A stretch of 64,000 bases of DNA from Sphingobium sp. TKS (GTDB taxonomy: Bacteria; Pseudomonadota; Alphaproteobacteria; Sphingomonadales; Sphingomonadaceae), in assembly GCF_001563265.1 (NCBI RefSeq), contig NZ_CP005083.1:2235001-2299000 (forward strand). The letters are read 5' to 3'. Made by a program: the position numbers and the translations under genes. Positions within the stretch are counted from its first letter, which is position 1; the number at the start of each line of letters is the position of its first letter. Below the pieces are notes generated by a model. It had not been told where the DNA came from. It was given only the letters and a program-made list of their open reading frames with translations, and did no database searches. Positions 1 to 64,000 of this stretch are shown piece by piece.

Positions 1-2
1 CC

Positions 3-383
3 ATGATCCGCAACCATGATCAGGTGTCCATTGCGGTGACCGCAGATGGCAGCAGCGTAAGCGCGGACATCTCGGTGAGCCTCGGCCTCATCGTCACCGA
101 GCTGGTAATCAACGCGCTCAAGCGTGCCTTTCCAGGCGACCACAGCGGCAAGATCCTCGTCGACTATCACTCGCACGAGGCCGAGTGGAAGCTATCGGTC
201 AGCGACGATGGCGTCGGAACACCCGAGACAATGGCGAGTGCCAAACCAGGTCTCGGTACGAGCATTGTCGAGGCTCTGGCAAATCAGCTTGATGCGACCG
301 TTCAGACCGAGGCCGGATATCCGGGCACGACAATCTCGATCGCCCATACTGCCTCCGGGATTCCGGCCCGCGAACCTTTATGA
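3..383 (+). CDS. C-terminal part of a sensor histidine kinase (HisKA_2-type ATPase), cut by the window edge
   Basis: This is the ATP-binding end of a histidine kinase, which phosphorylates itself and passes the phosphate to a response regulator. The N-box (ELVINALKRAFP), the G1 box (DDGVG) and the G2 box (GLGTSIVEALANQL) appear in the order and spacing of HisKA_2/HWE-like kinases common in alphaproteobacteria. Only about 126 residues are visible. The phosphoacceptor and sensor domains must lie to the left, so the ATG at 3 is probably internal. The signal it senses cannot be told from this part. Confidence 0.85.
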   Translation: MIRNHDQVSIAVTADGSSVSADISVSLGLIVTELVINALKRAFPGDHSGKILVDYHSHEAEWKLSVSDDGVGTPETMASAKPGLGTSIVEALANQLDATVQTEAGYPGTTISIAHTASGIPAREPL

Positions 384-764
384 CGGCCCATCCTCCCCGC
401 GGCCCGATGGGCCTTGAGGGCTCGACAGGCTGAGAGAGCCGCCGTTCGCTCCAATGTCGCCGGGCTGGACATCCGCGCCAGCGGCACAGCGCAGGCTCTG
501 TTAGGCCGGAGCATGCCATAACTCGGCGCCCGCGGCTAAGACGATCACCGGCTGTTTGCGGATGAGGTCATCCCCACATGCATCTTGGGCTGACCGAAAA
601 AGGCGGACTGTGAACATTCGACCTATCGAAAGGCTTGCTATCGACGCAATTTTCGCCAACCGAATATCAAACGAATAGTTGGCGGCAGCCGGAACTGGGT
701 GCCTTCAAGGGAAACGCAGATCCGACAAGGCAATGGGTCTGGCGCCATCGGGCAGCTTCCGAGC
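384..764. other. Gene-poor stretch
   Basis: No reading frame here has convincing protein character. The short frames on both strands look like shadows with Arg/Pro-rich composition. No hairpin terminator or repeat stands out. Confidence 0.5.
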
Positions 765-1010
765 CTAACCCGCTCCGACCGAGAGAATTACCAGGTCGAC
801 AAAATCAAGCCCATGATGAGATGACATATGGTCTTGTATGATCGTATAGCCCTCGCCCTCATGATCCCGCAGCCGCCGAACAATGGTCTGGAACGACGCG
901 ACATCGCCGCCACGGTCGCTGACTGGCCGGAATGTCGCCCGCCTTTCGCCGCGCTCGGCGATGAAGTGTCCGCCGTTTTCCAGCAATTCGTCAATAAGAC
1001 CCAAGTCCAC
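765..1010 (-). CDS. Hypothetical protein, about 81 residues
   Basis: The C-terminal 80 residues look like a real small protein (IDELLENGGHF, then FRPVSDRGGD, then a conserved-looking HMSSHHGLDFVDLVI end). The frame is open up to 1166, but the upstream part is low-quality and overlaps the end of the next - strand gene. A GTG at 1010 is therefore given as a tentative start. The function is unknown. It lies downstream of, and in the same direction as, the gene at 1111-1473, so the two may be co-transcribed. Confidence 0.5.
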   Translation of the reverse strand: MDLGLIDELLENGGHFIAERGERRATFRPVSDRGGDVASFQTIVRRLRDHEGEGYTIIQDHMSSHHGLDFVDLVILSVGAG

Positions 1011-1110
1011 CCCCAGCAGATTGATCGCTCTTACCGTAGCCGGTGACTGGCCCCGGCACGTCGAATGCGGCGACGCACCTCGCTTCCGGTTTGCGCTCCA
1101 GGCGCCGGAA

Positions 1111-1473
1111 TCAGCTGTCGATCCGGGCGATGATCTTCTCGGCATAGCGATCGTCGCCGGCATCATAGTCCTGAAAAGGAAAGAACGGCTCCGAAGTAAT
1201 AACCGGACCCTTCAGACTCGAGAACTTCAACATGTCCAGCTTAGGTTCGGCCGGCCTTTCACCATTTCTTTCGATCACGACAGCGTCCACGAACCGCTCG
1301 CCCCCGCGCGTGAACACGACATGCGGAGCAAGGATCATCAGGCCGCGATTGTGGGTCACGCGCACGCAAAGGTGATTTGCGATCGCATGCGCAAATACAT
1401 TTTCATCCGGATCATTTTCGGCCGGCTCGTCATCTTGCAAGCACAGGGACAGGATTCGTCGATTCTCGCTCAT
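1111..1473 (-). CDS. Hypothetical protein, 120 residues
   Basis: A compact acidic protein with no family I can name. It starts MSENRRILSLC and has a hydrophobic middle (LCVRVTHNRGLMILAPHVVF) that looks like beta strands, followed by a region rich in Phe and Asp. No signal peptide or membrane segment is visible. The frame is free of the Arg/Pro bias that marks shadow frames in this DNA, which supports it being real. Confidence 0.55.
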   Translation of the reverse strand: MSENRRILSLCLQDDEPAENDPDENVFAHAIANHLCVRVTHNRGLMILAPHVVFTRGGERFVDAVVIERNGERPAEPKLDMLKFSSLKGPVITSEPFFPFQDYDAGDDRYAEKIIARIDS

Positions 1474-1637
1474 GCCTTGTGGCTATCTCGCACATCGGCT
1501 CCTCGCAATCGAGAATAAGACGTAGAATAGGAGCAAAATCCACGCACAGCCCTCCGGGACGGCCGGTGTCGATCAGATGGAAGAGGAGAGCCGGGCAGGC
1601 TGATCACACTGAACGATCGCGATCCGGAGATCCCTAC

Positions 1638-1892
1638 ATGGACGAGAAACCCATGTCCGACAAATGCTTCGCCGGTGCCTTCAACATCGCCCTTGCGACG
1701 CTTGGCAGTGCGGCCGCGATCGAAATCAAGAAGCTGACCAGAAGCCGCGACGTCGTTGACCTTCCCGATGACGATGGAGAGTTTGCCGCGCTATTCACCG
1801 CCACGGCTTCACCCCAGGGTCGTCGCGCCGCCTACCGCCTCTGCACGCAGGTTGATCGGCGCGGTAGGCAAAGACTCGATGACCGCCCGTGA
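1638..1892 (+). pseudogene. Decayed copy of the 98-residue conserved family also present at 34630
   Basis: The first 65 residues align with the intact protein at 34630-34926: KPM.DK.F..AFN at the start, then LPDDDGEFAALF against LLDDEGQFVTLL, then TASPQGRRAAYRL against TATPEVTAAAYRL. After AAYRL this copy reads out of frame. The end motif of the family (HLIGAAGKD) survives as RLIGAVGKD in the next frame, from about 1851. This means an internal deletion of roughly 60 bases plus a frame change. The leader is also shared: both copies have GCGATCGCG and a CGGAGAT motif just before the ATG. It is probably an inactive relic of an older duplication. Confidence 0.7.
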
Positions 1893-1932
1893 GCGACCCG
1901 ACCCTCGGCCGCTCCGCCGAAGGCCAGAACCC

Positions 1933-2709
1933 CTATTCTGCAGGCTGCGGCGAGGCTGCCGCTGCGTCGGTATCGCCGGCATTCACCGGCGTCTCAGCGG
2001 CCGCGCCGCGACTCCGCCGCGTTCCTGCCTTCTTGCCCGCCGGCGTCTCGCCTTCCCGGCCAAGTTTGGCCTTCACCGTCGCAAGTTTTCCGGGCCGCGT
2101 CTTTCGTGCTTTCGTCGCGCTTGCGGAGGTGTCGGCCGCGGCTTCGCCCGTCGGCGGAACGGCTGCCACGGCCGCGGGCGCGGTCTTTGCTTTTCGTATT
2201 CGGCTCGGCTGTTCTGCGCGCGCTCTCGGAGCCGACACAGGGCCGGCCGGCGCCTCCGCTTCCACGGGCGCCTCCGCCTCTCTGGGCGCCGCCGACTCCG
2301 TAGGCGCCGCTGCCTTTTTGCGTCCGAGGCCGAGACGCTGCGCAACCTCACGCCGCTGTTGCGAATAGCCCGGCGCGACCATCGGATAATCCTTGGCAAG
2401 CCCGAAGCGGACCTTGTACTCGTTCGGCGTCAGCCCGTGCGACGAAAGATGCCGCTTGAGGCTCCTATAAGGTTTGCCGTCGATCAAGCTCACAATATGG
2501 TCGGGCGATGCCAGGCTTTTGCGCACCGAAACGGCTGGGGCGTACTCCGGCTCGGACGGCGGCGCGGGAACGGCTTCCCCTCCCAGCGCGGCTCGCGTCG
2601 TCCGAATCAGCTCGGCGAGCTCAGAACTCGGCACGGTGTTGTTCGACACATAGGCGCTCAGGAGCTCCACGGTCAGATTAGTGAGATCGGGCTTCTCTGC
2701 CTCGGCCAT
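1933..2709 (-). CDS. mucR: MucR/Ros-type transcriptional regulator with a long basic tail
   Basis: MucR/Ros proteins bind AT-rich DNA and control surface polysaccharide, cell-cycle and transferred genes in alphaproteobacteria. The N-terminus (LTVELLSAYVSNN) and the core (SLKRHLSSHGLTPNEYK, then KDYPMVAPGYSQQRR) are typical. The usual first zinc-ligand Cys is Ser74 here, while His87 and His91 remain, as in MucR relatives reported to work without zinc. After residue 140 comes a tail of about 120 residues rich in Ala, Pro, Lys and Arg, like histone H1, which is longer than usual. The start at 2709 is chosen because GGAG lies seven bases upstream and the family begins just before this point. Confidence 0.9.
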   Translation of the reverse strand: MAEAEKPDLTNLTVELLSAYVSNNTVPSSELAELIRTTRAALGGEAVPAPPSEPEYAPAVSVRKSLASPDHIVSLIDGKPYRSLKRHLSSHGLTPNEYKVRFGLAKDYPMVAPGYSQQRREVAQRLGLGRKKAAAPTESAAPREAEAPVEAEAPAGPVSAPRARAEQPSRIRKAKTAPAAVAAVPPTGEAAADTSASATKARKTRPGKLATVKAKLGREGETPAGKKAGTRRSRGAAAETPVNAGDTDAAAASPQPAE

Positions 2710-3289
2710 GATCAGCTCCATGCATGGTGGGAACGCGAACGCCGATAAAGGCGACGGCTTTCGAACAGGCAAAGGGGACTCCTGCCGTCAGCCACCGGCG
2801 AAGTCAAAGGGAAGAGGTGAAAAAATCAGGCGACAAGGTCGCAAGCAGCGCAATCCTGGTCGCCGATCCGCGCGGCCTGTCGCGCCGTGGGCAAGATAGC
2901 GCGCGGACTCAAATTCACTATTGCGTGGTCTCATGCTGCCGAGGGGCCGAGCGATAGAAATCCGCGTCATCGCACCAATGCCCACTGCCGGTGGTCGCAT
3001 CGGCGACGAGGAGATCCTTGCATCAATTCATGCGAGCGCGGCCGGTAGAGAATGATTGCCTCCAACGAGCGCCGTGACGTTTCTCTCCATCCGGCGCGGA
3101 ATGCCGCCGGTCCAATCGCGCGCGAGACATGCCGCATCTCTGGGGGTCCGACGCGGCCGGGGCGACAACGGAACCTGTCCGTTCGAACGATAGAGCAATC
3201 CGGCCTCTTGGAATCGTCTGCCACTATCCTCAAATATTTCTGGGCAGTCGTATCCACCTCCCGAGCTAAGGCCACCACACGACACTCCG
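2710..3289. other. Gap between divergent mucR and primase genes
   Basis: About 580 bases without a credible gene. It must hold the promoters of both mucR (to the left) and the primase (to the right). I see no clear operator or repeat. Confidence 0.45.
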
Positions 3290-4924
3290 ATGCGCTTCCC
3301 GCCCGCCTTTCTCGATGAGGTTCGAGCCAGGACCAAAATCTCCGACGTCATTGGCCGCTCCGTCAAGCTGATCAGGGCGGGCAAGGAGTTCAAGGCATGC
3401 TGCCCCTTCCATAGTGAGCGGGATCCGAGTTTCACCGTCAGCGACGAAAAGGGCTTCTTCCATTGCTTTTCGTGCGGCGCGCATGGCGATGCCATTCAGT
3501 TCCTGATTGAAGCGAACGGCTTGGGATTTGTCGACGCCGTCAGGGAGCTGGCGGCCGCCGCCAAGCTCGAGCTTCCCGCCGCCGATCCCCGGGCCGCTGA
3601 ACGTTCGGCCTATCGCCAAAGGCTGTTCGACGTCCTGGCCGAGGCGAGCCGCTGGTTCGTCGCGCAGCTGGCGGGGCCGCAAGGGCATGCTGCCCGCGCG
3701 TATCTCGACGCCCGCGGCATTACGCCGGACACGCGCGAGGCATTCACCCTCGGCTACGCGCCCGCAACGGGTCAGGCTCTTCTCGAGGCATTTCAGCATC
3801 GCAAGCCTGGCTTGCTTGTCGACGCCGGGCTCGTCATCGCGCTCGCCAATCGCGCGCCCTATGATCGTTTCCGCGACCGGCTGATCTTCCCGATCCGCGA
3901 TATCCGCGGCCGCGTCATCGCCTTTGGCGGGCGCGTCCTCGACGACGAGCGCCCAAAATATATGAACTCGCCCGAAACGGCTCTGTTCGACAAGGGAAGC
4001 ACGCTTTTCAACGTCGACCGGGCCGTCGTGGGAACCAGGCGATCGGGACGGCTGCTCGTCGTTGAGGGCTATATGGATGTCATCGCGCTCGCCCAGGCTG
4101 GCATCGAGGAGACCGTCGCGCCCTTGGGTACTGCGCTCAGCGAAGCGCATATCGAACGGCTCTGGACCATCGCGGACGTTCCTTTGCTCTGCTTCGACGG
4201 GGACGCTGCCGGCCAGGGGGCCGCCGTGCGCGCGGCGCTCCGCGCGCTGCCGGGGCTCGTACCCGGCCGTTCGCTCGCATTCGCACCGCTGCCAGAGGGT
4301 CAGGATCCCGACGAGATCGTCCGCAGCGGCGGGCGCGCCGCAGTCGAGCTCCTCATCAAAGCGCAGGCTCCGCTCGCCGATCTGCTCTGGCACCATGAGT
4401 TCAACAACGCCCAGACGGCGACGCCCGAGGGCCGCGCCGGGCTCCAGCAGCGCCTGTCCGACCATGTCGCGAGCATCCGCAACGCAACTGTCGCCGATCA
4501 ATACCGCATCGAATTCACGGCGCGCTTCAATCGACAATTCCCACCGCTTGGTCCCCCTACGGAAAGCCAGGCAACTCATTCGGTCGGCGCCTCCCACTCC
4601 GGGGATATCCTCAATCGCTGCATCCTCGCGGGTCTCGTCCGCTATCCAGAACTCGTGCCCGACCACCTTGCCGCCATCAAGGCACTCCCGCTGGGCGATG
4701 ATTCCCTTCGACGTATTCGGGATATCCTCACCGAAAAAGGCCAGGCCGGCCATGACCTTGCGGGCGGCATCACACGGGCGGGGCTCGGCGATGCCGTCGT
4801 CGCGTTGATGCACGCGGCGAGCCTGCCTTTCTCCTTCCTCCGCAAACCACCCTCGGAGCGAGGACGAGCCGACCTCGCAGCCGCGATTAACGCCCTCGAG
4901 CGAGAATTCTCGCGCTTCAGCTGA
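3290..4924 (+). CDS. dnaG: DnaG-like DNA primase, element-borne
   Basis: Primases lay down the RNA primers for DNA replication. The CHC2 zinc finger is complete (Cys38, His41, Cys59, Cys62), followed by the RNA polymerase domain and a Toprim domain with VVEGYMDVIA (about residue 257) and the metal-binding CFDGDAAG (about 300). At 544 residues it is shorter than a chromosomal DnaG (about 600-650). The C-terminal helicase-binding part is divergent, which fits a plasmid or integrative-element copy. A second, smaller CHC2/Toprim protein lies at 10791. Confidence 0.9.
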   Translation: MRFPPAFLDEVRARTKISDVIGRSVKLIRAGKEFKACCPFHSERDPSFTVSDEKGFFHCFSCGAHGDAIQFLIEANGLGFVDAVRELAAAAKLELPAADPRAAERSAYRQRLFDVLAEASRWFVAQLAGPQGHAARAYLDARGITPDTREAFTLGYAPATGQALLEAFQHRKPGLLVDAGLVIALANRAPYDRFRDRLIFPIRDIRGRVIAFGGRVLDDERPKYMNSPETALFDKGSTLFNVDRAVVGTRRSGRLLVVEGYMDVIALAQAGIEETVAPLGTALSEAHIERLWTIADVPLLCFDGDAAGQGAAVRAALRALPGLVPGRSLAFAPLPEGQDPDEIVRSGGRAAVELLIKAQAPLADLLWHHEFNNAQTATPEGRAGLQQRLSDHVASIRNATVADQYRIEFTARFNRQFPPLGPPTESQATHSVGASHSGDILNRCILAGLVRYPELVPDHLAAIKALPLGDDSLRRIRDILTEKGQAGHDLAGGITRAGLGDAVVALMHAASLPFSFLRKPPSERGRADLAAAINALEREFSRFS

Positions 4925-5185
4925 ATCCCCGCCCGTCGATCCGGTTTGCCGGTGGTGGACGTTACCCCTCCCGGCAATCGCCTCGTGGGGGACGAACATT
5001 CGCCGAGCTATGAAGCGCCGGTCGCGGCAGCAGACGTCGCCCCCGGTGCCTCGCCGCGGACCATCCCAATGCCCGAGACAATCGCGGACCATAAGGCCAG
5101 GCTGCGATCGATCCTACTCAATGCGCGCTGGCATTCCTGGCCGAAATCCAAAGGTCCCCGATGCCGAGTATCGCGCTCGCCGTCG

Positions 5186-7576
5186 TCAGTCCGACCAGGT
5201 CCAGTCCCTGATCTCCGGCAGATCGTCGAAATGCTCGCGGATGTAGGCCTCATGCTCCGCGAGCAGAGCGTTGCAGCGTTCGATCAGGTCGCTGTTCGCG
5301 GTCAGCGCACCCGATACGTAGCGCAGCGCGTCAAGGCAGAGATGCAGGCGGCTCATCTCGTTGAGGACCACCATGTCGAACGGGGTGGTCGTCGTTCCTT
5401 CCTCCATGTAACCACGCACGTGGAACCGCTCATGCGCCGACCGGCCATGCAGCAAATCGTGGACGACGCCCGGATAGCCGTGAAAAGCGAACACCACCGG
5501 CACGTTGGCTGTGAAAATCTCCACGAAGTCGGCATCGCTCATGCCGTGCGGATGCCGATCAGCGGGGGCCAGCCGCATGAGATCGACGATGTTGACCACG
5601 CGAACCTTGAGGTCGGGGGCATGCCGTCTCAGCATCCAGGCAGCGGCGATCGTCTCTTGCGTAGGCACGTCGCCGGCGCAGGCGAGCACGATGTCCGGCG
5701 CCTCGGGCTGATTGCTGTACATGTCCCACACACCCGCACCGCTCGCGCAATGCGCCTCGGCCTCCGCCATCGTCAGCCATTGCAGTTGCGGCTGCTTGTC
5801 GATGACGATCAGGTTCAGATAATTGCGGCTCCGGAGACAGTGGTCGGCGACCGAGAGCAGGCAATTGGCGTCCGGCGGCAGGTAGACACGGGCGACAACC
5901 GGCTTGCGATGAATGATCGTATCGATGAAGCCCGGCCCCTGGTGGCTGAAGCCGTTATGGTCGTTGCGCCAGCAGGTCGACGTCAGCAGATAGTTGAGCG
6001 AGGGTATGTCGGCGCGCCAAGGCACCCGGCGGGCATGCTCGATCCATTTGGAATGCTGCATCGCCATCGAATCGATGATCATGGCGAAGGCTTCGTAGGT
6101 CGCGAACAGGCCGTGGCGGCCGGTGAGCGTGTAACCTTCGAGCCAGCCGTGGCAGCAATGCTCGCTCAGCACCTCCATCACTCGGCCGCCGTGCGAGATA
6201 TGGTCGTCGCCCGGTTCGATCTCGCTCACGAGACAGCGATCCGAGGCGTCGAACACCGCACCCAGCCGGTTCGAATTTGTCTCGTCCGGACAGAAAAGGC
6301 GGAAATTGTCGGGATTGTCGCGATAGAGGTCGCGCAGATATTGGCCGAGAACGGCGGTGGAGCCGATCCGCTCCGCAGCGCGCCGCTCGAACCGGACCTG
6401 GTATACCGTATAAACAGGAAGCTTGAGCGGCTTCGTCAGCAAGCCGCCATTGGCCTGCGGGTTGGACCCCATTCGACGGTCGCCCTCCGGCGCCAGCGCG
6501 GCGATCTCGGGCTGGAGCCGTCCGTCAGCATCGAACAGCTCTTCCGGGTGATAGCTGCGCAGCCAGTCTTCCAGGATGCGCAGATGCTCGGGGTTGGTCC
6601 TGACCTCCGAGACCGGCACCTGGTGGGCGCGGAACGTACCCTCGATCTGCACGCCGTCGACGATCTTCGGGCCGGTCCAACCTTTTGGCGTGCGCAGCAC
6701 GATCAGCGGCCAGACCGGGCGATCTCCGAGGCCGTTCGCACGCGCTTCCTTCTGGATATCCCTGATCCCGAGGACCGCGGCCTCCAGCACGGCCGCGAAC
6801 TGCTGATGGACGACCATCGGGTCGTCGCCCTCGACGAAGACCGGCGCATAGCCCTGACCTTCGAAGAATTTGGCCAGGTCGGCATCGCTGTGTCGGGCCC
6901 AGACGGTCGGGCCCGAAATCTTGTAGCCGTTGAGATGGAGGATCGGCAGCACCGCGCCGTCACGCGTCGGGTTGAGAAAGTCGATGCTTTTCCAGCTTCC
7001 GGCGAGCGGCCCGGTCTCGGCCTCGCCATCGCCGACCACCGCCGTCACCAGCAGGTCGGGATTGTCCATCACCGCCCCGAAGGCATGAAGCAGCACATAG
7101 CCAAGTTCGCCGCCCTCGTGGATCGAGCCGGGGGTCGGCACGCTGACGTGGCTCGGGACGCCGCCCGGGGTCGAGAACTGGCGGAACAGGCGCAGCATGC
7201 CCGCCCCGTCGCGTGTAATCTCGGGATAGAAATCGCTATAGCTGCCCTCCAGCCAGACATTGGCGATCAGCGCCGGGCCACCGTGGCCGGGACCGGCCAT
7301 GTAGATGGTGTCGAGATCATATTTGCGGATCAGCCGGTTCATGTGGACGTAGACCAGGTTGAGTCCTGGCGACGTACCCCAATGGCCGAGCAGCCGCGGT
7401 TTGATATGCTCGATCTTCAGGGCCTCCCGAAGCAGAGGATTGGCCGACAGATAGATCTGCCCCACATTGAGATAGTTGGCGGCCCGCCACCAAGCGTCCA
7501 TCCGTTTCAACTCGTCGGCATCGAGCGGGGCGGCCGGATCGAACGAGCCATGGCGGACATCTGTGTCGTGGGTCAT
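5186..7576 (-). CDS. xfp: Xylulose-5-phosphate/fructose-6-phosphate phosphoketolase
   Basis: This thiamine-diphosphate enzyme splits xylulose-5-P or fructose-6-P with phosphate to give acetyl-phosphate plus a C3 or C4 sugar phosphate. The 796-residue length and motifs match the family along its full length: [11 protein letters not shown] near the start, [10 protein letters not shown], the substrate/cofactor loop AGPGHGGPA, the diphosphate-binding [14 protein letters not shown], and [10 protein letters not shown] in the second half. GGGAG precedes the ATG at 7576. It is followed on the same strand by two flavodoxin-fold reductases, with a gap of about 780 bases upstream. No acetate kinase gene is beside it. 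Confidence 0.95.
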
Positions 7577-7680
7577 CGGGGCTCCCGTTAAAATCGTTTC
7601 AAAGCGGCGCGCGTGGGCGCTCGCGACCGCGACATCCTTATCGGATAGCCAACGCGTGCAACCGCGGAACGTCTCGGCGG

Positions 7681-8352
7681 TCAGCTACGATCCGAGACGG
7701 ATAACGATGCCGATGCGGCGTGCCGTTCCGCCGCGAGCATGGCGCACACCTTTCTGGCGCGCTCATGAACTTCATAGAGAGACTGATCGACAAACCCTTT
7801 GTCGAGACCTTCAACGACACCGCCGAGGTGGAGATGCTCGCACGATTTCATGCCGAAGGCATGGAGGAGATACTTACCGATCAAGTTGCGCAGCGATTCG
7901 ACTTGGCCCTGCTCGTCGAGCCAGACCTCGCGCGTTCCCGAGCTGGTAATGCTCAGCATGTGCCGTCCGCTAAGCACGCTTTCCCCGGCGCGATCCTGAA
8001 TCTCATTCACAGTGATCCCCGCGCCCAGCACCCGGTCGATATAGCCCGTCAACATCGCCGGCGGCATCGCAAACCAGATCGGATAGACCAGTGTGTAGAT
8101 GTCGGCTTCGGCGATCGCGGCGAGTTCGGCCTGCACATCCGGTGAAAGCGCGATCGCTTGCGCATGGGGTCGCTCATCCGCTTTCAGCGCCGGATCGAAG
8201 CCGATCGCGTAGAGATCGCGAACGATCGCCTCCTGTCCGCAGGAGCGGACGGTTTCGCAATAGGTCCGAACGACGCTGGCGTTGAAGCTGTTCGGATCGG
8301 GATGCGCAAGGACCACCACGTGACGCGGGTGGGCGGTGGATTGATCAGACAT
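7681..8352 (-). CDS. NAD(P)H-quinone reductase-like flavoprotein (flavodoxin_2 fold)
   Basis: The family transfers hydride from NAD(P)H to quinones or related electrophiles through FMN or FAD. The N-terminal strand and cofactor loop ([16 protein letters not shown]) and the middle motif ([22 protein letters not shown]) are typical of MdaB/KefF/NQO-type proteins. The start at 8352 has AAAGGAG upstream. It shares more than half its residues, by eye, with the neighbour at 8412-9071 and lies 59 bases downstream of it, so this is a tandem duplication probably read as one unit. Confidence 0.88.
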
Positions 8353-8411
8353 CGGTTTCTCCTTTCCCGGTTCGGCAACCCGACTTCTCGCCGGGTCAGC
8401 GGCCAGGATCA

Positions 8412-9071
8412 TCACGTCGCAGTTTCGCCAAGAGCCGCGCGTTCGGCTGCGACGGCCGCGCAGATGCTGCGGGCGCGCTCGTCGACGACCCCGATATTCT
8501 GGTCGACATAGTCCTGCTCCAGGCCCTCGACCGTCTCGCCGAAATGAAGATCCTGGTAGTCCGTCATCGCGAAGGCATGCAGCAGATAGCGGCCAAGCAC
8601 GTTGCGCAGGGATTCCATCTGGTCCTGCTGGTTGAGCCAGCGCTTGCTCGCCCCCGACGACGTGATGCTGACGAGCCGACGGCCTTTCATCAGGGTCAGA
8701 GCGGCGCGATGCTGGACGTCCTGCGGCGTCACCCCCGCTCCGAGCACCCGATCGATGTAACCCTTCATCATCGCGGGCGGCATGCCGAACCAGATCGGAT
8801 AGACGAGAACGAAGACATCGCTGCCCCTGATCGCATCGTGCTCGGCCTCGACGTCATGGGAGAGGCTGAATCCCGGTCTGCCGGGACGCTCGTGATCCTT
8901 GAGGACGGGATCGAAGCCCATGGCGTAAAGATCGCGCACGATGGCTTCCTGCCCGCAGGCGCGCACGGCCTCGCAATAGGCATCAGCCACAAGGCCGTTG
9001 AAGCTGCCCGCAATCGGATGAGCGAGGATGACGACATGGCGCGGCTTATAGAAGGCGGGCTGCCTGGACAT
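8412..9071 (-). CDS. NAD(P)H-quinone reductase-like flavoprotein, tandem paralogue
   Basis: Same fold and motifs as the downstream copy: [30 protein letters not shown] and LVYPIWFGMPPAMMKGYIDRVL. A strong ribosome site (AAAAGGAG) stands before the ATG at 9071, which is preferred to the longer frame starting at 9095. Together with the phosphoketolase it forms a small metabolic or redox island of three - strand genes. Confidence 0.88.
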   Translation of the reverse strand: MSRQPAFYKPRHVVILAHPIAGSFNGLVADAYCEAVRACGQEAIVRDLYAMGFDPVLKDHERPGRPGFSLSHDVEAEHDAIRGSDVFVLVYPIWFGMPPAMMKGYIDRVLGAGVTPQDVQHRAALTLMKGRRLVSITSSGASKRWLNQQDQMESLRNVLGRYLLHAFAMTDYQDLHFGETVEGLEQDYVDQNIGVVDERARSICAAVAAERAALGETAT

Positions 9072-9095
9072 TAGAATCTCCTTTTCCCTCACCAA

Positions 9096-9457
9096 GCGCG
9101 GCTTCGTCCTGCTAGCGCCTCGCTCCTCATAACACGCTTGGGGATTCTACGGAGATGGCGACGCGCAGCACCGCGGCGATGCGTACCAGCGCCATGCACC
9201 AAAGTCTGATGGACTCGCCGCTCAACGTTCGAAGCTAGCACAGGCCCTGAAACTTCCGGCTTGTCCGACTCGAGGAAGAGCTCGAGGTCGCGTCAATCGA
9301 TACGCGCCACCCTCCGCGCCAAACGGGACATCGGGCATCTGCGAAAGAGGGGGGTGGTGCAATCATTGATACACCCTGGAGTAAATCTCACTCGCTTCAG
9401 GAAGGAGCGAAGGCCGTAAGTATCGCGACCTCTCGCAGACACGACGAGTTCAAGCAA
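9096..9457. other. Gene-poor stretch upstream of the reductase pair
   Basis: No convincing frame on either strand. It should hold the promoter for the - strand reductase pair. Confidence 0.45.
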
Positions 9458-9505
9458 ATGGGTCACGAAAAGCCCGAGACCGGCTTCGGTGCCGGCTATC
9501 AGACA

Positions 9506-9812
9506 ATGTCCTTCTCCACGCCGGCGAGGCGCCTACGGGCCGATCCCAACGGGACAGTTCCAACCATCCGCGCCGCCGACCAGGAAGAAGCGATTTCCGA
9601 TATGGCGGCTGTTCGCAGCCGGCTCGACGTCCTCGTGGACGATTTCATCGTGGAAGCTGCTGGCACAGGACCCGGACATCTTTCACCTGATCGAACGCGA
9701 CGGGATACCGGCCGATCACGCAGCCTTGCTCGCCTATCTTCCCGTGACCCCGGAAGGCGCCCAGGCACTCGCCGAGGGCGCCTCCGGACAGCGGTCCAGA
9801 TGTTACCGGTGA
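9506..9812 (+). pseudogene. Frameshifted small gene of unknown function
   Basis: One frame gives a protein-like segment ending MAAVRSRLDVLVDDFIVEA. The next frame continues with LAQDPDIFHLIERDGIP and ADHAALLAYLPVTPEGAQAL. The two join naturally if one T is removed near 9661, where GAAGCTGCTGGCA would become GAAGCGCTGGCA or similar (E-A-L-A). I infer a single-base insertion that broke a gene of roughly 100 residues. The start is uncertain; the ATG at 9506 is one option. Confidence 0.45.
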
Positions 9813-9992
9813 TATGCACGCCGAACGAAGCCCCCGTCCCGAACGTGATTGGAGTCGGCCTGCCCCCTGACCCGTCCGCTGCGCCAGTCCGGTCGCAGAA
9901 AGGCCAGGATTAAAGCCAATGTCGGACCGTCCGACCGCGCACGGCCCCCACATTGCGAGCAAAAACCTACGATAGGCAGAGGAGCGGGGCGA

Positions 9993-10490
9993 ATGAGCGA
10001 GGAAAGTGCCAACGCGTCCGGGTTGCGAGACAAAGGGAAGGGCGCCGGTAAAGACCTAGCGAAAAACGATCATTCCGATGGGCAGGTGCCTGATGACGAG
10101 CAGCATCTCTCGCCTGCACCGAACGACCCTGTCTCACATCCAGCTTATCTCGAAGGCGTGAGGATCGCGCACCTCTTCCTGTCGGCGCTGCGCCTGCGCG
10201 AGGACATCTTTGGCGAGGGCCTTTTCGCCGATCCAGCCTGGGACATTCTGCTCGACCTCCACGGTGCCGAGGCGCGCGAGGAGAATGTCAACGTCACCAG
10301 CTTTTCGCCCATGGCTCCGAGCACGTCGGCCCGCTGGGCCCAGATACTCTCGAAGAAGGGGCTCGTCGTTCGAACAAGAGACCCAAAGGACCGGCGCAGA
10401 ATCCACCTCAGGCTCACTCCGCAAGGGCGTGCCCTCATGCGGACCTATTTCGACACGCTGATCCAGAGAGGAGCTGGCCTGACAAGGTAG
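9993..10490 (+). CDS. Winged-helix (MarR-like) DNA-binding protein
   Basis: After a polar N-terminal tail of about 45 residues comes a wHTH domain: DPAWDILLDLHGAEAR, then a recognition-helix region (MAPSTSARWAQILSKKGLV), then the wing (RTRDPKDRRRIHLRLTPQGRAL). AGGAG lies nine bases before the ATG at 9993. The same architecture recurs in the - strand gene at 26542-26940, so both belong to one family of small regulators. The target is unknown. Confidence 0.75.
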   Translation: MSEESANASGLRDKGKGAGKDLAKNDHSDGQVPDDEQHLSPAPNDPVSHPAYLEGVRIAHLFLSALRLREDIFGEGLFADPAWDILLDLHGAEAREENVNVTSFSPMAPSTSARWAQILSKKGLVVRTRDPKDRRRIHLRLTPQGRALMRTYFDTLIQRGAGLTR

Positions 10491-10790
10491 AACCCGGCTT
10501 CGGCCCTTTTTGAGCGTCGAGCGGGACGCGGACGCGCTCGGCCACGACCGCCATCGGCAATTACCTCTGGCCCGCTCAATAGCGGACATTGGACACCGCT
10601 TCCACACCACGCTCTGTCCGGATCGATCAGGGTCCTGGAAATCGTCGCCAATAGCATCCGCATCATCGAATTCGAAAAAGGGCACCACCGTGCCCCATCT
10701 CCTCTGCCTGCGGAACGCGTGTCCTCCGGAAGGCGGATTTCGCCCAGTGCCGCATGAATTCGGCCGGAAGGAGGAAAGGCGGGCGGAGGA
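10491..10790. other. Gene-poor stretch
   Basis: About 300 bases with no credible frame. The ribosome site of the next gene (GGCGGAGGA) lies at its right end. Confidence 0.4.
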
Positions 10791-11741
10791 GTGCGAACGA
10801 CCGGGAGTTCGCATGTGTCCCAATCTCTCCTCACCAATCGAAACCTCGAGCTCGAGGCTCTGGGGTCCGGTCTCGTGAAGCGTCTTGGCGGCGTCTGGTC
10901 CTCGGACAGAGGTATGTGCCTTTGCCCTGCGCATGACGACCGCAGTCCAAGCCTATCAGTCCGCATCGGCGACAGCGCGCTGCTCTTCAAATGCTTCGCG
11001 GGCTGCGACACGCGCGACGTCCTTCGCGCCATCCGTCGCCTGGATCGCAATGCCCTCCAATCACTTCCGTCCGAGGATCGCGCACCCACCAACCAAGATT
11101 CGTCATTTTGGCTGCGGCAGCGCGCGCTGGATCTCTGGGATGCTTCGATCCCGCTCGCCGGGACGCCGGCCGAGGAATATCTCCGGCGCCGATCGTTGCC
11201 GGCAGTCTCGCGTGCCTTGCGCTATAACCGCTATACGCCCCTTGGACGAGGCAAGATCGCTACCTTGCGTCCGGCCCTCATCTCCGCGCTGCACGAGAGA
11301 GGCAATTTCGTTGCGGTTCAGCGCACCTTTCTTGATCCCAGCGAACCTCGTCGCGCGCGGGATCTGGCTAATCCCCGCCGAATGCTCGGTCGTCCGCTGG
11401 GGGGCGCGGTCACGCTTGCCCCAGCCGGAGATACGCTCGGCCTGGCCGAGGGCATGGAGACGGCCTACTCGGCCATGATCCTTTTCGATCTGCCCGTTTG
11501 GGCGACGCTTGGAAACGAACGCCTTGCGGGCATCACGATCCCCGAGACCGTCACGCGCCTGCTGCTCCTTCCCGATAACGATCGAGGCGGAAGGATTGGT
11601 GCGACCAAGGCCGAGCAGGCCTACGGAATGCCTGGCCGGACGATCGAGACAATCTGGCCGCCGCCTCGTTTCAACGACTGGAATGACGTCCTGCGGAAAT
11701 ATGGGAAGGGCGGGCCGCAGGAGTTGCGCCGGGCCGCTTGA
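10791..11741 (+). CDS. CHC2 zinc-finger / Toprim protein (plasmid primase-helicase type)
   Basis: This resembles the small primase-like proteins of plasmids and phages. A zinc-binding N-terminus (CLCPAHDDRSPSLSV, then LLFKCFAGC) is followed by a Toprim domain with AEGMETAYSAMILF and LLLPDNDRGG. A GTG at 10791 directly after GGCGGAGGA is taken as the start; GTG 10815 is possible. At 316 residues it lacks a helicase domain. It may prime the element's own replication or transfer. Confidence 0.8.
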   Translation: MRTTGSSHVSQSLLTNRNLELEALGSGLVKRLGGVWSSDRGMCLCPAHDDRSPSLSVRIGDSALLFKCFAGCDTRDVLRAIRRLDRNALQSLPSEDRAPTNQDSSFWLRQRALDLWDASIPLAGTPAEEYLRRRSLPAVSRALRYNRYTPLGRGKIATLRPALISALHERGNFVAVQRTFLDPSEPRRARDLANPRRMLGRPLGGAVTLAPAGDTLGLAEGMETAYSAMILFDLPVWATLGNERLAGITIPETVTRLLLLPDNDRGGRIGATKAEQAYGMPGRTIETIWPPPRFNDWNDVLRKYGKGGPQELRRAA

Positions 11742-11837
11742 GCAGCTGGCATCCACAGGCAGGAAATACTCGGCCGACCCGGTCCAAGCAACGAGGTCAA
11801 ATAGACGATTGATTCCCGAACGGTGCTCCGCCATATT

Positions 11838-11854
11838 CTAGTCATGCTGACTAG
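11838..11854. promoter_or_regulatory. Palindromic operator of the Phd/VapC-type locus
   Basis: CTAGTCA and TGACTAG form a perfect 7-base inverted repeat with a 3-base spacer, ending six bases before the antitoxin GTG. Such repeats are the usual binding sites for antitoxin or toxin-antitoxin complexes that repress their own operon. Confidence 0.6.
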
Positions 11855-11860
11855 TAGGAT

Positions 11861-12163
11861 GTGACTGTGGGAAAACGCGCTAATCCGGAGACGCCGGCGC
11901 CGCCAATTCGAACGCGGTGGCGGCTGCAGGATGCGAAAGCAAGGTTCAGCGAAGTCGTACGACTCGCACGCGAAAATGGCCCGCAGAGGGTAACCCTGCA
12001 TGGGCGCGACGCGGTCGTGATCGTGTCGGCGGAGACCTGGGACAAGGAACGCGCGCAGCGTAGCGGCCGCCGTCTGGTCGACCTTCTGGCCGCTTCGCCG
12101 CTCGTTGATGTCGAATTCGACCGGCCGTCGGTGGACGGGCCGGTGAGGAACGTCCATCTGTGA
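11861..12163 (+). CDS. Phd/YefM-family antitoxin
   Basis: The antitoxin would bind and neutralise the PIN toxin encoded next and repress the operon. The Phd/YefM core is visible: WRLQDAKARFSEVVRLA, then PQRVTLHGRDAVVIVSAETW. The C-terminal 40 residues are the likely toxin-binding part. The start is GTG 11861. The stop overlaps the next gene's GTG by four bases. Confidence 0.85.
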   Translation: MTVGKRANPETPAPPIRTRWRLQDAKARFSEVVRLARENGPQRVTLHGRDAVVIVSAETWDKERAQRSGRRLVDLLAASPLVDVEFDRPSVDGPVRNVHL

Positions 12164-12672
12164 GCGGCTTCCTGCTCGACACGAACATCCTCTCGGAATT
12201 GCGGAAACCTCGGCCGGAGGCCAACGTCGTCCGGTTCGTGGCTGCGCAGGGCGAAGATGATCTGTTCGTCTCGGACGTGACTTTTGCGGAGATCCGGTTC
12301 GGGATCGAGCAGCTGGCGGACGCGGATCGCCGGGCGCACATCGCAAGCTGGCTCGATCATGAGCTACGGCCGCTGTTTGCGGGCAGGACGCTTGCGATCG
12401 ATGAGAACGTGCTGTTGCGTTGGCGGCTCCTTCTCGAGGCTGGGAGACGTCGCGGTCACGTTTTCGGACAGCTCGATCTTCTGATCGGGGCCTGCGCGGC
12501 CGAGAATGGTCTGATCGTGGTCAGCCGGGATGTAACGCATTTCAAGGCTGCCGGCGTGCCTGTTCTCGAGCCCTGGAAGGCCATTTTCATCCCTTCCAAG
12601 AGCGTCCCGATCAATGTCGACGATCTCGCGAATCCTAGCCTGTTGTCTAGCCTCCTGGCCCAGCGGGGGTGA
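12160..12672 (+). CDS. vapC: PIN-domain toxin (VapC/FitB type)
   Basis: PIN toxins are metal-dependent RNases that cut tRNA, rRNA or mRNA. The acidic residues of the active site are present in FLLDTNILSEL, SDVTFAEIRFGIEQL and GQLDLLIGACAAENGL, with the last conserved region at VVSRDVTHFKAAGV. The protein is about 170 residues, with 20-25 extra at the C-terminus. It is translationally coupled to the antitoxin (GTGA overlap). Confidence 0.88.
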   Translation: MSGFLLDTNILSELRKPRPEANVVRFVAAQGEDDLFVSDVTFAEIRFGIEQLADADRRAHIASWLDHELRPLFAGRTLAIDENVLLRWRLLLEAGRRRGHVFGQLDLLIGACAAENGLIVVSRDVTHFKAAGVPVLEPWKAIFIPSKSVPINVDDLANPSLLSSLLAQRG

Positions 12673-12728
12673 AGCTTGACTATCGTTTCACTCCATCCCG
12701 CGAAAGCTCCACCAGAAGACCAGCACTG

Positions 12729-13718
12729 ATGCGGACCGATCTGGATCATTTGCCGGCGGATCGACGACGCGAACTGGGGGATTTCGTGCTACGCACGATA
12801 TTGACCGCGTTCGAGGATGCCCATGCCAGTTCGGTGACCGGCTGGAAGAAAAAAGGCCGCATCCACAAGATCGTGCTTTATGGCAGCTTCGCGCGCGGCG
12901 GCTGGGTGTACGAGCCCCACACCAAAAAGGCCTATTCGTCGGACTACGACCTTCTGGTCATGGTCAATCGCAAGCAGGTCGTGGACAATATCGCCTTCTG
13001 GTCCGCGTTGGAGGACCGATTCCTCAAGGCGTGCGCTGCCGGCCGCATAAAGAGCTTGCCTTCGATGATCGTCCACACCCGTCAGGAAGTTCACAGCGCC
13101 CTGTCCAGAGGCCGTTATTTCTTCATGGATATCGTGAAAGACGGTATCCTGCTGTACGATGCCGACGATGTAGAATTTCCAAAACCGAAACCTAAGACGC
13201 CCAGCGATAAAGTGGCATTGGCAGAGGAATATTTTGGAGAATGGTATCCGAGCGCCGGAGAGTTTTATGATGATTTTTCGCGCAATTTGGAATTGTCTCG
13301 AACTCACAAAGCCGCCTTCGAACTACACCAATGCGTCGAGCATCTCTACAATGCCGTGCTTCTGACCTTAACATTCTATGCGCCGCGCAATCACAATATA
13401 AAAGCATTGCGGGGAATGGCGGACAAGCTCGATCGTCGCCTCGCCTATGTTTGGCCAAGCGACTTTCATTGGCAGCGGGCTGCGTTCAACATCCTGCGCG
13501 ATGCCTATGTCAAGGCACGCTACGCCAGACCGGGCTACAAGATCACGGTGGAACAGTTGCGCTGGCTGGGCGAGATCACGCAGAATCTCTCGGAAGCGGT
13601 GCGCATCGTGTGCCAGGAACATATCGCTGCGCTGAAGGCGGAGGCAATGCATTCGGTCGACGCGATACCTGTCTCGGTGCGCAATATCGATAGAGCGGTC
13701 GAGGAGGAGAGCGAATGA
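12729..13718 (+). CDS. Nucleotidyltransferase-HEPN fusion protein, first copy
   Basis: The N-terminal half is a minimal nucleotidyltransferase (IVLYGSFARG, then SSDYDLLVMV, with the GS and D-x-D signature). The C-terminal half is a HEPN helical domain (AAFELHQCVEHLYNAVLL). Separate MNT and HEPN proteins form a known toxin-antitoxin class in which the transferase AMPylates the HEPN toxin. Here they are fused, and the role is open. ATG 12729 is preferred over the longer frame start at 12669, which overlaps the toxin gene. The stop overlaps the next ATG (ATGA). Confidence 0.8.
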   Translation: MRTDLDHLPADRRRELGDFVLRTILTAFEDAHASSVTGWKKKGRIHKIVLYGSFARGGWVYEPHTKKAYSSDYDLLVMVNRKQVVDNIAFWSALEDRFLKACAAGRIKSLPSMIVHTRQEVHSALSRGRYFFMDIVKDGILLYDADDVEFPKPKPKTPSDKVALAEEYFGEWYPSAGEFYDDFSRNLELSRTHKAAFELHQCVEHLYNAVLLTLTFYAPRNHNIKALRGMADKLDRRLAYVWPSDFHWQRAAFNILRDAYVKARYARPGYKITVEQLRWLGEITQNLSEAVRIVCQEHIAALKAEAMHSVDAIPVSVRNIDRAVEEESE

Positions 13719-14638
13719 GGCATGGCATTGAGCATGTCGCAGTCACGGAGCGGCCCGAACTCGAACGCATAATCGGCATGATCCTTGAGGAGTTCGAGGA
13801 TGTGCTGTCGCTCGCGCAGCAAGAATGGCGATCGAAGGGTCGGATCACAAAGATCGTTCTCTATGGCAGCCGTGCGCGCGGGGACTGGGTGGACCTGCAT
13901 CACACCCATGTCGGGAAGCATTCCGACTGGGACCTGATCGTTATGGTCAATGATGAACGATTGACCGACCGCATCAAATATTGGCGCAACGTGACCGAGC
14001 GGCTCTATCGGGAATATCGCTTCACGCACAGACTGCGATCACCGGCCCATTATTTCGTATACACGATAGAGCAAATCAATGCATCGCTCGAGAGCGGGCG
14101 TTATTTTTTCATCGATTTCCTGCGTGACGGCATCGTCGTGTACGAGACCGATGACGCCGCACTCGTTGAGCCGAAACCCATGTCTCCCAAGCGCGTGCTG
14201 AAATTAACCCAGGAGTATTTCGAGGACTGGTTCAAAAGCTCGATCGAATTTTACGACGATTACATCGGGAACGTGGAAAAGGATCGGATCAAGAAGGCGG
14301 CATATGAGCTCCATCAATGCGTAGAACGGCTCTATCATTCAGTCCTGCTGGTCTACACGCTGTATACGCCCCACAGCCACAATATCGTCGAGTTGCGCAA
14401 TGCCGCCGAATTGCACGATCCCGCGCTCGCTTCGGCATGGCCACGCGAAGAGGATGCGGATGTCGCCGCGTTCGAGAAGCTCCAGCAGGCTTATGTGAAG
14501 GCGCGTTACCCGAGGGACTATCACATTTCGGAGGAGCAGCTTGCCTGGCTCGGCGAGCATGCCGAGCATTTGATCAAACTCGTCGAGGCGAGCTGCAAGG
14601 CCCGGATCGCGCGGCTCGAGGACGACGCGCGCAAATAA
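13715..14638 (+). CDS. Nucleotidyltransferase-HEPN fusion protein, second copy
   Basis: A paralogue of the preceding gene with the same order: transferase motif LYGSRARGDW and HSDWDLIVMV, then HEPN region AAYELHQCVERLYHSVLL. The metal-binding D-x-D is kept in both copies, so neither looks dead. The pair overlaps by four bases and probably makes two proteins in fixed ratio. The two may form a heteromer or specialise on different targets. Confidence 0.8.
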   Translation: MRHGIEHVAVTERPELERIIGMILEEFEDVLSLAQQEWRSKGRITKIVLYGSRARGDWVDLHHTHVGKHSDWDLIVMVNDERLTDRIKYWRNVTERLYREYRFTHRLRSPAHYFVYTIEQINASLESGRYFFIDFLRDGIVVYETDDAALVEPKPMSPKRVLKLTQEYFEDWFKSSIEFYDDYIGNVEKDRIKKAAYELHQCVERLYHSVLLVYTLYTPHSHNIVELRNAAELHDPALASAWPREEDADVAAFEKLQQAYVKARYPRDYHISEEQLAWLGEHAEHLIKLVEASCKARIARLEDDARK

Positions 14639-14713
14639 ATCGACGCCTTCGGCATAAAGCCGAGCCCCCAGACGTCGCTGCTTCCGCCCTAACTTTGTTT
14701 GCGGAGGTGCGAG

Positions 14714-14869
14714 ATGGATGACCGGGTAGCGGCTGCGCTGGGTCTGATGGAGCGAGCGCTGCATCTGCTGGACGATGCGCAGAACTATGACGCCGCGGCC
14801 GAGTTGCAGCGTTTAATCGACGCGTTACGCGGTTCTGGGGACGTGGATGCAGGAGTCAATGAGCTATGA
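14714..14869 (+). CDS. Small hypothetical protein, 51 residues
   Basis: ATG at 14714 with GGAGG seven bases upstream. The product starts MDDRVAAALGLMERALHLLD and continues with an amphipathic helix (AAAELQRLIDALRG). It lies 75 bases after the second NTase-HEPN gene in the same direction and may be its last operon member. The good ribosome site and helical, low-arginine composition support it being expressed. The function is unknown. Confidence 0.55.
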   Translation: MDDRVAAALGLMERALHLLDDAQNYDAAAELQRLIDALRGSGDVDAGVNEL

Positions 14870-15167
14870 CGGCGCGTTCCGACGCGACAGGGCAGCTCTC
14901 TTGCAATTCGCGGGAACCCTCAGCATGATTAGCTGGCAGCTCGGCACGTCGCTGGCAACCGATGCTGTGGAACTATCCAGCGAGGCACACACGCCGGTCT
15001 CTGACTGACAGGCGGCCGTTCCGGACCAGGGCGTCATTGCCCAACGGCGGCATTCCTCTGCGAGCTCGATGAGCCGGCGCCCGCCGGCCGATGGGTTTTG
15101 CCGCGCACGGTCCGGAATCGATGCATGAATTGCTTGGCAAATCTTTGCCACTCCGCTGCGTTGGGCG
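14870..15167. other. Intergenic region before the sigma factor gene
   Basis: Just under 300 bases with no credible gene. It should contain the promoter of the lasso-associated fecI-fecR-receptor-isopeptidase operon. No element is clear enough to mark. Confidence 0.4.
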
Positions 15168-15710
15168 ATGTTCGTCGTGAACGGCCCGCAAGATGGCGCC
15201 GCGCCTCGGCTGGTTTCAGAGGCACATGGCGACGCCATCGAGGCGCTGTTCCGCGTCGAAGGGCCTCGGCTGCAACGCTATATCCGCCGACGGTTACACT
15301 CGGGCGAAGATGTCTGCGATCTCGTTCAGGAGGCATTTGTGCGACTTGCCCAGGTCGCGCGTGAAGCCATGCCGGCGCGGCCCGCCGCCTATCTTCAGCG
15401 CATTGCAAGAAACCTCCTGATCGACCGCTCACGACGAGAAATCCACTCAGCCGTTCTTCGCGTCGTCCAGGACATTGCCGTGCCGGCAACGCAGGAAGAC
15501 GGCTTGCGCCTGAACGATGTGATGCAGACTTATGAGGCCACATTGGCGGTCATGCCTGAGCGCACACGCACCGTGTTTCTGCTCTATCGGGTCGAAGAGC
15601 TGTGCTACCGGGAGATCGCGGCGCGGCTGGGTATCAGCATCCCGGCCGTACAGAAGCACATGGCGAAGGCATTGGAAAGAATAGCGCTTGCGTTGCTCGA
15701 TGAGGCTTGA
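15168..15710 (+). CDS. ECF sigma factor, FecI type
   Basis: Alternative sigma factor expected to switch on the adjoining receptor genes when released by its FecR partner. Region 2 is seen in ALFRVEGPRLQRYIRRRL and DLVQEAFVRLAQ, and region 4 in LPERTRTVFLLYRV-like sequence (here MPERTRTVFLLYRVEEL) followed by the helix-turn-helix YREIAARLGISIPAVQKHMAKAL. The stop overlaps the fecR start. FecI-FecR-TonB receptor genes commonly accompany isopeptidase-type lasso clusters. Confidence 0.9.
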   Translation: MFVVNGPQDGAAPRLVSEAHGDAIEALFRVEGPRLQRYIRRRLHSGEDVCDLVQEAFVRLAQVAREAMPARPAAYLQRIARNLLIDRSRREIHSAVLRVVQDIAVPATQEDGLRLNDVMQTYEATLAVMPERTRTVFLLYRVEELCYREIAARLGISIPAVQKHMAKALERIALALLDEA

Positions 15711-16705
15711 GAGTGCGATCTCCTGAACGATCCGCGTTGCGTGACGCTGCAACCTGGCTCGCGCGGATGAAAGGGCCGGACGCCTTGGCCTGGCAATCCG
15801 AATTCGAGCTATGGCTCGGCGCCGATGACCTGCACCGCATGGCGTACAGCCATATTGCCGAGACCTACAGTCTCGGCAAGAACCTCAACCCGACGAAAAT
15901 CGAGTTTCTTGTCCAGGCGGAGGAGGAAACAAAGGCGCGCCGGCTGCGTCGCCTCGCGGCGATGGTCGGGCTGGCGATGGTCGTGATGACCCCACTCATC
16001 TATCTGATGCGTCCAACGACCATCGCCGAGCGTGGAACGGCTGCACCGCCGTCCCAGTTCTCGACGCGGATCGGCGAGATCCGTTCGGTCGACCTCGCGG
16101 ACGGATCGATCGTCACCCTCGACACCAACACGTATCTGGACGTCGTATTCGGCCGGGATCGGCGCGAGCTGTGGCTCAAGAAGGGACGCGCAAGGTTCAA
16201 CGTGGCACATGATGGACGGACATTTGTCGTCCACGCTGGCGCTGGCACCGTCGTCGCCCACGGCACTGTGTTCGATGTTCGGGTGGACGGCGCCAGGGCG
16301 ATGGTTCGGCTCATTCAGGGGGCGATCGATGTCCACGTTCCGGGCAAGGTACAGTCGGAAGGCGTGATCCACAGGGCTTTGCCTGGACAGGCAGTCGCCT
16401 TCGATGACTCGCATGGTGTCGTTGCTGTTGCACCGTCCCAAGAGACGGAAATCGTTCAGACAACATGGCCAGACGCGCTACTCGATTTCGACGGCGCGAC
16501 GCTGGGAGAAATGGCGGCGGAGGCCAATCGGTATTCCGACGAAAGGTTGATCATTGCCGATCCAGCGCTGGCGACAAGACGGGTCTCCGGCACATTCCGG
16601 GTCGGCGATCCGGAGAGGCTGGCCGATCGCCTCGCGATCCTTCTTGATGCTCGGGTCGGCCGAACTCCCGATGGCGATATCACGCTGAATGGACAATCCC
16701 GCTAA
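15707..16705 (+). CDS. FecR-type anti-sigma factor / signal transducer
   Basis: An inner-membrane protein that holds the sigma factor and receives the signal from the outer-membrane receptor. The cytoplasmic N-terminal part (WLARMKGPDALAWQSEFELWL) is the usual FecR N-domain. One membrane segment follows (GLAMVVMTPLIYLM, about residues 88-102). The periplasmic FecR domain has IGEIRSVDLADGSIVTLDTNT, and the C-terminal part resembles an STN-like fold. The start may be TTG 15707, overlapping the sigma stop, or GTG 15713. Confidence 0.88.
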   Translation: MRVRSPERSALRDAATWLARMKGPDALAWQSEFELWLGADDLHRMAYSHIAETYSLGKNLNPTKIEFLVQAEEETKARRLRRLAAMVGLAMVVMTPLIYLMRPTTIAERGTAAPPSQFSTRIGEIRSVDLADGSIVTLDTNTYLDVVFGRDRRELWLKKGRARFNVAHDGRTFVVHAGAGTVVAHGTVFDVRVDGARAMVRLIQGAIDVHVPGKVQSEGVIHRALPGQAVAFDDSHGVVAVAPSQETEIVQTTWPDALLDFDGATLGEMAAEANRYSDERLIIADPALATRRVSGTFRVGDPERLADRLAILLDARVGRTPDGDITLNGQSR

Positions 16706-16801
16706 ATTTAGGAGAGCAAGCGGTTAAAAAACCCAACCCTCTGCGTCGCATGCCCCTGAAAGGCCGGAAATTCATCCGGCCCAGCGTCATTCGGGGGACA
16801 C

Positions 16802-19369
16802 ATGGGGTTCAGGAAAGCGATTGTGAATGCGTTGCTTGGTTCGACGCTTCTGGCCAGCACGGCGGTTGCCGCTGCCGCCGAAGGGGAGCCGACGAGGCAG
16901 TCATACGATGTTCCCAGCCAGGATCTGGGCGCAGCTCTTCGCGCAGTGGGCAGGGCCGCCAATCGTGAAATCATTTTCGAAACGGATGTCGTTCAAGGGA
17001 AGCGGGCGCCTGCCCTTGACGGTTCATACACGACGAGAGAGGCGGTCGAACAGCTCCTCCGCGGTACCGATCTCGTAGCGGTCGAGCGAGGCGGGGCGAT
17101 CCTTATCCGGAGCCGATTTCGGGAAGCTTCGGCGGAACTGAGTTCCAGTGGCGGCAGCTCCGACATTGTTGTCACGGGATCGCGGATCAGAGGCGCAGAA
17201 TCCCCGTCAGCAGTCTACGAATATTCGGCAGCGGAAGTCAAACAGCAGGGCGTTACAGATCTGCGTGAACTGGCTTCGATCATACCACAGAATTTTACAG
17301 GTGGTCAAAATCCTGGTGTCGGGCAAGGCCCCGGTCTTTTCGGTAGCCAAAATGGGGATTCGTCGACGGCCCTCAATCTCAGAGGGCTCGGCCCCGACGC
17401 GACGTTGACACTCCTCAACGGTCGCCGAATGGTCTACGGCTCCATTACACAGGGAGTGGATTTCTCCAGCATTCCGCTCGCCGCAGTTGAACGAGTAGAA
17501 GTCCTGCCAGATGGCGCATCAGCGCTGTACGGTTCCGACGCTGTCGGCGGCGTTGTGAACATCCTTCTCAAGCGAAACTATCGAGGGTTGGCTTTTGATA
17601 CGGCTATCGGGGCGTCAACCGATGGGGGGAATTTTACGCAAAATTATAGCGCCGTTGGCGGGACCCAATGGTCGGGCGGCGGCCTCGTCCTGACTGGGAA
17701 TTTTGCTCGCAATTCGGCCATCACCGCCGGCCGGCGATCTTACACTGCCGCGATGAATCCGAACGCGACATTGTTTCCCATGATTCGCACAGTCAGTGTC
17801 GTCGCAAGCGGCCACCAACAAATCGGCGACGTCTTGAGTTTGAATGCGGATGGCTATTACACCAGCCGTGATACGGCGACGGACGCACCAAATCAAACCA
17901 CCGGCCCTCTGACTGATTTCGGCGTAATCCTTCGATCGAAGAGTTGGACCTATGGCATCATGCCGGCCGCAACAATCGATTTATCCCCTTGGAAGATATC
18001 CTTGAATGGTGTCTTCGGTCGTAGCTTTTCGCCCATAGTTACTCGGGTATTTCTCCAAGGTTCGCAGCTACTGCGCAACGAAGTGATCTATGACAACGAA
18101 AATCGGGTCGTAGAAGCGGGTGCAGAGGGCCCGCTGTTCGATCTTCCCGGCGGACGAGTAAGGCTTGCTTTTGGCGGTGGATGGCGTCGCAATGAGTTGA
18201 CAACGACCCGAGCGACGGTCGTCCGTCGCGGAGACCAATCAGCATATTATGGGTATGCCGAGCTTAATTTGCCCCTGGTGGGGGAGCAGAATGCCATGCC
18301 GGGCGTGGAGAAGCTTCGTGTAAGCGCTGCCTATAGATACGAGCGTTACGATGGTCTATCAAACGTGGGAACCCCGCGACTTGGCCTGATTTGGGCCCCC
18401 GTCCGCGGAGCTGAAATCAAATTGTCGTGGGGCCGTTCTTTCAAGGCTCCCACTCTCGCGCAGCAGCTTTCTATTCCTGCCGCCACGCTGCTGTCCGCAG
18501 CATCTGGCGGAAGTACGGTCCCGAGCGGACGAACCCTGCTCTCTCTCTCAGGCGGAAGCACGACGCTGAGGCCCGAACGCGCAACGAGCTTCTCAGCAAC
18601 AATCGACATCCGCCCACCGACGTTACCCGGTCTCGCGGTTAGCGTGAGCTATTTCGACGTTCGTTACCGTGATCGCATCGTTGCGCCGGTCGGCTCGATC
18701 GAGACGGCGCTACTGAGTCAAGCCTTTGCTGAATTGGTCGAGTTCAGGCCGTCCCTGTCTGCGATTCAGGAGGCGGTGAGCGTTTCGCCAACGGGTTTGA
18801 ACAATCAGACAGGTAGACCGTTCGACCCGGCCTCGGTATTTGCTATAATCGATGGCCGATTTCGTAACATTGCCAGCACATCTTACAGTGGCGTCGACGG
18901 ATCAATATCCTATCGCTTGGAATTTGGATCGCGGAATTCCCTCTCATTCCGGGCCGATGCGTCATACCTAACCTCAAGCCGTCAGCTCGTTCCCTTGGAA
19001 CCGAGCGTCCAACTTGCCGGCACGATATTTAATCCGCCGCGGTTCAGGGCTCGCGGCGGCCTCTCCTGGACAAATAGTGGGGGCGTGGGAGCGAATCTCT
19101 TCGCGAACTATCTAGGCAGCGTCCGCGATAACCGCACAGCATCAACTTATTCGACAGCCTCCATGACGACGTGGGATATAACCGCTCGATACAAGTTAAA
19201 CGGAGAATCCAGCCGGTCCAACTGGGAAGTGCAGATGTCGGTACTAAATTTGTTCGATAGGAAACCGAGCTTTATCCGAACGACAAGCGCGCTTTTCGAG
19301 CCATATGATTCGACGAATTACTCGGCGATCGGCCGATTTGTTAAGTTCTCACTTTCTGCACAGTTCTAG
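16802..19369 (+). CDS. TonB-dependent outer-membrane receptor with N-terminal signalling domain
   Basis: An outer-membrane transporter of 855 residues with a signal peptide (about residues 1-26, ending AVAAAAEG). An STN signalling domain follows (SYDVPSQDLGAALRAVGRAA to about residue 105), then the plug (DIVVTGSRIRG, LRGLGPDATLTLLNGRR, GVDFSSIPLAAVERVEVLPDG) and a beta barrel ending in Phe. The STN domain fits signalling to FecR. Its place before the isopeptidase gene suggests it imports the lasso peptide, or a complex of it, for sensing and breakdown. Base composition is lower in GC than that of the flanking genes. Confidence 0.92.
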   Translation: MGFRKAIVNALLGSTLLASTAVAAAAEGEPTRQSYDVPSQDLGAALRAVGRAANREIIFETDVVQGKRAPALDGSYTTREAVEQLLRGTDLVAVERGGAILIRSRFREASAELSSSGGSSDIVVTGSRIRGAESPSAVYEYSAAEVKQQGVTDLRELASIIPQNFTGGQNPGVGQGPGLFGSQNGDSSTALNLRGLGPDATLTLLNGRRMVYGSITQGVDFSSIPLAAVERVEVLPDGASALYGSDAVGGVVNILLKRNYRGLAFDTAIGASTDGGNFTQNYSAVGGTQWSGGGLVLTGNFARNSAITAGRRSYTAAMNPNATLFPMIRTVSVVASGHQQIGDVLSLNADGYYTSRDTATDAPNQTTGPLTDFGVILRSKSWTYGIMPAATIDLSPWKISLNGVFGRSFSPIVTRVFLQGSQLLRNEVIYDNENRVVEAGAEGPLFDLPGGRVRLAFGGGWRRNELTTTRATVVRRGDQSAYYGYAELNLPLVGEQNAMPGVEKLRVSAAYRYERYDGLSNVGTPRLGLIWAPVRGAEIKLSWGRSFKAPTLAQQLSIPAATLLSAASGGSTVPSGRTLLSLSGGSTTLRPERATSFSATIDIRPPTLPGLAVSVSYFDVRYRDRIVAPVGSIETALLSQAFAELVEFRPSLSAIQEAVSVSPTGLNNQTGRPFDPASVFAIIDGRFRNIASTSYSGVDGSISYRLEFGSRNSLSFRADASYLTSSRQLVPLEPSVQLAGTIFNPPRFRARGGLSWTNSGGVGANLFANYLGSVRDNRTASTYSTASMTTWDITARYKLNGESSRSNWEVQMSVLNLFDRKPSFIRTTSALFEPYDSTNYSAIGRFVKFSLSAQF

Positions 19370-19371
19370 TG

Positions 19372-21480
19372 ATGTTCTCACTGGCGCTCATGCTTGCAGC
19401 GATGTCTGCGGTGTCGGCCCCATGTGCGTCGTCTTCCGAGTCCGGATCGTCGCGCAACGTCCAAGCGCGAGATTTGGTCTCATTGCGGGATATTGGAGGG
19501 ATGGCTGATACCGAGCCTCCCTTCAGCATATCGCCGGACGGTCGCAAGGTCGCCTTGACCGTGCGCCAAGGAGATGCCGACAGGAACGTGTATTGCACCA
19601 CGCTTTATATTATCGATATCCGCAGTCGAAAGATCGATCTTGAACTCCCTATCGATGGCGAGCCGATCTTGGGAACTTTCGACAGACCGCCAGTTGCAGA
19701 TTTTGGCACCGGGGCCATCGAAACAATCATCCCGAGATGGTCCCCGGATGGTGAGAGGCTCGCCTTATTGCTGCGTCGGGAGGGCCGGACCCAGGTGTGG
19801 ATGCTGCCAAGCGCCGGCGGTACTCTCGCTCTGCTCTCGCGCTCCACTGAAGATGTTCGTGGATTTCGTTGGAGCGAGACTGGCGCGCAAATAATATTCA
19901 CTGTGAGGACACCCCCGCATCAGACGCAAGAGGGGCTTCAGGGCTATCGATACGATGATCGATGGTTACCAAATTGGGGACCGGCCCCCCGGCCTCCGGC
20001 AACCCCGTTTCAAACGTTCGCGATCGGCGTGGAGGGGCGCCATGACGTGCTGCCGATAGAAGCGGAACGCATAGCTGCAGAACCGCGTCGTCAACGTGCA
20101 TCTACCGGCGCCGAGGCATGGATCGGGTCAAAGGATCCAAGGTTTGTGAATTCTGCCACCACGATCGTCATCCGCCGGAACGACGGAACCGAGATGACGT
20201 GCGCCGATGCCATATGTTCGGACGTGGAGCAGATCTGGTTCGGCGATAATGGCAGCACCCTATTTTTCCTTTCGCGCGCTGGGTGGGCACGCAGCCTGAC
20301 GAAGATTTACTCCTGGCCGGTAACGCGCGCTCAACCACGCCTCCTATATCAAACTCGCGACCTCATCAGCGGATGTGCAAGTTCCCGAACGGATATCATC
20401 TGCGCCGCTGAGTCTGCAGCGGTGCCGCGACGGCTGATCACTATCGGCAAAGCCACGGGCGATCGCACGCTCCTGTTCGACCCCAATCCGCAATGGCATT
20501 CCCTGAAGGTCGGATCCGTAAGACATCTCGAGGATCGCAATCAATATGGTTTGCCGTACTTTGCTGAGCTTGTCCTTCCGCCCGGAACCGGCGAACGCCC
20601 GAAATTGCCGCTTGTGATCGTCGGCTATTATGCGCGGGGATTTTTGCGAGGTGGTGTCGGCGACAGCTACCCGATCTTCCCTTTGGCGTCCGCGGGCTAT
20701 GCCGTTCTAGTATATAATCGGCCCGTCTACTACGGTCTCGCGCAGCCAGTGAAGACGACGGAGGAAAGCACCCGGATCGGTGTCACGAATTGGATGGACA
20801 AGCGCAGCGTTTCATCGGCGATACTAACTACCGTAGATCGTCTTGTTCGCGAGGAAATCGTTGACCCTAAACGGATAGGCATCACTGGATTCAGCGATGG
20901 TGCTGACAAAGCACGCTATATGCTAGTTCATTCGCCGATCTTCGCGGCCGCCGCAATTTCCTCCTGTTGTGATGACCCTGTGTCCCTTCGAGCGATGCTG
21001 GGTCCGCTGCTTACGAAATCGGCGCTAGCGATGGGCTATCCAGGGTTCGATTACGGAAACGTGGAGCGTACAAAAGAATATTCCCTCGCGGCAAATGCGC
21101 ATCGAATAAGATCGCCCCTCCTGATTCAGACATCTGATCGCGAATACTTGTACGCTCTGGAAAGCGAACAGGCATTGCGTGCTAACGGTAAGCCCGTCGC
21201 TCTCTACGTATTTCCCGACGAGTATCATATTTTCTGGCAGCCTGCGCACCGGTTGGCTGCCTATGATCGAAGCATAGCGTGGTTCAATTTCTGGATGCTC
21301 GACAAATCATCAGGACCAGCCTCAATGATAACGGACATCGGATCTTGGCGGTCATTACAGGAAGCGTCGACATCGCTTAAGATTGGAACTAATGAAGCAG
21401 CAGGCCTTGTTCCGTCCAGAAACGGCACCAACTCTCAACGTCAACCAGTTCCAAGATTCGCAGAAAGTCCAAGCCCCTAG
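19372..21480 (+). CDS. Lasso-peptide isopeptidase (prolyl-oligopeptidase fold, AtxE-like)
   Basis: The AtxE family cleaves the isopeptide bond of a lasso ring and linearises the peptide. The protein has a signal peptide (MFSLALMLAAMSAVSAPC), a beta-propeller with SPDGRKVALTV and WSPDGERLALLL blades, and a C-terminal alpha/beta hydrolase. The triad is visible as the Ser in GFSDGAD (about residue 508), the Asp in QTSDREYL, and the His in FPDEYHIFW. ATG 19372 is preferred; a GTG at 19369 overlaps the receptor stop. It is tail-to-tail with the cyclase gene and overlaps it by 92 bases. An ordinary S9 peptidase is the alternative, but the neighbours make the lasso role much more likely. Confidence 0.88.
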   Translation: MFSLALMLAAMSAVSAPCASSSESGSSRNVQARDLVSLRDIGGMADTEPPFSISPDGRKVALTVRQGDADRNVYCTTLYIIDIRSRKIDLELPIDGEPILGTFDRPPVADFGTGAIETIIPRWSPDGERLALLLRREGRTQVWMLPSAGGTLALLSRSTEDVRGFRWSETGAQIIFTVRTPPHQTQEGLQGYRYDDRWLPNWGPAPRPPATPFQTFAIGVEGRHDVLPIEAERIAAEPRRQRASTGAEAWIGSKDPRFVNSATTIVIRRNDGTEMTCADAICSDVEQIWFGDNGSTLFFLSRAGWARSLTKIYSWPVTRAQPRLLYQTRDLISGCASSRTDIICAAESAAVPRRLITIGKATGDRTLLFDPNPQWHSLKVGSVRHLEDRNQYGLPYFAELVLPPGTGERPKLPLVIVGYYARGFLRGGVGDSYPIFPLASAGYAVLVYNRPVYYGLAQPVKTTEESTRIGVTNWMDKRSVSSAILTTVDRLVREEIVDPKRIGITGFSDGADKARYMLVHSPIFAAAAISSCCDDPVSLRAMLGPLLTKSALAMGYPGFDYGNVERTKEYSLAANAHRIRSPLLIQTSDREYLYALESEQALRANGKPVALYVFPDEYHIFWQPAHRLAAYDRSIAWFNFWMLDKSSGPASMITDIGSWRSLQEASTSLKIGTNEAAGLVPSRNGTNSQRQPVPRFAESPSP

Positions 21481-23137
21481 ACGGCCCCTCGCTTTTGCAG
21501 CACCGAGCAACGGCATCGCGGTCGAGTAGGTTCCGGTCAGCGAGCAATCCATTGGCGAGATAGTCACCGAGGCTTTTCCTATGCGCTTCAAAGAAGCGAC
21601 TATGCAAAGCTACTGGTGTTCCCTTTGTCGTGCGAGATACCAAGCTGGCAGGGAGGAGGTCGGAACAGGCTTTGCGCGCGATGAATCTGTCAAGGTCATT
21701 CTCGAACCACATCCATGTCGGAACAGATATTGCTCGCTCTACGATGGGCGAAGTCAGAAGTGGCGATACGCTCGTTACGTTGTCTGCTTGGGCGAAGCGT
21801 TCAAGATGATTATGCGCGACGACAAGCGATGCGACGTGGGCAGCCTTACCGGGCATGGTCGCCTCGGCTCGCATCAGCCAGGGATGTAGAATCGCGGGCC
21901 GCTCGATCTCCCGCAAAGTCGCGCCGAGCATGCTGCTATTGCGTGGCCACCGATAGCCGGTCGAGCCCGATAAAGCTCGTGCAACCCCCCTTAGCGCCGC
22001 GCTCCAAATCTGTGAGTATGATGCACCTGTCAAATTGGCGAGGGAACGAGATACACGCCCCGCCAATTTCAAGCTGCGCCCATGGAGTATCGCATCAGAA
22101 AGGGGGCGGGCTGACCGTAAAGAGCAAAATACGTTGTCGCCACCGTAGCCGTTAAAGATCATGCATGACTCTTCTTTGCACGCCAGTTTCCGTAGCGTCG
22201 AATCTACTCCCATCGCTAGGCCTCGATTTGTAGGCCGAGGCAGGAATGCGCGCATCGTCAAGCACGTTTCCAACTCTGGTGCGACGTAGGGAAGTACAAG
22301 CAACTCACATTTTAAATGCTCGGCGAGCCCTTGGGCGTAACGCCGTTCGTCCCCATACGGATCATCGGTGTAGAATGTCACAAGTGTTGTCTTTGTGCAA
22401 TCTCGAGAAGTAAGTGCAGCGATGATGGATGAATCCAGGCCCCCAGATACTGTTACAAGAGATTGTTTTGACACAGAGGACAGGCCTCTGTGAACCGTCT
22501 CCAGAGCACCTCTTAATTCGCGTGTGGCATCCTCATAGGTCATCTTAACGTCGACCACGATGTCCCAAGGAGACCAGACCGTACCGATGCTTATTCCGTT
22601 CCGTGTGATGGTTGCCTGCTCCCCAGGCAATAACTCTGTAACCCCGCGCAAGGCAGTCGCGGCATGAAAGTTTCCCGGGAACAGAAGCGTTTCTCCGAGG
22701 ACTGCCCAGTCGATGGCTGGTGTCAGGAACCCTCCCTTGACCAACAGGTCTACGTCTGACGAGAAGACAAACGCTCCGTCCGCCTCCATGAAGTAGCAAG
22801 GCTGGAGACCGGACGGGTCGCGGACGACGCTAACCCTACCGTCTACATGTCTTTTGATTGAAACAAATGAACCCCAGCGTTCACGAAGAATTTCCGCATG
22901 CTTGTCACACTTACGAATTTCGCTAACTGAACGCTGATCGCCGGACGGCGAGAAGCTCAAACCTATTGTGTAAATGTCGCCGTCGACAGAATGCTGGGAC
23001 TTCGGGATATCATTACAATACAATGTAGCTTGTTTGAAAGCGAACGCAAGTTTCAGGCCCGCACTTTGGAATGGTAGCGCAGAATGTTGTCTTGGCTCAT
23101 TATTGTCAATTGCTACTCGGCAGATGAAGCGGCTCAC
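21389..23137 (-). CDS. Lasso-peptide macrolactam synthetase (C protein, asparagine-synthetase-like)
   Basis: This enzyme activates the side-chain carboxylate of the ring residue with ATP and joins it to the new N-terminus of the core. The N-terminal half resembles the glutaminase domain but lacks the catalytic Cys2 (it begins MSR). The PP-loop SGGLDSS is at 231-237 and the synthetase motif FNGYGGDNVF follows. At 582 residues it matches lasso C proteins. It starts four bases after the B gene stop. Confidence 0.92.
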   Translation of the reverse strand: MSRFICRVAIDNNEPRQHSALPFQSAGLKLAFAFKQATLYCNDIPKSQHSVDGDIYTIGLSFSPSGDQRSVSEIRKCDKHAEILRERWGSFVSIKRHVDGRVSVVRDPSGLQPCYFMEADGAFVFSSDVDLLVKGGFLTPAIDWAVLGETLLFPGNFHAATALRGVTELLPGEQATITRNGISIGTVWSPWDIVVDVKMTYEDATRELRGALETVHRGLSSVSKQSLVTVSGGLDSSIIAALTSRDCTKTTLVTFYTDDPYGDERRYAQGLAEHLKCELLVLPYVAPELETCLTMRAFLPRPTNRGLAMGVDSTLRKLACKEESCMIFNGYGGDNVFCSLRSARPLSDAILHGRSLKLAGRVSRSLANLTGASYSQIWSAALRGVARALSGSTGYRWPRNSSMLGATLREIERPAILHPWLMRAEATMPGKAAHVASLVVAHNHLERFAQADNVTSVSPLLTSPIVERAISVPTWMWFENDLDRFIARKACSDLLPASLVSRTTKGTPVALHSRFFEAHRKSLGDYLANGLLADRNLLDRDAVARCCKSEGPSRGLDFLRILELVDVESWCRFWTEQGLLLH

Positions 23138-23141
23138 GACG

Positions 23142-23795
23142 CTATACGCCCAGGATTGGTGTGAAGGTTGTTACCTTGTCAAGTTCGTCGTTCAGGACGC
23201 AGTGGTCGCGTTGGAGCCAGCAATGGGCTAGAAACGGCGTGGAGCGCACGCCCACGACGACAGTGCATCTGATACGGGCAATTCCAAGATGCCACGCAGC
23301 CGCAAGGGACTTTTCCACGCAGCGGTCATGTCGTCCGGCGAATAGGGCTGCCTTTCGGTGTGCCGCTATTAGGAGCGCGGTTCGAGCCCCGTCATTCGAC
23401 AGGTATGCTTCATCACGTCTTACCCAACGCAGGGTTAAGGGGACTGCCCTGATGCCGAATTGCTTCAATGCTATACGTGCTGCCAATTGCAGCACCAATG
23501 CAACAGCAATTGAGAGCCCGCTTGGTCTTAATTGGGCTGCTTCACCAAGTGTCGTTCGAGCTGGCTGCGGGCTGGGCTGGCAAAGCGTGGAGCGTGGAGA
23601 GTGCAAATCAATGCCAAGACGAGAGAGCGACCGGAGGGCAGCCTCGTCGACCGGACTCAGGAAACCTTCTTCGCATAGACGAGAGAACGCCTGCTCAGCG
23701 GTATGTGGCAGTGAAAAATATCGATTGCCCGCCACGTCGAGGAGAATTGTTCGGCCGCCCGTCCGCGTGAAATATATCTGAGGGTGAATGGCCAT
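23142..23795 (-). CDS. Lasso-peptide B protein: RRE plus leader peptidase
   Basis: A fused B protein of 217 residues. The N-terminal 80 residues are the PqqD-like recognition element that binds the leader (IYFTRTGG, TILLDVAGNRYFSLP). The C-terminal part is the transglutaminase-like cysteine protease that removes the leader, with Cys159 (HDRCVEKSLAAAWHL), His191 (FLAHCWL) and Asp203 (LNDELDK). The frame is open up to 23846, overlapping the precursor stop. ATG 23795 is chosen because the RRE begins right there and the longer form would span the hairpin. Confidence 0.92.
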   Translation of the reverse strand: MAIHPQIYFTRTGGRTILLDVAGNRYFSLPHTAEQAFSRLCEEGFLSPVDEAALRSLSRLGIDLHSPRSTLCQPSPQPARTTLGEAAQLRPSGLSIAVALVLQLAARIALKQFGIRAVPLTLRWVRRDEAYLSNDGARTALLIAAHRKAALFAGRHDRCVEKSLAAAWHLGIARIRCTVVVGVRSTPFLAHCWLQRDHCVLNDELDKVTTFTPILGV

Positions 23796-23812
23796 ATTGC
23801 GCCTATCACGAA

Positions 23813-23836
23813 CGGGCGCGCGCAAGCGCGCGCCCG
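23813..23836 (-). promoter_or_regulatory. Strong stem-loop between the precursor and B genes
   Basis: A perfect 10-base stem (CGGGCGCGCG pairing with CGCGCGCCCG) around a 4-base loop, seven bases after the precursor stop. No run of T follows, so it is unlikely to be a full terminator. Hairpins here in other lasso operons protect the 3' end of the short A message or lower read-through, giving more precursor than enzymes. That role is inferred. Confidence 0.75.
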
Positions 23837-23842
23837 AGGCGA

Positions 23843-23980
23843 TCATTCCGGATCGAGGCCGGGACCGAAGGCCAGACCAGTCAGTTCATCCGGTTGGCCC
23901 ATCGATTGTAGTCCCTTGGTTTCCTCGGTGACAGCACCGAGATCGATGAGGTCGTCGTCCAGTTCATTCTCGCGGCTCAT
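23843..23980 (-). CDS. Lasso-peptide precursor (A gene), 45 residues
   Basis: ATG 23980 with GGAGGA upstream. The leader is residues 1-22 (MSRENELDDDLIDLGAVTEE, then Thr-Lys), with the Thr at position -2 that lasso leader peptidases need. The core is 23 residues starting GLQSMGQPD and ending GPGLDPE. Asp9 of the core is the expected ring partner of Gly1, giving a nine-residue ring as in astexin-1, whose core starts GLSQGVEPD. Residues Leu14-Phe16 are possible plugs. B and C follow on the same strand. The mature peptide is apparently undescribed, but that needs a database check. Confidence 0.93.
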   Translation of the reverse strand: MSRENELDDDLIDLGAVTEETKGLQSMGQPDELTGLAFGPGLDPE

Positions 23981-24146
23981 GGTGTCCTCCATTCGCATTG
24001 GGTACTGCGGTGTGCAGCACGCCAGATCCTATCCGCGCGGAGGTTGATCACCGATCTGATAAGCTATCATTGACGACACGAGTTGTGACGCAGTCATGGC
24101 GGGCGGTGATAGTAAACCGGTCGAATGTGTCGTTTCTGGCACGAAT

Positions 24147-24794
24147 TCAGTCGGATCGGCCGCCGTGAACCATGCCGCCGACCGCGGCGACCAGGTCTGT
24201 TACGCGACGGAGGCGGCGCCTGTGGTAGGCCCATATGGCTGTCATCAGGTCCGAGGTTCTACCGGTCACGGTCAAGGCTTGGACCGCCCCGAGCTCATCG
24301 GCCACGCCGCCGAGTACTAAAGGCTCTCTGAGTCTCACCACATGAAGGCGCTCACCAGCGGCAAGGATTGCACTGCGATGTTGTGCGTTTGGTGAATGAC
24401 CCGCAATATGCGAGAAGAGGTTCGCCGCAGCGGCCGCGATAGCCGCTGCTGCGATCAGGTTGGTCAGGCTTTCGAACTCTTCGCGGGGTCGTTCTGGTGC
24501 GGCGCGTTTCCCGACATGGAGAGCATTGCGGAGAAGCTGGCCATGCCAAAAGTAGAGATCGCGAAGGCCGTCTTCCGTGATGTCGGGGACATCAAAGCCG
24601 CCTCCCGGATGAAGCTTCAGCAGCTTCTCGCCGACAAGGCAGTACGCTGCACTGCGAACAGGGCTGATGCTCACACCATATTCTACGGCGAGAGCGCGTT
24701 CTACGAGCCGAGTGCGTGGAGGAAAGCGGCCCCCGATGATGTCCGCCTTCAATTGCTCATAGATACGCGTGGTCGTTACCGGATCGGAGGACAT
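24147..24794 (-). CDS. GntR-family transcriptional regulator (FCD type)
   Basis: The N-terminal winged helix reads TRIYEQLKADIIGGRFPPRTRL, then VEYGVSISPVRSAAYCLVGE, typical of FadR/VanR-type GntR proteins. A mostly helical effector domain follows. ATG 24794 is chosen where the domain begins; the frame runs on to 25034 without protein-like sequence. It sits 166 bases upstream of the precursor gene in the same direction, so it is a likely controller of the A-B-C operon. The effector is unknown. Confidence 0.8.
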   Translation of the reverse strand: MSSDPVTTTRIYEQLKADIIGGRFPPRTRLVERALAVEYGVSISPVRSAAYCLVGEKLLKLHPGGGFDVPDITEDGLRDLYFWHGQLLRNALHVGKRAAPERPREEFESLTNLIAAAAIAAAAANLFSHIAGHSPNAQHRSAILAAGERLHVVRLREPLVLGGVADELGAVQALTVTGRTSDLMTAIWAYHRRRLRRVTDLVAAVGGMVHGGRSD

Positions 24795-25337
24795 GGATCG
24801 CGCTTCACGGATAGGCCGAAGCGCGGAATACGGTCGCTCGTGCAAGGAGATCGAGCCAAGACCAGGGATGGCACCCGTTACGGACGGCCCGCGTTTTCGT
24901 TCGATCGAAGCGGCGGATTTGTGAGAACGAACGCCGTTGGAGGATGACAGGCTGCCGTCCTGGAGTTCGAAGAGGCCGACTGAGCTGCGCGTTGCCGTAG
25001 CGCGGAATTTCGCCATTCGCCAATCGCACGCCAACTCTCCTTACAGGTGCAGCGGCTCCGAATGTCGAATGATCGGTTCAACTCATTGTCCGGTCAAAAA
25101 GAATTAGTCTCGCATGCGATAGTATTCTCAGGGCTTCGCTCGGTTGCCCTGAGCTCCCAGATACGACTAGCTATCGAACGCTTCGGCATTAAGCAGCGGC
25201 ATGAGCCCCCGTTCGGCCGCGACGACACGCGCTTGGGTGAGGGGCTTTTAGGTGGCGACCCGCGCGCCCGCTAACTCAGCTGTGTGCCAAGCCTGTCGTC
25301 GGACAGGACGAGAACACCACCCCGCTCCAACACGATT
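24795..25337. other. Gene-poor stretch between GntR and a dead toxin gene
   Basis: About 540 bases without a convincing gene. On the - strand near 25276-25320 a short piece (VLVLSDDRLGTQLS then stop) looks like the tail of a lost protein, but nothing joins to it. Confidence 0.4.
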
Positions 25338-25469
25338 TCAAGCGTTCGCAATTTCCAGCCTGACGATGTAGCTCCGAACCTGCGCACTACCTCATTGCTT
25401 GCGCGTGTAGCGAATGATGTCCCGCAAATCCGCTTCCGCCGCCCTTGTCAGGATGTGGCTGGCGGTCAA
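25338..25469 (-). pseudogene. Remnant of a ParE-type toxin gene with in-frame stop
   Basis: A TTG at 25469 overlaps the antitoxin stop by four bases, as in intact systems. The reading starts TASHILTRAAEADLRDIIRY and TRKQ, typical of RelE/ParE toxins, then meets TGA at 25392-25394, where relatives have Trp (TGG). After the stop the frame goes on with GSAQVRSYIVRLE and stops again at 25338. The rest of the toxin, with its catalytic C-terminal part, is missing. Confidence 0.75.
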
Positions 25470-25720
25470 GCGCGGCTGTCCTCGTCCAACTCTTCCTCAA
25501 CGATTGCACCAATGCTCCGGGGCGATACGTCGCCCGCCAAGCCCTCCGCGATCCGCCGGCCCAACAGGGTTTTCAGCTCCTGCCATGGCTGATCTTCCCC
25601 CGCACCGGCCGGAAACAGCCGCTCGATCGCATATTGCCTGATCGTCTTGCCGTGGAGGGCGGCCAAAGCCTTCAGGGTCTGATGCTGCCGATCTGTAATG
25701 TCGATGGTCAACCGACTCAT
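25466..25720 (-). CDS. ParD/StbD-like ribbon-helix-helix antitoxin
   Basis: The N-terminus (SRLTIDITDRQHQTLKALAALHGKTIRQYAIERLF, given here in outline) has the strand-helix-helix pattern of RHH antitoxins. The acidic tail (IVEEELDED) would bind the toxin. ATG 25720 has GAGG upstream. Its partner toxin downstream is a pseudogene, so this antitoxin is now an orphan, perhaps kept for repression or to protect from related toxins. Confidence 0.8.
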   Translation of the reverse strand: MSRLTIDITDRQHQTLKALAALHGKTIRQYAIERLFPAGAGEDQPWQELKTLLGRRIAEGLAGDVSPRSIGAIVEEELDEDSRA

Positions 25721-25805
25721 GATTGCCTCACACATAGGAACGGACTCACATTAGCACAAATGTGGGTCCGTTCTTATGCAGCGCTAATGCAGCCCGAAAT
25801 CGCTC

Positions 25806-26201
25806 TCATGCCGTCTCGATGTCCGTATGGGGGAAGTCATCGCCCTTGTAGAGCAGCGCGACGCGGGCCTGTCTTGCACAGGCATAGGCAAAGCAATCGC
25901 CGAAGTTCAGATTGGCGGGATGGCGCGATTTCCCGAACCGGTCGTAGGCCTCGATCGCGATCGCGCGCGCCTCCGGCGAGACCGCCACGACCACGATGTC
26001 GGCTAGGCGCAAGAACTGTTCGACCGCATCATGCGCGTCGCGCACCTCGAGTCCGAGATTGCGGGCGACCGCGATCACGGACTCCCAGATCGCAAGCGGA
26101 GAGGTGAGGCGCTCCTGGGCCTTCTGCAGCCTCGCCAGGAGCTCATGGCCGTCATTTTCGTCGCACAGGATCGCGGTGAGCGCAGAGGCATCGACGAACA
26201 T
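25806..26201 (-). CDS. vapC: PIN-domain toxin VapC
   Basis: A 131-residue PIN RNase with all acidic positions in place: MFVDASALTAIL, the Glu in SPLAIWESVIAV, and the Asp pair region LNFGDCFAYACA. It starts on the last base of the vapB stop (one-base overlap), so the two are coupled. Confidence 0.9.
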   Translation of the reverse strand: MFVDASALTAILCDENDGHELLARLQKAQERLTSPLAIWESVIAVARNLGLEVRDAHDAVEQFLRLADIVVVAVSPEARAIAIEAYDRFGKSRHPANLNFGDCFAYACARQARVALLYKGDDFPHTDIETA

Positions 26202-26446
26202 CAGCTCTCCCCGTAGAGGCTGTCGATGAAGGCCTTGTCGCTCTTGATCGTTTTCCGCGGATTCCCGCGCGCGCGAAGGGCACGGGCAAATTCGAGGCCC
26301 CGCTCCACAAGGGACGGGACCGCCTCTTCACGCTCCAGCTCATGCTGAAGCGCGCTGCGAACCGCTTCCTTCTTGCTGATCCGCCGTAGCATCGCCAGCC
26401 GTTCTGCCATGCGCGCGACCTCGGCATCCTTCACATAGAGCGCCAT
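26201..26446 (-). CDS. vapB: VapB-type antitoxin
   Basis: Small 81-residue antitoxin of the Rv0623-like transcription-factor class: MALYVKDAEVARMAERLA, then SKKEAVRSALQHELER. The C-terminal helix would wrap the toxin. AGGAGG lies just upstream and sits inside an inverted repeat. Confidence 0.85.
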   Translation of the reverse strand: MALYVKDAEVARMAERLAMLRRISKKEAVRSALQHELEREEAVPSLVERGLEFARALRARGNPRKTIKSDKAFIDSLYGES

Positions 26447-26449
26447 CGC

Positions 26450-26466
26450 ATATCCTCCTTGGATAT
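26450..26466. promoter_or_regulatory. Inverted repeat over the vapB ribosome site
   Basis: ATATCC and GGATAT flank five bases that include the AAGGAGG ribosome site on the - strand. A second ATATCC lies just upstream. A TATATA box at about 26470 may be the -10. The likely role is binding of VapB/VapBC for self-repression. Confidence 0.45.
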
Positions 26467-26541
26467 TGGATATATAGAAGTGGCTATCAAGTCACAAGTT
26501 CGAGGTTGGCACTTGCCTGCCGAGGCCGCCGAGGCGTCAGC

Positions 26542-26940
26542 TCACTCGTTCGCCCAAAGCGAACCGAGCGAATCCATGAGTTCGTCAAACGAAGACCGCA
26601 TCTCCGGCGTCAACCTGACGTTTATCCGCCGGTTGTCCATCGGATCGAGCATCCGTTCGACCACGCCCAGCCTGGCCAGGCGCCTGGACTGCCGATGCGG
26701 GTTGGCAGGTGGGGCCCCCGGCGCCAGACAGGTCTGGTAGACCAGGCGTCCCTCGAATTCGGCGAGATAGATATCGAGCAAAATGTCCCAGAGCGGATTC
26801 GACACGAAGATCTTGTCGATCAGCCGTCCGGCGATTTCCCGCTCCGCGATCAGAAGCCGGCACACCCGGGCGCGTCGCTCTGCCGCCAAGCTGGTTTCTC
26901 TATCGACGGTGGGAAGGCAGGCCTGCGCGCCGCAGTTCAC
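26542..26940 (-). CDS. Winged-helix DNA-binding protein, relative of the gene at 9993
   Basis: A 132-residue protein with NPLWDILLDIYLAEFEGRLV, then PANPHRQSRRLARLGVVER and MLDPMDNRRINVRLTP, the same helix-wing layout as the protein at 9993-10490 (WDILLDLHGAE, KGLVVRTRDPKDRRRIHLRLTP). It probably binds DNA as a MarR-like dimer. The start at 26940 is the longest option; the domain itself begins near residue 30. Confidence 0.7.
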   Translation of the reverse strand: MNCGAQACLPTVDRETSLAAERRARVCRLLIAEREIAGRLIDKIFVSNPLWDILLDIYLAEFEGRLVYQTCLAPGAPPANPHRQSRRLARLGVVERMLDPMDNRRINVRLTPEMRSSFDELMDSLGSLWANE

Positions 26941-27599
26941 TTGCCCGCACTCGCAATCTGGGCACCGGTCGCGGTGACGTTGGCCTCCCGCGGGGCGGGG
27001 ATCGGCATTTTCTGCCCGAGGAGAGGAGGGACGAACGCTCCGGTTGCGTGGACCTTGGTCGGGAGCCTGGCTCGCGTGCGTTGCTGAGCCGGTTCGGTAG
27101 CCCGCCTCCCGCTCAGCGGCGCAGCCAACCGGTCCTCGCCAGGCCGCAGGCGCCCCAGACCGGGAGCGGCAGGTAACGACGATAGCATCTCCTCCTCCTC
27201 AGTCCGAAGGCTCGCCCGACAGGGCCAGCGAACGAGACCTTGCGCCCGCTCGGCGATGCGCCGGCACGATCGTGTTGCAGCAAGACCGCCCGATCCGAGC
27301 GTGACAATAGCATGACAAGCCAGCAAGTTCCGCCGTTTCCTTCGGAAATCGTTGCCAGAATGGGAGCATGTGCGGCCAACCCTTGATCAGCCGGACCGTG
27401 GCCAGTGTATTCGGTCTTCTCTCTCTCTTTGGCCGCTGGCTGAGCTTCGGCTCCATTCCCACCGACGCTCGGCAACTCGTTGGCCACGCGCGTGCGTCAA
27501 GCACCGGACCGATGCACTGCGAAAGGAAGGAAAGAGGGTGGGGAACTGGCGGCGCCAGGTGGCCTGAATGGTCCGGCCTCCGCCGCCAGGAGTAACACC
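26941..27599. other. Gene-poor stretch before the ParB-like gene
   Basis: About 660 bases in which frames on both strands are Arg/Pro/Gly-rich shadows. No centromere-like array of repeats is obvious, though a ParB-binding site could lie here. The promoter of the 27.6 kb operon is expected near its right end. Confidence 0.4.
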
Positions 27600-29618
27600 A
27601 TGAATTATCCGATCGTCTACGTACCGGCGCGAAACTGCGTCGTCTCCCCGCTCAACGTGCGAACCCAGAGCGATCCCGAAGCCGATGCCGAGCTGGAGGC
27701 GCTCATCGGCGAGACCGGCTACGTCATCCAGAACCTCATCGGCGTGGCCGTGAAGCGTAAAAAGGACAGCTACAGCATCTTCGGCGGCGGCCGGCGTCTC
27801 ACCCGCGTCCTCAGCCTCATCGAGAAGGGCAAGCTCCACGAGGACTTCGAGGTTCCTGTCATGGTGTTGCCCAACACCAAGGATGCGATCACGCTCAGCC
27901 TGGCGGAAAACCAGAAGCTGCCCACCAGTCCCGCCGACGAGTGCATGGCGTACAAGAACATGATCGAGAAGGAGGGCAAGACGCCGGCACAGGTCGCCGC
28001 TCGATTCCACAAGTCGGAGCGTTTCGTCCTCGGTCGCGTGCGGCTCGCCGACCTTGCCGAGGTCGTCTTCGAGGCGCTCCGCAAGGGCGAGATCACGCTC
28101 GAGATCGCCATGGCCTATGGCAGCAATCCCGACGTCACCCGGCAGGCCGCCGTCTTCGAGGAGATGAGCCAAGGCTATTACAGCACAAATGCGAGCGAGA
28201 TCAGGCGCCGGCTCGCCCAGGGCACCTATCTGGGCGGCGATCCCAAGGCCCTGCTCGTCGGTCGCGAGGCCTATGTCGCGGCCGGAGGCCGGATCGATCC
28301 CGACCTCTTTTCCAACGAGGCGACGGAACGCTGGATCGATGGCGACCTCGTCGATCGGCTTGCCAACGAGAAGCTCGCCGAGGCTGCCGAAGCCATTCGC
28401 GAGCGCGAAGGTTTCGCCGAGATCCGCGTTCTGCCGACCACCCATGTCACCTATCAGGAGACCTATGATCTTCGGCCGGTCCGCGCCGAACTGCCGCCGC
28501 TCGCACCGGAGCAGGAGGCACGCTGCGAGGAAATCCAGGCCGAGCTCGAAACGATCGAGGAGCGGGCATCGGACGAGGATGGCGAGGGCTATACCGAGGA
28601 CGACGAGGCCCGAACCCGCGAGCTCGAAGCCGAATATCAGGCCATCGTGGAGCGGACCCCGGTCCTGACCGACGAGCAGAAAGCGACCGCACTCGCCTAT
28701 GTCGTCATCGGCAGGGACGGCCAGCCGCGGATCCACGAGCAGCTCTATGTCGCGCCGGCAGCCGTGGACGACGAGGAAAGCGAGCCGTCCGAGGTGGACG
28801 GCGAGGACGAGACGGTCGAGGATCAGGCGTCGGGCAAGCCCGTCATCAGCCAGCGGCTGGCCGACGAGCTCGCGACCATGAAGGCGGAACTGTTGCGCCT
28901 CCATGTCGCCAGCGATCCCCGGTTCGCTCTCGATCTCGGCACCTTCTACATGGCCGACAAGGCGCGCCAGCGCTATGGCGGCGGGGATCTCGCGACCGAG
29001 CTCCGCTCGGACGAGGCTCCCTCGCGCGTCATCGGCTTCCAGAGCGACACGCAGGCGGCCGAGGAATGGGCCAAGCTCGATGCCGCCCTCGATCGCAGCT
29101 GGACCGACCATGTCGATGTCCGCGATCGCTACGACGCCTTCTGCGCCCTGCCCGAGGAGGCGCGTGCCGCCTGGCTCGGTTGGGCGATCGCGCGAACCAT
29201 CCATGCCGTTCCCGCCGGCAAGACGGGCAGCGCGTTCATCGACCATCTCGGTCAGAAGCTGGAGATCGACGTGGCGAGCTGGTGGCGGCCGACGGCGAAG
29301 AACTATTTCGACCGCATCAGCAAGGCGTCGATCCTCGCGCAGTTCGAGGATGTCGGCGGCGCCGAACTCCGGCAGCGTTATGGTGCCTCCAAGAAGCACG
29401 ATCTGGCCGCCTCCGCCGAAAGGCTCTTCGCCGGGGACATGCACATCGGTGCGGACGACAAGGCCCGCGCTTTGGCTTGGGTACCCGAGGCGATGCGCTT
29501 CGAGACGATCGCACCCCAGGCGGCCAACGAGGCCGAGCCTTCGGACGACGGCCTGGCCGACGTGACGGTTTGCGAGGCCGAACCGCAGGACGACGCGCCG
29601 ATCGCCGACGCCGCCTGA
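27600..29618 (+). CDS. ParB/RepB-like nuclease-fold DNA-binding protein
   Basis: The N-terminal ParB domain (SPLNVRTQ, LIGETGYVIQNLIGV, FGGGRRLTRVLSLI, then SLAENQ) is followed by a KorB-type helix-turn-helix (TPAQVAARFHKSERFVLGRVRLADL). At 672 residues it is over twice the size of a partition ParB, with a long acidic C-terminal extension. Such large ParB proteins are typical of plasmids and integrative elements, with roles in partition, gene control or DNA processing. ATG 27600 is chosen, with CAGGAG upstream. No ParA is beside it. Confidence 0.88.
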   Translation: MNYPIVYVPARNCVVSPLNVRTQSDPEADAELEALIGETGYVIQNLIGVAVKRKKDSYSIFGGGRRLTRVLSLIEKGKLHEDFEVPVMVLPNTKDAITLSLAENQKLPTSPADECMAYKNMIEKEGKTPAQVAARFHKSERFVLGRVRLADLAEVVFEALRKGEITLEIAMAYGSNPDVTRQAAVFEEMSQGYYSTNASEIRRRLAQGTYLGGDPKALLVGREAYVAAGGRIDPDLFSNEATERWIDGDLVDRLANEKLAEAAEAIREREGFAEIRVLPTTHVTYQETYDLRPVRAELPPLAPEQEARCEEIQAELETIEERASDEDGEGYTEDDEARTRELEAEYQAIVERTPVLTDEQKATALAYVVIGRDGQPRIHEQLYVAPAAVDDEESEPSEVDGEDETVEDQASGKPVISQRLADELATMKAELLRLHVASDPRFALDLGTFYMADKARQRYGGGDLATELRSDEAPSRVIGFQSDTQAAEEWAKLDAALDRSWTDHVDVRDRYDAFCALPEEARAAWLGWAIARTIHAVPAGKTGSAFIDHLGQKLEIDVASWWRPTAKNYFDRISKASILAQFEDVGGAELRQRYGASKKHDLAASAERLFAGDMHIGADDKARALAWVPEAMRFETIAPQAANEAEPSDDGLADVTVCEAEPQDDAPIADAA

Positions 29619-29754
29619 CTGCCCGGCAGTAAGACTTCAGGGGCCGTGGCTTCCAGCTGCGGCCCCATTTTTCATGCTGTCTCCGTTCCTGGGAGGAGAG
29701 GGGGAAGGTGACGGGTGGCGGGGCTGCGGAGCCCCAAAAATCAAGGAGCCCCCA

Positions 29755-32700
29755 ATGAACCTTCCTCTCCTTCGGCTGGTGGAGTCGGCCGACGACACCC
29801 GGGACAAGGCCGCTCGCCTCTTCGGTGTCGCCCGTTTGCTCGCGGACGGCCTCGCGCGCGGCGAGGTCCCCACCAGGCAAAGCCTCAAGCGTCGAATGAC
29901 CGAGGCCTTCGACAGCTCGGACGCGACCGGCGCCTGGTCGATGCGCGACGCCTATGATGCGCTCGAAGCGGCCCAGGCGCTCTACCTTGGTCGGGCGGAC
30001 TGTCCGCTTCGCAACGCCTCCGATCCCGCCGCGACATTTGCTGCCATGCGCCAGCTCCAGGAGAGGCTGCCGACGCAAACCTACCGCAGCGAGCACCAGG
30101 TGGCGATGCAGCAGTTCAGCACGCCGCTGGCTCTCGCATGGCTTGCCGCGCTCGCCGCTCGGTTGCGGGCCGGCGATCACGTCCTCGAACCTTCCGCCGG
30201 CACGGGCATGCTTGCCGCCCACGCAGCGTCCGACACGATCGCGCTGACGCTCAACGAGCGCGACCCCCAACGCGCACGCCTCCTTTCGCTCGCGCTCGAT
30301 CGACCGGTCGCCGAGCATGATGCCGAGTTCATCCATGACCGCCTCCCGGCTGGTGTCGAACCGAGCATCGTCCTGATCAACCCGCCCTTCAGCCGTAGCG
30401 AGGGCAGGGGCCGAGATCGCCACGCGGGGGCGCGACACCTCCGCTCCGCTCTCCTGCGCCTCGCCGCGGGGGGTCGCTGCGTCGCCATCATGTCGCCGGC
30501 TTTCGCCGCGGACGGCAGCGACGCCGGCGGTTACAACGCCGTTGCCGAGCTCGTGCCACCCCGCGTCGAGATCACCATTCTCGGCCATCCTTATGCCAAG
30601 CACGGAACGGGTATCGCGGTCCGCCTTCTTGTCTTTGACAAAGGATGGACCGGAACGCCCGATCGTCGCACGGTCGACAGTCTCGACGCCGCGTTCGAGG
30701 CAGTGTTGGTCGTTCCGCCGCGGCTGGATCCGTCGACCCCGCCGATACCGCCAGCACAAGCCGCATACAGGCGGCCCGCTCCGCGCATCGCCAACGCGGC
30801 GGGTTCGCTCTTCGAAAACCTGTCACGCCCCCGGATCGTCGTCCCCGCCCGGATCGCCGCCAAGGGGGATGAGGCGAGGCCCCTGGCTTACGCCATCCGC
30901 GACACGCCGAGACCGGCTGGTGATCCCGTCGGCATCTATGCGCCCTGGCGCCTCGCCCGGATCGACATCGATGATGCCAAGACCCATCCGGACGAACTGG
31001 TCGAATCCATCGCCATGGCCTCGGTCCTGCCGCCGGCGCCCCGCCATCGTCCGACGCTGCAGCATCGCGCGTCCTCAAGTCTCTCGGACGCGCAGCTCGA
31101 GACGATCATCCATGCCGGCGAGGCATTTTCGCGCGATCTGCCTGGCACGTTCGTTCCGAACCAGGCCGGCGATCAGCTGAACGAGGATCCTGCCGGGAAC
31201 ACCTATCGCACCGGCTATTTCGTCGGCGACGGGACCGGCGTCGGCAAGGGTCGCGAGGGCGCCGCGATCATTCTCGACCAGTGGAATCAGGGCAACCGCC
31301 GCGCCATCTGGATCTCAAAAAGCGCGAGCCTCCTCGAGGACGCCCGTCGTGACTGGAGCGATCTGGGCGGTCTTCCCATCGATATCCAGCCGCTCGACGC
31401 CTTTCCGCTCGGCCAATCGATCGAGATGCCGAGCGGCATCCTTTTTCTTACTTATGCGACCCTTCGATCGGCGCGCCACGACCAGGCCTCGCGGCTCCAG
31501 CAGATCCTCGAATGGACCGGTCCCCGTTTCGAAGGCGTTATCCTGTTCGACGAATCCCACGCCATGGGCAATGCCGCCGGAACCGAAACCGAGTTCGGCA
31601 ACGCCAAGGGATCGGAACAAGGGCTCGCAGGCGTCCGGCTGCAGAACGCGCTGCCACGCGCCCGGATCGTCTATGAATCCGCGACCGGCGCCACCAAGCC
31701 CGACAACCTCAGCTACGCCTCGCGTCTGGGGCTGTGGGGGCCGGGCACGGCCTTCCAGGACCGCGGCGCCTTCATGGCGGCCATGGAGGACGGTGGCATT
31801 GCCGCCATGGAGATCGTCGCCCGCGATCTCAAGGCGATGGGTCTCTACACCGCACGCGCGCTCAGCTTCGCGGGCGTCGAATATGACCCGCTCGAACACA
31901 AGCTCACTCTCGATCAGATCGACATCTACGATGCCTATGCCGATGCCTGGTCCGTAATCCACCAGCATCTCGGTGAGGCGCTGAAAGCCGCGAACATCGT
32001 CGACCGCATGTCGGGCGACACGATGAACGCCATGGCCAAGGGCTCGGCGCTCTCGCGCTTCGAAAGCTCCAAGCAGCGCTTCTTCTCGCAGCTCCTCATC
32101 TCGATGAAAATGCCGACGGTCATCCGCGCGATCGAGACCGAGGTCGCCGCCGGCCACGCCGCCGTGGTCCAGCTGGTCACCACCGCGGAGGCCATCCTCG
32201 ATCGCCGCCTCTCCGATCTGTCGCCGGACGAGCGCGCCAATCTGTCCGTCGATGTCTCACCCCTCGACACGCTCATAGATTATCTGAAGACGGCATTCCC
32301 GACCCGCCAGATGCGCGCCTTCCGCGCGACCGACGGATCGATGCGATCCGAACCCATGGTCGACGAGGCCGGCCACCCGGTCCACTGCCAGGAAGCGATC
32401 GCCGCCCGTGACGATCTTATCGAGCGCCTCTGCGCCATGCCGCCGGTGCCGTCGGCGCTGGATGCTCTCATCTGGCACTTCGGAACAGACCAGGTGGCCG
32501 AGGTGACCGGCCGGTCCCGCCGTATCGTCCTCGATGCCCAGGGCAAGCAGAAGATCGAGCGCCGCAGCGCACGCTCGAACATCACCGAGACCGAAGCCTT
32601 CATGGGAAACAGGAAATCGATCCTGGTCTTCTCCGACGCCGGCGGTACCGGGCGTTCGTACCACGCCGACCTCAACAGCAAGAGCGCCCACAAGCGCCGT

Positions 32701-34047
32701 ATTCACTTCCTCCTCGAACCCGGCTGGCGCGCGGACGTGGCCATTCAGGGGCTCGGCCGGACCCACCGCACCAATCAGGCGACCCCGCCGGTGTTCCGAC
32801 CCGTCACCACCGATTGCAAGGGCGAGCGGCGCTTCATCAGCACGATCGCCCGCCGGTTGGACAGCCTGGGCGCCCTGACGCGAGGGCAGCGTCAAACGGG
32901 CGGGCAAAACCTCTTCAACCCGGCCGACAACCTGGAAAGCGACTACGCTCGGGAGGCGCTCACCCAATGGTATCACCTTCTTCATGCAGGCAAGCTCGCC
33001 AGCGTCACACTCGAGAAATTCCAGCTTATTACCGGGCTGAAGCTCGCCGACGACAATGGCTCCCTTCTCGACAAGCTGCCTCCGATCCAGCGCTGGCTGA
33101 ACCGTATCCTCGCTCTGCGGATCGCGACACAGAACGCGATCTTCGAGGAATATATGGGCCTGATCCAGGCGCGCGTGGACGCTGCGCGCGAAGCAGGAAC
33201 TCTCGATGTTGGTGTCGAGACCATTCGTGCCGAGCGCATCGTGCCCCTTTCCGAGCAGGTGCTGCGCGTGGATCCTCTCACTGGTGCGGAAACCAGGCTG
33301 CTGCGTCTGGAACTTCACCTCAGGCCTCACATAACCAGTTGGGGTCGCCTCATGCAGCTCTGGGACGGCACCGACGACATCGCCTTCCTCCGCAACGGCC
33401 GGTCGGGTCGGGTCGCGCTCCGCGTGCCGTCCTGGTCCATCACCGACGAGGAAGGGCGGCCGGTGCCGATGTGCCAGCTCGTGCGTCCCACCGGCAGCAC
33501 CCGGACCCGGCTTGCCGAGCTCTGGCACACGCATTGGCAACCGATCGACCGCGACAGTTTCCAGCAATTCTGGGAAGCGGAGATGGCGGAAGCCGCTTCG
33601 AAGGTCGATGTCGAGATCATCACGGTCGCAACCGGATTGCTCCTGCCAGTCTGGCACAAGCTGCCCGAGGACGATGTTCGCGTCTGGCGGATCGATGATG
33701 CGGCGGGTACGTCTATTCTGGGACGCATCGTCATGCCGATGGCTGTCGAGAAGCTGGAGGCGGAATTCGGTCTGGCGAGTTCGATCCGGCTCACCTCCGC
33801 TGAATTGATCGATGCAGCGCGCCATGGGGATGGCGCACCCATTCCCGGACTGGACGGGGCGCGCCTGATCGCGGCGTTCGTGAACAACAGCCGCCGATTC
33901 GAAATCCGCGATTTCAAGCCCCATGACCGGGAATGGCTGAAAGCCAGGGGCGCCTTTAGTGAGGTCATCCAATACAAGACGCGGCTGTTTCTGCCCGTCG
34001 ACCGCGCCAGCGAACTGTTGGATGCCATGATCGCGGAACGCTCATAG
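29755..34047 (+). CDS. Strawberry-notch-family helicase with N-terminal methyltransferase-like domain
   Basis: A giant protein of about 1430 residues. The N-terminal third carries a methyltransferase-like SAM motif (VLEPSAGTGML) and the N6-adenine-type catalytic NPPFS (about residue 208). The middle has an ATPase site (GDGTGVGKGREGA, about 495) and a DEAH-like box (LFDESHAMGN, about 599). The later part has GGTGRSYHADL and RTHRTNQ (about 1004), like helicase motif VI. Such proteins are hallmark genes of large mobile elements and may protect or process incoming DNA. The start at ATG 29755 follows AAGGAG. Confidence 0.88.
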   Translation: MNLPLLRLVESADDTRDKAARLFGVARLLADGLARGEVPTRQSLKRRMTEAFDSSDATGAWSMRDAYDALEAAQALYLGRADCPLRNASDPAATFAAMRQLQERLPTQTYRSEHQVAMQQFSTPLALAWLAALAARLRAGDHVLEPSAGTGMLAAHAASDTIALTLNERDPQRARLLSLALDRPVAEHDAEFIHDRLPAGVEPSIVLINPPFSRSEGRGRDRHAGARHLRSALLRLAAGGRCVAIMSPAFAADGSDAGGYNAVAELVPPRVEITILGHPYAKHGTGIAVRLLVFDKGWTGTPDRRTVDSLDAAFEAVLVVPPRLDPSTPPIPPAQAAYRRPAPRIANAAGSLFENLSRPRIVVPARIAAKGDEARPLAYAIRDTPRPAGDPVGIYAPWRLARIDIDDAKTHPDELVESIAMASVLPPAPRHRPTLQHRASSSLSDAQLETIIHAGEAFSRDLPGTFVPNQAGDQLNEDPAGNTYRTGYFVGDGTGVGKGREGAAIILDQWNQGNRRAIWISKSASLLEDARRDWSDLGGLPIDIQPLDAFPLGQSIEMPSGILFLTYATLRSARHDQASRLQQILEWTGPRFEGVILFDESHAMGNAAGTETEFGNAKGSEQGLAGVRLQNALPRARIVYESATGATKPDNLSYASRLGLWGPGTAFQDRGAFMAAMEDGGIAAMEIVARDLKAMGLYTARALSFAGVEYDPLEHKLTLDQIDIYDAYADAWSVIHQHLGEALKAANIVDRMSGDTMNAMAKGSALSRFESSKQRFFSQLLISMKMPTVIRAIETEVAAGHAAVVQLVTTAEAILDRRLSDLSPDERANLSVDVSPLDTLIDYLKTAFPTRQMRAFRATDGSMRSEPMVDEAGHPVHCQEAIAARDDLIERLCAMPPVPSALDALIWHFGTDQVAEVTGRSRRIVLDAQGKQKIERRSARSNITETEAFMGNRKSILVFSDAGGTGRSYHADLNSKSAHKRRIHFLLEPGWRADVAIQGLGRTHRTNQATPPVFRPVTTDCKGERRFISTIARRLDSLGALTRGQRQTGGQNLFNPADNLESDYAREALTQWYHLLHAGKLASVTLEKFQLITGLKLADDNGSLLDKLPPIQRWLNRILALRIATQNAIFEEYMGLIQARVDAAREAGTLDVGVETIRAERIVPLSEQVLRVDPLTGAETRLLRLELHLRPHITSWGRLMQLWDGTDDIAFLRNGRSGRVALRVPSWSITDEEGRPVPMCQLVRPTGSTRTRLAELWHTHWQPIDRDSFQQFWEAEMAEAASKVDVEIITVATGLLLPVWHKLPEDDVRVWRIDDAAGTSILGRIVMPMAVEKLEAEFGLASSIRLTSAELIDAARHGDGAPIPGLDGARLIAAFVNNSRRFEIRDFKPHDREWLKARGAFSEVIQYKTRLFLPVDRASELLDAMIAERS

Positions 34048-34058
34048 CCAGGCGGCTG

Positions 34059-34532
34059 TCAAAGCTGTCCCTTTGCCTTGAGCTCGGCCACGAACGATGC
34101 AAGCGGTATGACCAGCGTTAGCGGAATATTGGGCAGCGTTTCGGCGCCGTAGCTCGCATACCATTGCGCTGCCCGCTCATTCTTCGCATCGATGATCAAC
34201 AGCATGCCATCAGCATCCGCCGCGACCCGCAGGCATCGCAGGGCTGCGGCCACGAGAAGCTGGCCGCCCAGTCCCCAGCCGCCAACCGCAACATCGGTCG
34301 CCAGCCGGAAACCAGCAACCTCGTGCGGGGCCAAGCCTTTCGTCAGCGGTGCCGGCACATTGTGGTATGCAATCGCCGACGGCATGACGGTGTAGAATCC
34401 CAGCACGCGGCCGGGTGCGGCCGGATCGATCGCGCAAAAGGTCTTCGACGCATTCTGTTCATGGCTCTGGCGGGCATAGGCCGTGGCTATCCCGCGATTA
34501 GCCATGTCGCAATCAGCATCGGGTCGAAACAT
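34059..34532 (-). CDS. GNAT acetyltransferase (TacT/AtaT-like), possibly 5'-truncated
   Basis: The C-terminal two thirds match toxic GNAT enzymes that acetylate aminoacyl-tRNA: the acetyl-CoA loop (here GGWGLGGQLL), and LLIIDAKNERAAQWYASYGA. The usual first strand and the DUF1778 antitoxin gene are not seen. The open frame continues to 34814, but that part is opposite another gene and not protein-like. It may thus be a damaged toxin or a free-standing enzyme. Confidence 0.6.
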   Translation of the reverse strand: MFRPDADCDMANRGIATAYARQSHEQNASKTFCAIDPAAPGRVLGFYTVMPSAIAYHNVPAPLTKGLAPHEVAGFRLATDVAVGGWGLGGQLLVAAALRCLRVAADADGMLLIIDAKNERAAQWYASYGAETLPNIPLTLVIPLASFVAELKAKGQL

Positions 34533-34629
34533 TCTGCCGTCCGACGCATACCGGACGGCCTGAGCGCAAGAAGGGAAGGGGGCGGCGAAATGCGATCGCG
34601 CGGTTGCGATCGCGTTTCGGAGATACCTC

Positions 34630-34926
34630 ATGTCCAAGAAACCTGTGGTCGACAAGGATTTTGTCGACGCCTTCAACCTCGACCTGACGAGGCTCGGCAG
34701 TGTGGCCCAGATCGCCATCACCAATCTCACCGGTAGCGGCGATGTCTTCGAGCTCCTCGATGATGAAGGCCAGTTCGTCACTCTCCTCCCCGTCACCGCG
34801 ACACCCGAAGTCACCGCAGCGGCCTACCGGCTTTACGGACAGGGCCTCAATCGGGGCCTGCGCGCCGGGGAGGAACTGGCTTGGTCGAAGCTCCGGCATC
34901 TAATCGGAGCGGCGGGCAAGGATTGA
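34630..34926 (+). CDS. Conserved hypothetical protein, 98 residues (intact copy)
   Basis: The intact member of a small family of which a broken copy lies at 1638. It reads FNLDLTRLGSVAQIAITNLTG, then a predicted beta-hairpin (VFELLDDEGQFVTLLP) and a helical end (LAWSKLRHLIGAAGKD). GGAG precedes ATG 34630. A purine tract lies about 47 bases upstream. The function is unknown. Confidence 0.7.
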   Translation: MSKKPVVDKDFVDAFNLDLTRLGSVAQIAITNLTGSGDVFELLDDEGQFVTLLPVTATPEVTAAAYRLYGQGLNRGLRAGEELAWSKLRHLIGAAGKD

Positions 34927-35133
34927 CACCGCTTTTCCCGTCGACCCGATTTCGACGGGCCACGGGACGTTAAGAACGTGAAATAGCGATCGCCCTCGAT
35001 AGGGGCTGCGGCTTTCGAAGCGGTAAAACACTGTTCCTGCTCATTGAAACTGGCTGAGTCAAAGGGGGAGGGAGGAATGAAGGAGTGGGCATCGCAATTT
35101 GCCCGCACCAACTGCTTCTCCCGGGAGACCAAC

Positions 35134-35619
35134 ATGGCAGACCGCGCTTCCGCCTCCATGCAAATTGGGGGCACCCTTTCACGCATCCAACTTCCGGCGT
35201 TCATCGAGGCAATAGCAACCGACCACGGGCGGCTCGATTGGGAGGGCGAGCCCGTCGAGGAAGATACGATCACCACCGGCAATGTCCTCGAAATCTGCGC
35301 CTATGACCTTCCCGGGGGCATGTTCGAGACTGTCGAAAGCTTCTGCCGCCAGCACAAGCTTCCTTTCCGGCGAACTTCCGGCGGCTGCTCCGGAGTCTTC
35401 GGTCCCGAGCTCGTCGTCTACGACTTGCAGGGCCAGCCGCGCCATTACGAAATGAACGAAAGCGAGCAGGTCGTGCTCACCCGGAACGAGATCCACGATC
35501 TCGGTTCTATCGAGAAGATCGAGGACTGGTTTCGCAGCGCCGAATTCACTCCGCCTCCGATTGTTTTGCTCGAGGCAGGGGACCCGGGCTCGCTCGCGGC
35601 GGACTTCCACCATGACTGA
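35134..35619 (+). CDS. Hypothetical protein, 161 residues
   Basis: An acidic soluble protein with a well-formed frame. Its features include LPAFIEAIATDHGRLDW, LEICAYDLPGG and a repeat of short acidic stretches. A purine tract (35061-35083) lies about 50 bases before ATG 35134. The stop overlaps the next ATG (35612). I do not recognise a family. Confidence 0.65.
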   Translation: MADRASASMQIGGTLSRIQLPAFIEAIATDHGRLDWEGEPVEEDTITTGNVLEICAYDLPGGMFETVESFCRQHKLPFRRTSGGCSGVFGPELVVYDLQGQPRHYEMNESEQVVLTRNEIHDLGSIEKIEDWFRSAEFTPPPIVLLEAGDPGSLAADFHHD

Positions 35620-35902
35620 TCACGTCCTCAAGAGCGACTTTCGCTTCGCGTGCGCCGCTCGCGAAGCCGCGCTTGCCCAGAAGGCCCTCCTGGCATGCGA
35701 CGAGCTTGCGCGAATGGAGCGACGTGCGCCATCAACCGCTTCGCTTCCCGCTGCGTTTCCCCCGATCGATCCCGCCGATCTCTGGTCCGGCTTTCGCGCC
35801 ATATTCGCTGGCCCCGACTATCCGCATCTCGGCGCAGAACGTCACCTCGACACCGGAACCGAAACGGCCCGGATCGCTGCTCGGCAATCATCTTCGGGAT
35901 GA
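35612..35902 (+). pseudogene. First piece (96 residues) of a three-way split gene
   Basis: This piece aligns with the N-terminal part of the intact protein at 48845-49513: the motif WSGFRAIFAGPDYPHLGAE matches WSGLRDLFCDPDYPTFGAD. Near 35865-35890 the frame breaks, and the text that should follow (IIFGMTDVQPEPIA) is in the next frame. The stop TGA overlaps the ATG of the second piece. It could still be translated as separate coupled peptides. Confidence 0.65.
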
Positions 35903-36120
35903 CCGACGTCCAGCCCGAGCCGATCGCCTCGCCTCTCCGGCAATGTTGCAGCGAGACACTCAAGGCCGGTCCGATCGGCTTCGGATGGGCGGAAGCCTGT
36001 TCCCGCGCCCGCGCAGGCGAATTCGGCGGCGAGTGCCGTGCGATCTTCACCGATCGCATCGAGTTCGACACGACCGGGAAAATGCTGGCCGAAGCTCTCG
36101 CGCAGGAGGGTCTGACATGA
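35899..36120 (+). pseudogene. Second piece (73 residues) of the split gene
   Basis: It starts MTDVQPEPIASPLRQCC and has GPIGFGWAEACSRA and GEFGGECRAIFTDR, matching the middle of the 48845 protein (MTDFQPEPIA, APIGFEWAETCSK, NEFGGGWCAIHADR). It is joined by ATGA overlaps to the pieces on either side. The conserved Met allows restart after the upstream frameshift. Confidence 0.65.
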
Positions 36121-36287
36121 TCAATTCCTTCCGGACATACGGCCCTTGGGGCGAGCATCCCGACCATCCGGTGGGCGATTGGAAAGCCCAGGTTGCGAAC
36201 GATGACACGCGCCTCGGCTATTGGGCCTGGATAGCGGCCCGTGTGGACGCGCAGACCACGCCCGAGCTGCCACATCGCCCGCACTGA
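36117..36287 (+). CDS. Third piece of the split gene, 56 residues
   Basis: It reads YGPWGEHPDHPVGDWKAQVA, then DDTRLGYWAWIAARV, matching the C-terminal domain of the 48845 protein (GAWGALPDHPVTDWQYEVA, DTRLGYWDWV). The first codon overlaps the previous stop (ATGA). This W/H-rich module seems to work alone as well as fused, so this piece may be a genuine small protein. Confidence 0.6.
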   Translation: MINSFRTYGPWGEHPDHPVGDWKAQVANDDTRLGYWAWIAARVDAQTTPELPHRPH

Positions 36288-36382
36288 CACGCGGGCACCA
36301 ATCCTCCAATACCGCGCCCGCCGCGGATCACTTCGGCCAAAGGCTCGGGCGACCGGGCCGCTGCCGCTTTCGGAGCCTCCCC

Positions 36383-36592
36383 ATGCCGCCAACGTTCCGG
36401 GACCGCCAGCTGGCGGCGATGGCCAGACATGCCGCCACGGGCGAAACCTGGTGCCTTCTTGCGCCAGGGACGTCCATCTGCATGGCGCGTGAGACGGACA
36501 TCCTCGCCGGCGGCCAGCATCTGATCGACGCCATCGTCTGGAGCACCGACGCCGCGGATGAGGAACAGATCGATCCCGCGCTCCGCGCCTGA
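36383..36592 (+). CDS. Small hypothetical protein, 69 residues
   Basis: ATG 36383 opens a frame with FRDRQLAAMARHAATGETWC, then GGQHLIDAIVWS and an acidic end. It lies between the split gene and the 36622 gene, in the same direction. The longer frame from 36221 runs through non-protein-like sequence. The family is unknown. Confidence 0.5.
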   Translation: MPPTFRDRQLAAMARHAATGETWCLLAPGTSICMARETDILAGGQHLIDAIVWSTDAADEEQIDPALRA

Positions 36593-36621
36593 ACTTCTTC
36601 CCGTTCCAGAAAGGCAAATCC

Positions 36622-37323
36622 ATGAACGACGCATCCGCGGCGAATGCTGGCACGCGCCTGTTTAGCCAGATCGAGCATGATGAACGAGGCAATTTCCACT
36701 ACGAGGGGGATCTTTACCCTCCGAACGAGCCATTTCCTTCGCTCTGCCGGCGCATCGAGACCCATCTCAACGCGACCTGCCGCGAGATGCGCTTCTCGGT
36801 TCGCGGCGAAACCTTCGCCCACGGGCGAAAGATCATCGCAGAACTTCTCGACGCGCAGGATGACCTTGCCGATCGCGAAGCACGCACCGAATTCGTCGTC
36901 CAGATCCGCGACCAGCTCGAGCGCTTCGGCTTCACCCGGTCCAACTTCTACCAGGACTATATGCGCTGCTCCTTCTATGCCGATGTGCGGATCGGCTCGG
37001 CATATTGGGCCGCGCTCGCAAATAGACGGGGCAGGGCCAATCCCGTCGACTCCCTTGTTTCGCTCGCCGCGTTCAAGCGCCGGCTCAAGCCGGGAGATCA
37101 ACTCAGGCTCGTCGCTGCGCCGAAAGGCCATCGCGCGCTGGGCACGACCAGGACCGTCACGGCTGTCAGGTCCGGTGACCTCATCTTCGAGACCAAATCC
37201 TATCTGACGTTCCCGCGCGCCGCCGGCTTTGCCTGCGACGGCCGCTTCATTCGCATCGCCAACGGCAACGAATATGATCCGGACGAGCACCTCCTCTACG
37301 AGTGGTTGCCGGCCAGCGCCTAG
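36622..37323 (+). CDS. Hypothetical protein, 233 residues
   Basis: A soluble protein with a helical N-terminal half (FPSLCRRIETHLNATCREMRF, HGRKIIAELLDAQDDLADRE) and a C-terminal half predicted as beta strands (LKPGDQLRLVAAPKG, TRTVTAVRSGDLIFETK, GRFIRIANGNEY). The second half could be a small barrel that binds nucleic acid or ligand. An AAAGG ribosome site is near. The gene ends four bases into the convergent nuclease gene. Confidence 0.65.
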   Translation: MNDASAANAGTRLFSQIEHDERGNFHYEGDLYPPNEPFPSLCRRIETHLNATCREMRFSVRGETFAHGRKIIAELLDAQDDLADREARTEFVVQIRDQLERFGFTRSNFYQDYMRCSFYADVRIGSAYWAALANRRGRANPVDSLVSLAAFKRRLKPGDQLRLVAAPKGHRALGTTRTVTAVRSGDLIFETKSYLTFPRAAGFACDGRFIRIANGNEYDPDEHLLYEWLPASA

Positions 37324-37817
37324 CGGTCGGCCTCATGACGTGCCGAAGAGGTCCCGCCGCACCAGTCCGGCTTGGGCTTTCCACGCGGCCACCAACGCGC
37401 CACTCCGGCGTCGACGAGGATTGCCGAGACGTCGCGCCCCTCGAGCCGGACGTTCGCGACCGTGCGGTTATAGCTGCGACCGACCCGCGCTAATTCGACG
37501 ATGCGCCCCTCCAGCAATGCTGTCGCTCGCCTCTTCGCATCGTTTCCGATCGTCAGTTCGCGCCGACATTTGGCATTTCCCGCTTGGCTTTCCGCGGCAT
37601 CGACCCCGGCGATGCGAATGCGCTCTCCGCTCTCCATGCGGAATGTATCGCCATCAATGACATAAGCGATCCGGCCCTTCGCGCTGGGCTCCGCCGACGC
37701 CAGCGCGACTCCCAACATGCAAGTCCATATCGACACGACCAGAACAGCGTGCCCCGTCTTCCGGCCGACGCCGCTCAAGATTCCACCCACGTCGTCACTT
37801 ACTTCCTTGCTCCTCAC
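37320..37817 (-). CDS. Thermonuclease-family (SNase-like) secreted nuclease
   Basis: Signal-type N-terminus with a hydrophobic stretch (AVLVVSIWTCMLGVALASA), then the SNase fold: YVIDGDTFRM, GERIRIAGVDAAES, the Glu-containing CRRELTIGNDAKRRA and VGRSYNRTVANVRLEGRDVSAILV. The arginine and acidic residues of the active site look present. Similar small nucleases are common on plasmids and may act on DNA in the periplasm. It is convergent with the 36622 gene. Confidence 0.85.
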   Translation of the reverse strand: MRSKEVSDDVGGILSGVGRKTGHAVLVVSIWTCMLGVALASAEPSAKGRIAYVIDGDTFRMESGERIRIAGVDAAESQAGNAKCRRELTIGNDAKRRATALLEGRIVELARVGRSYNRTVANVRLEGRDVSAILVDAGVARWWPRGKPKPDWCGGTSSARHEADR

Positions 37818-38194
37818 ATCGGTTCGGCCACCCGGTTCATGCTACCCCAACTATCAGCAATAACCGATGAACCGCTTTCCGAGATTGGCGCCGGAATAGC
37901 CGCAGACCGTGACTCCGCGGAAACGACAGTGGTGCCACCATCATGCCGCGCCTCACCGTATCAGCCGGAATCGGCCGCACCTGTCACCCCCCGCGCGCGA
38001 TCGAAACCTGGCTCTCGCGATCCGCGCAGACCGGATTGAGGGAGTATAGGGGGAGGGGGAAGGCAAAGCCTGTCGGGGTCTCGATGAAAGCTGCGCTCGC
38101 CAAGACCAAGGACCGCATGGTGGCCGAGGCGACGTCTTCTTCCGGCGAAGCATCCCCGTCGGCCGCCCGCTGGCAAGCCGTCCGGAGCCGAGCC

Positions 38195-38860
38195 ATGATC
38201 GAACATATCCGCGGAGATATGCTGGAGGCGTCCGCCCACATTCTCGTGAACGCCGTGAACTGCGTCGGGGTGATGGGGGCCGGTGTCGCGCTCGCGTTCA
38301 AGCGACACTATCCTGCGATGTTTCTGGACTATCAGCGCGCCTGTCGCGCCGGGATGGTGCGGCCCGGGCGTCTCCATGTCTGGCAGTCCGCGACAGGCAG
38401 GCTGATCGTCAACCTGCCGACCAAGCGGCATTGGCGGGATGCCTCGCGCTACGAGGATGTCGAATCCGGCCTCGACGCGCTCCATGATTTCGTCCGGCCG
38501 CTCGGTCCGACGACCATTGCCTTGCCGGCGCTGGGTTGTGGGCACGGAGGTCTCGACTGGGCCCGCGTATCGCCGATCATCCACCGAAAGCTCGGCGATC
38601 TCGAAGCCCATACCCTTGCTGAATGCCCCGGCGGCTATGGCTATCTCTACATCACCGTGCGTTCCCGCGCTGACACCGTCTTCGCGTTCGCGGACGATGT
38701 CGCCGCGCGTGTCGCCGACACCCTCTTCCGGCGGCTTGGCCGAAGCGACGATCTGCGCGTCGGTCATGGCTACACCAGTACCCCCTATTCGCGACCGCCA
38801 TCCCGGCGCTCGACCGGCGACGTCGGGGCCAGCCAGACGCCTCCTTCGATTGCACCCTGA
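38195..38860 (+). CDS. Macro-domain protein (DarG-like)
   Basis: Macro domains bind or remove ADP-ribose. The core is complete: HIRGDMLEASAHILVNAVNC, then GVMGAGVALAFKRHYP, then IVNLPTKRHWRDAS and TTIALPALGCGHGGLDW, close to the DarG antitoxin that reverses DNA ADP-ribosylation. No DarT toxin gene is next to it, and the C-terminal 60 residues are unlike the DarG C-domain. A start at ATG 38084, only 20 bases after a purine tract, would add 37 residues. Confidence 0.85.
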   Translation: MIEHIRGDMLEASAHILVNAVNCVGVMGAGVALAFKRHYPAMFLDYQRACRAGMVRPGRLHVWQSATGRLIVNLPTKRHWRDASRYEDVESGLDALHDFVRPLGPTTIALPALGCGHGGLDWARVSPIIHRKLGDLEAHTLAECPGGYGYLYITVRSRADTVFAFADDVAARVADTLFRRLGRSDDLRVGHGYTSTPYSRPPSRRSTGDVGASQTPPSIAP

Positions 38861-38908
38861 CCTGCGATCGCGCCGGCCGAACCCAGCCACCTGCCGAGGA
38901 TCTTGATC

Positions 38909-39385
38909 ATGACCGAACCCGATGACGCCATGTGGCGTGCTCTTGTCGATTTCCGCGCGCGCCATGGCCGGCGCTGGAAAGAGGCACTGTCCCTCAAGTG
39001 GATGAACGGCGGAGACGATTTCGAACCCTTTGGCGCTTCTCTGCGTCGGGTTCGCAATCAATTGGGGCCGTCCTGGCTCTGCGATCTGAAGAAGGCGACG
39101 CTCGACACCGCCGAACGCCGGCTCGCCAATCTCGCCAGGCTCCCCGAGATGTGCGCTGCCTTCCTGCCCAGCAGCGGCGAACCGATCGTCATCAAACGCG
39201 GCGAGCCCGGTTACTGGCCGCTTCCGGAAGGCATGACCGCCGATCGGATCAACGCGACCTTCGACGCGTCGCCCGCGCAGATCGCCGCCATGCTGGCCGG
39301 ATCGATGTTCGGCTGGCACGTACCTGGAGCCGACCCCGGCCGGTACGACGAGACAGGACGGCCGCTACCGCCACCGTCGGTCTAG
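38909..39385 (+). CDS. Hypothetical protein, 158 residues
   Basis: A helical, Trp-rich protein (MWRALVDFRARHGRRWKEAL, SWLCDLKKATLDTAERRLANL) with an end rich in Gly and Pro. ATG 38909 follows GAGGA. It precedes the DpdA-like gene by eight bases and probably shares its message. The N-terminal part recalls short helical DNA- or protein-binding domains, but I cannot name a family. Confidence 0.65.
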   Translation: MTEPDDAMWRALVDFRARHGRRWKEALSLKWMNGGDDFEPFGASLRRVRNQLGPSWLCDLKKATLDTAERRLANLARLPEMCAAFLPSSGEPIVIKRGEPGYWPLPEGMTADRINATFDASPAQIAAMLAGSMFGWHVPGADPGRYDETGRPLPPPSV

Positions 39386-39393
39386 ATGCCGCC

Positions 39394-40419
39394 ATGGCTA
39401 TCGAGATCATGGTCGGGCTGCCGCATCTTCGCGAAGGTCCCATCCTCCGGCGCGCCAAAGGCATGCAGATGCCGGCGCTCATCTCGGCAAATGCCCTCTC
39501 ACGCTGGACCCGGCGCCGTGGCTGGCCGGAATGGCTCGGATGGAACCTTCAACAGCTCCAGCATGCACCCGGTCTCGCCAGCCTTGCGCTCGACTCCGCC
39601 GGCTTCGTCGCCTTGGCCCACTATGGCGCCTATCCGTGGACCGTTGACGACTATATGATCTTGGCCGCGAGCTACCCCTTTCGCTGGTTCGCAAGCATGG
39701 ACTATTGCGTCGAACCCGAGATCGCCCGCGACCGCGACGAAGTGCTCGACCGCATCGCGCGCACCATCCGCGTCAATCTCGACTGCCGTACCCGCGCCCG
39801 CGACCTCGGTATCGATCGCCGCCTGATGCCGGTCATCCAGGGACGGCGTCCCGAAGACTATGAACGTTGTCTCGAAGGACTGGCGCATCCCCTTTCGCCG
39901 GGCACGCTGATCGGCATCGGATCGATGTGTCGCCGTCATGTGGCGGGCCCCGATGGTCTCGTGGCCGTCTTCGATCATCTCGACCGCGTCTTGCCTCAAG
40001 GCGTCCTGGTTCATGCCTTCGGCGTCAAGGGCACAGCGCTCTCCTATCTCAAGGGGCTGGAGCACCGGATAGCCTCGATCGACAGCCAGGCATATGGTCA
40101 AGCCGCGCGCCGCGACGCCTTCCGCCGCGGCATCGCGAAGACCGACGCCTTGGTGGCCGATCACATGCAGCGATGGGCGCGCAGCCAGCTCACCCGATCG
40201 TCCGGCCCTGCACGCGATCATCAGAGGCAACTGACTTTACTGATCGCCGACCGGCCTCCCGATGACCGCTGGGAATGGGCGATTGCCCGAGCCAGAGCCG
40301 AAATCCGCGGGCTGGTCGAGGAGGGAGCGCTGGATCATGACGCGATGACCGCGGGATGGATCGAGCAGTGGGCGGCGGACATCTATAATTCCGCCCCGCA
40401 GCCTGCGTCGAGCGTATAG
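39394..40419 (+). CDS. DpdA-like / tRNA-guanine-transglycosylase-fold protein
   Basis: The motifs follow the TGT barrel: LDSAGFVAL (place of the DSGGF substrate loop, residue 67 on), MPVIQGRRPEDY (VQGG place), LIGIGSMCRR (AIGGL place), HAFGVKGTAL (GVG place) and SIDSQAYG (nucleophile place). DpdA enzymes put 7-deazaguanine into DNA; some relatives act on tRNA. At 341 residues it is near the family size. No queuosine or Dpd partner genes are within the window, so it would need preQ0 from the host. Confidence 0.7.
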   Translation: MAIEIMVGLPHLREGPILRRAKGMQMPALISANALSRWTRRRGWPEWLGWNLQQLQHAPGLASLALDSAGFVALAHYGAYPWTVDDYMILAASYPFRWFASMDYCVEPEIARDRDEVLDRIARTIRVNLDCRTRARDLGIDRRLMPVIQGRRPEDYERCLEGLAHPLSPGTLIGIGSMCRRHVAGPDGLVAVFDHLDRVLPQGVLVHAFGVKGTALSYLKGLEHRIASIDSQAYGQAARRDAFRRGIAKTDALVADHMQRWARSQLTRSSGPARDHQRQLTLLIADRPPDDRWEWAIARARAEIRGLVEEGALDHDAMTAGWIEQWAADIYNSAPQPASSV

Positions 40420-40465
40420 TTCCAGTCGCCGGCGCTTTTCAAAGAACGGCCGACCGGACAGTCCG

Positions 40466-40666
40466 TTAGGTCGACGGATTTCGTGGCGGTAGACCATCAG
40501 CCGCCCGACAGAAGTCCGGATATTCATCCATGTCCGCAAGCGTAAGCCTCTTCGCGCTGCTTCCGCCCTTCGCCTTGCGGGAAACGTCGATCGCGAGGAG
40601 CATCATTCGCTTTGCGCGCTCGTCGTCCGATGCGACACATGGCTCATGGACGACAGGCAGGCTCAT
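40466..40666 (-). CDS. Small hypothetical protein, 66 residues
   Basis: ATG 40666 with a weak GGAAA/TAGG site upstream. The product (MSLPVVHEP, then DERAKRMMLLAIDVSRKAKG, then a tail DMDEYPDFCRAADG) has balanced composition, unlike shadow frames. It is convergent with the DpdA-like gene. The function is unknown. Confidence 0.45.
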   Translation of the reverse strand: MSLPVVHEPCVASDDERAKRMMLLAIDVSRKAKGGSSAKRLTLADMDEYPDFCRAADGLPPRNPST

Positions 40667-40994
40667 CCTATGATTTCCGATCAGAGCGCTTTGATTCCTT
40701 TTTCCCGAGAGCAACGGGTGGACCGTCAAACTCCCAGGTTCACGGAGGCCAGATAAACCCCAATCCCCGGAACGCGCAAGCCTTCCCCACCGAAGCGCTC
40801 TTCGCATCGGCGGCAACGATCCATGAAGAAATGTCCGGGCTCCGGATCCCGTCCAGGGCGATAGCGCGCTCCATCTCCCGGCTTTCGGTCGGTGGCCGTT
40901 GACGTCGGACCGGAGGAGGGAGGTGGGGATGGATGGGCGCCGGTAGGGGCGCTCGCGCCGCCGGTTCGTCCCAACCTTCTCGAGGAGAGCCCTC

Positions 40995-42188
40995 ATGGCC
41001 AGCCTTGCTCCGAGCGTCGACCGTCCGGTCGACGGCGCCTACCGCGTCGACATTTCCCGAGGCCGCAACATCGGCCGCGTTTCGTCCGAATGGTTTTCGC
41101 GTCCCGACGATGAGAGATTTCTTTCGCTGACGGACCTCTATGACAGCGTCCGCACGCGCGCCGATCGCGCGACGACGCGGGTCATCGAAAGCAAGGCGGT
41201 CCGTGTCGAGGCGCGCAGCGAGGACGCCGAGCGCCTCTCGTTGATCGTCCCCGGCGAAGACCGTCCGATCGCCCCGACCAACTGGTCCTTTGGCCAGCTG
41301 TGCAGCCTGGTGAGCGCACCGGCCTCGTACCTGCGCAATCTTCCGGCCGCGCTGGCCGGCATCAATCTCCAGCACGGCCTGCTCACGCACCGCGGCGAAC
41401 AGGTGAAGCTGCTCCAGACCAATGAGGGACGATCGGAGCTTCGGGCCGTGACCGGGCCGGACTATGGCCGGATCTGGGATCATGAGCTTGTCGGCGCCGT
41501 CATGAAGATCGCCGGCAACGGGGTTGACGACACGCGCTGGAAGGTCCCGGGCGTGCTCGACTGGGGCAGCATGCGCTACGATCCTTATGTCGACGTCAGC
41601 CTGGAGACGACGACCCTCTATGCGTCCGACAGGGACGTCTTCCTCTTTCTCGTTGACGATACGCATCCCATCGAAGCCGGGAAGCTTCCCAATGGCGATC
41701 CCGATCTCTACTTCCGCGGCTTTTACTGCTGGAACTCGGAAGTCGGTTCCAAGACATTGGGAATGGCGACTTTCTACCTCCGTGCCGTGTGCATGAATCG
41801 CAACCTATGGGGCGTGGAAAATTTCGAGGAAATCTCGATCCGCCATTCCAAGTTCGCGGCCAATCGCTTTGCCCATGAGGCGGCGCCCGCGCTCGAGAAC
41901 TTCGCCGACTCCTCGCCCATGACCTTCGTCCAGGGCATCAAGACCGCACGCGAGCGCGTCGTCGCCCGCAAGGACGAGGATCGCGAGGCCTTTCTGCGCA
42001 AGCGCGGCTTCTCCAAGACCGAAACCTCGAAGATCATCGCCACTGTCCTCTCCGAGGAAGGCCATCCCCCGTCGTCTCTCTACGACTTCGTCCAGGGGAT
42101 CACGGCCCATGCGCGCACCAAGACCAATCAGGACACACGTCTCGAGGTCGAAGCAAAGGCACGCACGCTCCTCGCCAGCGCCAATTGA
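40995..42188 (+). CDS. DUF932 protein (phage/plasmid-like)
   Basis: A 397-residue protein of a family found on plasmids and phages, of unknown exact role. Typical parts include FGQLCSLVSAPASYLRNLPA, LRAVTGPDYGRIWDHELV, ASDRDVFLFLVD, GFYCWNSEVGSKTLGMATF and CMNRNLWG. GAGGAG lies before ATG 40995, and a purine tract about 64 bases upstream. Confidence 0.88.
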   Translation: MASLAPSVDRPVDGAYRVDISRGRNIGRVSSEWFSRPDDERFLSLTDLYDSVRTRADRATTRVIESKAVRVEARSEDAERLSLIVPGEDRPIAPTNWSFGQLCSLVSAPASYLRNLPAALAGINLQHGLLTHRGEQVKLLQTNEGRSELRAVTGPDYGRIWDHELVGAVMKIAGNGVDDTRWKVPGVLDWGSMRYDPYVDVSLETTTLYASDRDVFLFLVDDTHPIEAGKLPNGDPDLYFRGFYCWNSEVGSKTLGMATFYLRAVCMNRNLWGVENFEEISIRHSKFAANRFAHEAAPALENFADSSPMTFVQGIKTARERVVARKDEDREAFLRKRGFSKTETSKIIATVLSEEGHPPSSLYDFVQGITAHARTKTNQDTRLEVEAKARTLLASAN

Positions 42189-42248
42189 AACGATCGCCGC
42201 CGGGACCAATCCGGTTCCGGTGGCCGGTCCTTGCTAGGATTTCACGCC

Positions 42249-42647
42249 ATGCCCACGACCACTGCCCGCAAGGAGCTTCTCGACAGGCTCCATGACCTCA
42301 TGTCGAGCTACCTCGGCGAGGAATGCCCGGACGATGAAAACTGGGAGGATTTCGACCCCGACATCGATCAGCTTCGCACCGAGGTTGGCGATCTCCTGAA
42401 CGAGGAGATCAATCATATTGCGCAAATGCCGACCGAGCCATCCCGGTTCGTGATCGAAATTGCCTTTCTGAGCGAGGGCGAGCCGTTCGCGAGCGAAACC
42501 CACATCGTCGAGGCGATCGACTGGCCCTCGGCAAAGTGCGTCGCGTTTCGCCGGTCCGACGACAGCGTCTACACCGACGATCGCATTCCGGACCTGACCC
42601 GCCGGGCGATCGATCGCTCCACGCGATATCCCTCGGCGCCCCGGTAG
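42249..42647 (+). CDS. Hypothetical protein, 132 residues
   Basis: An acidic protein: LLDRLHDLMSSYLGEECPDD, NWEDFDPDIDQLRTEVGDLL, then a basic end. ATG 42249 is preferred over 42231. It lies 60 bases after the DUF932 gene and may be its partner. No family is recognised. Confidence 0.6.
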   Translation: MPTTTARKELLDRLHDLMSSYLGEECPDDENWEDFDPDIDQLRTEVGDLLNEEINHIAQMPTEPSRFVIEIAFLSEGEPFASETHIVEAIDWPSAKCVAFRRSDDSVYTDDRIPDLTRRAIDRSTRYPSAPR

Positions 42648-42815
42648 CCGCTGGACGCTCCCCCCTGCGGTCGCGTGACCACGCCGCCGCGGGGCGGAAC
42701 GCTTGGAAAGTCGAGCGCCACATGCAAGCCATGGAACCGTCTGGCGCAGCAGGTCGCCGCGAACGCCGCCGCCTGCGTCACAAGACGAGGCTGCGCGCCC
42801 CGACCGGCCGCTGGA

Positions 42816-43169
42816 TCATCGAGACCGATCTTGCTCCCGAAGCCCCATTGGGATGGCGATTTTGGCCCGGATTTCGCGTTCACGCGCCTGGGTTGCGATG
42901 AGCAATTCCTTGAATTGGCTCAAGCCGGCAGAAGTCATAGTCGCGACGTCACCGCCGCCGAAATCGACACGCGTACCTGGAATAAGGAAACGATCGGTCG
43001 GGAGTGGACCGGACCGGTCCCAATCGCCAATGACGCGGAAAGCTGCTTCGAGCAGTGCCCGGTCAGCGTCATGCGAACTCCAATCAATCGTAGTTTCGAG
43101 ACCTCGCTGTCGAACGGCTATGCGCACCGCAGGAATGATCGTAAGCTCTTTGCGGAAACGTGATGTCAT
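42816..43169 (-). CDS. Hypothetical protein, 117 residues
   Basis: The frame reads FRKELTIIPAVRIAVRQRGL, then RALLEAAFRVIGDWDRSGPL, then VDFGGGDVATMTSAGLSQFK. ATG 43169 has GAGG seven bases upstream, against ATG 43184. Balanced composition suggests a real gene. The function is unknown. Confidence 0.5.
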   Translation of the reverse strand: MTSRFRKELTIIPAVRIAVRQRGLETTIDWSSHDADRALLEAAFRVIGDWDRSGPLPTDRFLIPGTRVDFGGGDVATMTSAGLSQFKELLIATQAREREIRAKIAIPMGLREQDRSR

Positions 43170-43336
43170 AGGTCGCCTCGTCATCCATACGAAGGGCCAT
43201 CCACATCATCACCATAATTCTGGTGGCTCCGTAATTCATCGCGAGCCAAGCGTCACCGAAATGGATGCGATTCACACGTCATCTGGCCGCCCAGATCCTA
43301 TTACAATCTCCGTCCCACGGCGAATAATAACGGATC

Positions 43337-43663
43337 ATGGTCAGCTATCTCGCCCTTTTGCTCGCAGGCTCAACACCATCCATAGCAGTCGTCGGTGGTT
43401 GGGACGATCGTCCGACTGCCACCGTCGCCGAAGGCTTCGGGACGCAACTCGCCTCCATCAAGGTTGCTGCCGAGAAGTGCGGTTTTTCGCGAACGTGGAT
43501 ATGGGATGACGAGACTGCAGGCTCCCAGCTCTGGGTACTGGCGTCGGAAGTCCAGGATGGTCGCGTGGCGTGCCTTCGTCGTTGGAGAGCAACCGCGCGC
43601 GCAACTCCCATCGTGACGTGGAAACTTAAGGGGCTTCGTACGGGGCCGCGCCGGGGGAAGTAA
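43337..43663 (+). CDS. Hypothetical, possibly exported protein, 108 residues
   Basis: The start (MVSYLALLLAGSTPSIAVVG) resembles a short signal peptide. The rest has AAEKCGFSRTWIWDD and ACLRRWRATARAT, with Cys residues that could pair. It lies left of the inserted thioesterase/MarR segment. Confidence is limited. Confidence 0.5.
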   Translation: MVSYLALLLAGSTPSIAVVGGWDDRPTATVAEGFGTQLASIKVAAEKCGFSRTWIWDDETAGSQLWVLASEVQDGRVACLRRWRATARATPIVTWKLKGLRTGPRRGK

Positions 43664-43730
43664 CTGCCTTCCACCATCTTGTACTACTCAGCCGAACCAG
43701 CGCCACCCGTCGAAGCGCTCGCCCAGCCCC

Positions 43731-44138
43731 CTATGCCGCCTCCGCCGCCGGGATCGGCCGCATATCCGCCGGCCACGCCACGGGCCGGCCCGTCTTCAGG
43801 TCCATGCACACTAGCACCACGGCGATGCGCAGCCGCGTCTCCGCGCCGCAGCGCACCTCCACCGCCACGTCGGCGGAGCTGCGGCCGACGCGCGTCACCT
43901 CGATCAGGAAATCCAGCGCGTCGCCCAGCCGGCTCGGCGCGGCGAACTCGGTTTCCAGCTTCACGGTCGGCACGCCCAGGTGCCGCTCCAGATGCATGGT
44001 GGCGAAATCCACGCCCACGGCCTCGGCGAAATAATCCTCCACCGCCGCGTTGAGCATCTCGAAATAGCGCGGGTAGAAAACGATGCCGGCCGGATCGACA
44101 TGGGCGAAACGGACGGTCTGGCGCGATACGAAAGTCAT
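43731..44138 (-). CDS. Hotdog-fold acyl-CoA thioesterase (YbgC/4-HBT type)
   Basis: The family hydrolyses acyl- or aroyl-CoA. The active-site motif is clear: VRFAHVDPAGIVFYPRYFEMLN with the catalytic Asp. The second half forms the central sheet (DALDFLIEVTRVGRSS, ETRLRIAVVLVCMDL). It overlaps the MarR gene by four bases, so the pair is co-translated. Confidence 0.9.
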   Translation of the reverse strand: MTFVSRQTVRFAHVDPAGIVFYPRYFEMLNAAVEDYFAEAVGVDFATMHLERHLGVPTVKLETEFAAPSRLGDALDFLIEVTRVGRSSADVAVEVRCGAETRLRIAVVLVCMDLKTGRPVAWPADMRPIPAAEAA

Positions 44139-44650
44139 TCCCTCTCCCTCCCGCCGGCCCCGGCGGCTTCGGCATCCTCGATGGCTTCGTCCGCGATCGA
44201 TGCCTTGAGCGTCGCGAGCAGGCCGTAGAGCGTGCGCAGGTCGGCGCCGGAAACGCCGGCGAACATCGCCTTGATCCAGCCATGGTGCGCGGCCGCCAGC
44301 TCGGCGAAATGCGCGCGGCCCTGCTCGGTCAGCGCCACGATCGAGGAGCGGCGGTCGTCGTCCGGCGATCGCGTCGAGACCAGCCCCTGCCCCTCCAGCT
44401 GCCGCACCAGCGCGGTGACGTTGCCGTTGGAAACCAGCAGCGCGCGCGAAAGCTCGCCCATCGTCACGCCGCCGGCATGGCGCTCCAGCGTCGCCAGCAC
44501 GTCGAAGCGCGGCAGCGTCGTGTCATACTGGTCGGCGAAGCGGCGCCGCAGCCTCTTCTCGATGATCGTCGAGCAGCTCAGCAGCCGCAGCCAGACGCGC
44601 ACGTCCATCCGCCCGGCCAGCTGCCCGTCATGCTTCTCGCGGATCGCCAT
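44135..44650 (-). CDS. MarR-family transcriptional regulator
   Basis: Classic MarR winged helix: LPRFDVLATLERHAGG, MGELSRALLVSNGNVTALVRQL, then the wing STRSPDDDRRSSIVALTEQG. Such regulators often control a neighbouring aromatic-acid or CoA thioester pathway, and here it precedes a thioesterase gene. The segment's high GC and chromosomal-type content suggest it came in with the IS next to it. Confidence 0.92.
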   Translation of the reverse strand: MAIREKHDGQLAGRMDVRVWLRLLSCSTIIEKRLRRRFADQYDTTLPRFDVLATLERHAGGVTMGELSRALLVSNGNVTALVRQLEGQGLVSTRSPDDDRRSSIVALTEQGRAHFAELAAAHHGWIKAMFAGVSGADLRTLYGLLATLKASIADEAIEDAEAAGAGGRERE

Positions 44651-44722
44651 TATCGGTTCCCCTCCACCGCCCCTTCTCGATACACGCCCATATCCCCGTC
44701 ACCCGGACTTCCCTCCCCCGTT

Positions 44723-44824
44723 CGGTTCGAGCGAAGTCGAGAACCCCTTTCGAGCGTAGTCGGGAAAAGCACCGCGGAAACCCTCGACCTCGCCCGGGAC
44801 GAGTTCTCGACTTCGCTCGAACCG
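44723..44824. repeat. REP-like inverted repeat
   Basis: Two 22-base arms (44723-44744 and 44803-44824), starting CGGTTCGAGCGAAG and its complement, are perfect inverses separated by 58 bases. A degenerate third unit (TTTCGAGCGTAGTCGGGAA) lies between. Such TTCGAGCGAAGTCGAGAA elements are, from memory, frequent in sphingomonad chromosomes between genes. Its presence here supports a chromosomal origin of this segment. Confidence 0.75.
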
Positions 44825-44865
44825 GACGGGAAGGGCAAAGTCCACACTTAAAAGTCCACACTTAT

Positions 44866-46536
44866 CCTGCATTCCCCAAGTGGCGTGTCGTTTGAGGTGA
44901 AGATCGCCTGTATCCGAGCGCTAGACAAGGATTTTCTGCCGCAAGCGGCACCTGCGGTCGCGCAGACTGCTGGATCTGGACGGATCAGACCGCGAAGCCG
45001 CTGTTTCCTTGCCCAGGGGCGGCGTTTTTCAGCGCAGCGGACAGATCTGTCCAGCCGCTTTCGTTCAGTTTGAGCGTGGATCGCGATCATGCGCATAGCG
45101 GTGGCGCTCGCAATCGGCGGATAGCGGCGAGGATGGCGCGTACCATCGTGCCGGTGACAGCGACCTCGGCCAGCTGGAAGGTGATGGTGCGGGCGTGACG
45201 GACCACACGTGCCCCGATCTTGATCAGCTTCAGTTGCAGGCTGGTCAACGACCAGTCGGCCATGGCCTCGGGCAGCTCGATGCAGCGCAAGAAGGTGGCC
45301 AGGTTGTACGCCAGGGCGTGCAGTTGCAGCCGCACCTCATTGTCGCGGAACTTCCGGCACGACAGCCGCGTCCAGCGAAAGGCGTATTTGCCCTCTTTGA
45401 TGTGCTGCTCGGCGGTGCCGCGCTGGTTGTAGAACCGCACCACCCAGTCCGGCTCCATCGGCAGGTTGGTGACGATGAAGCCGACACGCGGGAACAGTTC
45501 GCCCGGATGCCATTCGATCTTGGCGATCACCCGGCGTTCCTTGTCCCAGGACGCCGCCTGATACTCGAATTCCTCGAAGAACCGCTTGACCTTGGTCAGT
45601 GACGGCCGCCCGACAGGGCGCGTTAGCCGATGCGCGATCTTGTCCTTGAGGACCGCGTTTGCGGGCAGCCGGATGGCGTAGAAGAACCGCGCTTCTTCCA
45701 ATCGCTCATAGATCGCCGGGATCGCGTAGGCAGCATCGGCCCGGAAGAACCTGCCACCAAGGTCGCGCTCCGCGTAGCGCGCAATGACGGGGTCGAGAAC
45801 ATCACGCCAGCCATCGGCGCTGTGGACGTTGCCATGGCGCAGGGCGCAGCGTTCCAGCATCCCGAACTGGTTGAACAGAAAGTTGGGGTGATAGCAGCTA
45901 CAGTCGAAATGGCCATTCCAGGCGGACCCTTCCTGGTCGCCATGGGTCGGGCTGACCGAGCTGTCCATGTCCAGAACGATGTACTTCAGCCCGTTACGGT
46001 CATGGAACCGGTCGATCCATTGCCCGTTCAGGTCGGCCAGCGCGGCACGGTTCCCGGCCAGAGCCAGCGTCTCGGTCTCGAACCGTCCCATCTGCGATGC
46101 CGAGGCCGCTTGTGCATCGACCGCTCTGCCGCCGACAACTTGGCGCATGACCGGATCGCAGGCGAGACGGTTGGCGTCGTTGACATCCTCGTATCCGGCC
46201 AGCCGCCCAAAGACTGATTGCCGGAACAGGCCGTCGAGCCGATGGACCGTGTTCTTGCCAGAGCGAGTATCGCGCAGCGCCGCTGACGCCAAATCGGACA
46301 ACCCGAGCGCGTCATCAAGCTCGCGCATCACCAGAAGGCCGCCGTCGGAACTGAGCTGCGTGCCGCGAAATTCCAGCCGCACGCGAGGGTCGAAATCCAC
46401 CCGATCTGCCCGTTGCAAGCCCGCACCCTCTGGGTGATCCATGAAACGCGCCCCTCGCAGCCTTCAACACCATGTTTTATATAGGAAATATAATGGTCAG
46501 GACAGCGAAATCAGCGCCTTACTTGGGAAATGTGGG
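44866..46536. mobile_element. IS1380-family insertion sequence
   Basis: About 1.67 kb, bounded by imperfect inverted ends: CCTGCATTCCCCAAGT at the left and the inverse of CCCACATTTCCCAAGT at the right. Inside is one transposase on the - strand. No matching target duplication is visible beside the ends, so one side may have been rearranged, or my ends are a few bases off. Confidence 0.75.
45087..46442 (-). CDS. IS1380-family transposase
   Basis: DDE transposase of 451 residues, full length for the family. Typical parts are FRGTQLSSDGGLLVMRELD near the start, VLDMDSSVSPTHGDQEGSAWN with the first catalytic Asp, FRADAAYAIPAIYERLE with the second, and YNQRGTAEQHIKEGKYAF with the catalytic Glu. 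No frameshift or stop, so it may be active. Confidence 0.92.
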   Translation of the reverse strand: MDHPEGAGLQRADRVDFDPRVRLEFRGTQLSSDGGLLVMRELDDALGLSDLASAALRDTRSGKNTVHRLDGLFRQSVFGRLAGYEDVNDANRLACDPVMRQVVGGRAVDAQAASASQMGRFETETLALAGNRAALADLNGQWIDRFHDRNGLKYIVLDMDSSVSPTHGDQEGSAWNGHFDCSCYHPNFLFNQFGMLERCALRHGNVHSADGWRDVLDPVIARYAERDLGGRFFRADAAYAIPAIYERLEEARFFYAIRLPANAVLKDKIAHRLTRPVGRPSLTKVKRFFEEFEYQAASWDKERRVIAKIEWHPGELFPRVGFIVTNLPMEPDWVVRFYNQRGTAEQHIKEGKYAFRWTRLSCRKFRDNEVRLQLHALAYNLATFLRCIELPEAMADWSLTSLQLKLIKIGARVVRHARTITFQLAEVAVTGTMVRAILAAIRRLRAPPLCA

Positions 46537-46559
46537 TTTGGACACTTGCGGGTTTTCCG

Positions 46560-46781
46560 TCGGATCCGGTCGAACCGCGACCCTATGGCGGGAGCCGCTG
46601 CATTCCGCTGGCACAGGTCGAGTTGCAGGGCTCGACCTACTGGCTGTGCGCGATGGAGTTGGACGAAAGCTTTGGGCTCTTCACCGCGCACGAGCTCTTC
46701 CCGTGTCCCGCGCAGCAGGGCGCAGCGGGATTTGCGCGTCGCATGATTGCACTCCACGCGATCGAACCCACGCTCCTCTGA
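46560..46781 (+). pseudogene. 5'-truncated gene fragment at the right edge of the IS
   Basis: The frame starting just inside or at the IS edge carries a protein-like piece: PLAQVELQGSTYWLCAMELD, SFGLFTAHELFPCPAQQGAA and RRMIALHAIEPTLL before the stop. There is no good start, so the upstream part was probably cut off by the IS. I see no matching left half on the other side. Confidence 0.4.
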
Positions 46782-46838
46782 CATTCCATGCCTCCGCTCG
46801 GCATGCAAAGGCTATGGCTGCCCCGAGCGGTTCTTGCG

Positions 46839-46856
46839 GATTTCCCGGATTTCCCG
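46839..46856. promoter_or_regulatory. Tandem 9-base repeat upstream of an antitoxin gene
   Basis: GATTTCCCG occurs twice in a row, followed by TATTGT, a possible -10. It lies 43 bases before the antitoxin ATG and is a likely operator. Confidence 0.4.
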
Positions 46857-46898
46857 TATTGTGCCCGCCAACCCCAGATCAGCAATGCGAGCGCAACC

Positions 46899-47171
46899 AT
46901 GGCGAAGGCCCTTGAAATCGTCTCCTCGGGAGATGTCCAGAAGCAGTTCGGACGCTATTCCGACGAGGCGATGATCCGTCCCGTCGGCGTCACCAAAAAT
47001 GGCCATCTCCGGTTCGTCATGGTGCCCATCGACGAGTATCAGCGCCTGCGTCGCCGGGAACGTGTCGCTGGCGGGGTCGAAGACCTGACCGACGACATGC
47101 TGGAAGCCATCCGCAGGGTCGAGCCTGGCGCGAAGTCGCAGGATGCAGAGCCACGTCTTGGAGCCGCCTGA
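46899..47171 (+). CDS. Phd/YefM-like antitoxin (orphaned)
   Basis: A 90-residue protein: ALEIVSSGDVQKQFGRYSDE, then VGVTKNGHLRFVMVPIDEYQ, with the strand-helix pattern of Phd-type antitoxins, and a C-terminal toxin-binding tail. The next gene is its toxin partner, interrupted by a stop codon. ATG 46899 is chosen; the frame to 46788 adds non-protein-like text. Confidence 0.75.
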   Translation: MAKALEIVSSGDVQKQFGRYSDEAMIRPVGVTKNGHLRFVMVPIDEYQRLRRRERVAGGVEDLTDDMLEAIRRVEPGAKSQDAEPRLGAA

Positions 47172-47577
47172 GCCCGGCGAGGTCATCAACTACAGTTATC
47201 TCTGGTGATACGAATATGAGCGGGGACGCGATGAGGGCGTGAAGGACCGCCCCGTCGCCGTCGTTGTCGTCGTGCAGACCGCCGATGGAATCGACAAGGT
47301 GCTCGTCGTCCCAATGACGACCACCCGGCCCAGCAAGGACCAGGCCGCGATCGAGGTACCTGATGCCGTGCGCCGACAACTCGGCCTGAAGGCCGACCGC
47401 AGCTGGATTGTCGTGAGCGAGTGGAACGAGTTCTCCTGGCCCGGCTTCGACCTTCGGCCGATCAACCGGAAATCAGGCGAAATCAGCTACGGCGCGCTTC
47501 CTGCTGGGCTCTTCCGCCGCGTCCGCGACGCGATCGTCGCGGGGGCAGCCGGCCGGCCGATTGACAGGGACGCCTGA
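47143..47577 (+). pseudogene. PemK/MazF-like toxin gene with an in-frame stop
   Basis: ATG 47143 begins inside the antitoxin end. The N-terminus PPEPGEVINYSYLW is followed by TGA (47206-47208), then YEYERGRDEGVKDRPVAVVV and VVPMTTTRPSKDQAAIEVPD, SWIVVSEWNEFSWPGFDLRP, as in PemK-like growth inhibitors. Relatives have Arg or Trp at the stop. A shortened product could start at GTG 47239 and keep much of the barrel. Confidence 0.7.
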
Positions 47578-47906
47578 CGCGACCGTGACGCGGCCGCCAT
47601 GGTCATAGCGATCACTCTTATGCTCATGCATCCATATCCGCCGGGTCCGCCGGATCGGCGATTTGCGTTCGCACCCTGAAAGTCGTCGCCGGCGCGAAAA
47701 AAACGTCGCGCCGGTAACCCATCGGCCTTTGAGGCGCAGCCATCTTCCCAATCGCCGGCAGCCTTCGCGGATGGCACGATCGCCACCCATCCCTTCGACA
47801 CGAGGCCGGATGCAGCCCGCCATGGCTTGTGCGGACTCGCCGAGCGGTGATCGGTGACGGGAGGAGAGGGGGGGAAGAGACGGCGATCATCCTAGGAGAT
47901 CGCCCG

Positions 47907-48779
47907 ATGCTCACCACCCGCACCCAACGGTGGCGCGACCGCCGTTGCCGCTGGATCCCCGATGCCAGCGAGATCGATCCCACGCGCCTTTCGGTCGACG
48001 TCATCGACACGCGCTTGCAAGCCGCGCCTTTCATCAAGGCCCACCACTATGCCGCTTCCATGCCCGTGGCGCGTCTCTCGGTGGGGTTGTTCGCCAACGG
48101 CAAGGGCGGCCGGCCGGAACTCGTTGGCGTCTGCGTCTTCTCGCATCCGGTGAACGACGCCAGCGTGCCGAAGAGCGCGGGACTCACCAACGCGCGCACG
48201 GCGTGCGACCTCGGCCGCCTCGTCATCACCGACGCGACCGGCGGCAACGCGGAGACCTATCTGGTCTCCAGGGCCTTTCGGCTCCTGCGGCGCGAAAAGC
48301 CCGAAATCCTCTCGGTCATCTCCTATGCGGATCCGGTGCGACGTGTCGATGCCGACGGCAACGTGTTCATGCCGGGCCATATCGGCGGCGTCTATGCCGT
48401 CATGGGAAGCCAATATACCGGCCGGTCGAGCCCGCGCACCGACCTGGTCATGCCCGACGGACGCCCCATTTCGTCGCGGGCGATTTCCAAGATCCGCAAC
48501 GCGGAATCTGGACAGCGCTATGCGATGGACGATCTGCTTCGCGCCGGCGCGCGCGCACCTCGCCTTGGCGAAGATCGCGCCTCCTGGCTCGCCGACCTCG
48601 AACGCACCGGCTTCCTGCGCCGTCTCCGCCACCCCGGCTGTCACGCCTATCTATTTCCGCTTACGAAAGCCGCGCGCATCGCAGCTCGGAAGGTTCCCAG
48701 CCTTCCCTATCCGATCCTCGACCGCGTCGCGACCGAAGGCGATGTCACCGCGTTGCCGCTGCTCCATCTCGCTGCGTGA
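47907..48779 (+). CDS. Mom-like DNA-modification protein (GNAT-type fold)
   Basis: The phage Mu Mom protein changes adenine to methylcarbamoyl-adenine and so blocks many restriction enzymes. This 290-residue protein has the HHYAASMPVARLSVGLF segment, LVGVCVFSHPVND, a CDLGRLVITDATGGNAE loop, and ISYADPVRRVDADG with FMPGHIGGVYAVMG, which I recognise from Mom-family proteins on alphaproteobacterial elements. AGGAG precedes ATG 47907. A purine tract lies 27 bases upstream. A partial copy of its end is at 49627. Confidence 0.65.
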   Translation: MLTTRTQRWRDRRCRWIPDASEIDPTRLSVDVIDTRLQAAPFIKAHHYAASMPVARLSVGLFANGKGGRPELVGVCVFSHPVNDASVPKSAGLTNARTACDLGRLVITDATGGNAETYLVSRAFRLLRREKPEILSVISYADPVRRVDADGNVFMPGHIGGVYAVMGSQYTGRSSPRTDLVMPDGRPISSRAISKIRNAESGQRYAMDDLLRAGARAPRLGEDRASWLADLERTGFLRRLRHPGCHAYLFPLTKAARIAARKVPSLPYPILDRVATEGDVTALPLLHLAA

Positions 48780-48844
48780 GCCACCTCGCATCCCGATCGC
48801 GGCGCGATCCGAATTCGGCGGCGGTAAATTCATGAGGAAATGAC

Positions 48845-49513
48845 ATGGCAGACAATTATCTTTCGGCGAGCTTCGCCTTCACCTGCACCGATGCGGAAAT
48901 GGCGCTGCTGGTCGAAGCATTCCAGGCCGCGACAGACCTTTCGATGGGCCTCGACCCCGGCAATCCAACCGTGGAACTACTCGCCGTACTGCCGCCCTCG
49001 AAGGCAGAAGATCCTTGGAGCGGCCTGCGTGATCTGTTCTGCGATCCGGACTATCCGACTTTTGGCGCTGACATGAGCATCGACCCCGACCCGACCGAAC
49101 CGCGCACGATTGGCTTCCACGGCATGACTGACTTCCAGCCAGAACCGATCGCTACCCTCATTCATCGCTGCTGTCAGCCAACCCTGAAGCAAGCGCCGAT
49201 CGGCTTCGAGTGGGCCGAGACCTGCTCGAAGCCTTGGGTGAACGAGTTCGGCGGCGGGTGGTGCGCCATCCATGCCGATCGTGTCGAGTGCCAGGCCACG
49301 CGCGAGGGTCTCGCGGCTGCTCTTCGGACCGAGGCTCCCGCTGCCGAGACGCTCTCGAAATTCCACGGCGCATGGGGTGCGCTTCCCGACCATCCCGTCA
49401 CGGATTGGCAATATGAAGTCGCAAACGGCGACACCCGGCTGGGCTATTGGGACTGGGTGGTCATCCGGCAAACCGTCGACGACTGTGTCGCCTCGGACCC
49501 GTTCCCCGACTGA
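48845..49513 (+). CDS. Conserved hypothetical protein, 222 residues, intact member of a three-copy family
   Basis: Three modules can be seen: an N-terminal part with WSGLRDLFCDPDYPTFGAD, a middle with MTDFQPEPIATLIHRCC, APIGFEWAETC and NEFGGGWCAIHADR, and a C-terminal part with LPDHPVTDWQYEV and DTRLGYWDWV. The same three are split over 35612-36287, and the first two form the gene at 60362-60898. The function is unknown. Confidence 0.7.
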   Translation: MADNYLSASFAFTCTDAEMALLVEAFQAATDLSMGLDPGNPTVELLAVLPPSKAEDPWSGLRDLFCDPDYPTFGADMSIDPDPTEPRTIGFHGMTDFQPEPIATLIHRCCQPTLKQAPIGFEWAETCSKPWVNEFGGGWCAIHADRVECQATREGLAAALRTEAPAAETLSKFHGAWGALPDHPVTDWQYEVANGDTRLGYWDWVVIRQTVDDCVASDPFPD

Positions 49514-49626
49514 TGTTCCCCGCCCTCGCTTCCATTTGACAGCATAACCCGGAGCAGGTCCTTCCAAACGGATTCATCCGCCATCGCAGGTCATGGCATC
49601 GCCTGCGAATCTGCCCGGCCGACAAT

Positions 49627-49788
49627 ATGTTCCACCAGGCAGGACCTCGCTGCGCCTACCTGTTCCCGCTAACCGGGGCAGCGCGTAGCGCAGCCCGCAA
49701 GCCGCCGAACTTGGTCTATCCGACACTAAGCCGCGCCGCGACCGAAGGCGATGTCACCGCGCTCCCGCTGCTCGCCCTCGCGGCGTAG
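49627..49788 (+). pseudogene. 3' fragment of a second mom-like gene
   Basis: From 49642 the translation CAYLFPLTGAARSAARKP and YPTLSRAATEGDVTALPLL matches the C-terminal 48 residues of the Mom-like protein (CHAYLFPLTKAARIAARK, YPILDRVATEGDVTALPLL). The rest is missing. An ATG at 49627 gives an open frame of 53 residues, which may be chance. The 48845 gene lies between the full and partial copies, which suggests a duplication and deletion around it. Confidence 0.75.
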
Positions 49789-49820
49789 CGCCAAGGCGGT
49801 CATCCGGCCGAAGCTCTGGG

Positions 49821-50438
49821 TCAGACGGACGCCGGATGATCGACAAGCTCCAGAAACAGCACTGGCCGCATCGCGAGCTGCGCGCCGATCCCGCCGTCGC
49901 GAAAGCTCTCGGGACGCTGGAACACCATGGCAAAGCCGCGGTTCACGCGTGTCGTCTCCGCGATCACGCGCGCGACATCGTGCCGGTCGTGCGCGGCGGT
50001 TTCATCGATCGCGAACAGTTCCGGCGGGACGTCCTCGGATGCTATAGGCGCGTCGCGCTCCGATCCCGGCCGGGCGTTGTCGATAATTCGAAGCGGCTTC
50101 AGCCGCTCGAGCAGGCAGGTCTTGCCTGCGCGCGGCCGCCCGACAACGACGAGGACGCCGCCGCCGGCCATATGCTCGCGCAGCCGCCCATGGAGTTCGA
50201 ACCAGTCGCTGCTGTCCTGGCGGTGGCCGGGCGCCGTGACGCTATGCCACCGCCAATGGCTGAACGGGACAGGGTCGCTCCGGATTTGCTTCCAGGCCTC
50301 ATAGACCCGCGCAACGATCTCATTGCCGACATAGGATCGCAAGCGTTCTAGCGCCGCTAAAGTGCCGCCATAATCTGCCAACCAGGCTGGCTGTGCCGCT
50401 GTCACCTCCGGTGCCTCCCTTACGATCCGCACAACCAT
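49821..50438 (-). CDS. P-loop ATPase-like protein, 205 residues
   Basis: A Walker A motif (GRPRAGKT) and a Walker B-like stretch (ELFAIDETAA) stand about 45 residues apart, followed by RVNRGFAMVFQRPESF, which recalls small plasmid ATPases of the KAP/AAA type. The N-terminal part is helical. ATG 50438 is chosen, as the region before it is weak. It is the only - strand gene of size here, and its role is unknown. Confidence 0.65.
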   Translation of the reverse strand: MVVRIVREAPEVTAAQPAWLADYGGTLAALERLRSYVGNEIVARVYEAWKQIRSDPVPFSHWRWHSVTAPGHRQDSSDWFELHGRLREHMAGGGVLVVVGRPRAGKTCLLERLKPLRIIDNARPGSERDAPIASEDVPPELFAIDETAAHDRHDVARVIAETTRVNRGFAMVFQRPESFRDGGIGAQLAMRPVLFLELVDHPASV

Positions 50439-50622
50439 GTGCCGCAAAACGCGGCGTCCAAGCATATTCGACCGCGACCGATTGTCGACCAATCCCGCTC
50501 CTTGATGAATAGCCGATGTGCGGGCGGCGGTTCAACGCGGCGCAGCGCGTCAGCGTCGAGCGCACGCAATTGATCGATTGTGAAGCATCTCATCGGCCGA
50601 GGGGCCGCACGGAGGATCTTCC

Positions 50623-51318
50623 ATGAATAGTATTGACAGGCGCGACCCCGCCCAGGTGCTCGCGCGCCTTCGGGCGGCGCTCGCAACTCCCGCGGATACG
50701 GATGCGGCAACCGCGGCAACGCTGGTCGAGGACATCCGAGAGGCCGAGCAACGTTTCACCCGTATTTCGGAACCTTCAACTGAAATTCATCTCGGGCGGG
50801 TCGACCATGAAGGAAGCACGACCATCGTCGCGGCTCATTCGCGAAACACGCTTTTGCAAAAGCTCGTATCCTGTTGCGATCGCCGCTGGCCTCATGACAG
50901 CGAAACGCCTCCCGATCTCAACGAGAGGCCCGAGCAGCGCCTGGGAGAATTCCAGCAACGGCTCCCGGCGCTCACCATCGCCATTTGGACAGTTCGCGAC
51001 AGCCACGACGAAGCGCTACCTGACGACAGGCTCGAGACTGGCCGCTATTGCGTGCTTGGCACCGCGCACCTCTGCGCGGCGACAGCCAACCAGCTCGATC
51101 GATGGTGCAGCGAAAATTCGGATGGCGGTCCATTCGTCATCGCCCGCAGCATCTACGGATGGTTCATACCCACTCGCGAGGTCGCTTCGGGGCTTCACGA
51201 ACACATCCCCGAAGATCTGCTGGCCGCCCTGCGCTTCGGTCGCGAACGCGGCTTCGATCATATCCTGTTCGATTGTGACGCCGGCACGATTGCCGATCTT
51301 CCCGTCTATGATTGGTAG
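50623..51318 (+). CDS. DUF5983-like modular protein, 231 residues
   Basis: An N-terminal helical segment (AQVLARLRAALATPADTDAA) is followed by a C-terminal alpha/beta domain ending RSIYGWFIPTREV, LLAALRFGRERGFDHILFD and LPVYDW. This last module (YGWF, then FARERGC-LLLDRDG-like, then YDW) is shared with the gene at 53241. Plasmids and integrative elements often carry such proteins. GGAGG lies before ATG 50623. Confidence 0.65.
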   Translation: MNSIDRRDPAQVLARLRAALATPADTDAATAATLVEDIREAEQRFTRISEPSTEIHLGRVDHEGSTTIVAAHSRNTLLQKLVSCCDRRWPHDSETPPDLNERPEQRLGEFQQRLPALTIAIWTVRDSHDEALPDDRLETGRYCVLGTAHLCAATANQLDRWCSENSDGGPFVIARSIYGWFIPTREVASGLHEHIPEDLLAALRFGRERGFDHILFDCDAGTIADLPVYDW

Positions 51319-51419
51319 CCATCCACCTTTCGTCGAGAAGGGGGAGGGAGGGGGCGGGGCAGCGGCGCATGAGCGGGCAGACGGCCTGCTGCGAAAAAAA
51401 TCGATCGGAGGCACCCCAA

Positions 51420-51917
51420 ATGTCAGATCGCGATAGCATGGTGCTTCTGCTTGAGGCACTCGCGTTCCTCAACGACCATCCCAATTTCAGCTTGCGGCGC
51501 GACAGGCGCCGCACCTCCTATGACCTTGCGGCACGTATCGATCGCTACCTCGCGCGCCGGGCCGGCCCTACGCACCCGGCCATTCCCGAAGCCCGTGATC
51601 GCTGGGCCTCCACCTCTTTCCTGCGGATCGACCCCGACGAATATCTGGTCGAGCCTGCCGAGTTTGGCTACTGGGTCCGAGGCTGGATCCTGATCGGCCG
51701 CACAAGCCTCGGCGAAGCCGATCCTGAGCTCCGCGCCAGATATGAAGCCGCCGTCGCGGCGTTGCCCGATATCACCCGCCAGGCCTTCATCGCCCATCGC
51801 GTCGAAGGGCTCGAATATGGCCCGATCGCCGAACGCCTCGGCATCAGCGCCATTGATGTCCAGGTCCGCATCGCCGAGGCGCTTATCGCCATCGCCAAGG
51901 CCGTCGAGATCCCATAA
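51420..51917 (+). CDS. Sigma-70 region-4-like helix-turn-helix protein
   Basis: The C-terminal 50 residues (LPDITRQAFIAHRVEGLEYG, then IAERLGISAIDVQVRIAEAL) look like sigma factor region 4. The N-terminal 100 residues do not contain a clear region 2, so it may not act as a true sigma. It could be a transcription regulator of the element. A purine tract at 51334-51360 stands about 60 bases upstream of the ATG. Confidence 0.7.
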   Translation: MSDRDSMVLLLEALAFLNDHPNFSLRRDRRRTSYDLAARIDRYLARRAGPTHPAIPEARDRWASTSFLRIDPDEYLVEPAEFGYWVRGWILIGRTSLGEADPELRARYEAAVAALPDITRQAFIAHRVEGLEYGPIAERLGISAIDVQVRIAEALIAIAKAVEIP

Positions 51918-51925
51918 GCGATAGA

Positions 51926-52117
51926 TCAGGATTTGAGACCGGCCTCCAGCAGCTGCATCCGGTCCGCGGCAACCTCGGCGACCCGGGCCTGAATCACATG
52001 GCCGCGGCTCTGCAACACCTCGGCCAACCCCCGAACCATACCGATCAGCGCGGTTGTCCGCACGCCCTCATCGAGGACACGCAACAGCTCGGTTTCCTCT
52101 GCGTCCAGTTCACGCAT
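51926..52117 (-). CDS. Small helical hypothetical protein, 63 residues
   Basis: ATG 52117 starts MRELDAEETELLRVLDEGVR, followed by GMVRGLAEVLQSRGHVIQA, an acidic, all-helical product. AGG precedes the start. It is convergent with the sigma-like gene. The function is unknown. Confidence 0.45.
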   Translation of the reverse strand: MRELDAEETELLRVLDEGVRTTALIGMVRGLAEVLQSRGHVIQARVAEVAADRMQLLEAGLKS

Positions 52118-52248
52118 CCTGGTTCCAGTCCTGCTCGGGGGCTGCATCGCTTCGCACGACCCGTACGCGCATGCTCGGGCGATCACGGCGAGTCGGCTGA
52201 GCCAAAGCATAACACCATCCCGACATCACCCAAATTGCGGAGGCGATC

Positions 52249-52728
52249 ATGCAGGCCCGTGAAATGGAAATCGTGCTCGATCACTTCGCGCGATCGGGCG
52301 GCGTAGCACCCGTTCGCCCCTACTACATCTGGGGCGAGTTCCGCGTCGAGACCGATGGCGAGACGCTCTACAGCGATGAGGGGCATGAATATTGTCGCGA
52401 CTGCGCGGATCGCCTCCTCGAAAAGGTGCTTCCCCACCTGTCGGCCAGCGAGCGGCACGATCACCGCATCTCATCGACCGAACTTCACCATGAGGACACG
52501 TGCAAACACTGCCTCATCTGTGGGGCGCTTCTCGACTATGCCCTGAACGAGACCGGCGTCGCCGCCGAGCTCGACCACTACGTGTCGCATCCACCGTCTC
52601 GGCCCCTGCGCGCCGGAGATGCCTTCCATATCGCCAGAATGCTCGAGGCGGCCCCAGCCGACCATGGCGTGCTGCGCCTCGCCCGGGAGGCGCTTCGCCG
52701 GATTCCTCGAAAGCATCGACGCAATTGA
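52249..52728 (+). CDS. Hypothetical protein with Cys pairs (possible zinc binding), 159 residues
   Basis: Two Cys clusters (EYCRDCAD and DTCKHCLICGALLDY) suggest zinc ligands. The N-terminus has IVLDHFARSGGVAPVRPYYI. GGAGG lies nine bases before ATG 52249. The C-terminus is basic (RRIPRKHRR). No known family is recognised. Confidence 0.65.
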   Translation: MQAREMEIVLDHFARSGGVAPVRPYYIWGEFRVETDGETLYSDEGHEYCRDCADRLLEKVLPHLSASERHDHRISSTELHHEDTCKHCLICGALLDYALNETGVAAELDHYVSHPPSRPLRAGDAFHIARMLEAAPADHGVLRLAREALRRIPRKHRRN

Positions 52729-52884
52729 AAGCGCGTTTCCACTCGACCGCTGCGCATCGCCGACCAATGCCCGGCGCGCTCCCGCATCCATGCCCCGTGC
52801 GCCAGACTTCAGAGCGATGTCCTTTCGTGGTCGGCAAAGCGAAAACGTCGAGCGAGTGAGGAAAGCCAGTCGGGAGATCATGTC

Positions 52885-53208
52885 ATGGGTGAACGAGAAC
52901 TATTCGCCATCACAGCAAGCGAAGAGGGATGGAGCGATACGACGCAGATCGATCTTCTCCTGGACTATATCGAAAACCAGGACTCGATCGACGCCTTCGC
53001 GGATTTCCTCGCGGAACGACGCGCACACGTCCCAACCCCGTCGCTTTACACCGACCCGGCCGACGCATTTCTCTGGGAAGTGGCGGAACTGCTGCAGCAC
53101 GCCGGTCTTATCCAGAGCCCCGAATTCCAGACTTTCTGCGCCACCATATTCGACACGATGACGGCCGAGCAGGCCGCCGATTTCTGGCGCATGCGCGACG
53201 GCGACTGA
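52885..53208 (+). CDS. Hypothetical protein, 107 residues
   Basis: Acidic, helical protein: TTQIDLLLDYIENQDSIDAF, DAFLWEVAELLQHAGLIQSP, then an end at WRMRDGD. ATG 52885 is used. It lies 33 bases before the next gene, in the same direction. The function is unknown. Confidence 0.6.
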   Translation: MGERELFAITASEEGWSDTTQIDLLLDYIENQDSIDAFADFLAERRAHVPTPSLYTDPADAFLWEVAELLQHAGLIQSPEFQTFCATIFDTMTAEQAADFWRMRDGD

Positions 53209-53240
53209 GCCGCCGCATCGCCGCAGACAGGAGACATTCC

Positions 53241-53939
53241 ATGTCGGCAAATGCAAGGCGCGATTTTGCGCAACTCCTCGCCGGCGCCCGTATGGCGCTT
53301 CAAAATCCCGACCGTCGCAGCGAAGAAACGCGCCTCCGCCTGGTCGACCAGTTGGCCAAGGCCGAAGGGCTGATCGAAACGCACATGGTCCCCTGGGAAA
53401 TCGCCGTTCATGTCGCCCGGATCGACCATCGCCATGGCAGCGAATTCTTTGCCGCGCTCACTCGCCAGGCGTTGATGGCGCAGTTCGGCAGCTATTGCCG
53501 CATATGGTGGTCCGAGATCGATGACAAGCGCGACCCCGCCGACCTTGATGACGACGCTGTCGCCAGCACCTATTTCGACCGGCACCATGGCGAATGTCTC
53601 GAAACGGACATGATTTCCATCCCCGCGCCCGAGGCGCTCGTGACCATGCCGGTTCGCAGCGATCGCTACGTCACCCTGAGCAACCACCATATCCAGCCGT
53701 CGACCGGCGATCTCCTCGACGAGTGGGCGCGGCTACCGCCCGAGGACAGGCCGCTGGGCGTCGCCGAAACGGGCTACGGTTGGTTCGTTCTGACCGACCC
53801 GATCCACCAGGATTCGGTCGAAGAGGTTCCCGTGGAACTCACCGCTGTGCTGTCTTTCGCCCGCGATCAGGGTTGCCGATATCTGCTCCTCGACCGCGAC
53901 GGCGATGAAGTGAACGGCCTCAATCATTTCGACTGGTAG
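53241..53939 (+). CDS. Two-module hypothetical protein, 232 residues
   Basis: The N-terminal module (RRDFAQLLAGARMALQNPD, WEIAVHVARIDHRHGSEFFA, AQFGSYCRIWWSEIDD) is closely matched by the protein at 54537. The C-terminal module (GYGWFVLTDPIHQ, LTAVLSFARDQGCRYLLLDR, NHFDW) is matched by that at 50623. It is thus a mosaic of the two. GGAG lies upstream of ATG 53241. The function is unknown. Confidence 0.7.
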   Translation: MSANARRDFAQLLAGARMALQNPDRRSEETRLRLVDQLAKAEGLIETHMVPWEIAVHVARIDHRHGSEFFAALTRQALMAQFGSYCRIWWSEIDDKRDPADLDDDAVASTYFDRHHGECLETDMISIPAPEALVTMPVRSDRYVTLSNHHIQPSTGDLLDEWARLPPEDRPLGVAETGYGWFVLTDPIHQDSVEEVPVELTAVLSFARDQGCRYLLLDRDGDEVNGLNHFDW

Positions 53940-54111
53940 CCGGGGCGCCCGACACCGTGCGCCTGACGTCTGCAGGACCGATCGAAAGTCTTGCCTGAAC
54001 CTCCGCGACCTCGTCGCGCCATCACTGACCGCCGGCTCGCCGTAACCCAGCGTAGCGGACCAGCCTGCCCGACGGCAGCGCCCAACTTCGCTTCCGTGAC
54101 AGGAGCACCGC

Positions 54112-54450
54112 ATGCCTGAACTTCCTTCCCTCGAATTGCTGCGTGAAGCTCGCGGCCGCCTGGCGTCGCATGACCTCAACGATCCGGCGACCACGCAGCT
54201 CATCCTGAAAATCGACGTGCATCTCGCGGCCCTGGCGCCGAACCCTGGCTCAGCCGAACTGGTCGAGGCTGCCTGCAAGGAGTGGCGCAGCTTCGACGAG
54301 ATCGACATTGATTCGGACGAACAGCGCGTCAGCATCGGCGAAGACGGCACATGGGTCCGCGCTTGGATCTTCCTGTCTCATGACGACGCCGCGCGCCACG
54401 GCGTATCAGCAGAAATCTGCGCCCCGACCGACAGTGCCCAAACTCCCTGA
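54112..54450 (+). CDS. Hypothetical protein, 112 residues
   Basis: It begins PSLELLREARGRLASHDLND, similar in pattern to the N-terminal helices of the 50623 and 53241 proteins. An acidic middle (DEIDIDSDEQRVSIGEDGTW, then VRAWIFLSHDDAARH) follows. GGAG is near the ATG. It may be another member of the same modular group. Confidence 0.6.
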   Translation: MPELPSLELLREARGRLASHDLNDPATTQLILKIDVHLAALAPNPGSAELVEAACKEWRSFDEIDIDSDEQRVSIGEDGTWVRAWIFLSHDDAARHGVSAEICAPTDSAQTP

Positions 54451-54536
54451 CATGTCCGTACGACGGAATTCGATCTCCCATCATGGAGGGGAGCGCGGTG
54501 GGAGGTTTTTTGAAGACTATCGGGGAGATCGAACCC

Positions 54537-55277
54537 ATGTCCGGATTTACCAACCGCGACTATGCCCAGTTGCTATCGCGCGCCCGCGCCGCCCTTGAAA
54601 CGCCGGCGGACCTCAGCCCCACTGAAATCAACTATGTGATCAAGGACATCGCCCTCGCTGAAGATGCCGCCGCCGGCGGCCATCTCCCCTGGCGCATGCA
54701 AATCCATGTCGCAACGATCGCCCACTGCGAAGGGATCAATCACTATGCAGCATGCACCCGCGCCGCGCTCATGGCGGAGGTTGCAGCTTATTGTCGCGAA
54801 TGGTGGGACGAGATCTCCCACCAGGGTGATCCGGCCCAGCTCGAGGACGAGCAGGTCGCGCAGCTCTATTTCGACAAACATCCCAGCGAGACGCTTTCAA
54901 CGAGCGAACTGACGCTCGATCCCGACCCAACGGATGACGATACCGGCGAGGAACCACCAGACCTCGGCGCACCGGTCCCGGACGAAGCGATCGACGAGCA
55001 AGATGTAGCGTCCCGACAACGGGCCGCGGCCTCCGCCATCTACGAATGCTATGGTTTCGGGCGGCCGGTCGGGGACGCCGACACCTGGTGGACAACGATA
55101 CCCGGAGACATATTCAGCCGCACCATCTGGTTCGAGTGCGACCACACCGGCATTCCTGTCCCGCCGGCGACCCTTTTCATCACCTTCGAACCGGGAACCG
55201 ATCGCCTCATCTCCGCCGTCGCGACCGACAGCGACGGCAATCCCGTCGGTAGGCCCGCTCCCCTGATCACGGGATAG
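54537..55277 (+). CDS. Two-module hypothetical protein, 246 residues
   Basis: The N-terminal module (YAQLLSRARAALETPADL, WRMQIHVATIAHCEGINHYA, AYCREWWDEIS, LYFDKHPSET) repeats that of the 53241 protein. The C-terminal module differs: DTWWTTIPGDIFSRTIWFEC, then LFITFEPGTDRLISAVATDS, beta-rich. A purine-rich stretch lies 33-55 bases before ATG 54537. The function is unknown. Confidence 0.65.
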   Translation: MSGFTNRDYAQLLSRARAALETPADLSPTEINYVIKDIALAEDAAAGGHLPWRMQIHVATIAHCEGINHYAACTRAALMAEVAAYCREWWDEISHQGDPAQLEDEQVAQLYFDKHPSETLSTSELTLDPDPTDDDTGEEPPDLGAPVPDEAIDEQDVASRQRAAASAIYECYGFGRPVGDADTWWTTIPGDIFSRTIWFECDHTGIPVPPATLFITFEPGTDRLISAVATDSDGNPVGRPAPLITG

Positions 55278-55393
55278 TTTCCCACGCGGTTCTGCGGTGG
55301 TCGACCGGCCCCGCATCGCCCGAAACTGGCCGGCCACCGCCGGTCTGCAGTGGCCGGACCCGCTCCAACTTCACTCCAATCCGGGAGGCAGCA

Positions 55394-57832
55394 ATGCTTC
55401 AGTCCCGCGATACCGTGCGCGTCTACCGCCACGGCCACATGGCGTGCGGCATCGGTGCCGGCGCACGCGGCTTCAACCAGGCCAACCCTCGCATCGGCAA
55501 CGTCGTCGCCCGTTTCGAATGCGCTGGCGGGATCGACGTCGACCCGGGCGCCATCCGCAATTTCGAGCGCATGACCGGCGTGAAGGGCACGGTCATGGAC
55601 CTGTTCGACCGCGACCAATATACCGCCTTCCACGGGCACGAACCCCCGCCGGGCTGGAAAGAGGCGGTGCCGGCCGACATTCGCGCGGTGTTCGGACGCC
55701 TCGACGTCTGCTTTGCGTCCTATCCCTGTAAAGGCTTCAGCGGACTTCTTTCCAACGCCGTTTCGAAGACTCAGAAATATCAGGCGCTCAACGCGCTGAC
55801 CCTCCGCGGCATGTGGCTGACCCTCGAAGCCTATCGCGACGATCCCATTCCCATCCTGCTGTTCGAGAACGTCCCGCGCATCATGACGCGCGGCCGCTGG
55901 CTCCTCGACCAGATCATCGCCCTGCTGCGCGGCTACGGCTATCACGTCACCGAGGACACGCACGACTGCGGCGAGATCGGCTGGCTCGCCGAATCCCGCA
56001 AGCGCTATCTCATGATCGCGCGCCACCCCGACAAGGTTCCACCCTTCATCTACCAGCCGACCAAGCATCCGCTGCGCGGAGTCGGCGAGGTCATCGGCAA
56101 GCTGCCGCTTCCCGGCGATCCCGCCGGCGGTCCGATGCATCGCGTCCCCGCGCTGCAATGGCGCACCTGGGTCCGGCTCGCCTTCGTCAAGGCCGGGCAC
56201 GACTGGCGCAGCCTCAACGACCTCGCCGTCGAGGACGGCTTCCTTCGTGACTATGGCATCGTCCCCGAGACCGAACTCAGGCCCAACGCTTATGGTGTCG
56301 CCCGCTGGTCTGATTCCGCCGGCGTCATCACGTCCGCGCGCGCTCCGGGACAGGGGCGCTTCTCGGTCGCCGATCCCCGGGCGCCCTGGGTCCGCGAAGG
56401 CAGCGGCTTCCTTGGCGTCAATCGCTGGGCGGGCTCGAGCGGTGTCATCTCGACCCGCGCGCTTCCCACCAACGGCGCTTACAGCGTTGCCGATCCCCGA
56501 CCGGGTTATGGCGACGCCACCCATCGTCACGTCCTGGGTGTCCGTGGCTGGGGCGACAGCGCCGGCGTCGTCTCCTGCACGCCCAAGCCAACCACGGGGC
56601 CGCACTGCGTCGCCGATCCGCGCCCCGGCTACAAGCCCGGCGCACATCACAACCTCCTTTCCGTCGCGTCCTATCGCGGCAGCGCCAGGACGATCAGCGG
56701 CGCCTCCCATGTCGCCGGCGGCGCCGCCAGCGTGGCCGACCCGCGCCAGCTCTCGGGCAATCTCACCTACCAGCAATATGGCGTCCGGCCATGGCGGGAA
56801 TGGGCGGGAACCGTCACGGCGCAGTCGCTGCCCGGCGGCGGTCCCCATTCGGTCGCCGACCCGCGCATCCACGGTCGGCCGCGCTTTAACAATGTCTATC
56901 GCGTCGTACCGTTCAACCGCGATGCGCCCGCCGTCGCCGGCCCGGGTGGACCTGCCGGCGGCCTTTGCGTCGCCGACCCGCGCGCCCCCCAAGGCCGCCA
57001 CGTCAACGGCAAATACCGCGTCACCGGGTTCACCATGTCGGCCAACGCCGTGATCGGCGCGAGCTCGACCGGCATGGGCGCGTTCGTCGTCGCCGACCCC
57101 CGTTGCACCTGGGGGCCGGACAGCCACCGCAACAAGCTCAAGGTCGTCTCCATGACGGGCCAGGCGCCCACCGTCACCGGTTCCGATCGCGTCGGAAGCG
57201 GTGCGATCTCGGTCGCCGATCCCCGTCCGGCTTGCCTGTCCCGCCCCGGGCGAGACAGCTACCTGACCCAGGGCCATTATGGCGTGGTCTCGTGGACCGG
57301 CGCAGCCGGTGCGATCCCCGCCTTTGCCAAAAACAATAACGGTCCCTGGTCGCTTGCCGATCCGCGGATCGACGCGCCACCGAATTTGCCCGACCCGGCG
57401 AATGACTGGAGCCTGCCACCTCTCGACGAGCGTCTCGTCGCCAGGATCATCGCGCTCGACGAAACCTGGCATCGCCCGTTCACGACCCTGGAGCTTGCCG
57501 CTCTACAGTCGCTCTTCGATCCCGAGGAGATATTCGTCTTCAATCCGGCGCTCGACGCCTATGTGCGTCGCTGGGAACGCAGCTGGGCGACGCGCGGCTT
57601 CGATCTCGAAGCCAGTTCCGATTCCACCCGCCGCGAATGGATCGGCAATGCGGTCCCGAGCGCATCCGCCAAGGCGATGGCCGAGGTGATCGGAGAAGCG
57701 CTGCTGCTCGCGAGCATGGGCGAGACATTCACGCTGTCGTCGCGTGAGATATGGGTCCGGCCGCTCGCGCTGGCGCTGGCCGTCAATCCCGATCAGGCGG
57801 CCTTTCAGCTCGATATGGGGCAGGCGGCATGA
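55394..57832 (+). CDS. Cytosine-C5 DNA methyltransferase with nine internal repeats
   Basis: Transfers methyl groups to C5 of cytosine. Motif I-like (HMACGIGAGARGF), motif IV with the catalytic Cys (SYPCKGFSG), motif VI (LLFENVPRIM), and motif X (IGNAVPSASAKAMAEVIGEA) are present. Between motifs VIII and IX, where the target recognition region lies, residues about 297-660 hold nine units of roughly 40 residues. Each starts like YGVARW or LGVNRW and ends in VADPR or near. At 812 residues it is about twice the usual size. It is coupled to the next gene by an ATGA overlap. Confidence 0.9.
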   Translation: MLQSRDTVRVYRHGHMACGIGAGARGFNQANPRIGNVVARFECAGGIDVDPGAIRNFERMTGVKGTVMDLFDRDQYTAFHGHEPPPGWKEAVPADIRAVFGRLDVCFASYPCKGFSGLLSNAVSKTQKYQALNALTLRGMWLTLEAYRDDPIPILLFENVPRIMTRGRWLLDQIIALLRGYGYHVTEDTHDCGEIGWLAESRKRYLMIARHPDKVPPFIYQPTKHPLRGVGEVIGKLPLPGDPAGGPMHRVPALQWRTWVRLAFVKAGHDWRSLNDLAVEDGFLRDYGIVPETELRPNAYGVARWSDSAGVITSARAPGQGRFSVADPRAPWVREGSGFLGVNRWAGSSGVISTRALPTNGAYSVADPRPGYGDATHRHVLGVRGWGDSAGVVSCTPKPTTGPHCVADPRPGYKPGAHHNLLSVASYRGSARTISGASHVAGGAASVADPRQLSGNLTYQQYGVRPWREWAGTVTAQSLPGGGPHSVADPRIHGRPRFNNVYRVVPFNRDAPAVAGPGGPAGGLCVADPRAPQGRHVNGKYRVTGFTMSANAVIGASSTGMGAFVVADPRCTWGPDSHRNKLKVVSMTGQAPTVTGSDRVGSGAISVADPRPACLSRPGRDSYLTQGHYGVVSWTGAAGAIPAFAKNNNGPWSLADPRIDAPPNLPDPANDWSLPPLDERLVARIIALDETWHRPFTTLELAALQSLFDPEEIFVFNPALDAYVRRWERSWATRGFDLEASSDSTRREWIGNAVPSASAKAMAEVIGEALLLASMGETFTLSSREIWVRPLALALAVNPDQAAFQLDMGQAA

Positions 57833-58344
57833 ACGCGCGCTCGCGCCGCGCCGAGGTCCGAAACCCGGTTCTTACACTGCCGTCCGCCCGCGCGCTCAAG
57901 GCCCAGCAGCCGCAAATCCTCGCCCTTCTGGCTGCGCTGTTATATGATCTGCAGCGTGACGCCCGGCAGCGTGCCGACAAGGCGTGGGGAACGCGCAAGG
58001 CCTTCATCGCCGCTTACTGGTTCACCGTCGCCGTCTATGCGGGCCACATCGCGAAGGCCATTCGTCCGGCGCATTACAGCCGGAACAAGGCGACGCCCTT
58101 CCGCGTGCGCCAGCATGGCTATGCCGCCCTGGCCGCCGTGGACTGGGCGGAGGCTTCCAGACTCTACAGCGAGAGGCGCGATCGCTTCGGTCTTGGAACC
58201 AGCCAGTTCCCCGAGGGCGAGGTGCTCCTTGACGACATCCCGATTGCCCGCATCAGCTATAACGGCCGGATCTGGCCGCTCGGACCCTTTCGACCGGAAA
58301 TGGAGCCCATCTACGACAATCGGATTGCGGCGGATCGATCATGA
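57829..58344 (+). CDS. Hypothetical protein, 171 residues, coupled to the methyltransferase
   Basis: The start overlaps the methyltransferase stop (ATGA). It is basic and helical at the N-terminus (RALKAQQPQILALLAALLYD, GTRKAFIAAYWFTVAVYAGH), with a stretch LLDDIPIARISYNGRIWPLG at the end. It may help the methyltransferase, but this rests only on coupling. No known family is recognised. Confidence 0.6.
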   Translation: MNARSRRAEVRNPVLTLPSARALKAQQPQILALLAALLYDLQRDARQRADKAWGTRKAFIAAYWFTVAVYAGHIAKAIRPAHYSRNKATPFRVRQHGYAALAAVDWAEASRLYSERRDRFGLGTSQFPEGEVLLDDIPIARISYNGRIWPLGPFRPEMEPIYDNRIAADRS

Positions 58345-58613
58345 CACGCCCGGCCGAATGGGACGATCCGCCCGGTTACGACCGTCATATCGGCCGGGCT
58401 CGCACGCCAAGCGACGATTTCTATGACCACCGCATACTGGTCCTTGAGCGGACCAGGCACGCCCTCGCTCCAAGAAAAGGAAGTTTGGCCGATGGCAAAG
58501 ACCCGAGAACAGCTGATCGACTGGCTGGTCGACGACACCTTCGACACATGCCGACAGGACGACCGTTATATGCGTTCGATCCTCCAGCAATATTGGTCCG
58601 GCATGAGCGATGA
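58341..58613 (+). CDS. Doubtful small gene, 90 residues
   Basis: An ATG overlaps the previous stop (ATGA), and the first 45 residues (PAEWDDPPGYDRHIGRARTP, then SDDFYDHRILVLERTRHALA) look protein-like. The second half lies in the wrong frame over the gene that starts at 58492 and is Arg-rich. It is probably a short gene whose end has been lost by a frameshift, or an N-terminal fragment only. Confidence 0.35.
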   Translation: MTRPAEWDDPPGYDRHIGRARTPSDDFYDHRILVLERTRHALAPRKGSLADGKDPRTADRLAGRRHLRHMPTGRPLYAFDPPAILVRHER

Positions 58614-58956
58614 GGAACTGCAATGCGCCTATGACGATCTCGTACCCGACAATTTTCGCGAAGATCCAGCCGACCACGATGTCGTCTCGCGCGCTATAAG
58701 TCTTCGGTTCAACCCGCAAGCCTGGATCGATGATTACGCCGTGTCCGTCGATGCCGAGCATCCCGACACATGGACCGTCCCCTTGTCGCTTCTGCTCGAA
58801 AGGTTTCCGACCCGGGAGAGTTGGCATGAGCGCGACGAGGATCGCGATGCCATGCGCTTGGAAGGCAACGCGCCGAGATGGGTGCGGGACTGGACTGGCC
58901 CGTTCGAGGTCGAGCTGCTCGACCCGGACGCATGGCAGATCGGAGGCGGCGAATGA
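58492..58956 (+). CDS. Hypothetical protein, 154 residues
   Basis: AAAAGGAAG lies before ATG 58492. The protein reads REQLIDWLVDDTFDTCRQDD, YWSGMSDEELQCAYDDLVPD, then VELLDPDAWQIGGG. Acidic, helical; the DDLV pattern recalls element-encoded proteins of unknown function. The stop overlaps the next ATG. Confidence 0.6.
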   Translation: MAKTREQLIDWLVDDTFDTCRQDDRYMRSILQQYWSGMSDEELQCAYDDLVPDNFREDPADHDVVSRAISLRFNPQAWIDDYAVSVDAEHPDTWTVPLSLLLERFPTRESWHERDEDRDAMRLEGNAPRWVRDWTGPFEVELLDPDAWQIGGGE

Positions 58957-59228
58957 CAGCCCGACGTCACTTCGTCCATGTCTACGCCACGATCCGCGTC
59001 AAGGTGGCAGTGGACGCGATAAACCACACCGAAGCGATTCGGGCGGCCGACCGCGCACTCTTCGACAAGGGGTTTGCCGTGCGGCTGATCCCCAACGCCA
59101 GGGATGTGCTGGATGCGGAATATGCCGAAGAGGTCGTCGGCTACATGGTCGACGAAGCCGGTGATCCGACCTTCGAGCACACGCGCAACTATGACAACAA
59201 TTACCAGCCCGAAGGCTCCGCAGGATGA
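58953..59228 (+). CDS. Small hypothetical protein, 91 residues
   Basis: Starts in a four-base overlap with the previous stop (ATGA). VHVYATIRVKVAVDAINHTE, then AADRALFDKGFAVRLI and EYAEEVVGYMVDEAGD. It has the strand-helix pattern of the protein at 59464 and seems a distant relative of it. Confidence 0.6.
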   Translation: MTARRHFVHVYATIRVKVAVDAINHTEAIRAADRALFDKGFAVRLIPNARDVLDAEYAEEVVGYMVDEAGDPTFEHTRNYDNNYQPEGSAG

Positions 59229-59464
59229 ACACCCAAACAAGCACGATCGCGGCCATGATCTGCGAGCTGATCGAAACCCATATGGAGAAATGCGAGTCCG
59301 CGTTCGAGCGTTCCGAGGACGGGCCACATCATGTCGTCTCGGATGTGCATGAAACCCGCGCAAACATCGAAACCCTGTCCAGCAGGGACAATGAGGATGG
59401 CGTCGAAATCACGCTGCTGCTGGATGACGGTTCCGCTTTTCGCGTCATGGTGGAGGCGCTCTGA
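59225..59464 (+). CDS. Small hypothetical protein, 79 residues
   Basis: Starts in a four-base overlap (ATGA) with the previous gene. It reads STIAAMICELIETHMEKCES, then NIETLSSRDNEDGVEITLLL. Acidic and short, with a helix then strands. Confidence 0.6.
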   Translation: MNTQTSTIAAMICELIETHMEKCESAFERSEDGPHHVVSDVHETRANIETLSSRDNEDGVEITLLLDDGSAFRVMVEAL

Positions 59465-59649
59465 TGGCAACGTTCAAAGTCAGGATCGTCCAGATCTTCC
59501 GGGTCGAGCGCGAAGTCGTCATGGACGTCATCGCCGCCTCCGAAGACGAAGCCTGCGAACTGGTCGACACCGGCGAAGCCGACAAGCCGGAGTGGGACGC
59601 CTGGAAAGATCACTGGACGCTCGAAGGCGAAACCGCCCAGCCGGCATAA
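59464..59649 (+). CDS. Small hypothetical protein, 61 residues
   Basis: Starts at the last base of the previous stop (TGATG overlap). It reads TFKVRIVQIFRVEREVVMDV, then IAASEDEACELVDTGEAD, a strand-helix layout close to the 58953 protein. It closes a run of three tightly packed small genes. Confidence 0.6.
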   Translation: MATFKVRIVQIFRVEREVVMDVIAASEDEACELVDTGEADKPEWDAWKDHWTLEGETAQPA

Positions 59650-59728
59650 GCTGTCCATCGAGGCGCTGCCCGGGAGCGGAGGAGGGGGACGGCTATGCTC
59701 CCGGCATGGGAGCAGTCCGGAGGCTCCC

Positions 59729-60205
59729 ATGAAGATCGAACTGCGCCGCATCACCTACAGCGATGCCCTGTCGCAGGAAACCAGCGCCTACACCGCCGAC
59801 GTCTACATCGATGGAGAGCTCGCCTTCCATGCCCGCAACCAGGGCACGGGCGGCGCGGATTTCTTTCATCAGGTCGGCCGCTGGACCGAGGCCGAAGTCA
59901 ATAGCTGGCTCGAGGCCAACCGGTCGCCTCGGGTCGATGACGGCTTCAGCTATGATCATGATCTCGAGATCGAGGTCAGCGACCTTCTCTCCCGCGAACT
60001 CGAAGCTCGCAGGGTCAAACGCCTGCTTCGCACCAATCTCGTGACGATCGAGAACGGGCAGATTTTCCAGTACCCCCTCCGCAAGCGCCCAATCGAAATC
60101 GTCGTTCGCGCCGTGCGGGCCACCAACCCCGCTGCCATCGTCGTGAATGACGCCGGCGACGACGTGCTCGACGAGGCGCTCGCCATCCTGCTCGCCCCGC
60201 GCTGA
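59729..60205 (+). CDS. Hypothetical protein, 158 residues
   Basis: KIELRRITYSDALSQETSAY, FHARNQGTGGADFFHQVGRW, then IEVVVRA-like strands and an acidic end. GGAG lies eight bases before ATG 59729, and a purine tract (59672-59690) is 38 bases upstream. The function is unknown. Confidence 0.65.
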   Translation: MKIELRRITYSDALSQETSAYTADVYIDGELAFHARNQGTGGADFFHQVGRWTEAEVNSWLEANRSPRVDDGFSYDHDLEIEVSDLLSRELEARRVKRLLRTNLVTIENGQIFQYPLRKRPIEIVVRAVRATNPAAIVVNDAGDDVLDEALAILLAPR

Positions 60206-60361
60206 CGCGAGGCCTTCCGGACACCGATCCGGATCGCGACCACGCATGACGACAAACGCGATCCGCGCCGGCTCACCGGCTCACCGTCGGATTCCCGCCG
60301 ACAGCTCCCCGAACTCCGGCTCGCATTCGATTGTCCCGGCAACGCGTCAAGGAGACCGCAC

Positions 60362-60898
60362 ATGGAAAGCACTCATCTGGAAACTGCATTCACGATTGGC
60401 GTCACGCCGGACGAAGCGGCGCTGCTCGAAGAATGTCTTGCGACCGCGGGTCAGATATACACGGGATTCGCCGCGATCCCGCTCGACGAGATGGACGCCG
60501 CCAGGGCCTGCTACGCCGAGCGTAGCGAGGCATTCAAGGCCACCTTCCCGTTGAGGGACGACGAGGAGAACCCCTTTGCCAGTTTCCTCGCGCTCTGGTC
60601 CGATCCGGACTTCCCCGACTTTGGCGCGCGTACCAGCATCGCTGACGACGCCGGTGGCAAGGGGAAGGTCGCCATCATCCAAGGCCACGAGGCAGATGTA
60701 TCGGCGCTCGCATCGCTGATCCAGAAGGTCTGCAAGTCAGCACTACCCTTCGGCTTCGAATGGACGATCGTCTCCGACAAATCCGGGCGGGACGGGTTCG
60801 GTGGTGGCTATTTCGTGATCACCGAGGCCGGGATATTCGGCGACTCCACGCGCGCGATTGTGGAACGAACGCTGCAGACTCCCCGGGCGGGACGCTGA
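60362..60898 (+). CDS. Conserved hypothetical protein, 178 residues, relative of 48845
   Basis: It shares FASFLALWSDPDFPDFGART and ALPFGFEWTIVSDKSGRDGF, then GGGYFVITEAGIFG, with the 48845 protein (WSGLRDLFCDPDYPTFGAD, APIGFEWAETCS, EFGGGWCAIHAD), but lacks the C-terminal W/H module. Together with the split copy at 35612 this is a three-copy family. The gene just downstream starts two bases after the stop. Confidence 0.65.
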   Translation: MESTHLETAFTIGVTPDEAALLEECLATAGQIYTGFAAIPLDEMDAARACYAERSEAFKATFPLRDDEENPFASFLALWSDPDFPDFGARTSIADDAGGKGKVAIIQGHEADVSALASLIQKVCKSALPFGFEWTIVSDKSGRDGFGGGYFVITEAGIFGDSTRAIVERTLQTPRAGR

Positions 60899-60900
60899 CC

Positions 60901-61269
60901 ATGGCAGGCGGCACCACTGCGAGCATCACCCTCCATGTAGAGATAATCGACTCTCAGGCCATGTGGGATCACGCCTTTGGCATCTATGCAGGCGTGCATC
61001 TTCGCTACGAGGTATATGACCCGGCCGAACCGACCCGCCTGGGCAGCGCGCTTCACGACGGGTTCGTCGCGATCTGCGGGGACCGCGATACGCCAGACAT
61101 CGGCGAATGTCTCGGCATGATCTTCGATCCCGGTGCGAGCCCTCCCGGCATCCAGATCGATGACAACTCGGTCGAAATCCTGCCGCCCCCGTGGGATGAA
61201 AAATATTCCCAGTTCATCGGGGATCGCGGCGAACTGGGCACCGACGGCTTCGGCGGCGGCCATGACTAA
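60901..61269 (+). CDS. Hypothetical protein, 122 residues
   Basis: ATG 60901 lies two bases after the previous stop. It reads ITLHVEIIDSQAMWDHAFGI, RLGSALHDGFVAICGDRD, IQIDDNSVEILPPPWDEK, then a GGGHD end. The stop lies inside the next gene, which starts at 61262 in another frame. Confidence 0.6.
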   Translation: MAGGTTASITLHVEIIDSQAMWDHAFGIYAGVHLRYEVYDPAEPTRLGSALHDGFVAICGDRDTPDIGECLGMIFDPGASPPGIQIDDNSVEILPPPWDEKYSQFIGDRGELGTDGFGGGHD

Positions 61270-61669
61270 GGCCATCCTCAAGCAGCCCTGCGATGAATGC
61301 CCGTGGCGCCGCAAGCATCCGGCCGGCTGGCTCGGCGGCTATCGCGCAGAGGAGTTCACGCAGCAAGTCCAGTTCGATGGGCCACCGCTGCCCTGCCACA
61401 AGACCATCCCGGGCGACGGAACCGACGCCCGCGCGATGTGCGCGGGCGCGCTCATCTTCATGAAGAACAGCTGCAAGGGCGCTCACCACTCCGATTATGG
61501 TGATGCGCTGACCACCGTCGAGGCGGATAGCGAGACCGTGTTCCAGTGGGCGCATGAGTTCCTCGAACATCACAACAATCCCGGGGCCTGGTCCGAGAAA
61601 GTCAGGGCCGCTCTGATGGAGAAGCGCAATGGGACAAACGCGGACCGTGACGGAGAAGACGCTCGATGA
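61262..61669 (+). CDS. Cys-rich protein of the DUF6283 kind, 135 residues
   Basis: Cys and His residues are set as PCDECPWRRKHPAGW, then LPCHKTIPG, then AMCAGALIFMKNSCKG, the pattern of a small metal- or iron-sulphur-binding family, to which I assign it from memory. The C-terminus overlaps the next gene by about 40 bases in another frame. Confidence 0.65.
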   Translation: MTKAILKQPCDECPWRRKHPAGWLGGYRAEEFTQQVQFDGPPLPCHKTIPGDGTDARAMCAGALIFMKNSCKGAHHSDYGDALTTVEADSETVFQWAHEFLEHHNNPGAWSEKVRAALMEKRNGTNADRDGEDAR

Positions 61670-62106
61670 GGCGGAGCTGGATTTCCGGGAAGCGCCGGGC
61701 CGCGATAGCGCGGCCGACCTGCTGACCGTCGCCACCGGCTATTGGAACGACGCCATGATCGGCGATGAAACCTATGCCGGCAAAGTGGGCCTGGTTCGCA
61801 ACTGGCTGGCCAAGGCGGTGGTACCCGTCGACCCAGATTCATGCGGAACCGATCGCAGGTGCCGCACGCCGCATCGTGAGCTATACCGATGGCGCCGCCC
61901 GTACCAACGTCTATAGGGCCGCAAAACAGGAGCTGGCACAGCATGGCGATAAGCTTCGAACACTGCTGATCGAGCTTGCCGGGATCATCGACGAAATCGA
62001 TGCCTTGCCGATCAATGATGAGGGCGCGCGCGAATTGCCTCCCGGCATGCTGGACCGCGCCCGCGAAATCGCCGCCGTCGCTCAAGATCTGGAAAGCGCG
62101 ACATGA
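61629..62106 (+). pseudogene. Frameshifted hypothetical gene
   Basis: The frame from ATG 61629 reads DLLTVATGYWNDAMIGDETY and AGKVGLVRNWLAK, then turns to nonsense. One base on, the other frame continues IHAEPIAGAARRIVSYTDG and RTNVYRAAKQELAQHGDKLR to a stop at 62106. The shift is near 61815-61825 and looks like a single-base change. The product would be about 158 residues. Confidence 0.6.
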
Positions 62107-62282
62107 GTGAAGATGAATTCGACCAGCTGGTCGACGAGGCGACCCATGCCGTCAATAATCTCATCCCCGATCGATTCCTCGACCGGTTGGGAGGAAACGC
62201 GCGCCGCGGTCTGCTCATCTCGATCAACGACGCTCTGACCGCAATCCTGCGCGACGTCATCGAACCGGACGACGAGGCCTGA
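62103..62282 (+). CDS. Small hypothetical protein, 59 residues
   Basis: ATG 62103 overlaps the previous stop (ATGA). It reads MSEDEFDQLVDEATHAVNNL, then RRGLLISINDALTAILRDVI, acidic and helical. Clear coupling supports it. Confidence 0.6.
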   Translation: MSEDEFDQLVDEATHAVNNLIPDRFLDRLGGNARRGLLISINDALTAILRDVIEPDDEA

Positions 62283-62381
62283 TACCATAAGGTGCCGCGC
62301 TCTTCACGAAGGCTTCTCGTTCAATCCAGCCCCGCGATCAGCCCGGGCGTCGGCATCACGTCACCGAACAATGGACATTTC

Positions 62382-62419
62382 GTTATGGTCATCATATATG
62401 ACCAGTCACTAGACATAAC
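62382..62419. promoter_or_regulatory. Nested palindromes upstream of the last toxin-antitoxin pair
   Basis: GGTCAT and ATGACC (62387-62392, 62398-62403) form a 6-base inverted repeat around CATAT. An outer pair GTTATG (62382-62387) and CATAAC (62414-62419) encloses it. It lies 15-50 bases before the antitoxin ATG. Confidence 0.5.
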
Positions 62420-62433
62420 CAGGAGCAACCGCC

Positions 62434-62703
62434 ATGCGGGCAGAAACCTATGGCGCCGCGGACTTCAAGACCAACTGCCTTGCTATCCTCGATCGACTGG
62501 CCCGTCACGATGTCGACCAGGTGACGATCACCAAGCGCGGCCGAGCCGTCGCGGTGCTGACGCCGCCTCCCAGTACGACCGATGCGATCGAGGGACTGCA
62601 CGGCTTCATGCGCGGGTCCGTTTCAGTGCCCACGGGCGTCGATCTCCTCGCTCCCGTGCTCGATGAACCGCTGAACGCCCAGGACGGAAAGCTCCACGGA
62701 TGA
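62434..62703 (+). CDS. Phd/YefM-family antitoxin
   Basis: ETYGAADFKTNCLAILDRLA, then QVTITKRGRAVAVLTPPP, the standard Phd/YefM core, with a C-terminal toxin-binding tail. It overlaps the toxin gene by four bases. 89 residues. Confidence 0.85.
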   Translation: MRAETYGAADFKTNCLAILDRLARHDVDQVTITKRGRAVAVLTPPPSTTDAIEGLHGFMRGSVSVPTGVDLLAPVLDEPLNAQDGKLHG

Positions 62704-63155
62704 GCGCGGCCGGAGGGGAAACCGACAACCCTCGAGCAGTGCTGCTCGACACATGTGCCGTTATCTGGCTGGCCAATGGCGATCCAATCGCTCCGGCAGC
62801 GCTCGGGGCCATCACCCATGCGGCCCTGGCCGATGGGGTGTTCGTCTCGCCGGCGAGCGCGTGGGAAGTGGGATTGCTGAGTCGCGTTCGCGGCGACAAG
62901 GCACCGGCCATCTCCTTCCTGCCAGATCCGCAAAGCTGGTTCGCTCGCTTCATGAGCGGACCAGCGATCCGGGAAGCGCCCTTGCTCCCGGAAATCGCGA
63001 TTGCGTCCTCGCTCCTGCCCGACCCGCTGCACGGCGATCCCGCCGACAGGTTCATCATCGCGACCGCCCGGCTTCACCGGATGCCCGTTGTCACACGTGA
63101 CGGCAAAATTATCGACTACGCCGCCAAAGGACACGTCGCTGCCATAGAATGCTGA
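62700..63155 (+). CDS. vapC: PIN-domain toxin VapC
   Basis: PIN RNase of 151 residues with VLLDTCAVIWLANGD, SPASAWEVGLLSRV, DPADRFIIATARLHRMPVVT and the final acidic positions. All acidic residues seem present, so this pair should be active, unlike two other toxins in the window. Confidence 0.88.
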   Translation: MSAAGGETDNPRAVLLDTCAVIWLANGDPIAPAALGAITHAALADGVFVSPASAWEVGLLSRVRGDKAPAISFLPDPQSWFARFMSGPAIREAPLLPEIAIASSLLPDPLHGDPADRFIIATARLHRMPVVTRDGKIIDYAAKGHVAAIEC

Positions 63156-63260
63156 CCACACTCCACGTCAAACGCCTCGCGCATCACCGTCGCCTGAGCC
63201 ATGATCTTCGATAGATCCTGACCACGCGCCTCGACGAAGGGGAGGGAGAAAGGAGGCGTG

Positions 63261-63277
63261 CGCTCCCTTCGGGAGCG
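63261..63277. promoter_or_regulatory. Stem-loop in the leader of the last gene
   Basis: CGCTCCC and GGGAGCG pair around TTC, 14 bases before the ATG at 63292 and just after a purine tract (63238-63257). It may affect translation of the gene. Confidence 0.4.
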
Positions 63278-63291
63278 GTCAGGAGCTTTCC

Positions 63292-64000
63292 ATGCCAAAG
63301 CCATGCCCGGCGATCCGGCCTTGTCCCGGATCGGCGCCTGCCGTCGCGCTCGATCCCGCCATTCTCGCCACCATCGAGCGCCACGCCTGGTTCGCGTTCA
63401 GTCTGTCCGGCGGCAAGGACTCGACGGTCGCCGCGCATGCCACGATCGCATTGCTCGACCGGCTCGGTCATCCGCCTGACCGCCGCCTCGCCATTCATGC
63501 CGACCTCGGCCGCGCCGAATGGCGATCGACACCGGCCACCGTCGACGCGGTAGCGGCCCGACTCGGCTTGCCGCTGCTGGTCGTCCGGCGCGGTGCGGGC
63601 GATATGGTCGCGCGGTGGGAACAACGCTTCGAGAGCGGCAAACGCCGCTACGAGGCGCTCGAAACCTACAATCTCATCGGGCCATGGTCGTCATCCTCGC
63701 TCCGCTTCTGCACCTCGGAGATGAAGGCCCAGATCATCGGACCGGAGTTGGCGCGCCGCTTCCGCGGAGAAACGATCGTGTCCGTCGTCGGTCTGCGCCG
63801 CGAGGAAAGTGCCGTCCGGCGCACGACTCCCATCTCGCGCATCGACGACCGCTTCGCCAAAGCCCGAAATCAAGCGGGCACCCGCATGATCAGCTGGCAT
63901 CCGTTGGTCGATTGGACCGCCGATCAGGTTTTTGCGGCCCATGAGCGGCACGATCTCCCGCTCCACGAAGCCTACTGCCGCTATCATTCGACGCGTCTCT
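63292..64000 (+). CDS. PAPS-reductase-family (adenine nucleotide alpha hydrolase fold) protein, cut by the window end
   Basis: The frame from ATG 63292 stays open to the last base. The ATP-binding PP-loop FSLSGGKDSTVAAH is at 39-44, followed by IHADLGRAEWRSTPATVDAV, PWSSSSLRFCTSEMKAQII, VVGLRREESAVR and ISWHPLVDWTADQVFAAH. This matches phosphoadenylyl-sulphate reductase-like proteins, including those, such as DndC, that work in DNA phosphorothioation. AGGAG precedes the start. Dnd or sulphur partners are not in the window. Confidence 0.8.
   Translation, partial: MPKPCPAIRPCPGSAPAVALDPAILATIERHAWFAFSLSGGKDSTVAAHATIALLDRLGHPPDRRLAIHADLGRAEWRSTPATVDAVAARLGLPLLVVRRGAGDMVARWEQRFESGKRRYEALETYNLIGPWSSSSLRFCTSEMKAQIIGPELARRFRGETIVSVVGLRREESAVRRTTPISRIDDRFAKARNQAGTRMISWHPLVDWTADQVFAAHERHDLPLHEAYCRYHSTRL

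Follow-up and report, generated by a model that had tools for sequence, protein, structure and literature searches.

The closest described systems are the isopeptidase-type lasso peptide clusters of the astexin, benenodin and subterisin class. These clusters have a near-constant architecture, with a GntR gene preceding the precursor gene, according to the consulted portion of a review (PMC9266682). The same portion states that AtxE2, SpI-IsoP and BenE linearise their cognate threaded peptide, and that AtxE1, AtxE2 and SpI-IsoP are inactive on peptides made by other clusters, the linearising activity of AtxE2 and SpI-IsoP being confined to their own. The sphingocin cluster of Sphingomonas sp. 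BPH, as far as the accessible part of its description goes (PMC11006600), encodes a 45-aa precursor with the leader end EETK, followed by B and C, has no ABC transporter and is faced by an isopeptidase and a TonB receptor.

The locus analysed here lies in a 64,000-nt window of the Sphingobium sp. TKS genome and shares all these traits of the sphingocin cluster. Like the astexin-2/-3 (AtxE2) and benenodin-1 (BenE) clusters of Asticcacaulis, going by what the review describes for the class, it has a GntR gene in front of precursor gene A, facing genes for an isopeptidase, a TonB receptor and a sigma/anti-sigma pair. Its isopeptidase belongs to the same family as theirs, and its core differs from theirs. 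We consider it highly probable that this is a cluster of the astexin/benenodin/subterisin class working by biosynthesis, re-uptake and linearisation. Judged by its sequence, it is a real, complete and otherwise ordinary member of the class with a new core. Less expected are a candidate GntR operator and the mosaic composition of the cluster.

Precursor and enzymes

Gene A (23843..23980, minus strand) is a 138-base frame translated as MSRENELDDDLIDLGAVTEETKGLQSMGQPDELTGLAFGPGLDPE. The 45-aa lasso precursor divides into a leader (residues 1-22, MSRENELDDDLIDLGAVTEETK, ending in ...TEETK) and a core (residues 23-45, GLQSMGQPDELTGLAFGPGLDPE). It scores 44 bits against the Pfam model Subterisin PF24178 (cut-off 27) and 37 bits against NF033522, the NCBIfam model of the benenodin family (cut-off 33); since both matches are above cut-off, the frame is more than a chance one. 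Thr at -2, Gly1 and an acid within positions 7-9 (Asp9) are all present, and a Gly1-Asp9 ring is predicted, for which astexin-1 is a precedent.

The preliminary description had reported this 45-residue precursor as part of a complete lasso-peptide system, with B and C behind it and an AtxE-like isopeptidase, a TonB receptor, FecR and FecI facing it. The translation, the two family models and the family matches of the other genes bear out a complete cluster of the isopeptidase type, whose precursor has Thr-2, Gly1, Asp9 and a core of 23 residues. Its view that the precursor had been overlooked is not supported: two curated libraries call A, and the protein database has the frame with a precomputed PF24178 label. 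As the Subterisin and benenodin family models recognise the frame, current annotation should call it. The core had also been called apparently new, and within the scope searched it is: the string GQPDELTGLAFG was absent from the open-licence papers searched, and the nearest relative is 82% identical. This relative, P0002, was the only one returned for A by the protein search and is present on 55 contigs. Its leader end and core (GLQPNGQPDELTGLAFGSGLDPE) are nearly the same as those of A, with three changes in the core.

For comparison, we used 104 loci (100 genome regions, three named loci and the window). Precursors were read in 103 of them, 107 in all with 81 distinct cores; three precursor rows under 33 bits, including the sole row of L158, were left out. 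Gly1 and Thr-2 occur in every precursor, which is no test, as the reading itself used the T.G pattern. An acid at position 8 is found in 74 of the 81 distinct cores. The window core has none there and belongs to a minority form in which position 9, but not position 8, is acidic (7/81, window core included). The locus offers a new lasso core of a minority ring type together with the complete set of genes for its maker, receptor and cutter. The core of L081 resembles sphingonodin I. The sphingocin core GPGFINNDGVGGKLPFAGLSDD has Asp8, whereas that of the window has Asp9 (PMC11006600, in the part available). No second precursor was found in the window: a profile applied to frames from the window and from the other 103 loci picked out a single frame in the window. 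Three loci from three genomes (L083, L107 and L120) combine an identical core, GAALDDSDNIGGQVRQLGIADD, with three different leaders, which suggests that core and leader may be swapped separately.

B (23142..23846, minus strand) codes for the putative leader peptidase, with an RRE-like N-terminus and a transglutaminase-like core (Cys176, His208), and matches NF033537 and PF13471. The start of its 234-aa frame overlaps the A stop. The database copy (P0003, 217 aa) begins 17 residues later, and B may start 17 codons further on. Cys176 is kept in 92/92 relatives and His208 in 91/92. A profile of 34 of the 92 B proteins weakly matches the leader-binding TfuB1 (6jx3; E 0.0037, profile positions 5-64), and the next matches are unrelated nucleoporins (E 0.03). 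A B peptidase with a leader-binding part, weak as the RRE resemblance is, thus stands beside a C cyclase, as expected of a lasso system. The N-terminus of B would bind the leader, which would be cut after Lys-1.

C (21389..23137, minus strand) codes for an asparagine-synthetase-like lasso cyclase (Asn_synthase, PF00733) with the SGGLDS motif at 231-236. The SGG.DS residues (Ser231, Gly232, Gly233, Asp235, Ser236) are conserved in all 91 relatives. C is predicted to close a ring between Gly1 and the Asp9 side chain, with the tail threaded through it, which would yield a lasso of 23 residues or tail-trimmed forms.

E (19369..21480, plus strand) codes for an AtxE2-type lasso isopeptidase, with 681 bits against NF033523 (cut-off 400) and 407 bits against the AtxE2 structure (5txc; residues 31-665). 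The Ser-His-acid triad of the AtxE2 family is recognisable: Ser509 and His620 are kept in 83/83 relatives, and the acid, placed by alignment position alone, is probably Asp590 or Glu592. The enzyme would linearise the re-imported peptide. C and E share 92 bases at their 3' ends, which is nothing special, as overlaps occur in 35 of the 90 loci with both genes.

That the cluster is decayed or silent, its 45-residue frame yielding no lasso peptide, appears very improbable. B is divergent, as decay would have it: the nearest relative compared is 33% identical, and when 5.8 billion proteins were searched by a method that relies on shared words, B itself alone came back. Against decay, every gene has an open frame, the family matches and catalytic residues are in place, and an 82% identical precursor is present on 55 contigs.

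Receptor, regulators and the candidate operator

The TonB-dependent receptor (16802..19369, plus strand) consists of an STN signalling domain, a plug and a barrel. It is accompanied, on the same strand and by family matches, by a FecR-like anti-sigma regulator (15707..16705) and a FecI-like ECF sigma factor (15168..15710). The receptor and the FecI/FecR pair thus lie alongside the isopeptidase, and the GntR gene lies before A, as described for the class. We propose that the exported lasso peptide is re-imported by the receptor, perhaps with cargo, and that its arrival is signalled via FecR to FecI.

The preliminary description supposed that the peptide is sensed and linearised by the same cell. 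The gene anatomy fits this, and the co-variation of the core with the receptor and isopeptidase, described below, fits it weakly. In another reading the peptide would be a siderophore-like carrier and not a self-sensed signal, taking cargo in via the TonB receptor, and the isopeptidase would set the cargo free. This hypothesis is raised both in the review (PMC9266682) and in the sphingocin paper (PMC11006600), in the portions consulted; the latter reports that a B-gene insertion in the sphingocin cluster of Sphingomonas BPH abolished phenanthrene use. The likeness of the receptor and FecI/FecR to ferric-citrate uptake also agrees with it. Since the carrier and sensing models share all genes, sequence cannot separate them, and we regard a carrier role as a substantial possibility, somewhat short of an even chance.

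The GntR-family regulator gene lies upstream of A (24147..25034, minus strand, as a frame from TTG). As the GntR domain occupies only residues 88-149 of this frame, the true start is, judged by eye, probably a Met at about 24797. By gene order, the gene belongs to the cluster: the arrangement GntR-A-B-C facing E-TonB-FecR-FecI is complete in 57/104 loci, 13 of the 104 being short of flanking DNA, and three further loci have the same order with two A genes before B.

A palindrome-containing element, TGATAGCTTATCAGATCGGTGATCAA, is located at 24044..24069 (minus strand), its 5' end 89 nt ahead of the A start codon. It may be the operator of the adjacent GntR, which would then probably control A through it. 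We found no paper on a GntR operator of lasso clusters in the part of the open-licence literature on GntR and lasso peptides that was consulted. The motif search was seeded by k-mers enriched in A promoters and covered 99 distinct promoters from 95 loci. Two seeds, the second taken from the window, gave 52 and 50 sites with the near-identical consensus TG.gAcCTTATAAGaTCGg..ATatG; the tests below rest on the second matrix. The start of the element lies at a median distance of 88 nt upstream of A (83-92 or 84-92 nt as the 10-90% range). Among the strong sites in the cluster regions of the 104 loci, near relatives included, 53 of 56 lie before A, two are assigned to B, one lies elsewhere and none is assigned to TonB or FecI. 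Motifs trained on half of the data recovered 37 of 50 held-out promoters, 36 of them at 78-98 nt before A, with near relatives present in both halves.

The element varies with GntR. Over 30 loci, element distance correlates with GntR distance at rho 0.66 (0.54 with FecI controlled, 0.52 when the leader is controlled as well), and its correlation with FecI given GntR is 0.11. Alternatively, the element could be a promoter or some other conserved site, its link to GntR reflecting mere adjacency. Its AT-richness and near-fixed distance from A would suit such a site, and it does correlate with further genes, including TonB (0.40) and FecI (0.47), though with each of them less than with GntR. Of four flanking 26-base segments (29 loci), the one 30 nt upstream also tracks GntR (rho 0.45); the other three do so at 0.04, 0.16 and 0.14 only. 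The palindrome speaks against this alternative, and so does the distribution of the element, which is present in 47/82 promoters with a GntR gene against 2/16 without one (Fisher p 0.0018; 98 of the 99 promoters). Its absence from the other 35 promoters with a GntR gene counts against the operator reading. On balance, we consider the promoter or adjacency explanation rather unlikely. If the element is the operator, it gives a direct handle on what releases GntR from 24044-24069.

Twenty-four bases of the window element recur exactly in L098 and otherwise, among 215 loci, only in L009, which is the window's own location. The A promoters of L078, L084 and L096 lack the main element and, by eye, have the common string CCGAACTTTATA.GG.TTCTATA, perhaps the operator of another GntR subgroup. 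K-mers before TonB and FecI gave no signal that matched the main element in clarity. GGAAATT, which we take to be similar to a FecI-type promoter, is found before TonB in 8/53 loci, and by eye in the window, and is not relied on.

Co-variation and lineage of the cluster genes

For co-variation, we kept loci with exactly one core (99/104) and full-length B, C, E, TonB, FecR and FecI (67). Removal of loci with E more than 90% identical to a retained one left 53, of which 46 have GntR; without the named locus L171, 45 were compared with gyrB.

Partial Mantel tests are liberal, and with B and C controlled (53 loci) they relate core distance to TonB (r 0.19; 12/5000 permutations as high) and E (0.18; 67/5000), with no tracking of FecR or FecI. 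Leader distance, under the same control, relates to FecR and FecI (0.29 each, 0/5000), with no tracking of E or TonB. Core distance is also related to C given E and TonB (0.16; 5/1000). When every other gene is controlled for on ranks, core-TonB falls to 0.02 and core-E to 0.13, and the contrast between core and leader is not significant (0.056, error 0.17). The core co-variation faintly suggests that receptor and isopeptidase may be adapted to the peptide.

Between the genes themselves (46 loci), FecI correlates with FecR (rho 0.55) and GntR (0.46) more than with the adjacent TonB (0.23); the FecI-GntR value exceeds that for FecI-TonB by 0.227 (jackknife error 0.08). Correlations among B, C, E and TonB are 0.47-0.67. 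GntR and FecI thus co-vary although the whole inner unit sits between them. Shared host descent was rejected as the cause, as no cluster gene tracks host gyrB (rho -0.09 to 0.04, 45 loci). GntR correlates with FecR at only 0.16, which counts against a simple outer unit.

In quick trees of 54-55 loci (46 in the case of GntR), the window C, E and TonB group with L161 and L162, and with L170 where present (SH-aLRT 100, 99 and 100), while FecI and FecR group with L098 (100 and 100). GntR clusters with the Sphingopyxis locus L171 (97), and B is poorly placed with other loci (81). Grouping FecI with L161/L162 is rejected by the AU test (p 0.011), as is grouping E with L098 (p 0.0035); both p values are optimistic, since the groups were defined only once the trees were known. 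By these trees, the cluster is a mosaic, with C, E and TonB of one lineage and FecI and FecR of another, and the grouping indicates the lineage partners of each set.

We speculate that the core, B, C, isopeptidase and receptor form an inner specificity unit that is swapped within a regulatory frame made up of GntR with its palindromic operator on one side and FecI (with FecR) on the other, the window's cluster being such a hybrid. This seems somewhat less likely than not, and the notion of separable units is weakened by the scarce co-variation of GntR and FecR. If true, GntR control of the peptide and FecI control of the receptor would form one linked circuit.

Distribution and surroundings

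PF24178 matches at E <= 0.05 were found in 54/94 genomes of the host genus, 53 of them over the cut-off, and in none of the 14 control genomes. Of the matches below cut-off genus-wide, G014:C30 was included in the loci and G021 left out. Of 61 related genomes, the host's own included, 27 contain a relative of the isopeptidase at E 1e-60 or better. A search for named relatives via B gave 260 pattern-matching stretches, with none confirmed. Three named loci only were found with the precursor pair (Sphingopyxis LC363 and LC81, Caulobacter Root343), and the nearest named precursors are those of Sphingopyxis.

The same genome carries a second complete lasso cluster on another contig (L155, G000:C2:794805-814804; A at 9995-10129). 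Its core is GIEGKARDVDQSPLTGMGILDE, and an identical precursor is carried by L153 in another genome. Neither the DNA of this second cluster nor the precursor had a match in the plasmid collection.

Just left of the window cluster, two adjacent genes (12669-14638, plus strand) each code for a HEPN domain together with a nucleotidyltransferase-like one, the Polbeta score of the first gene lying below cut-off; the pair is perhaps toxin-antitoxin or defence-like. The stretch to the right looks like a mobile-element-like region, with genes for a Strawberry-notch-type helicase (29674-34047, plus strand), a DDE transposase (45087-46442, minus strand) and a Mom-family protein (47829-48779, plus strand). 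The window also includes a full-length phosphoketolase gene (5186-7576, minus strand).
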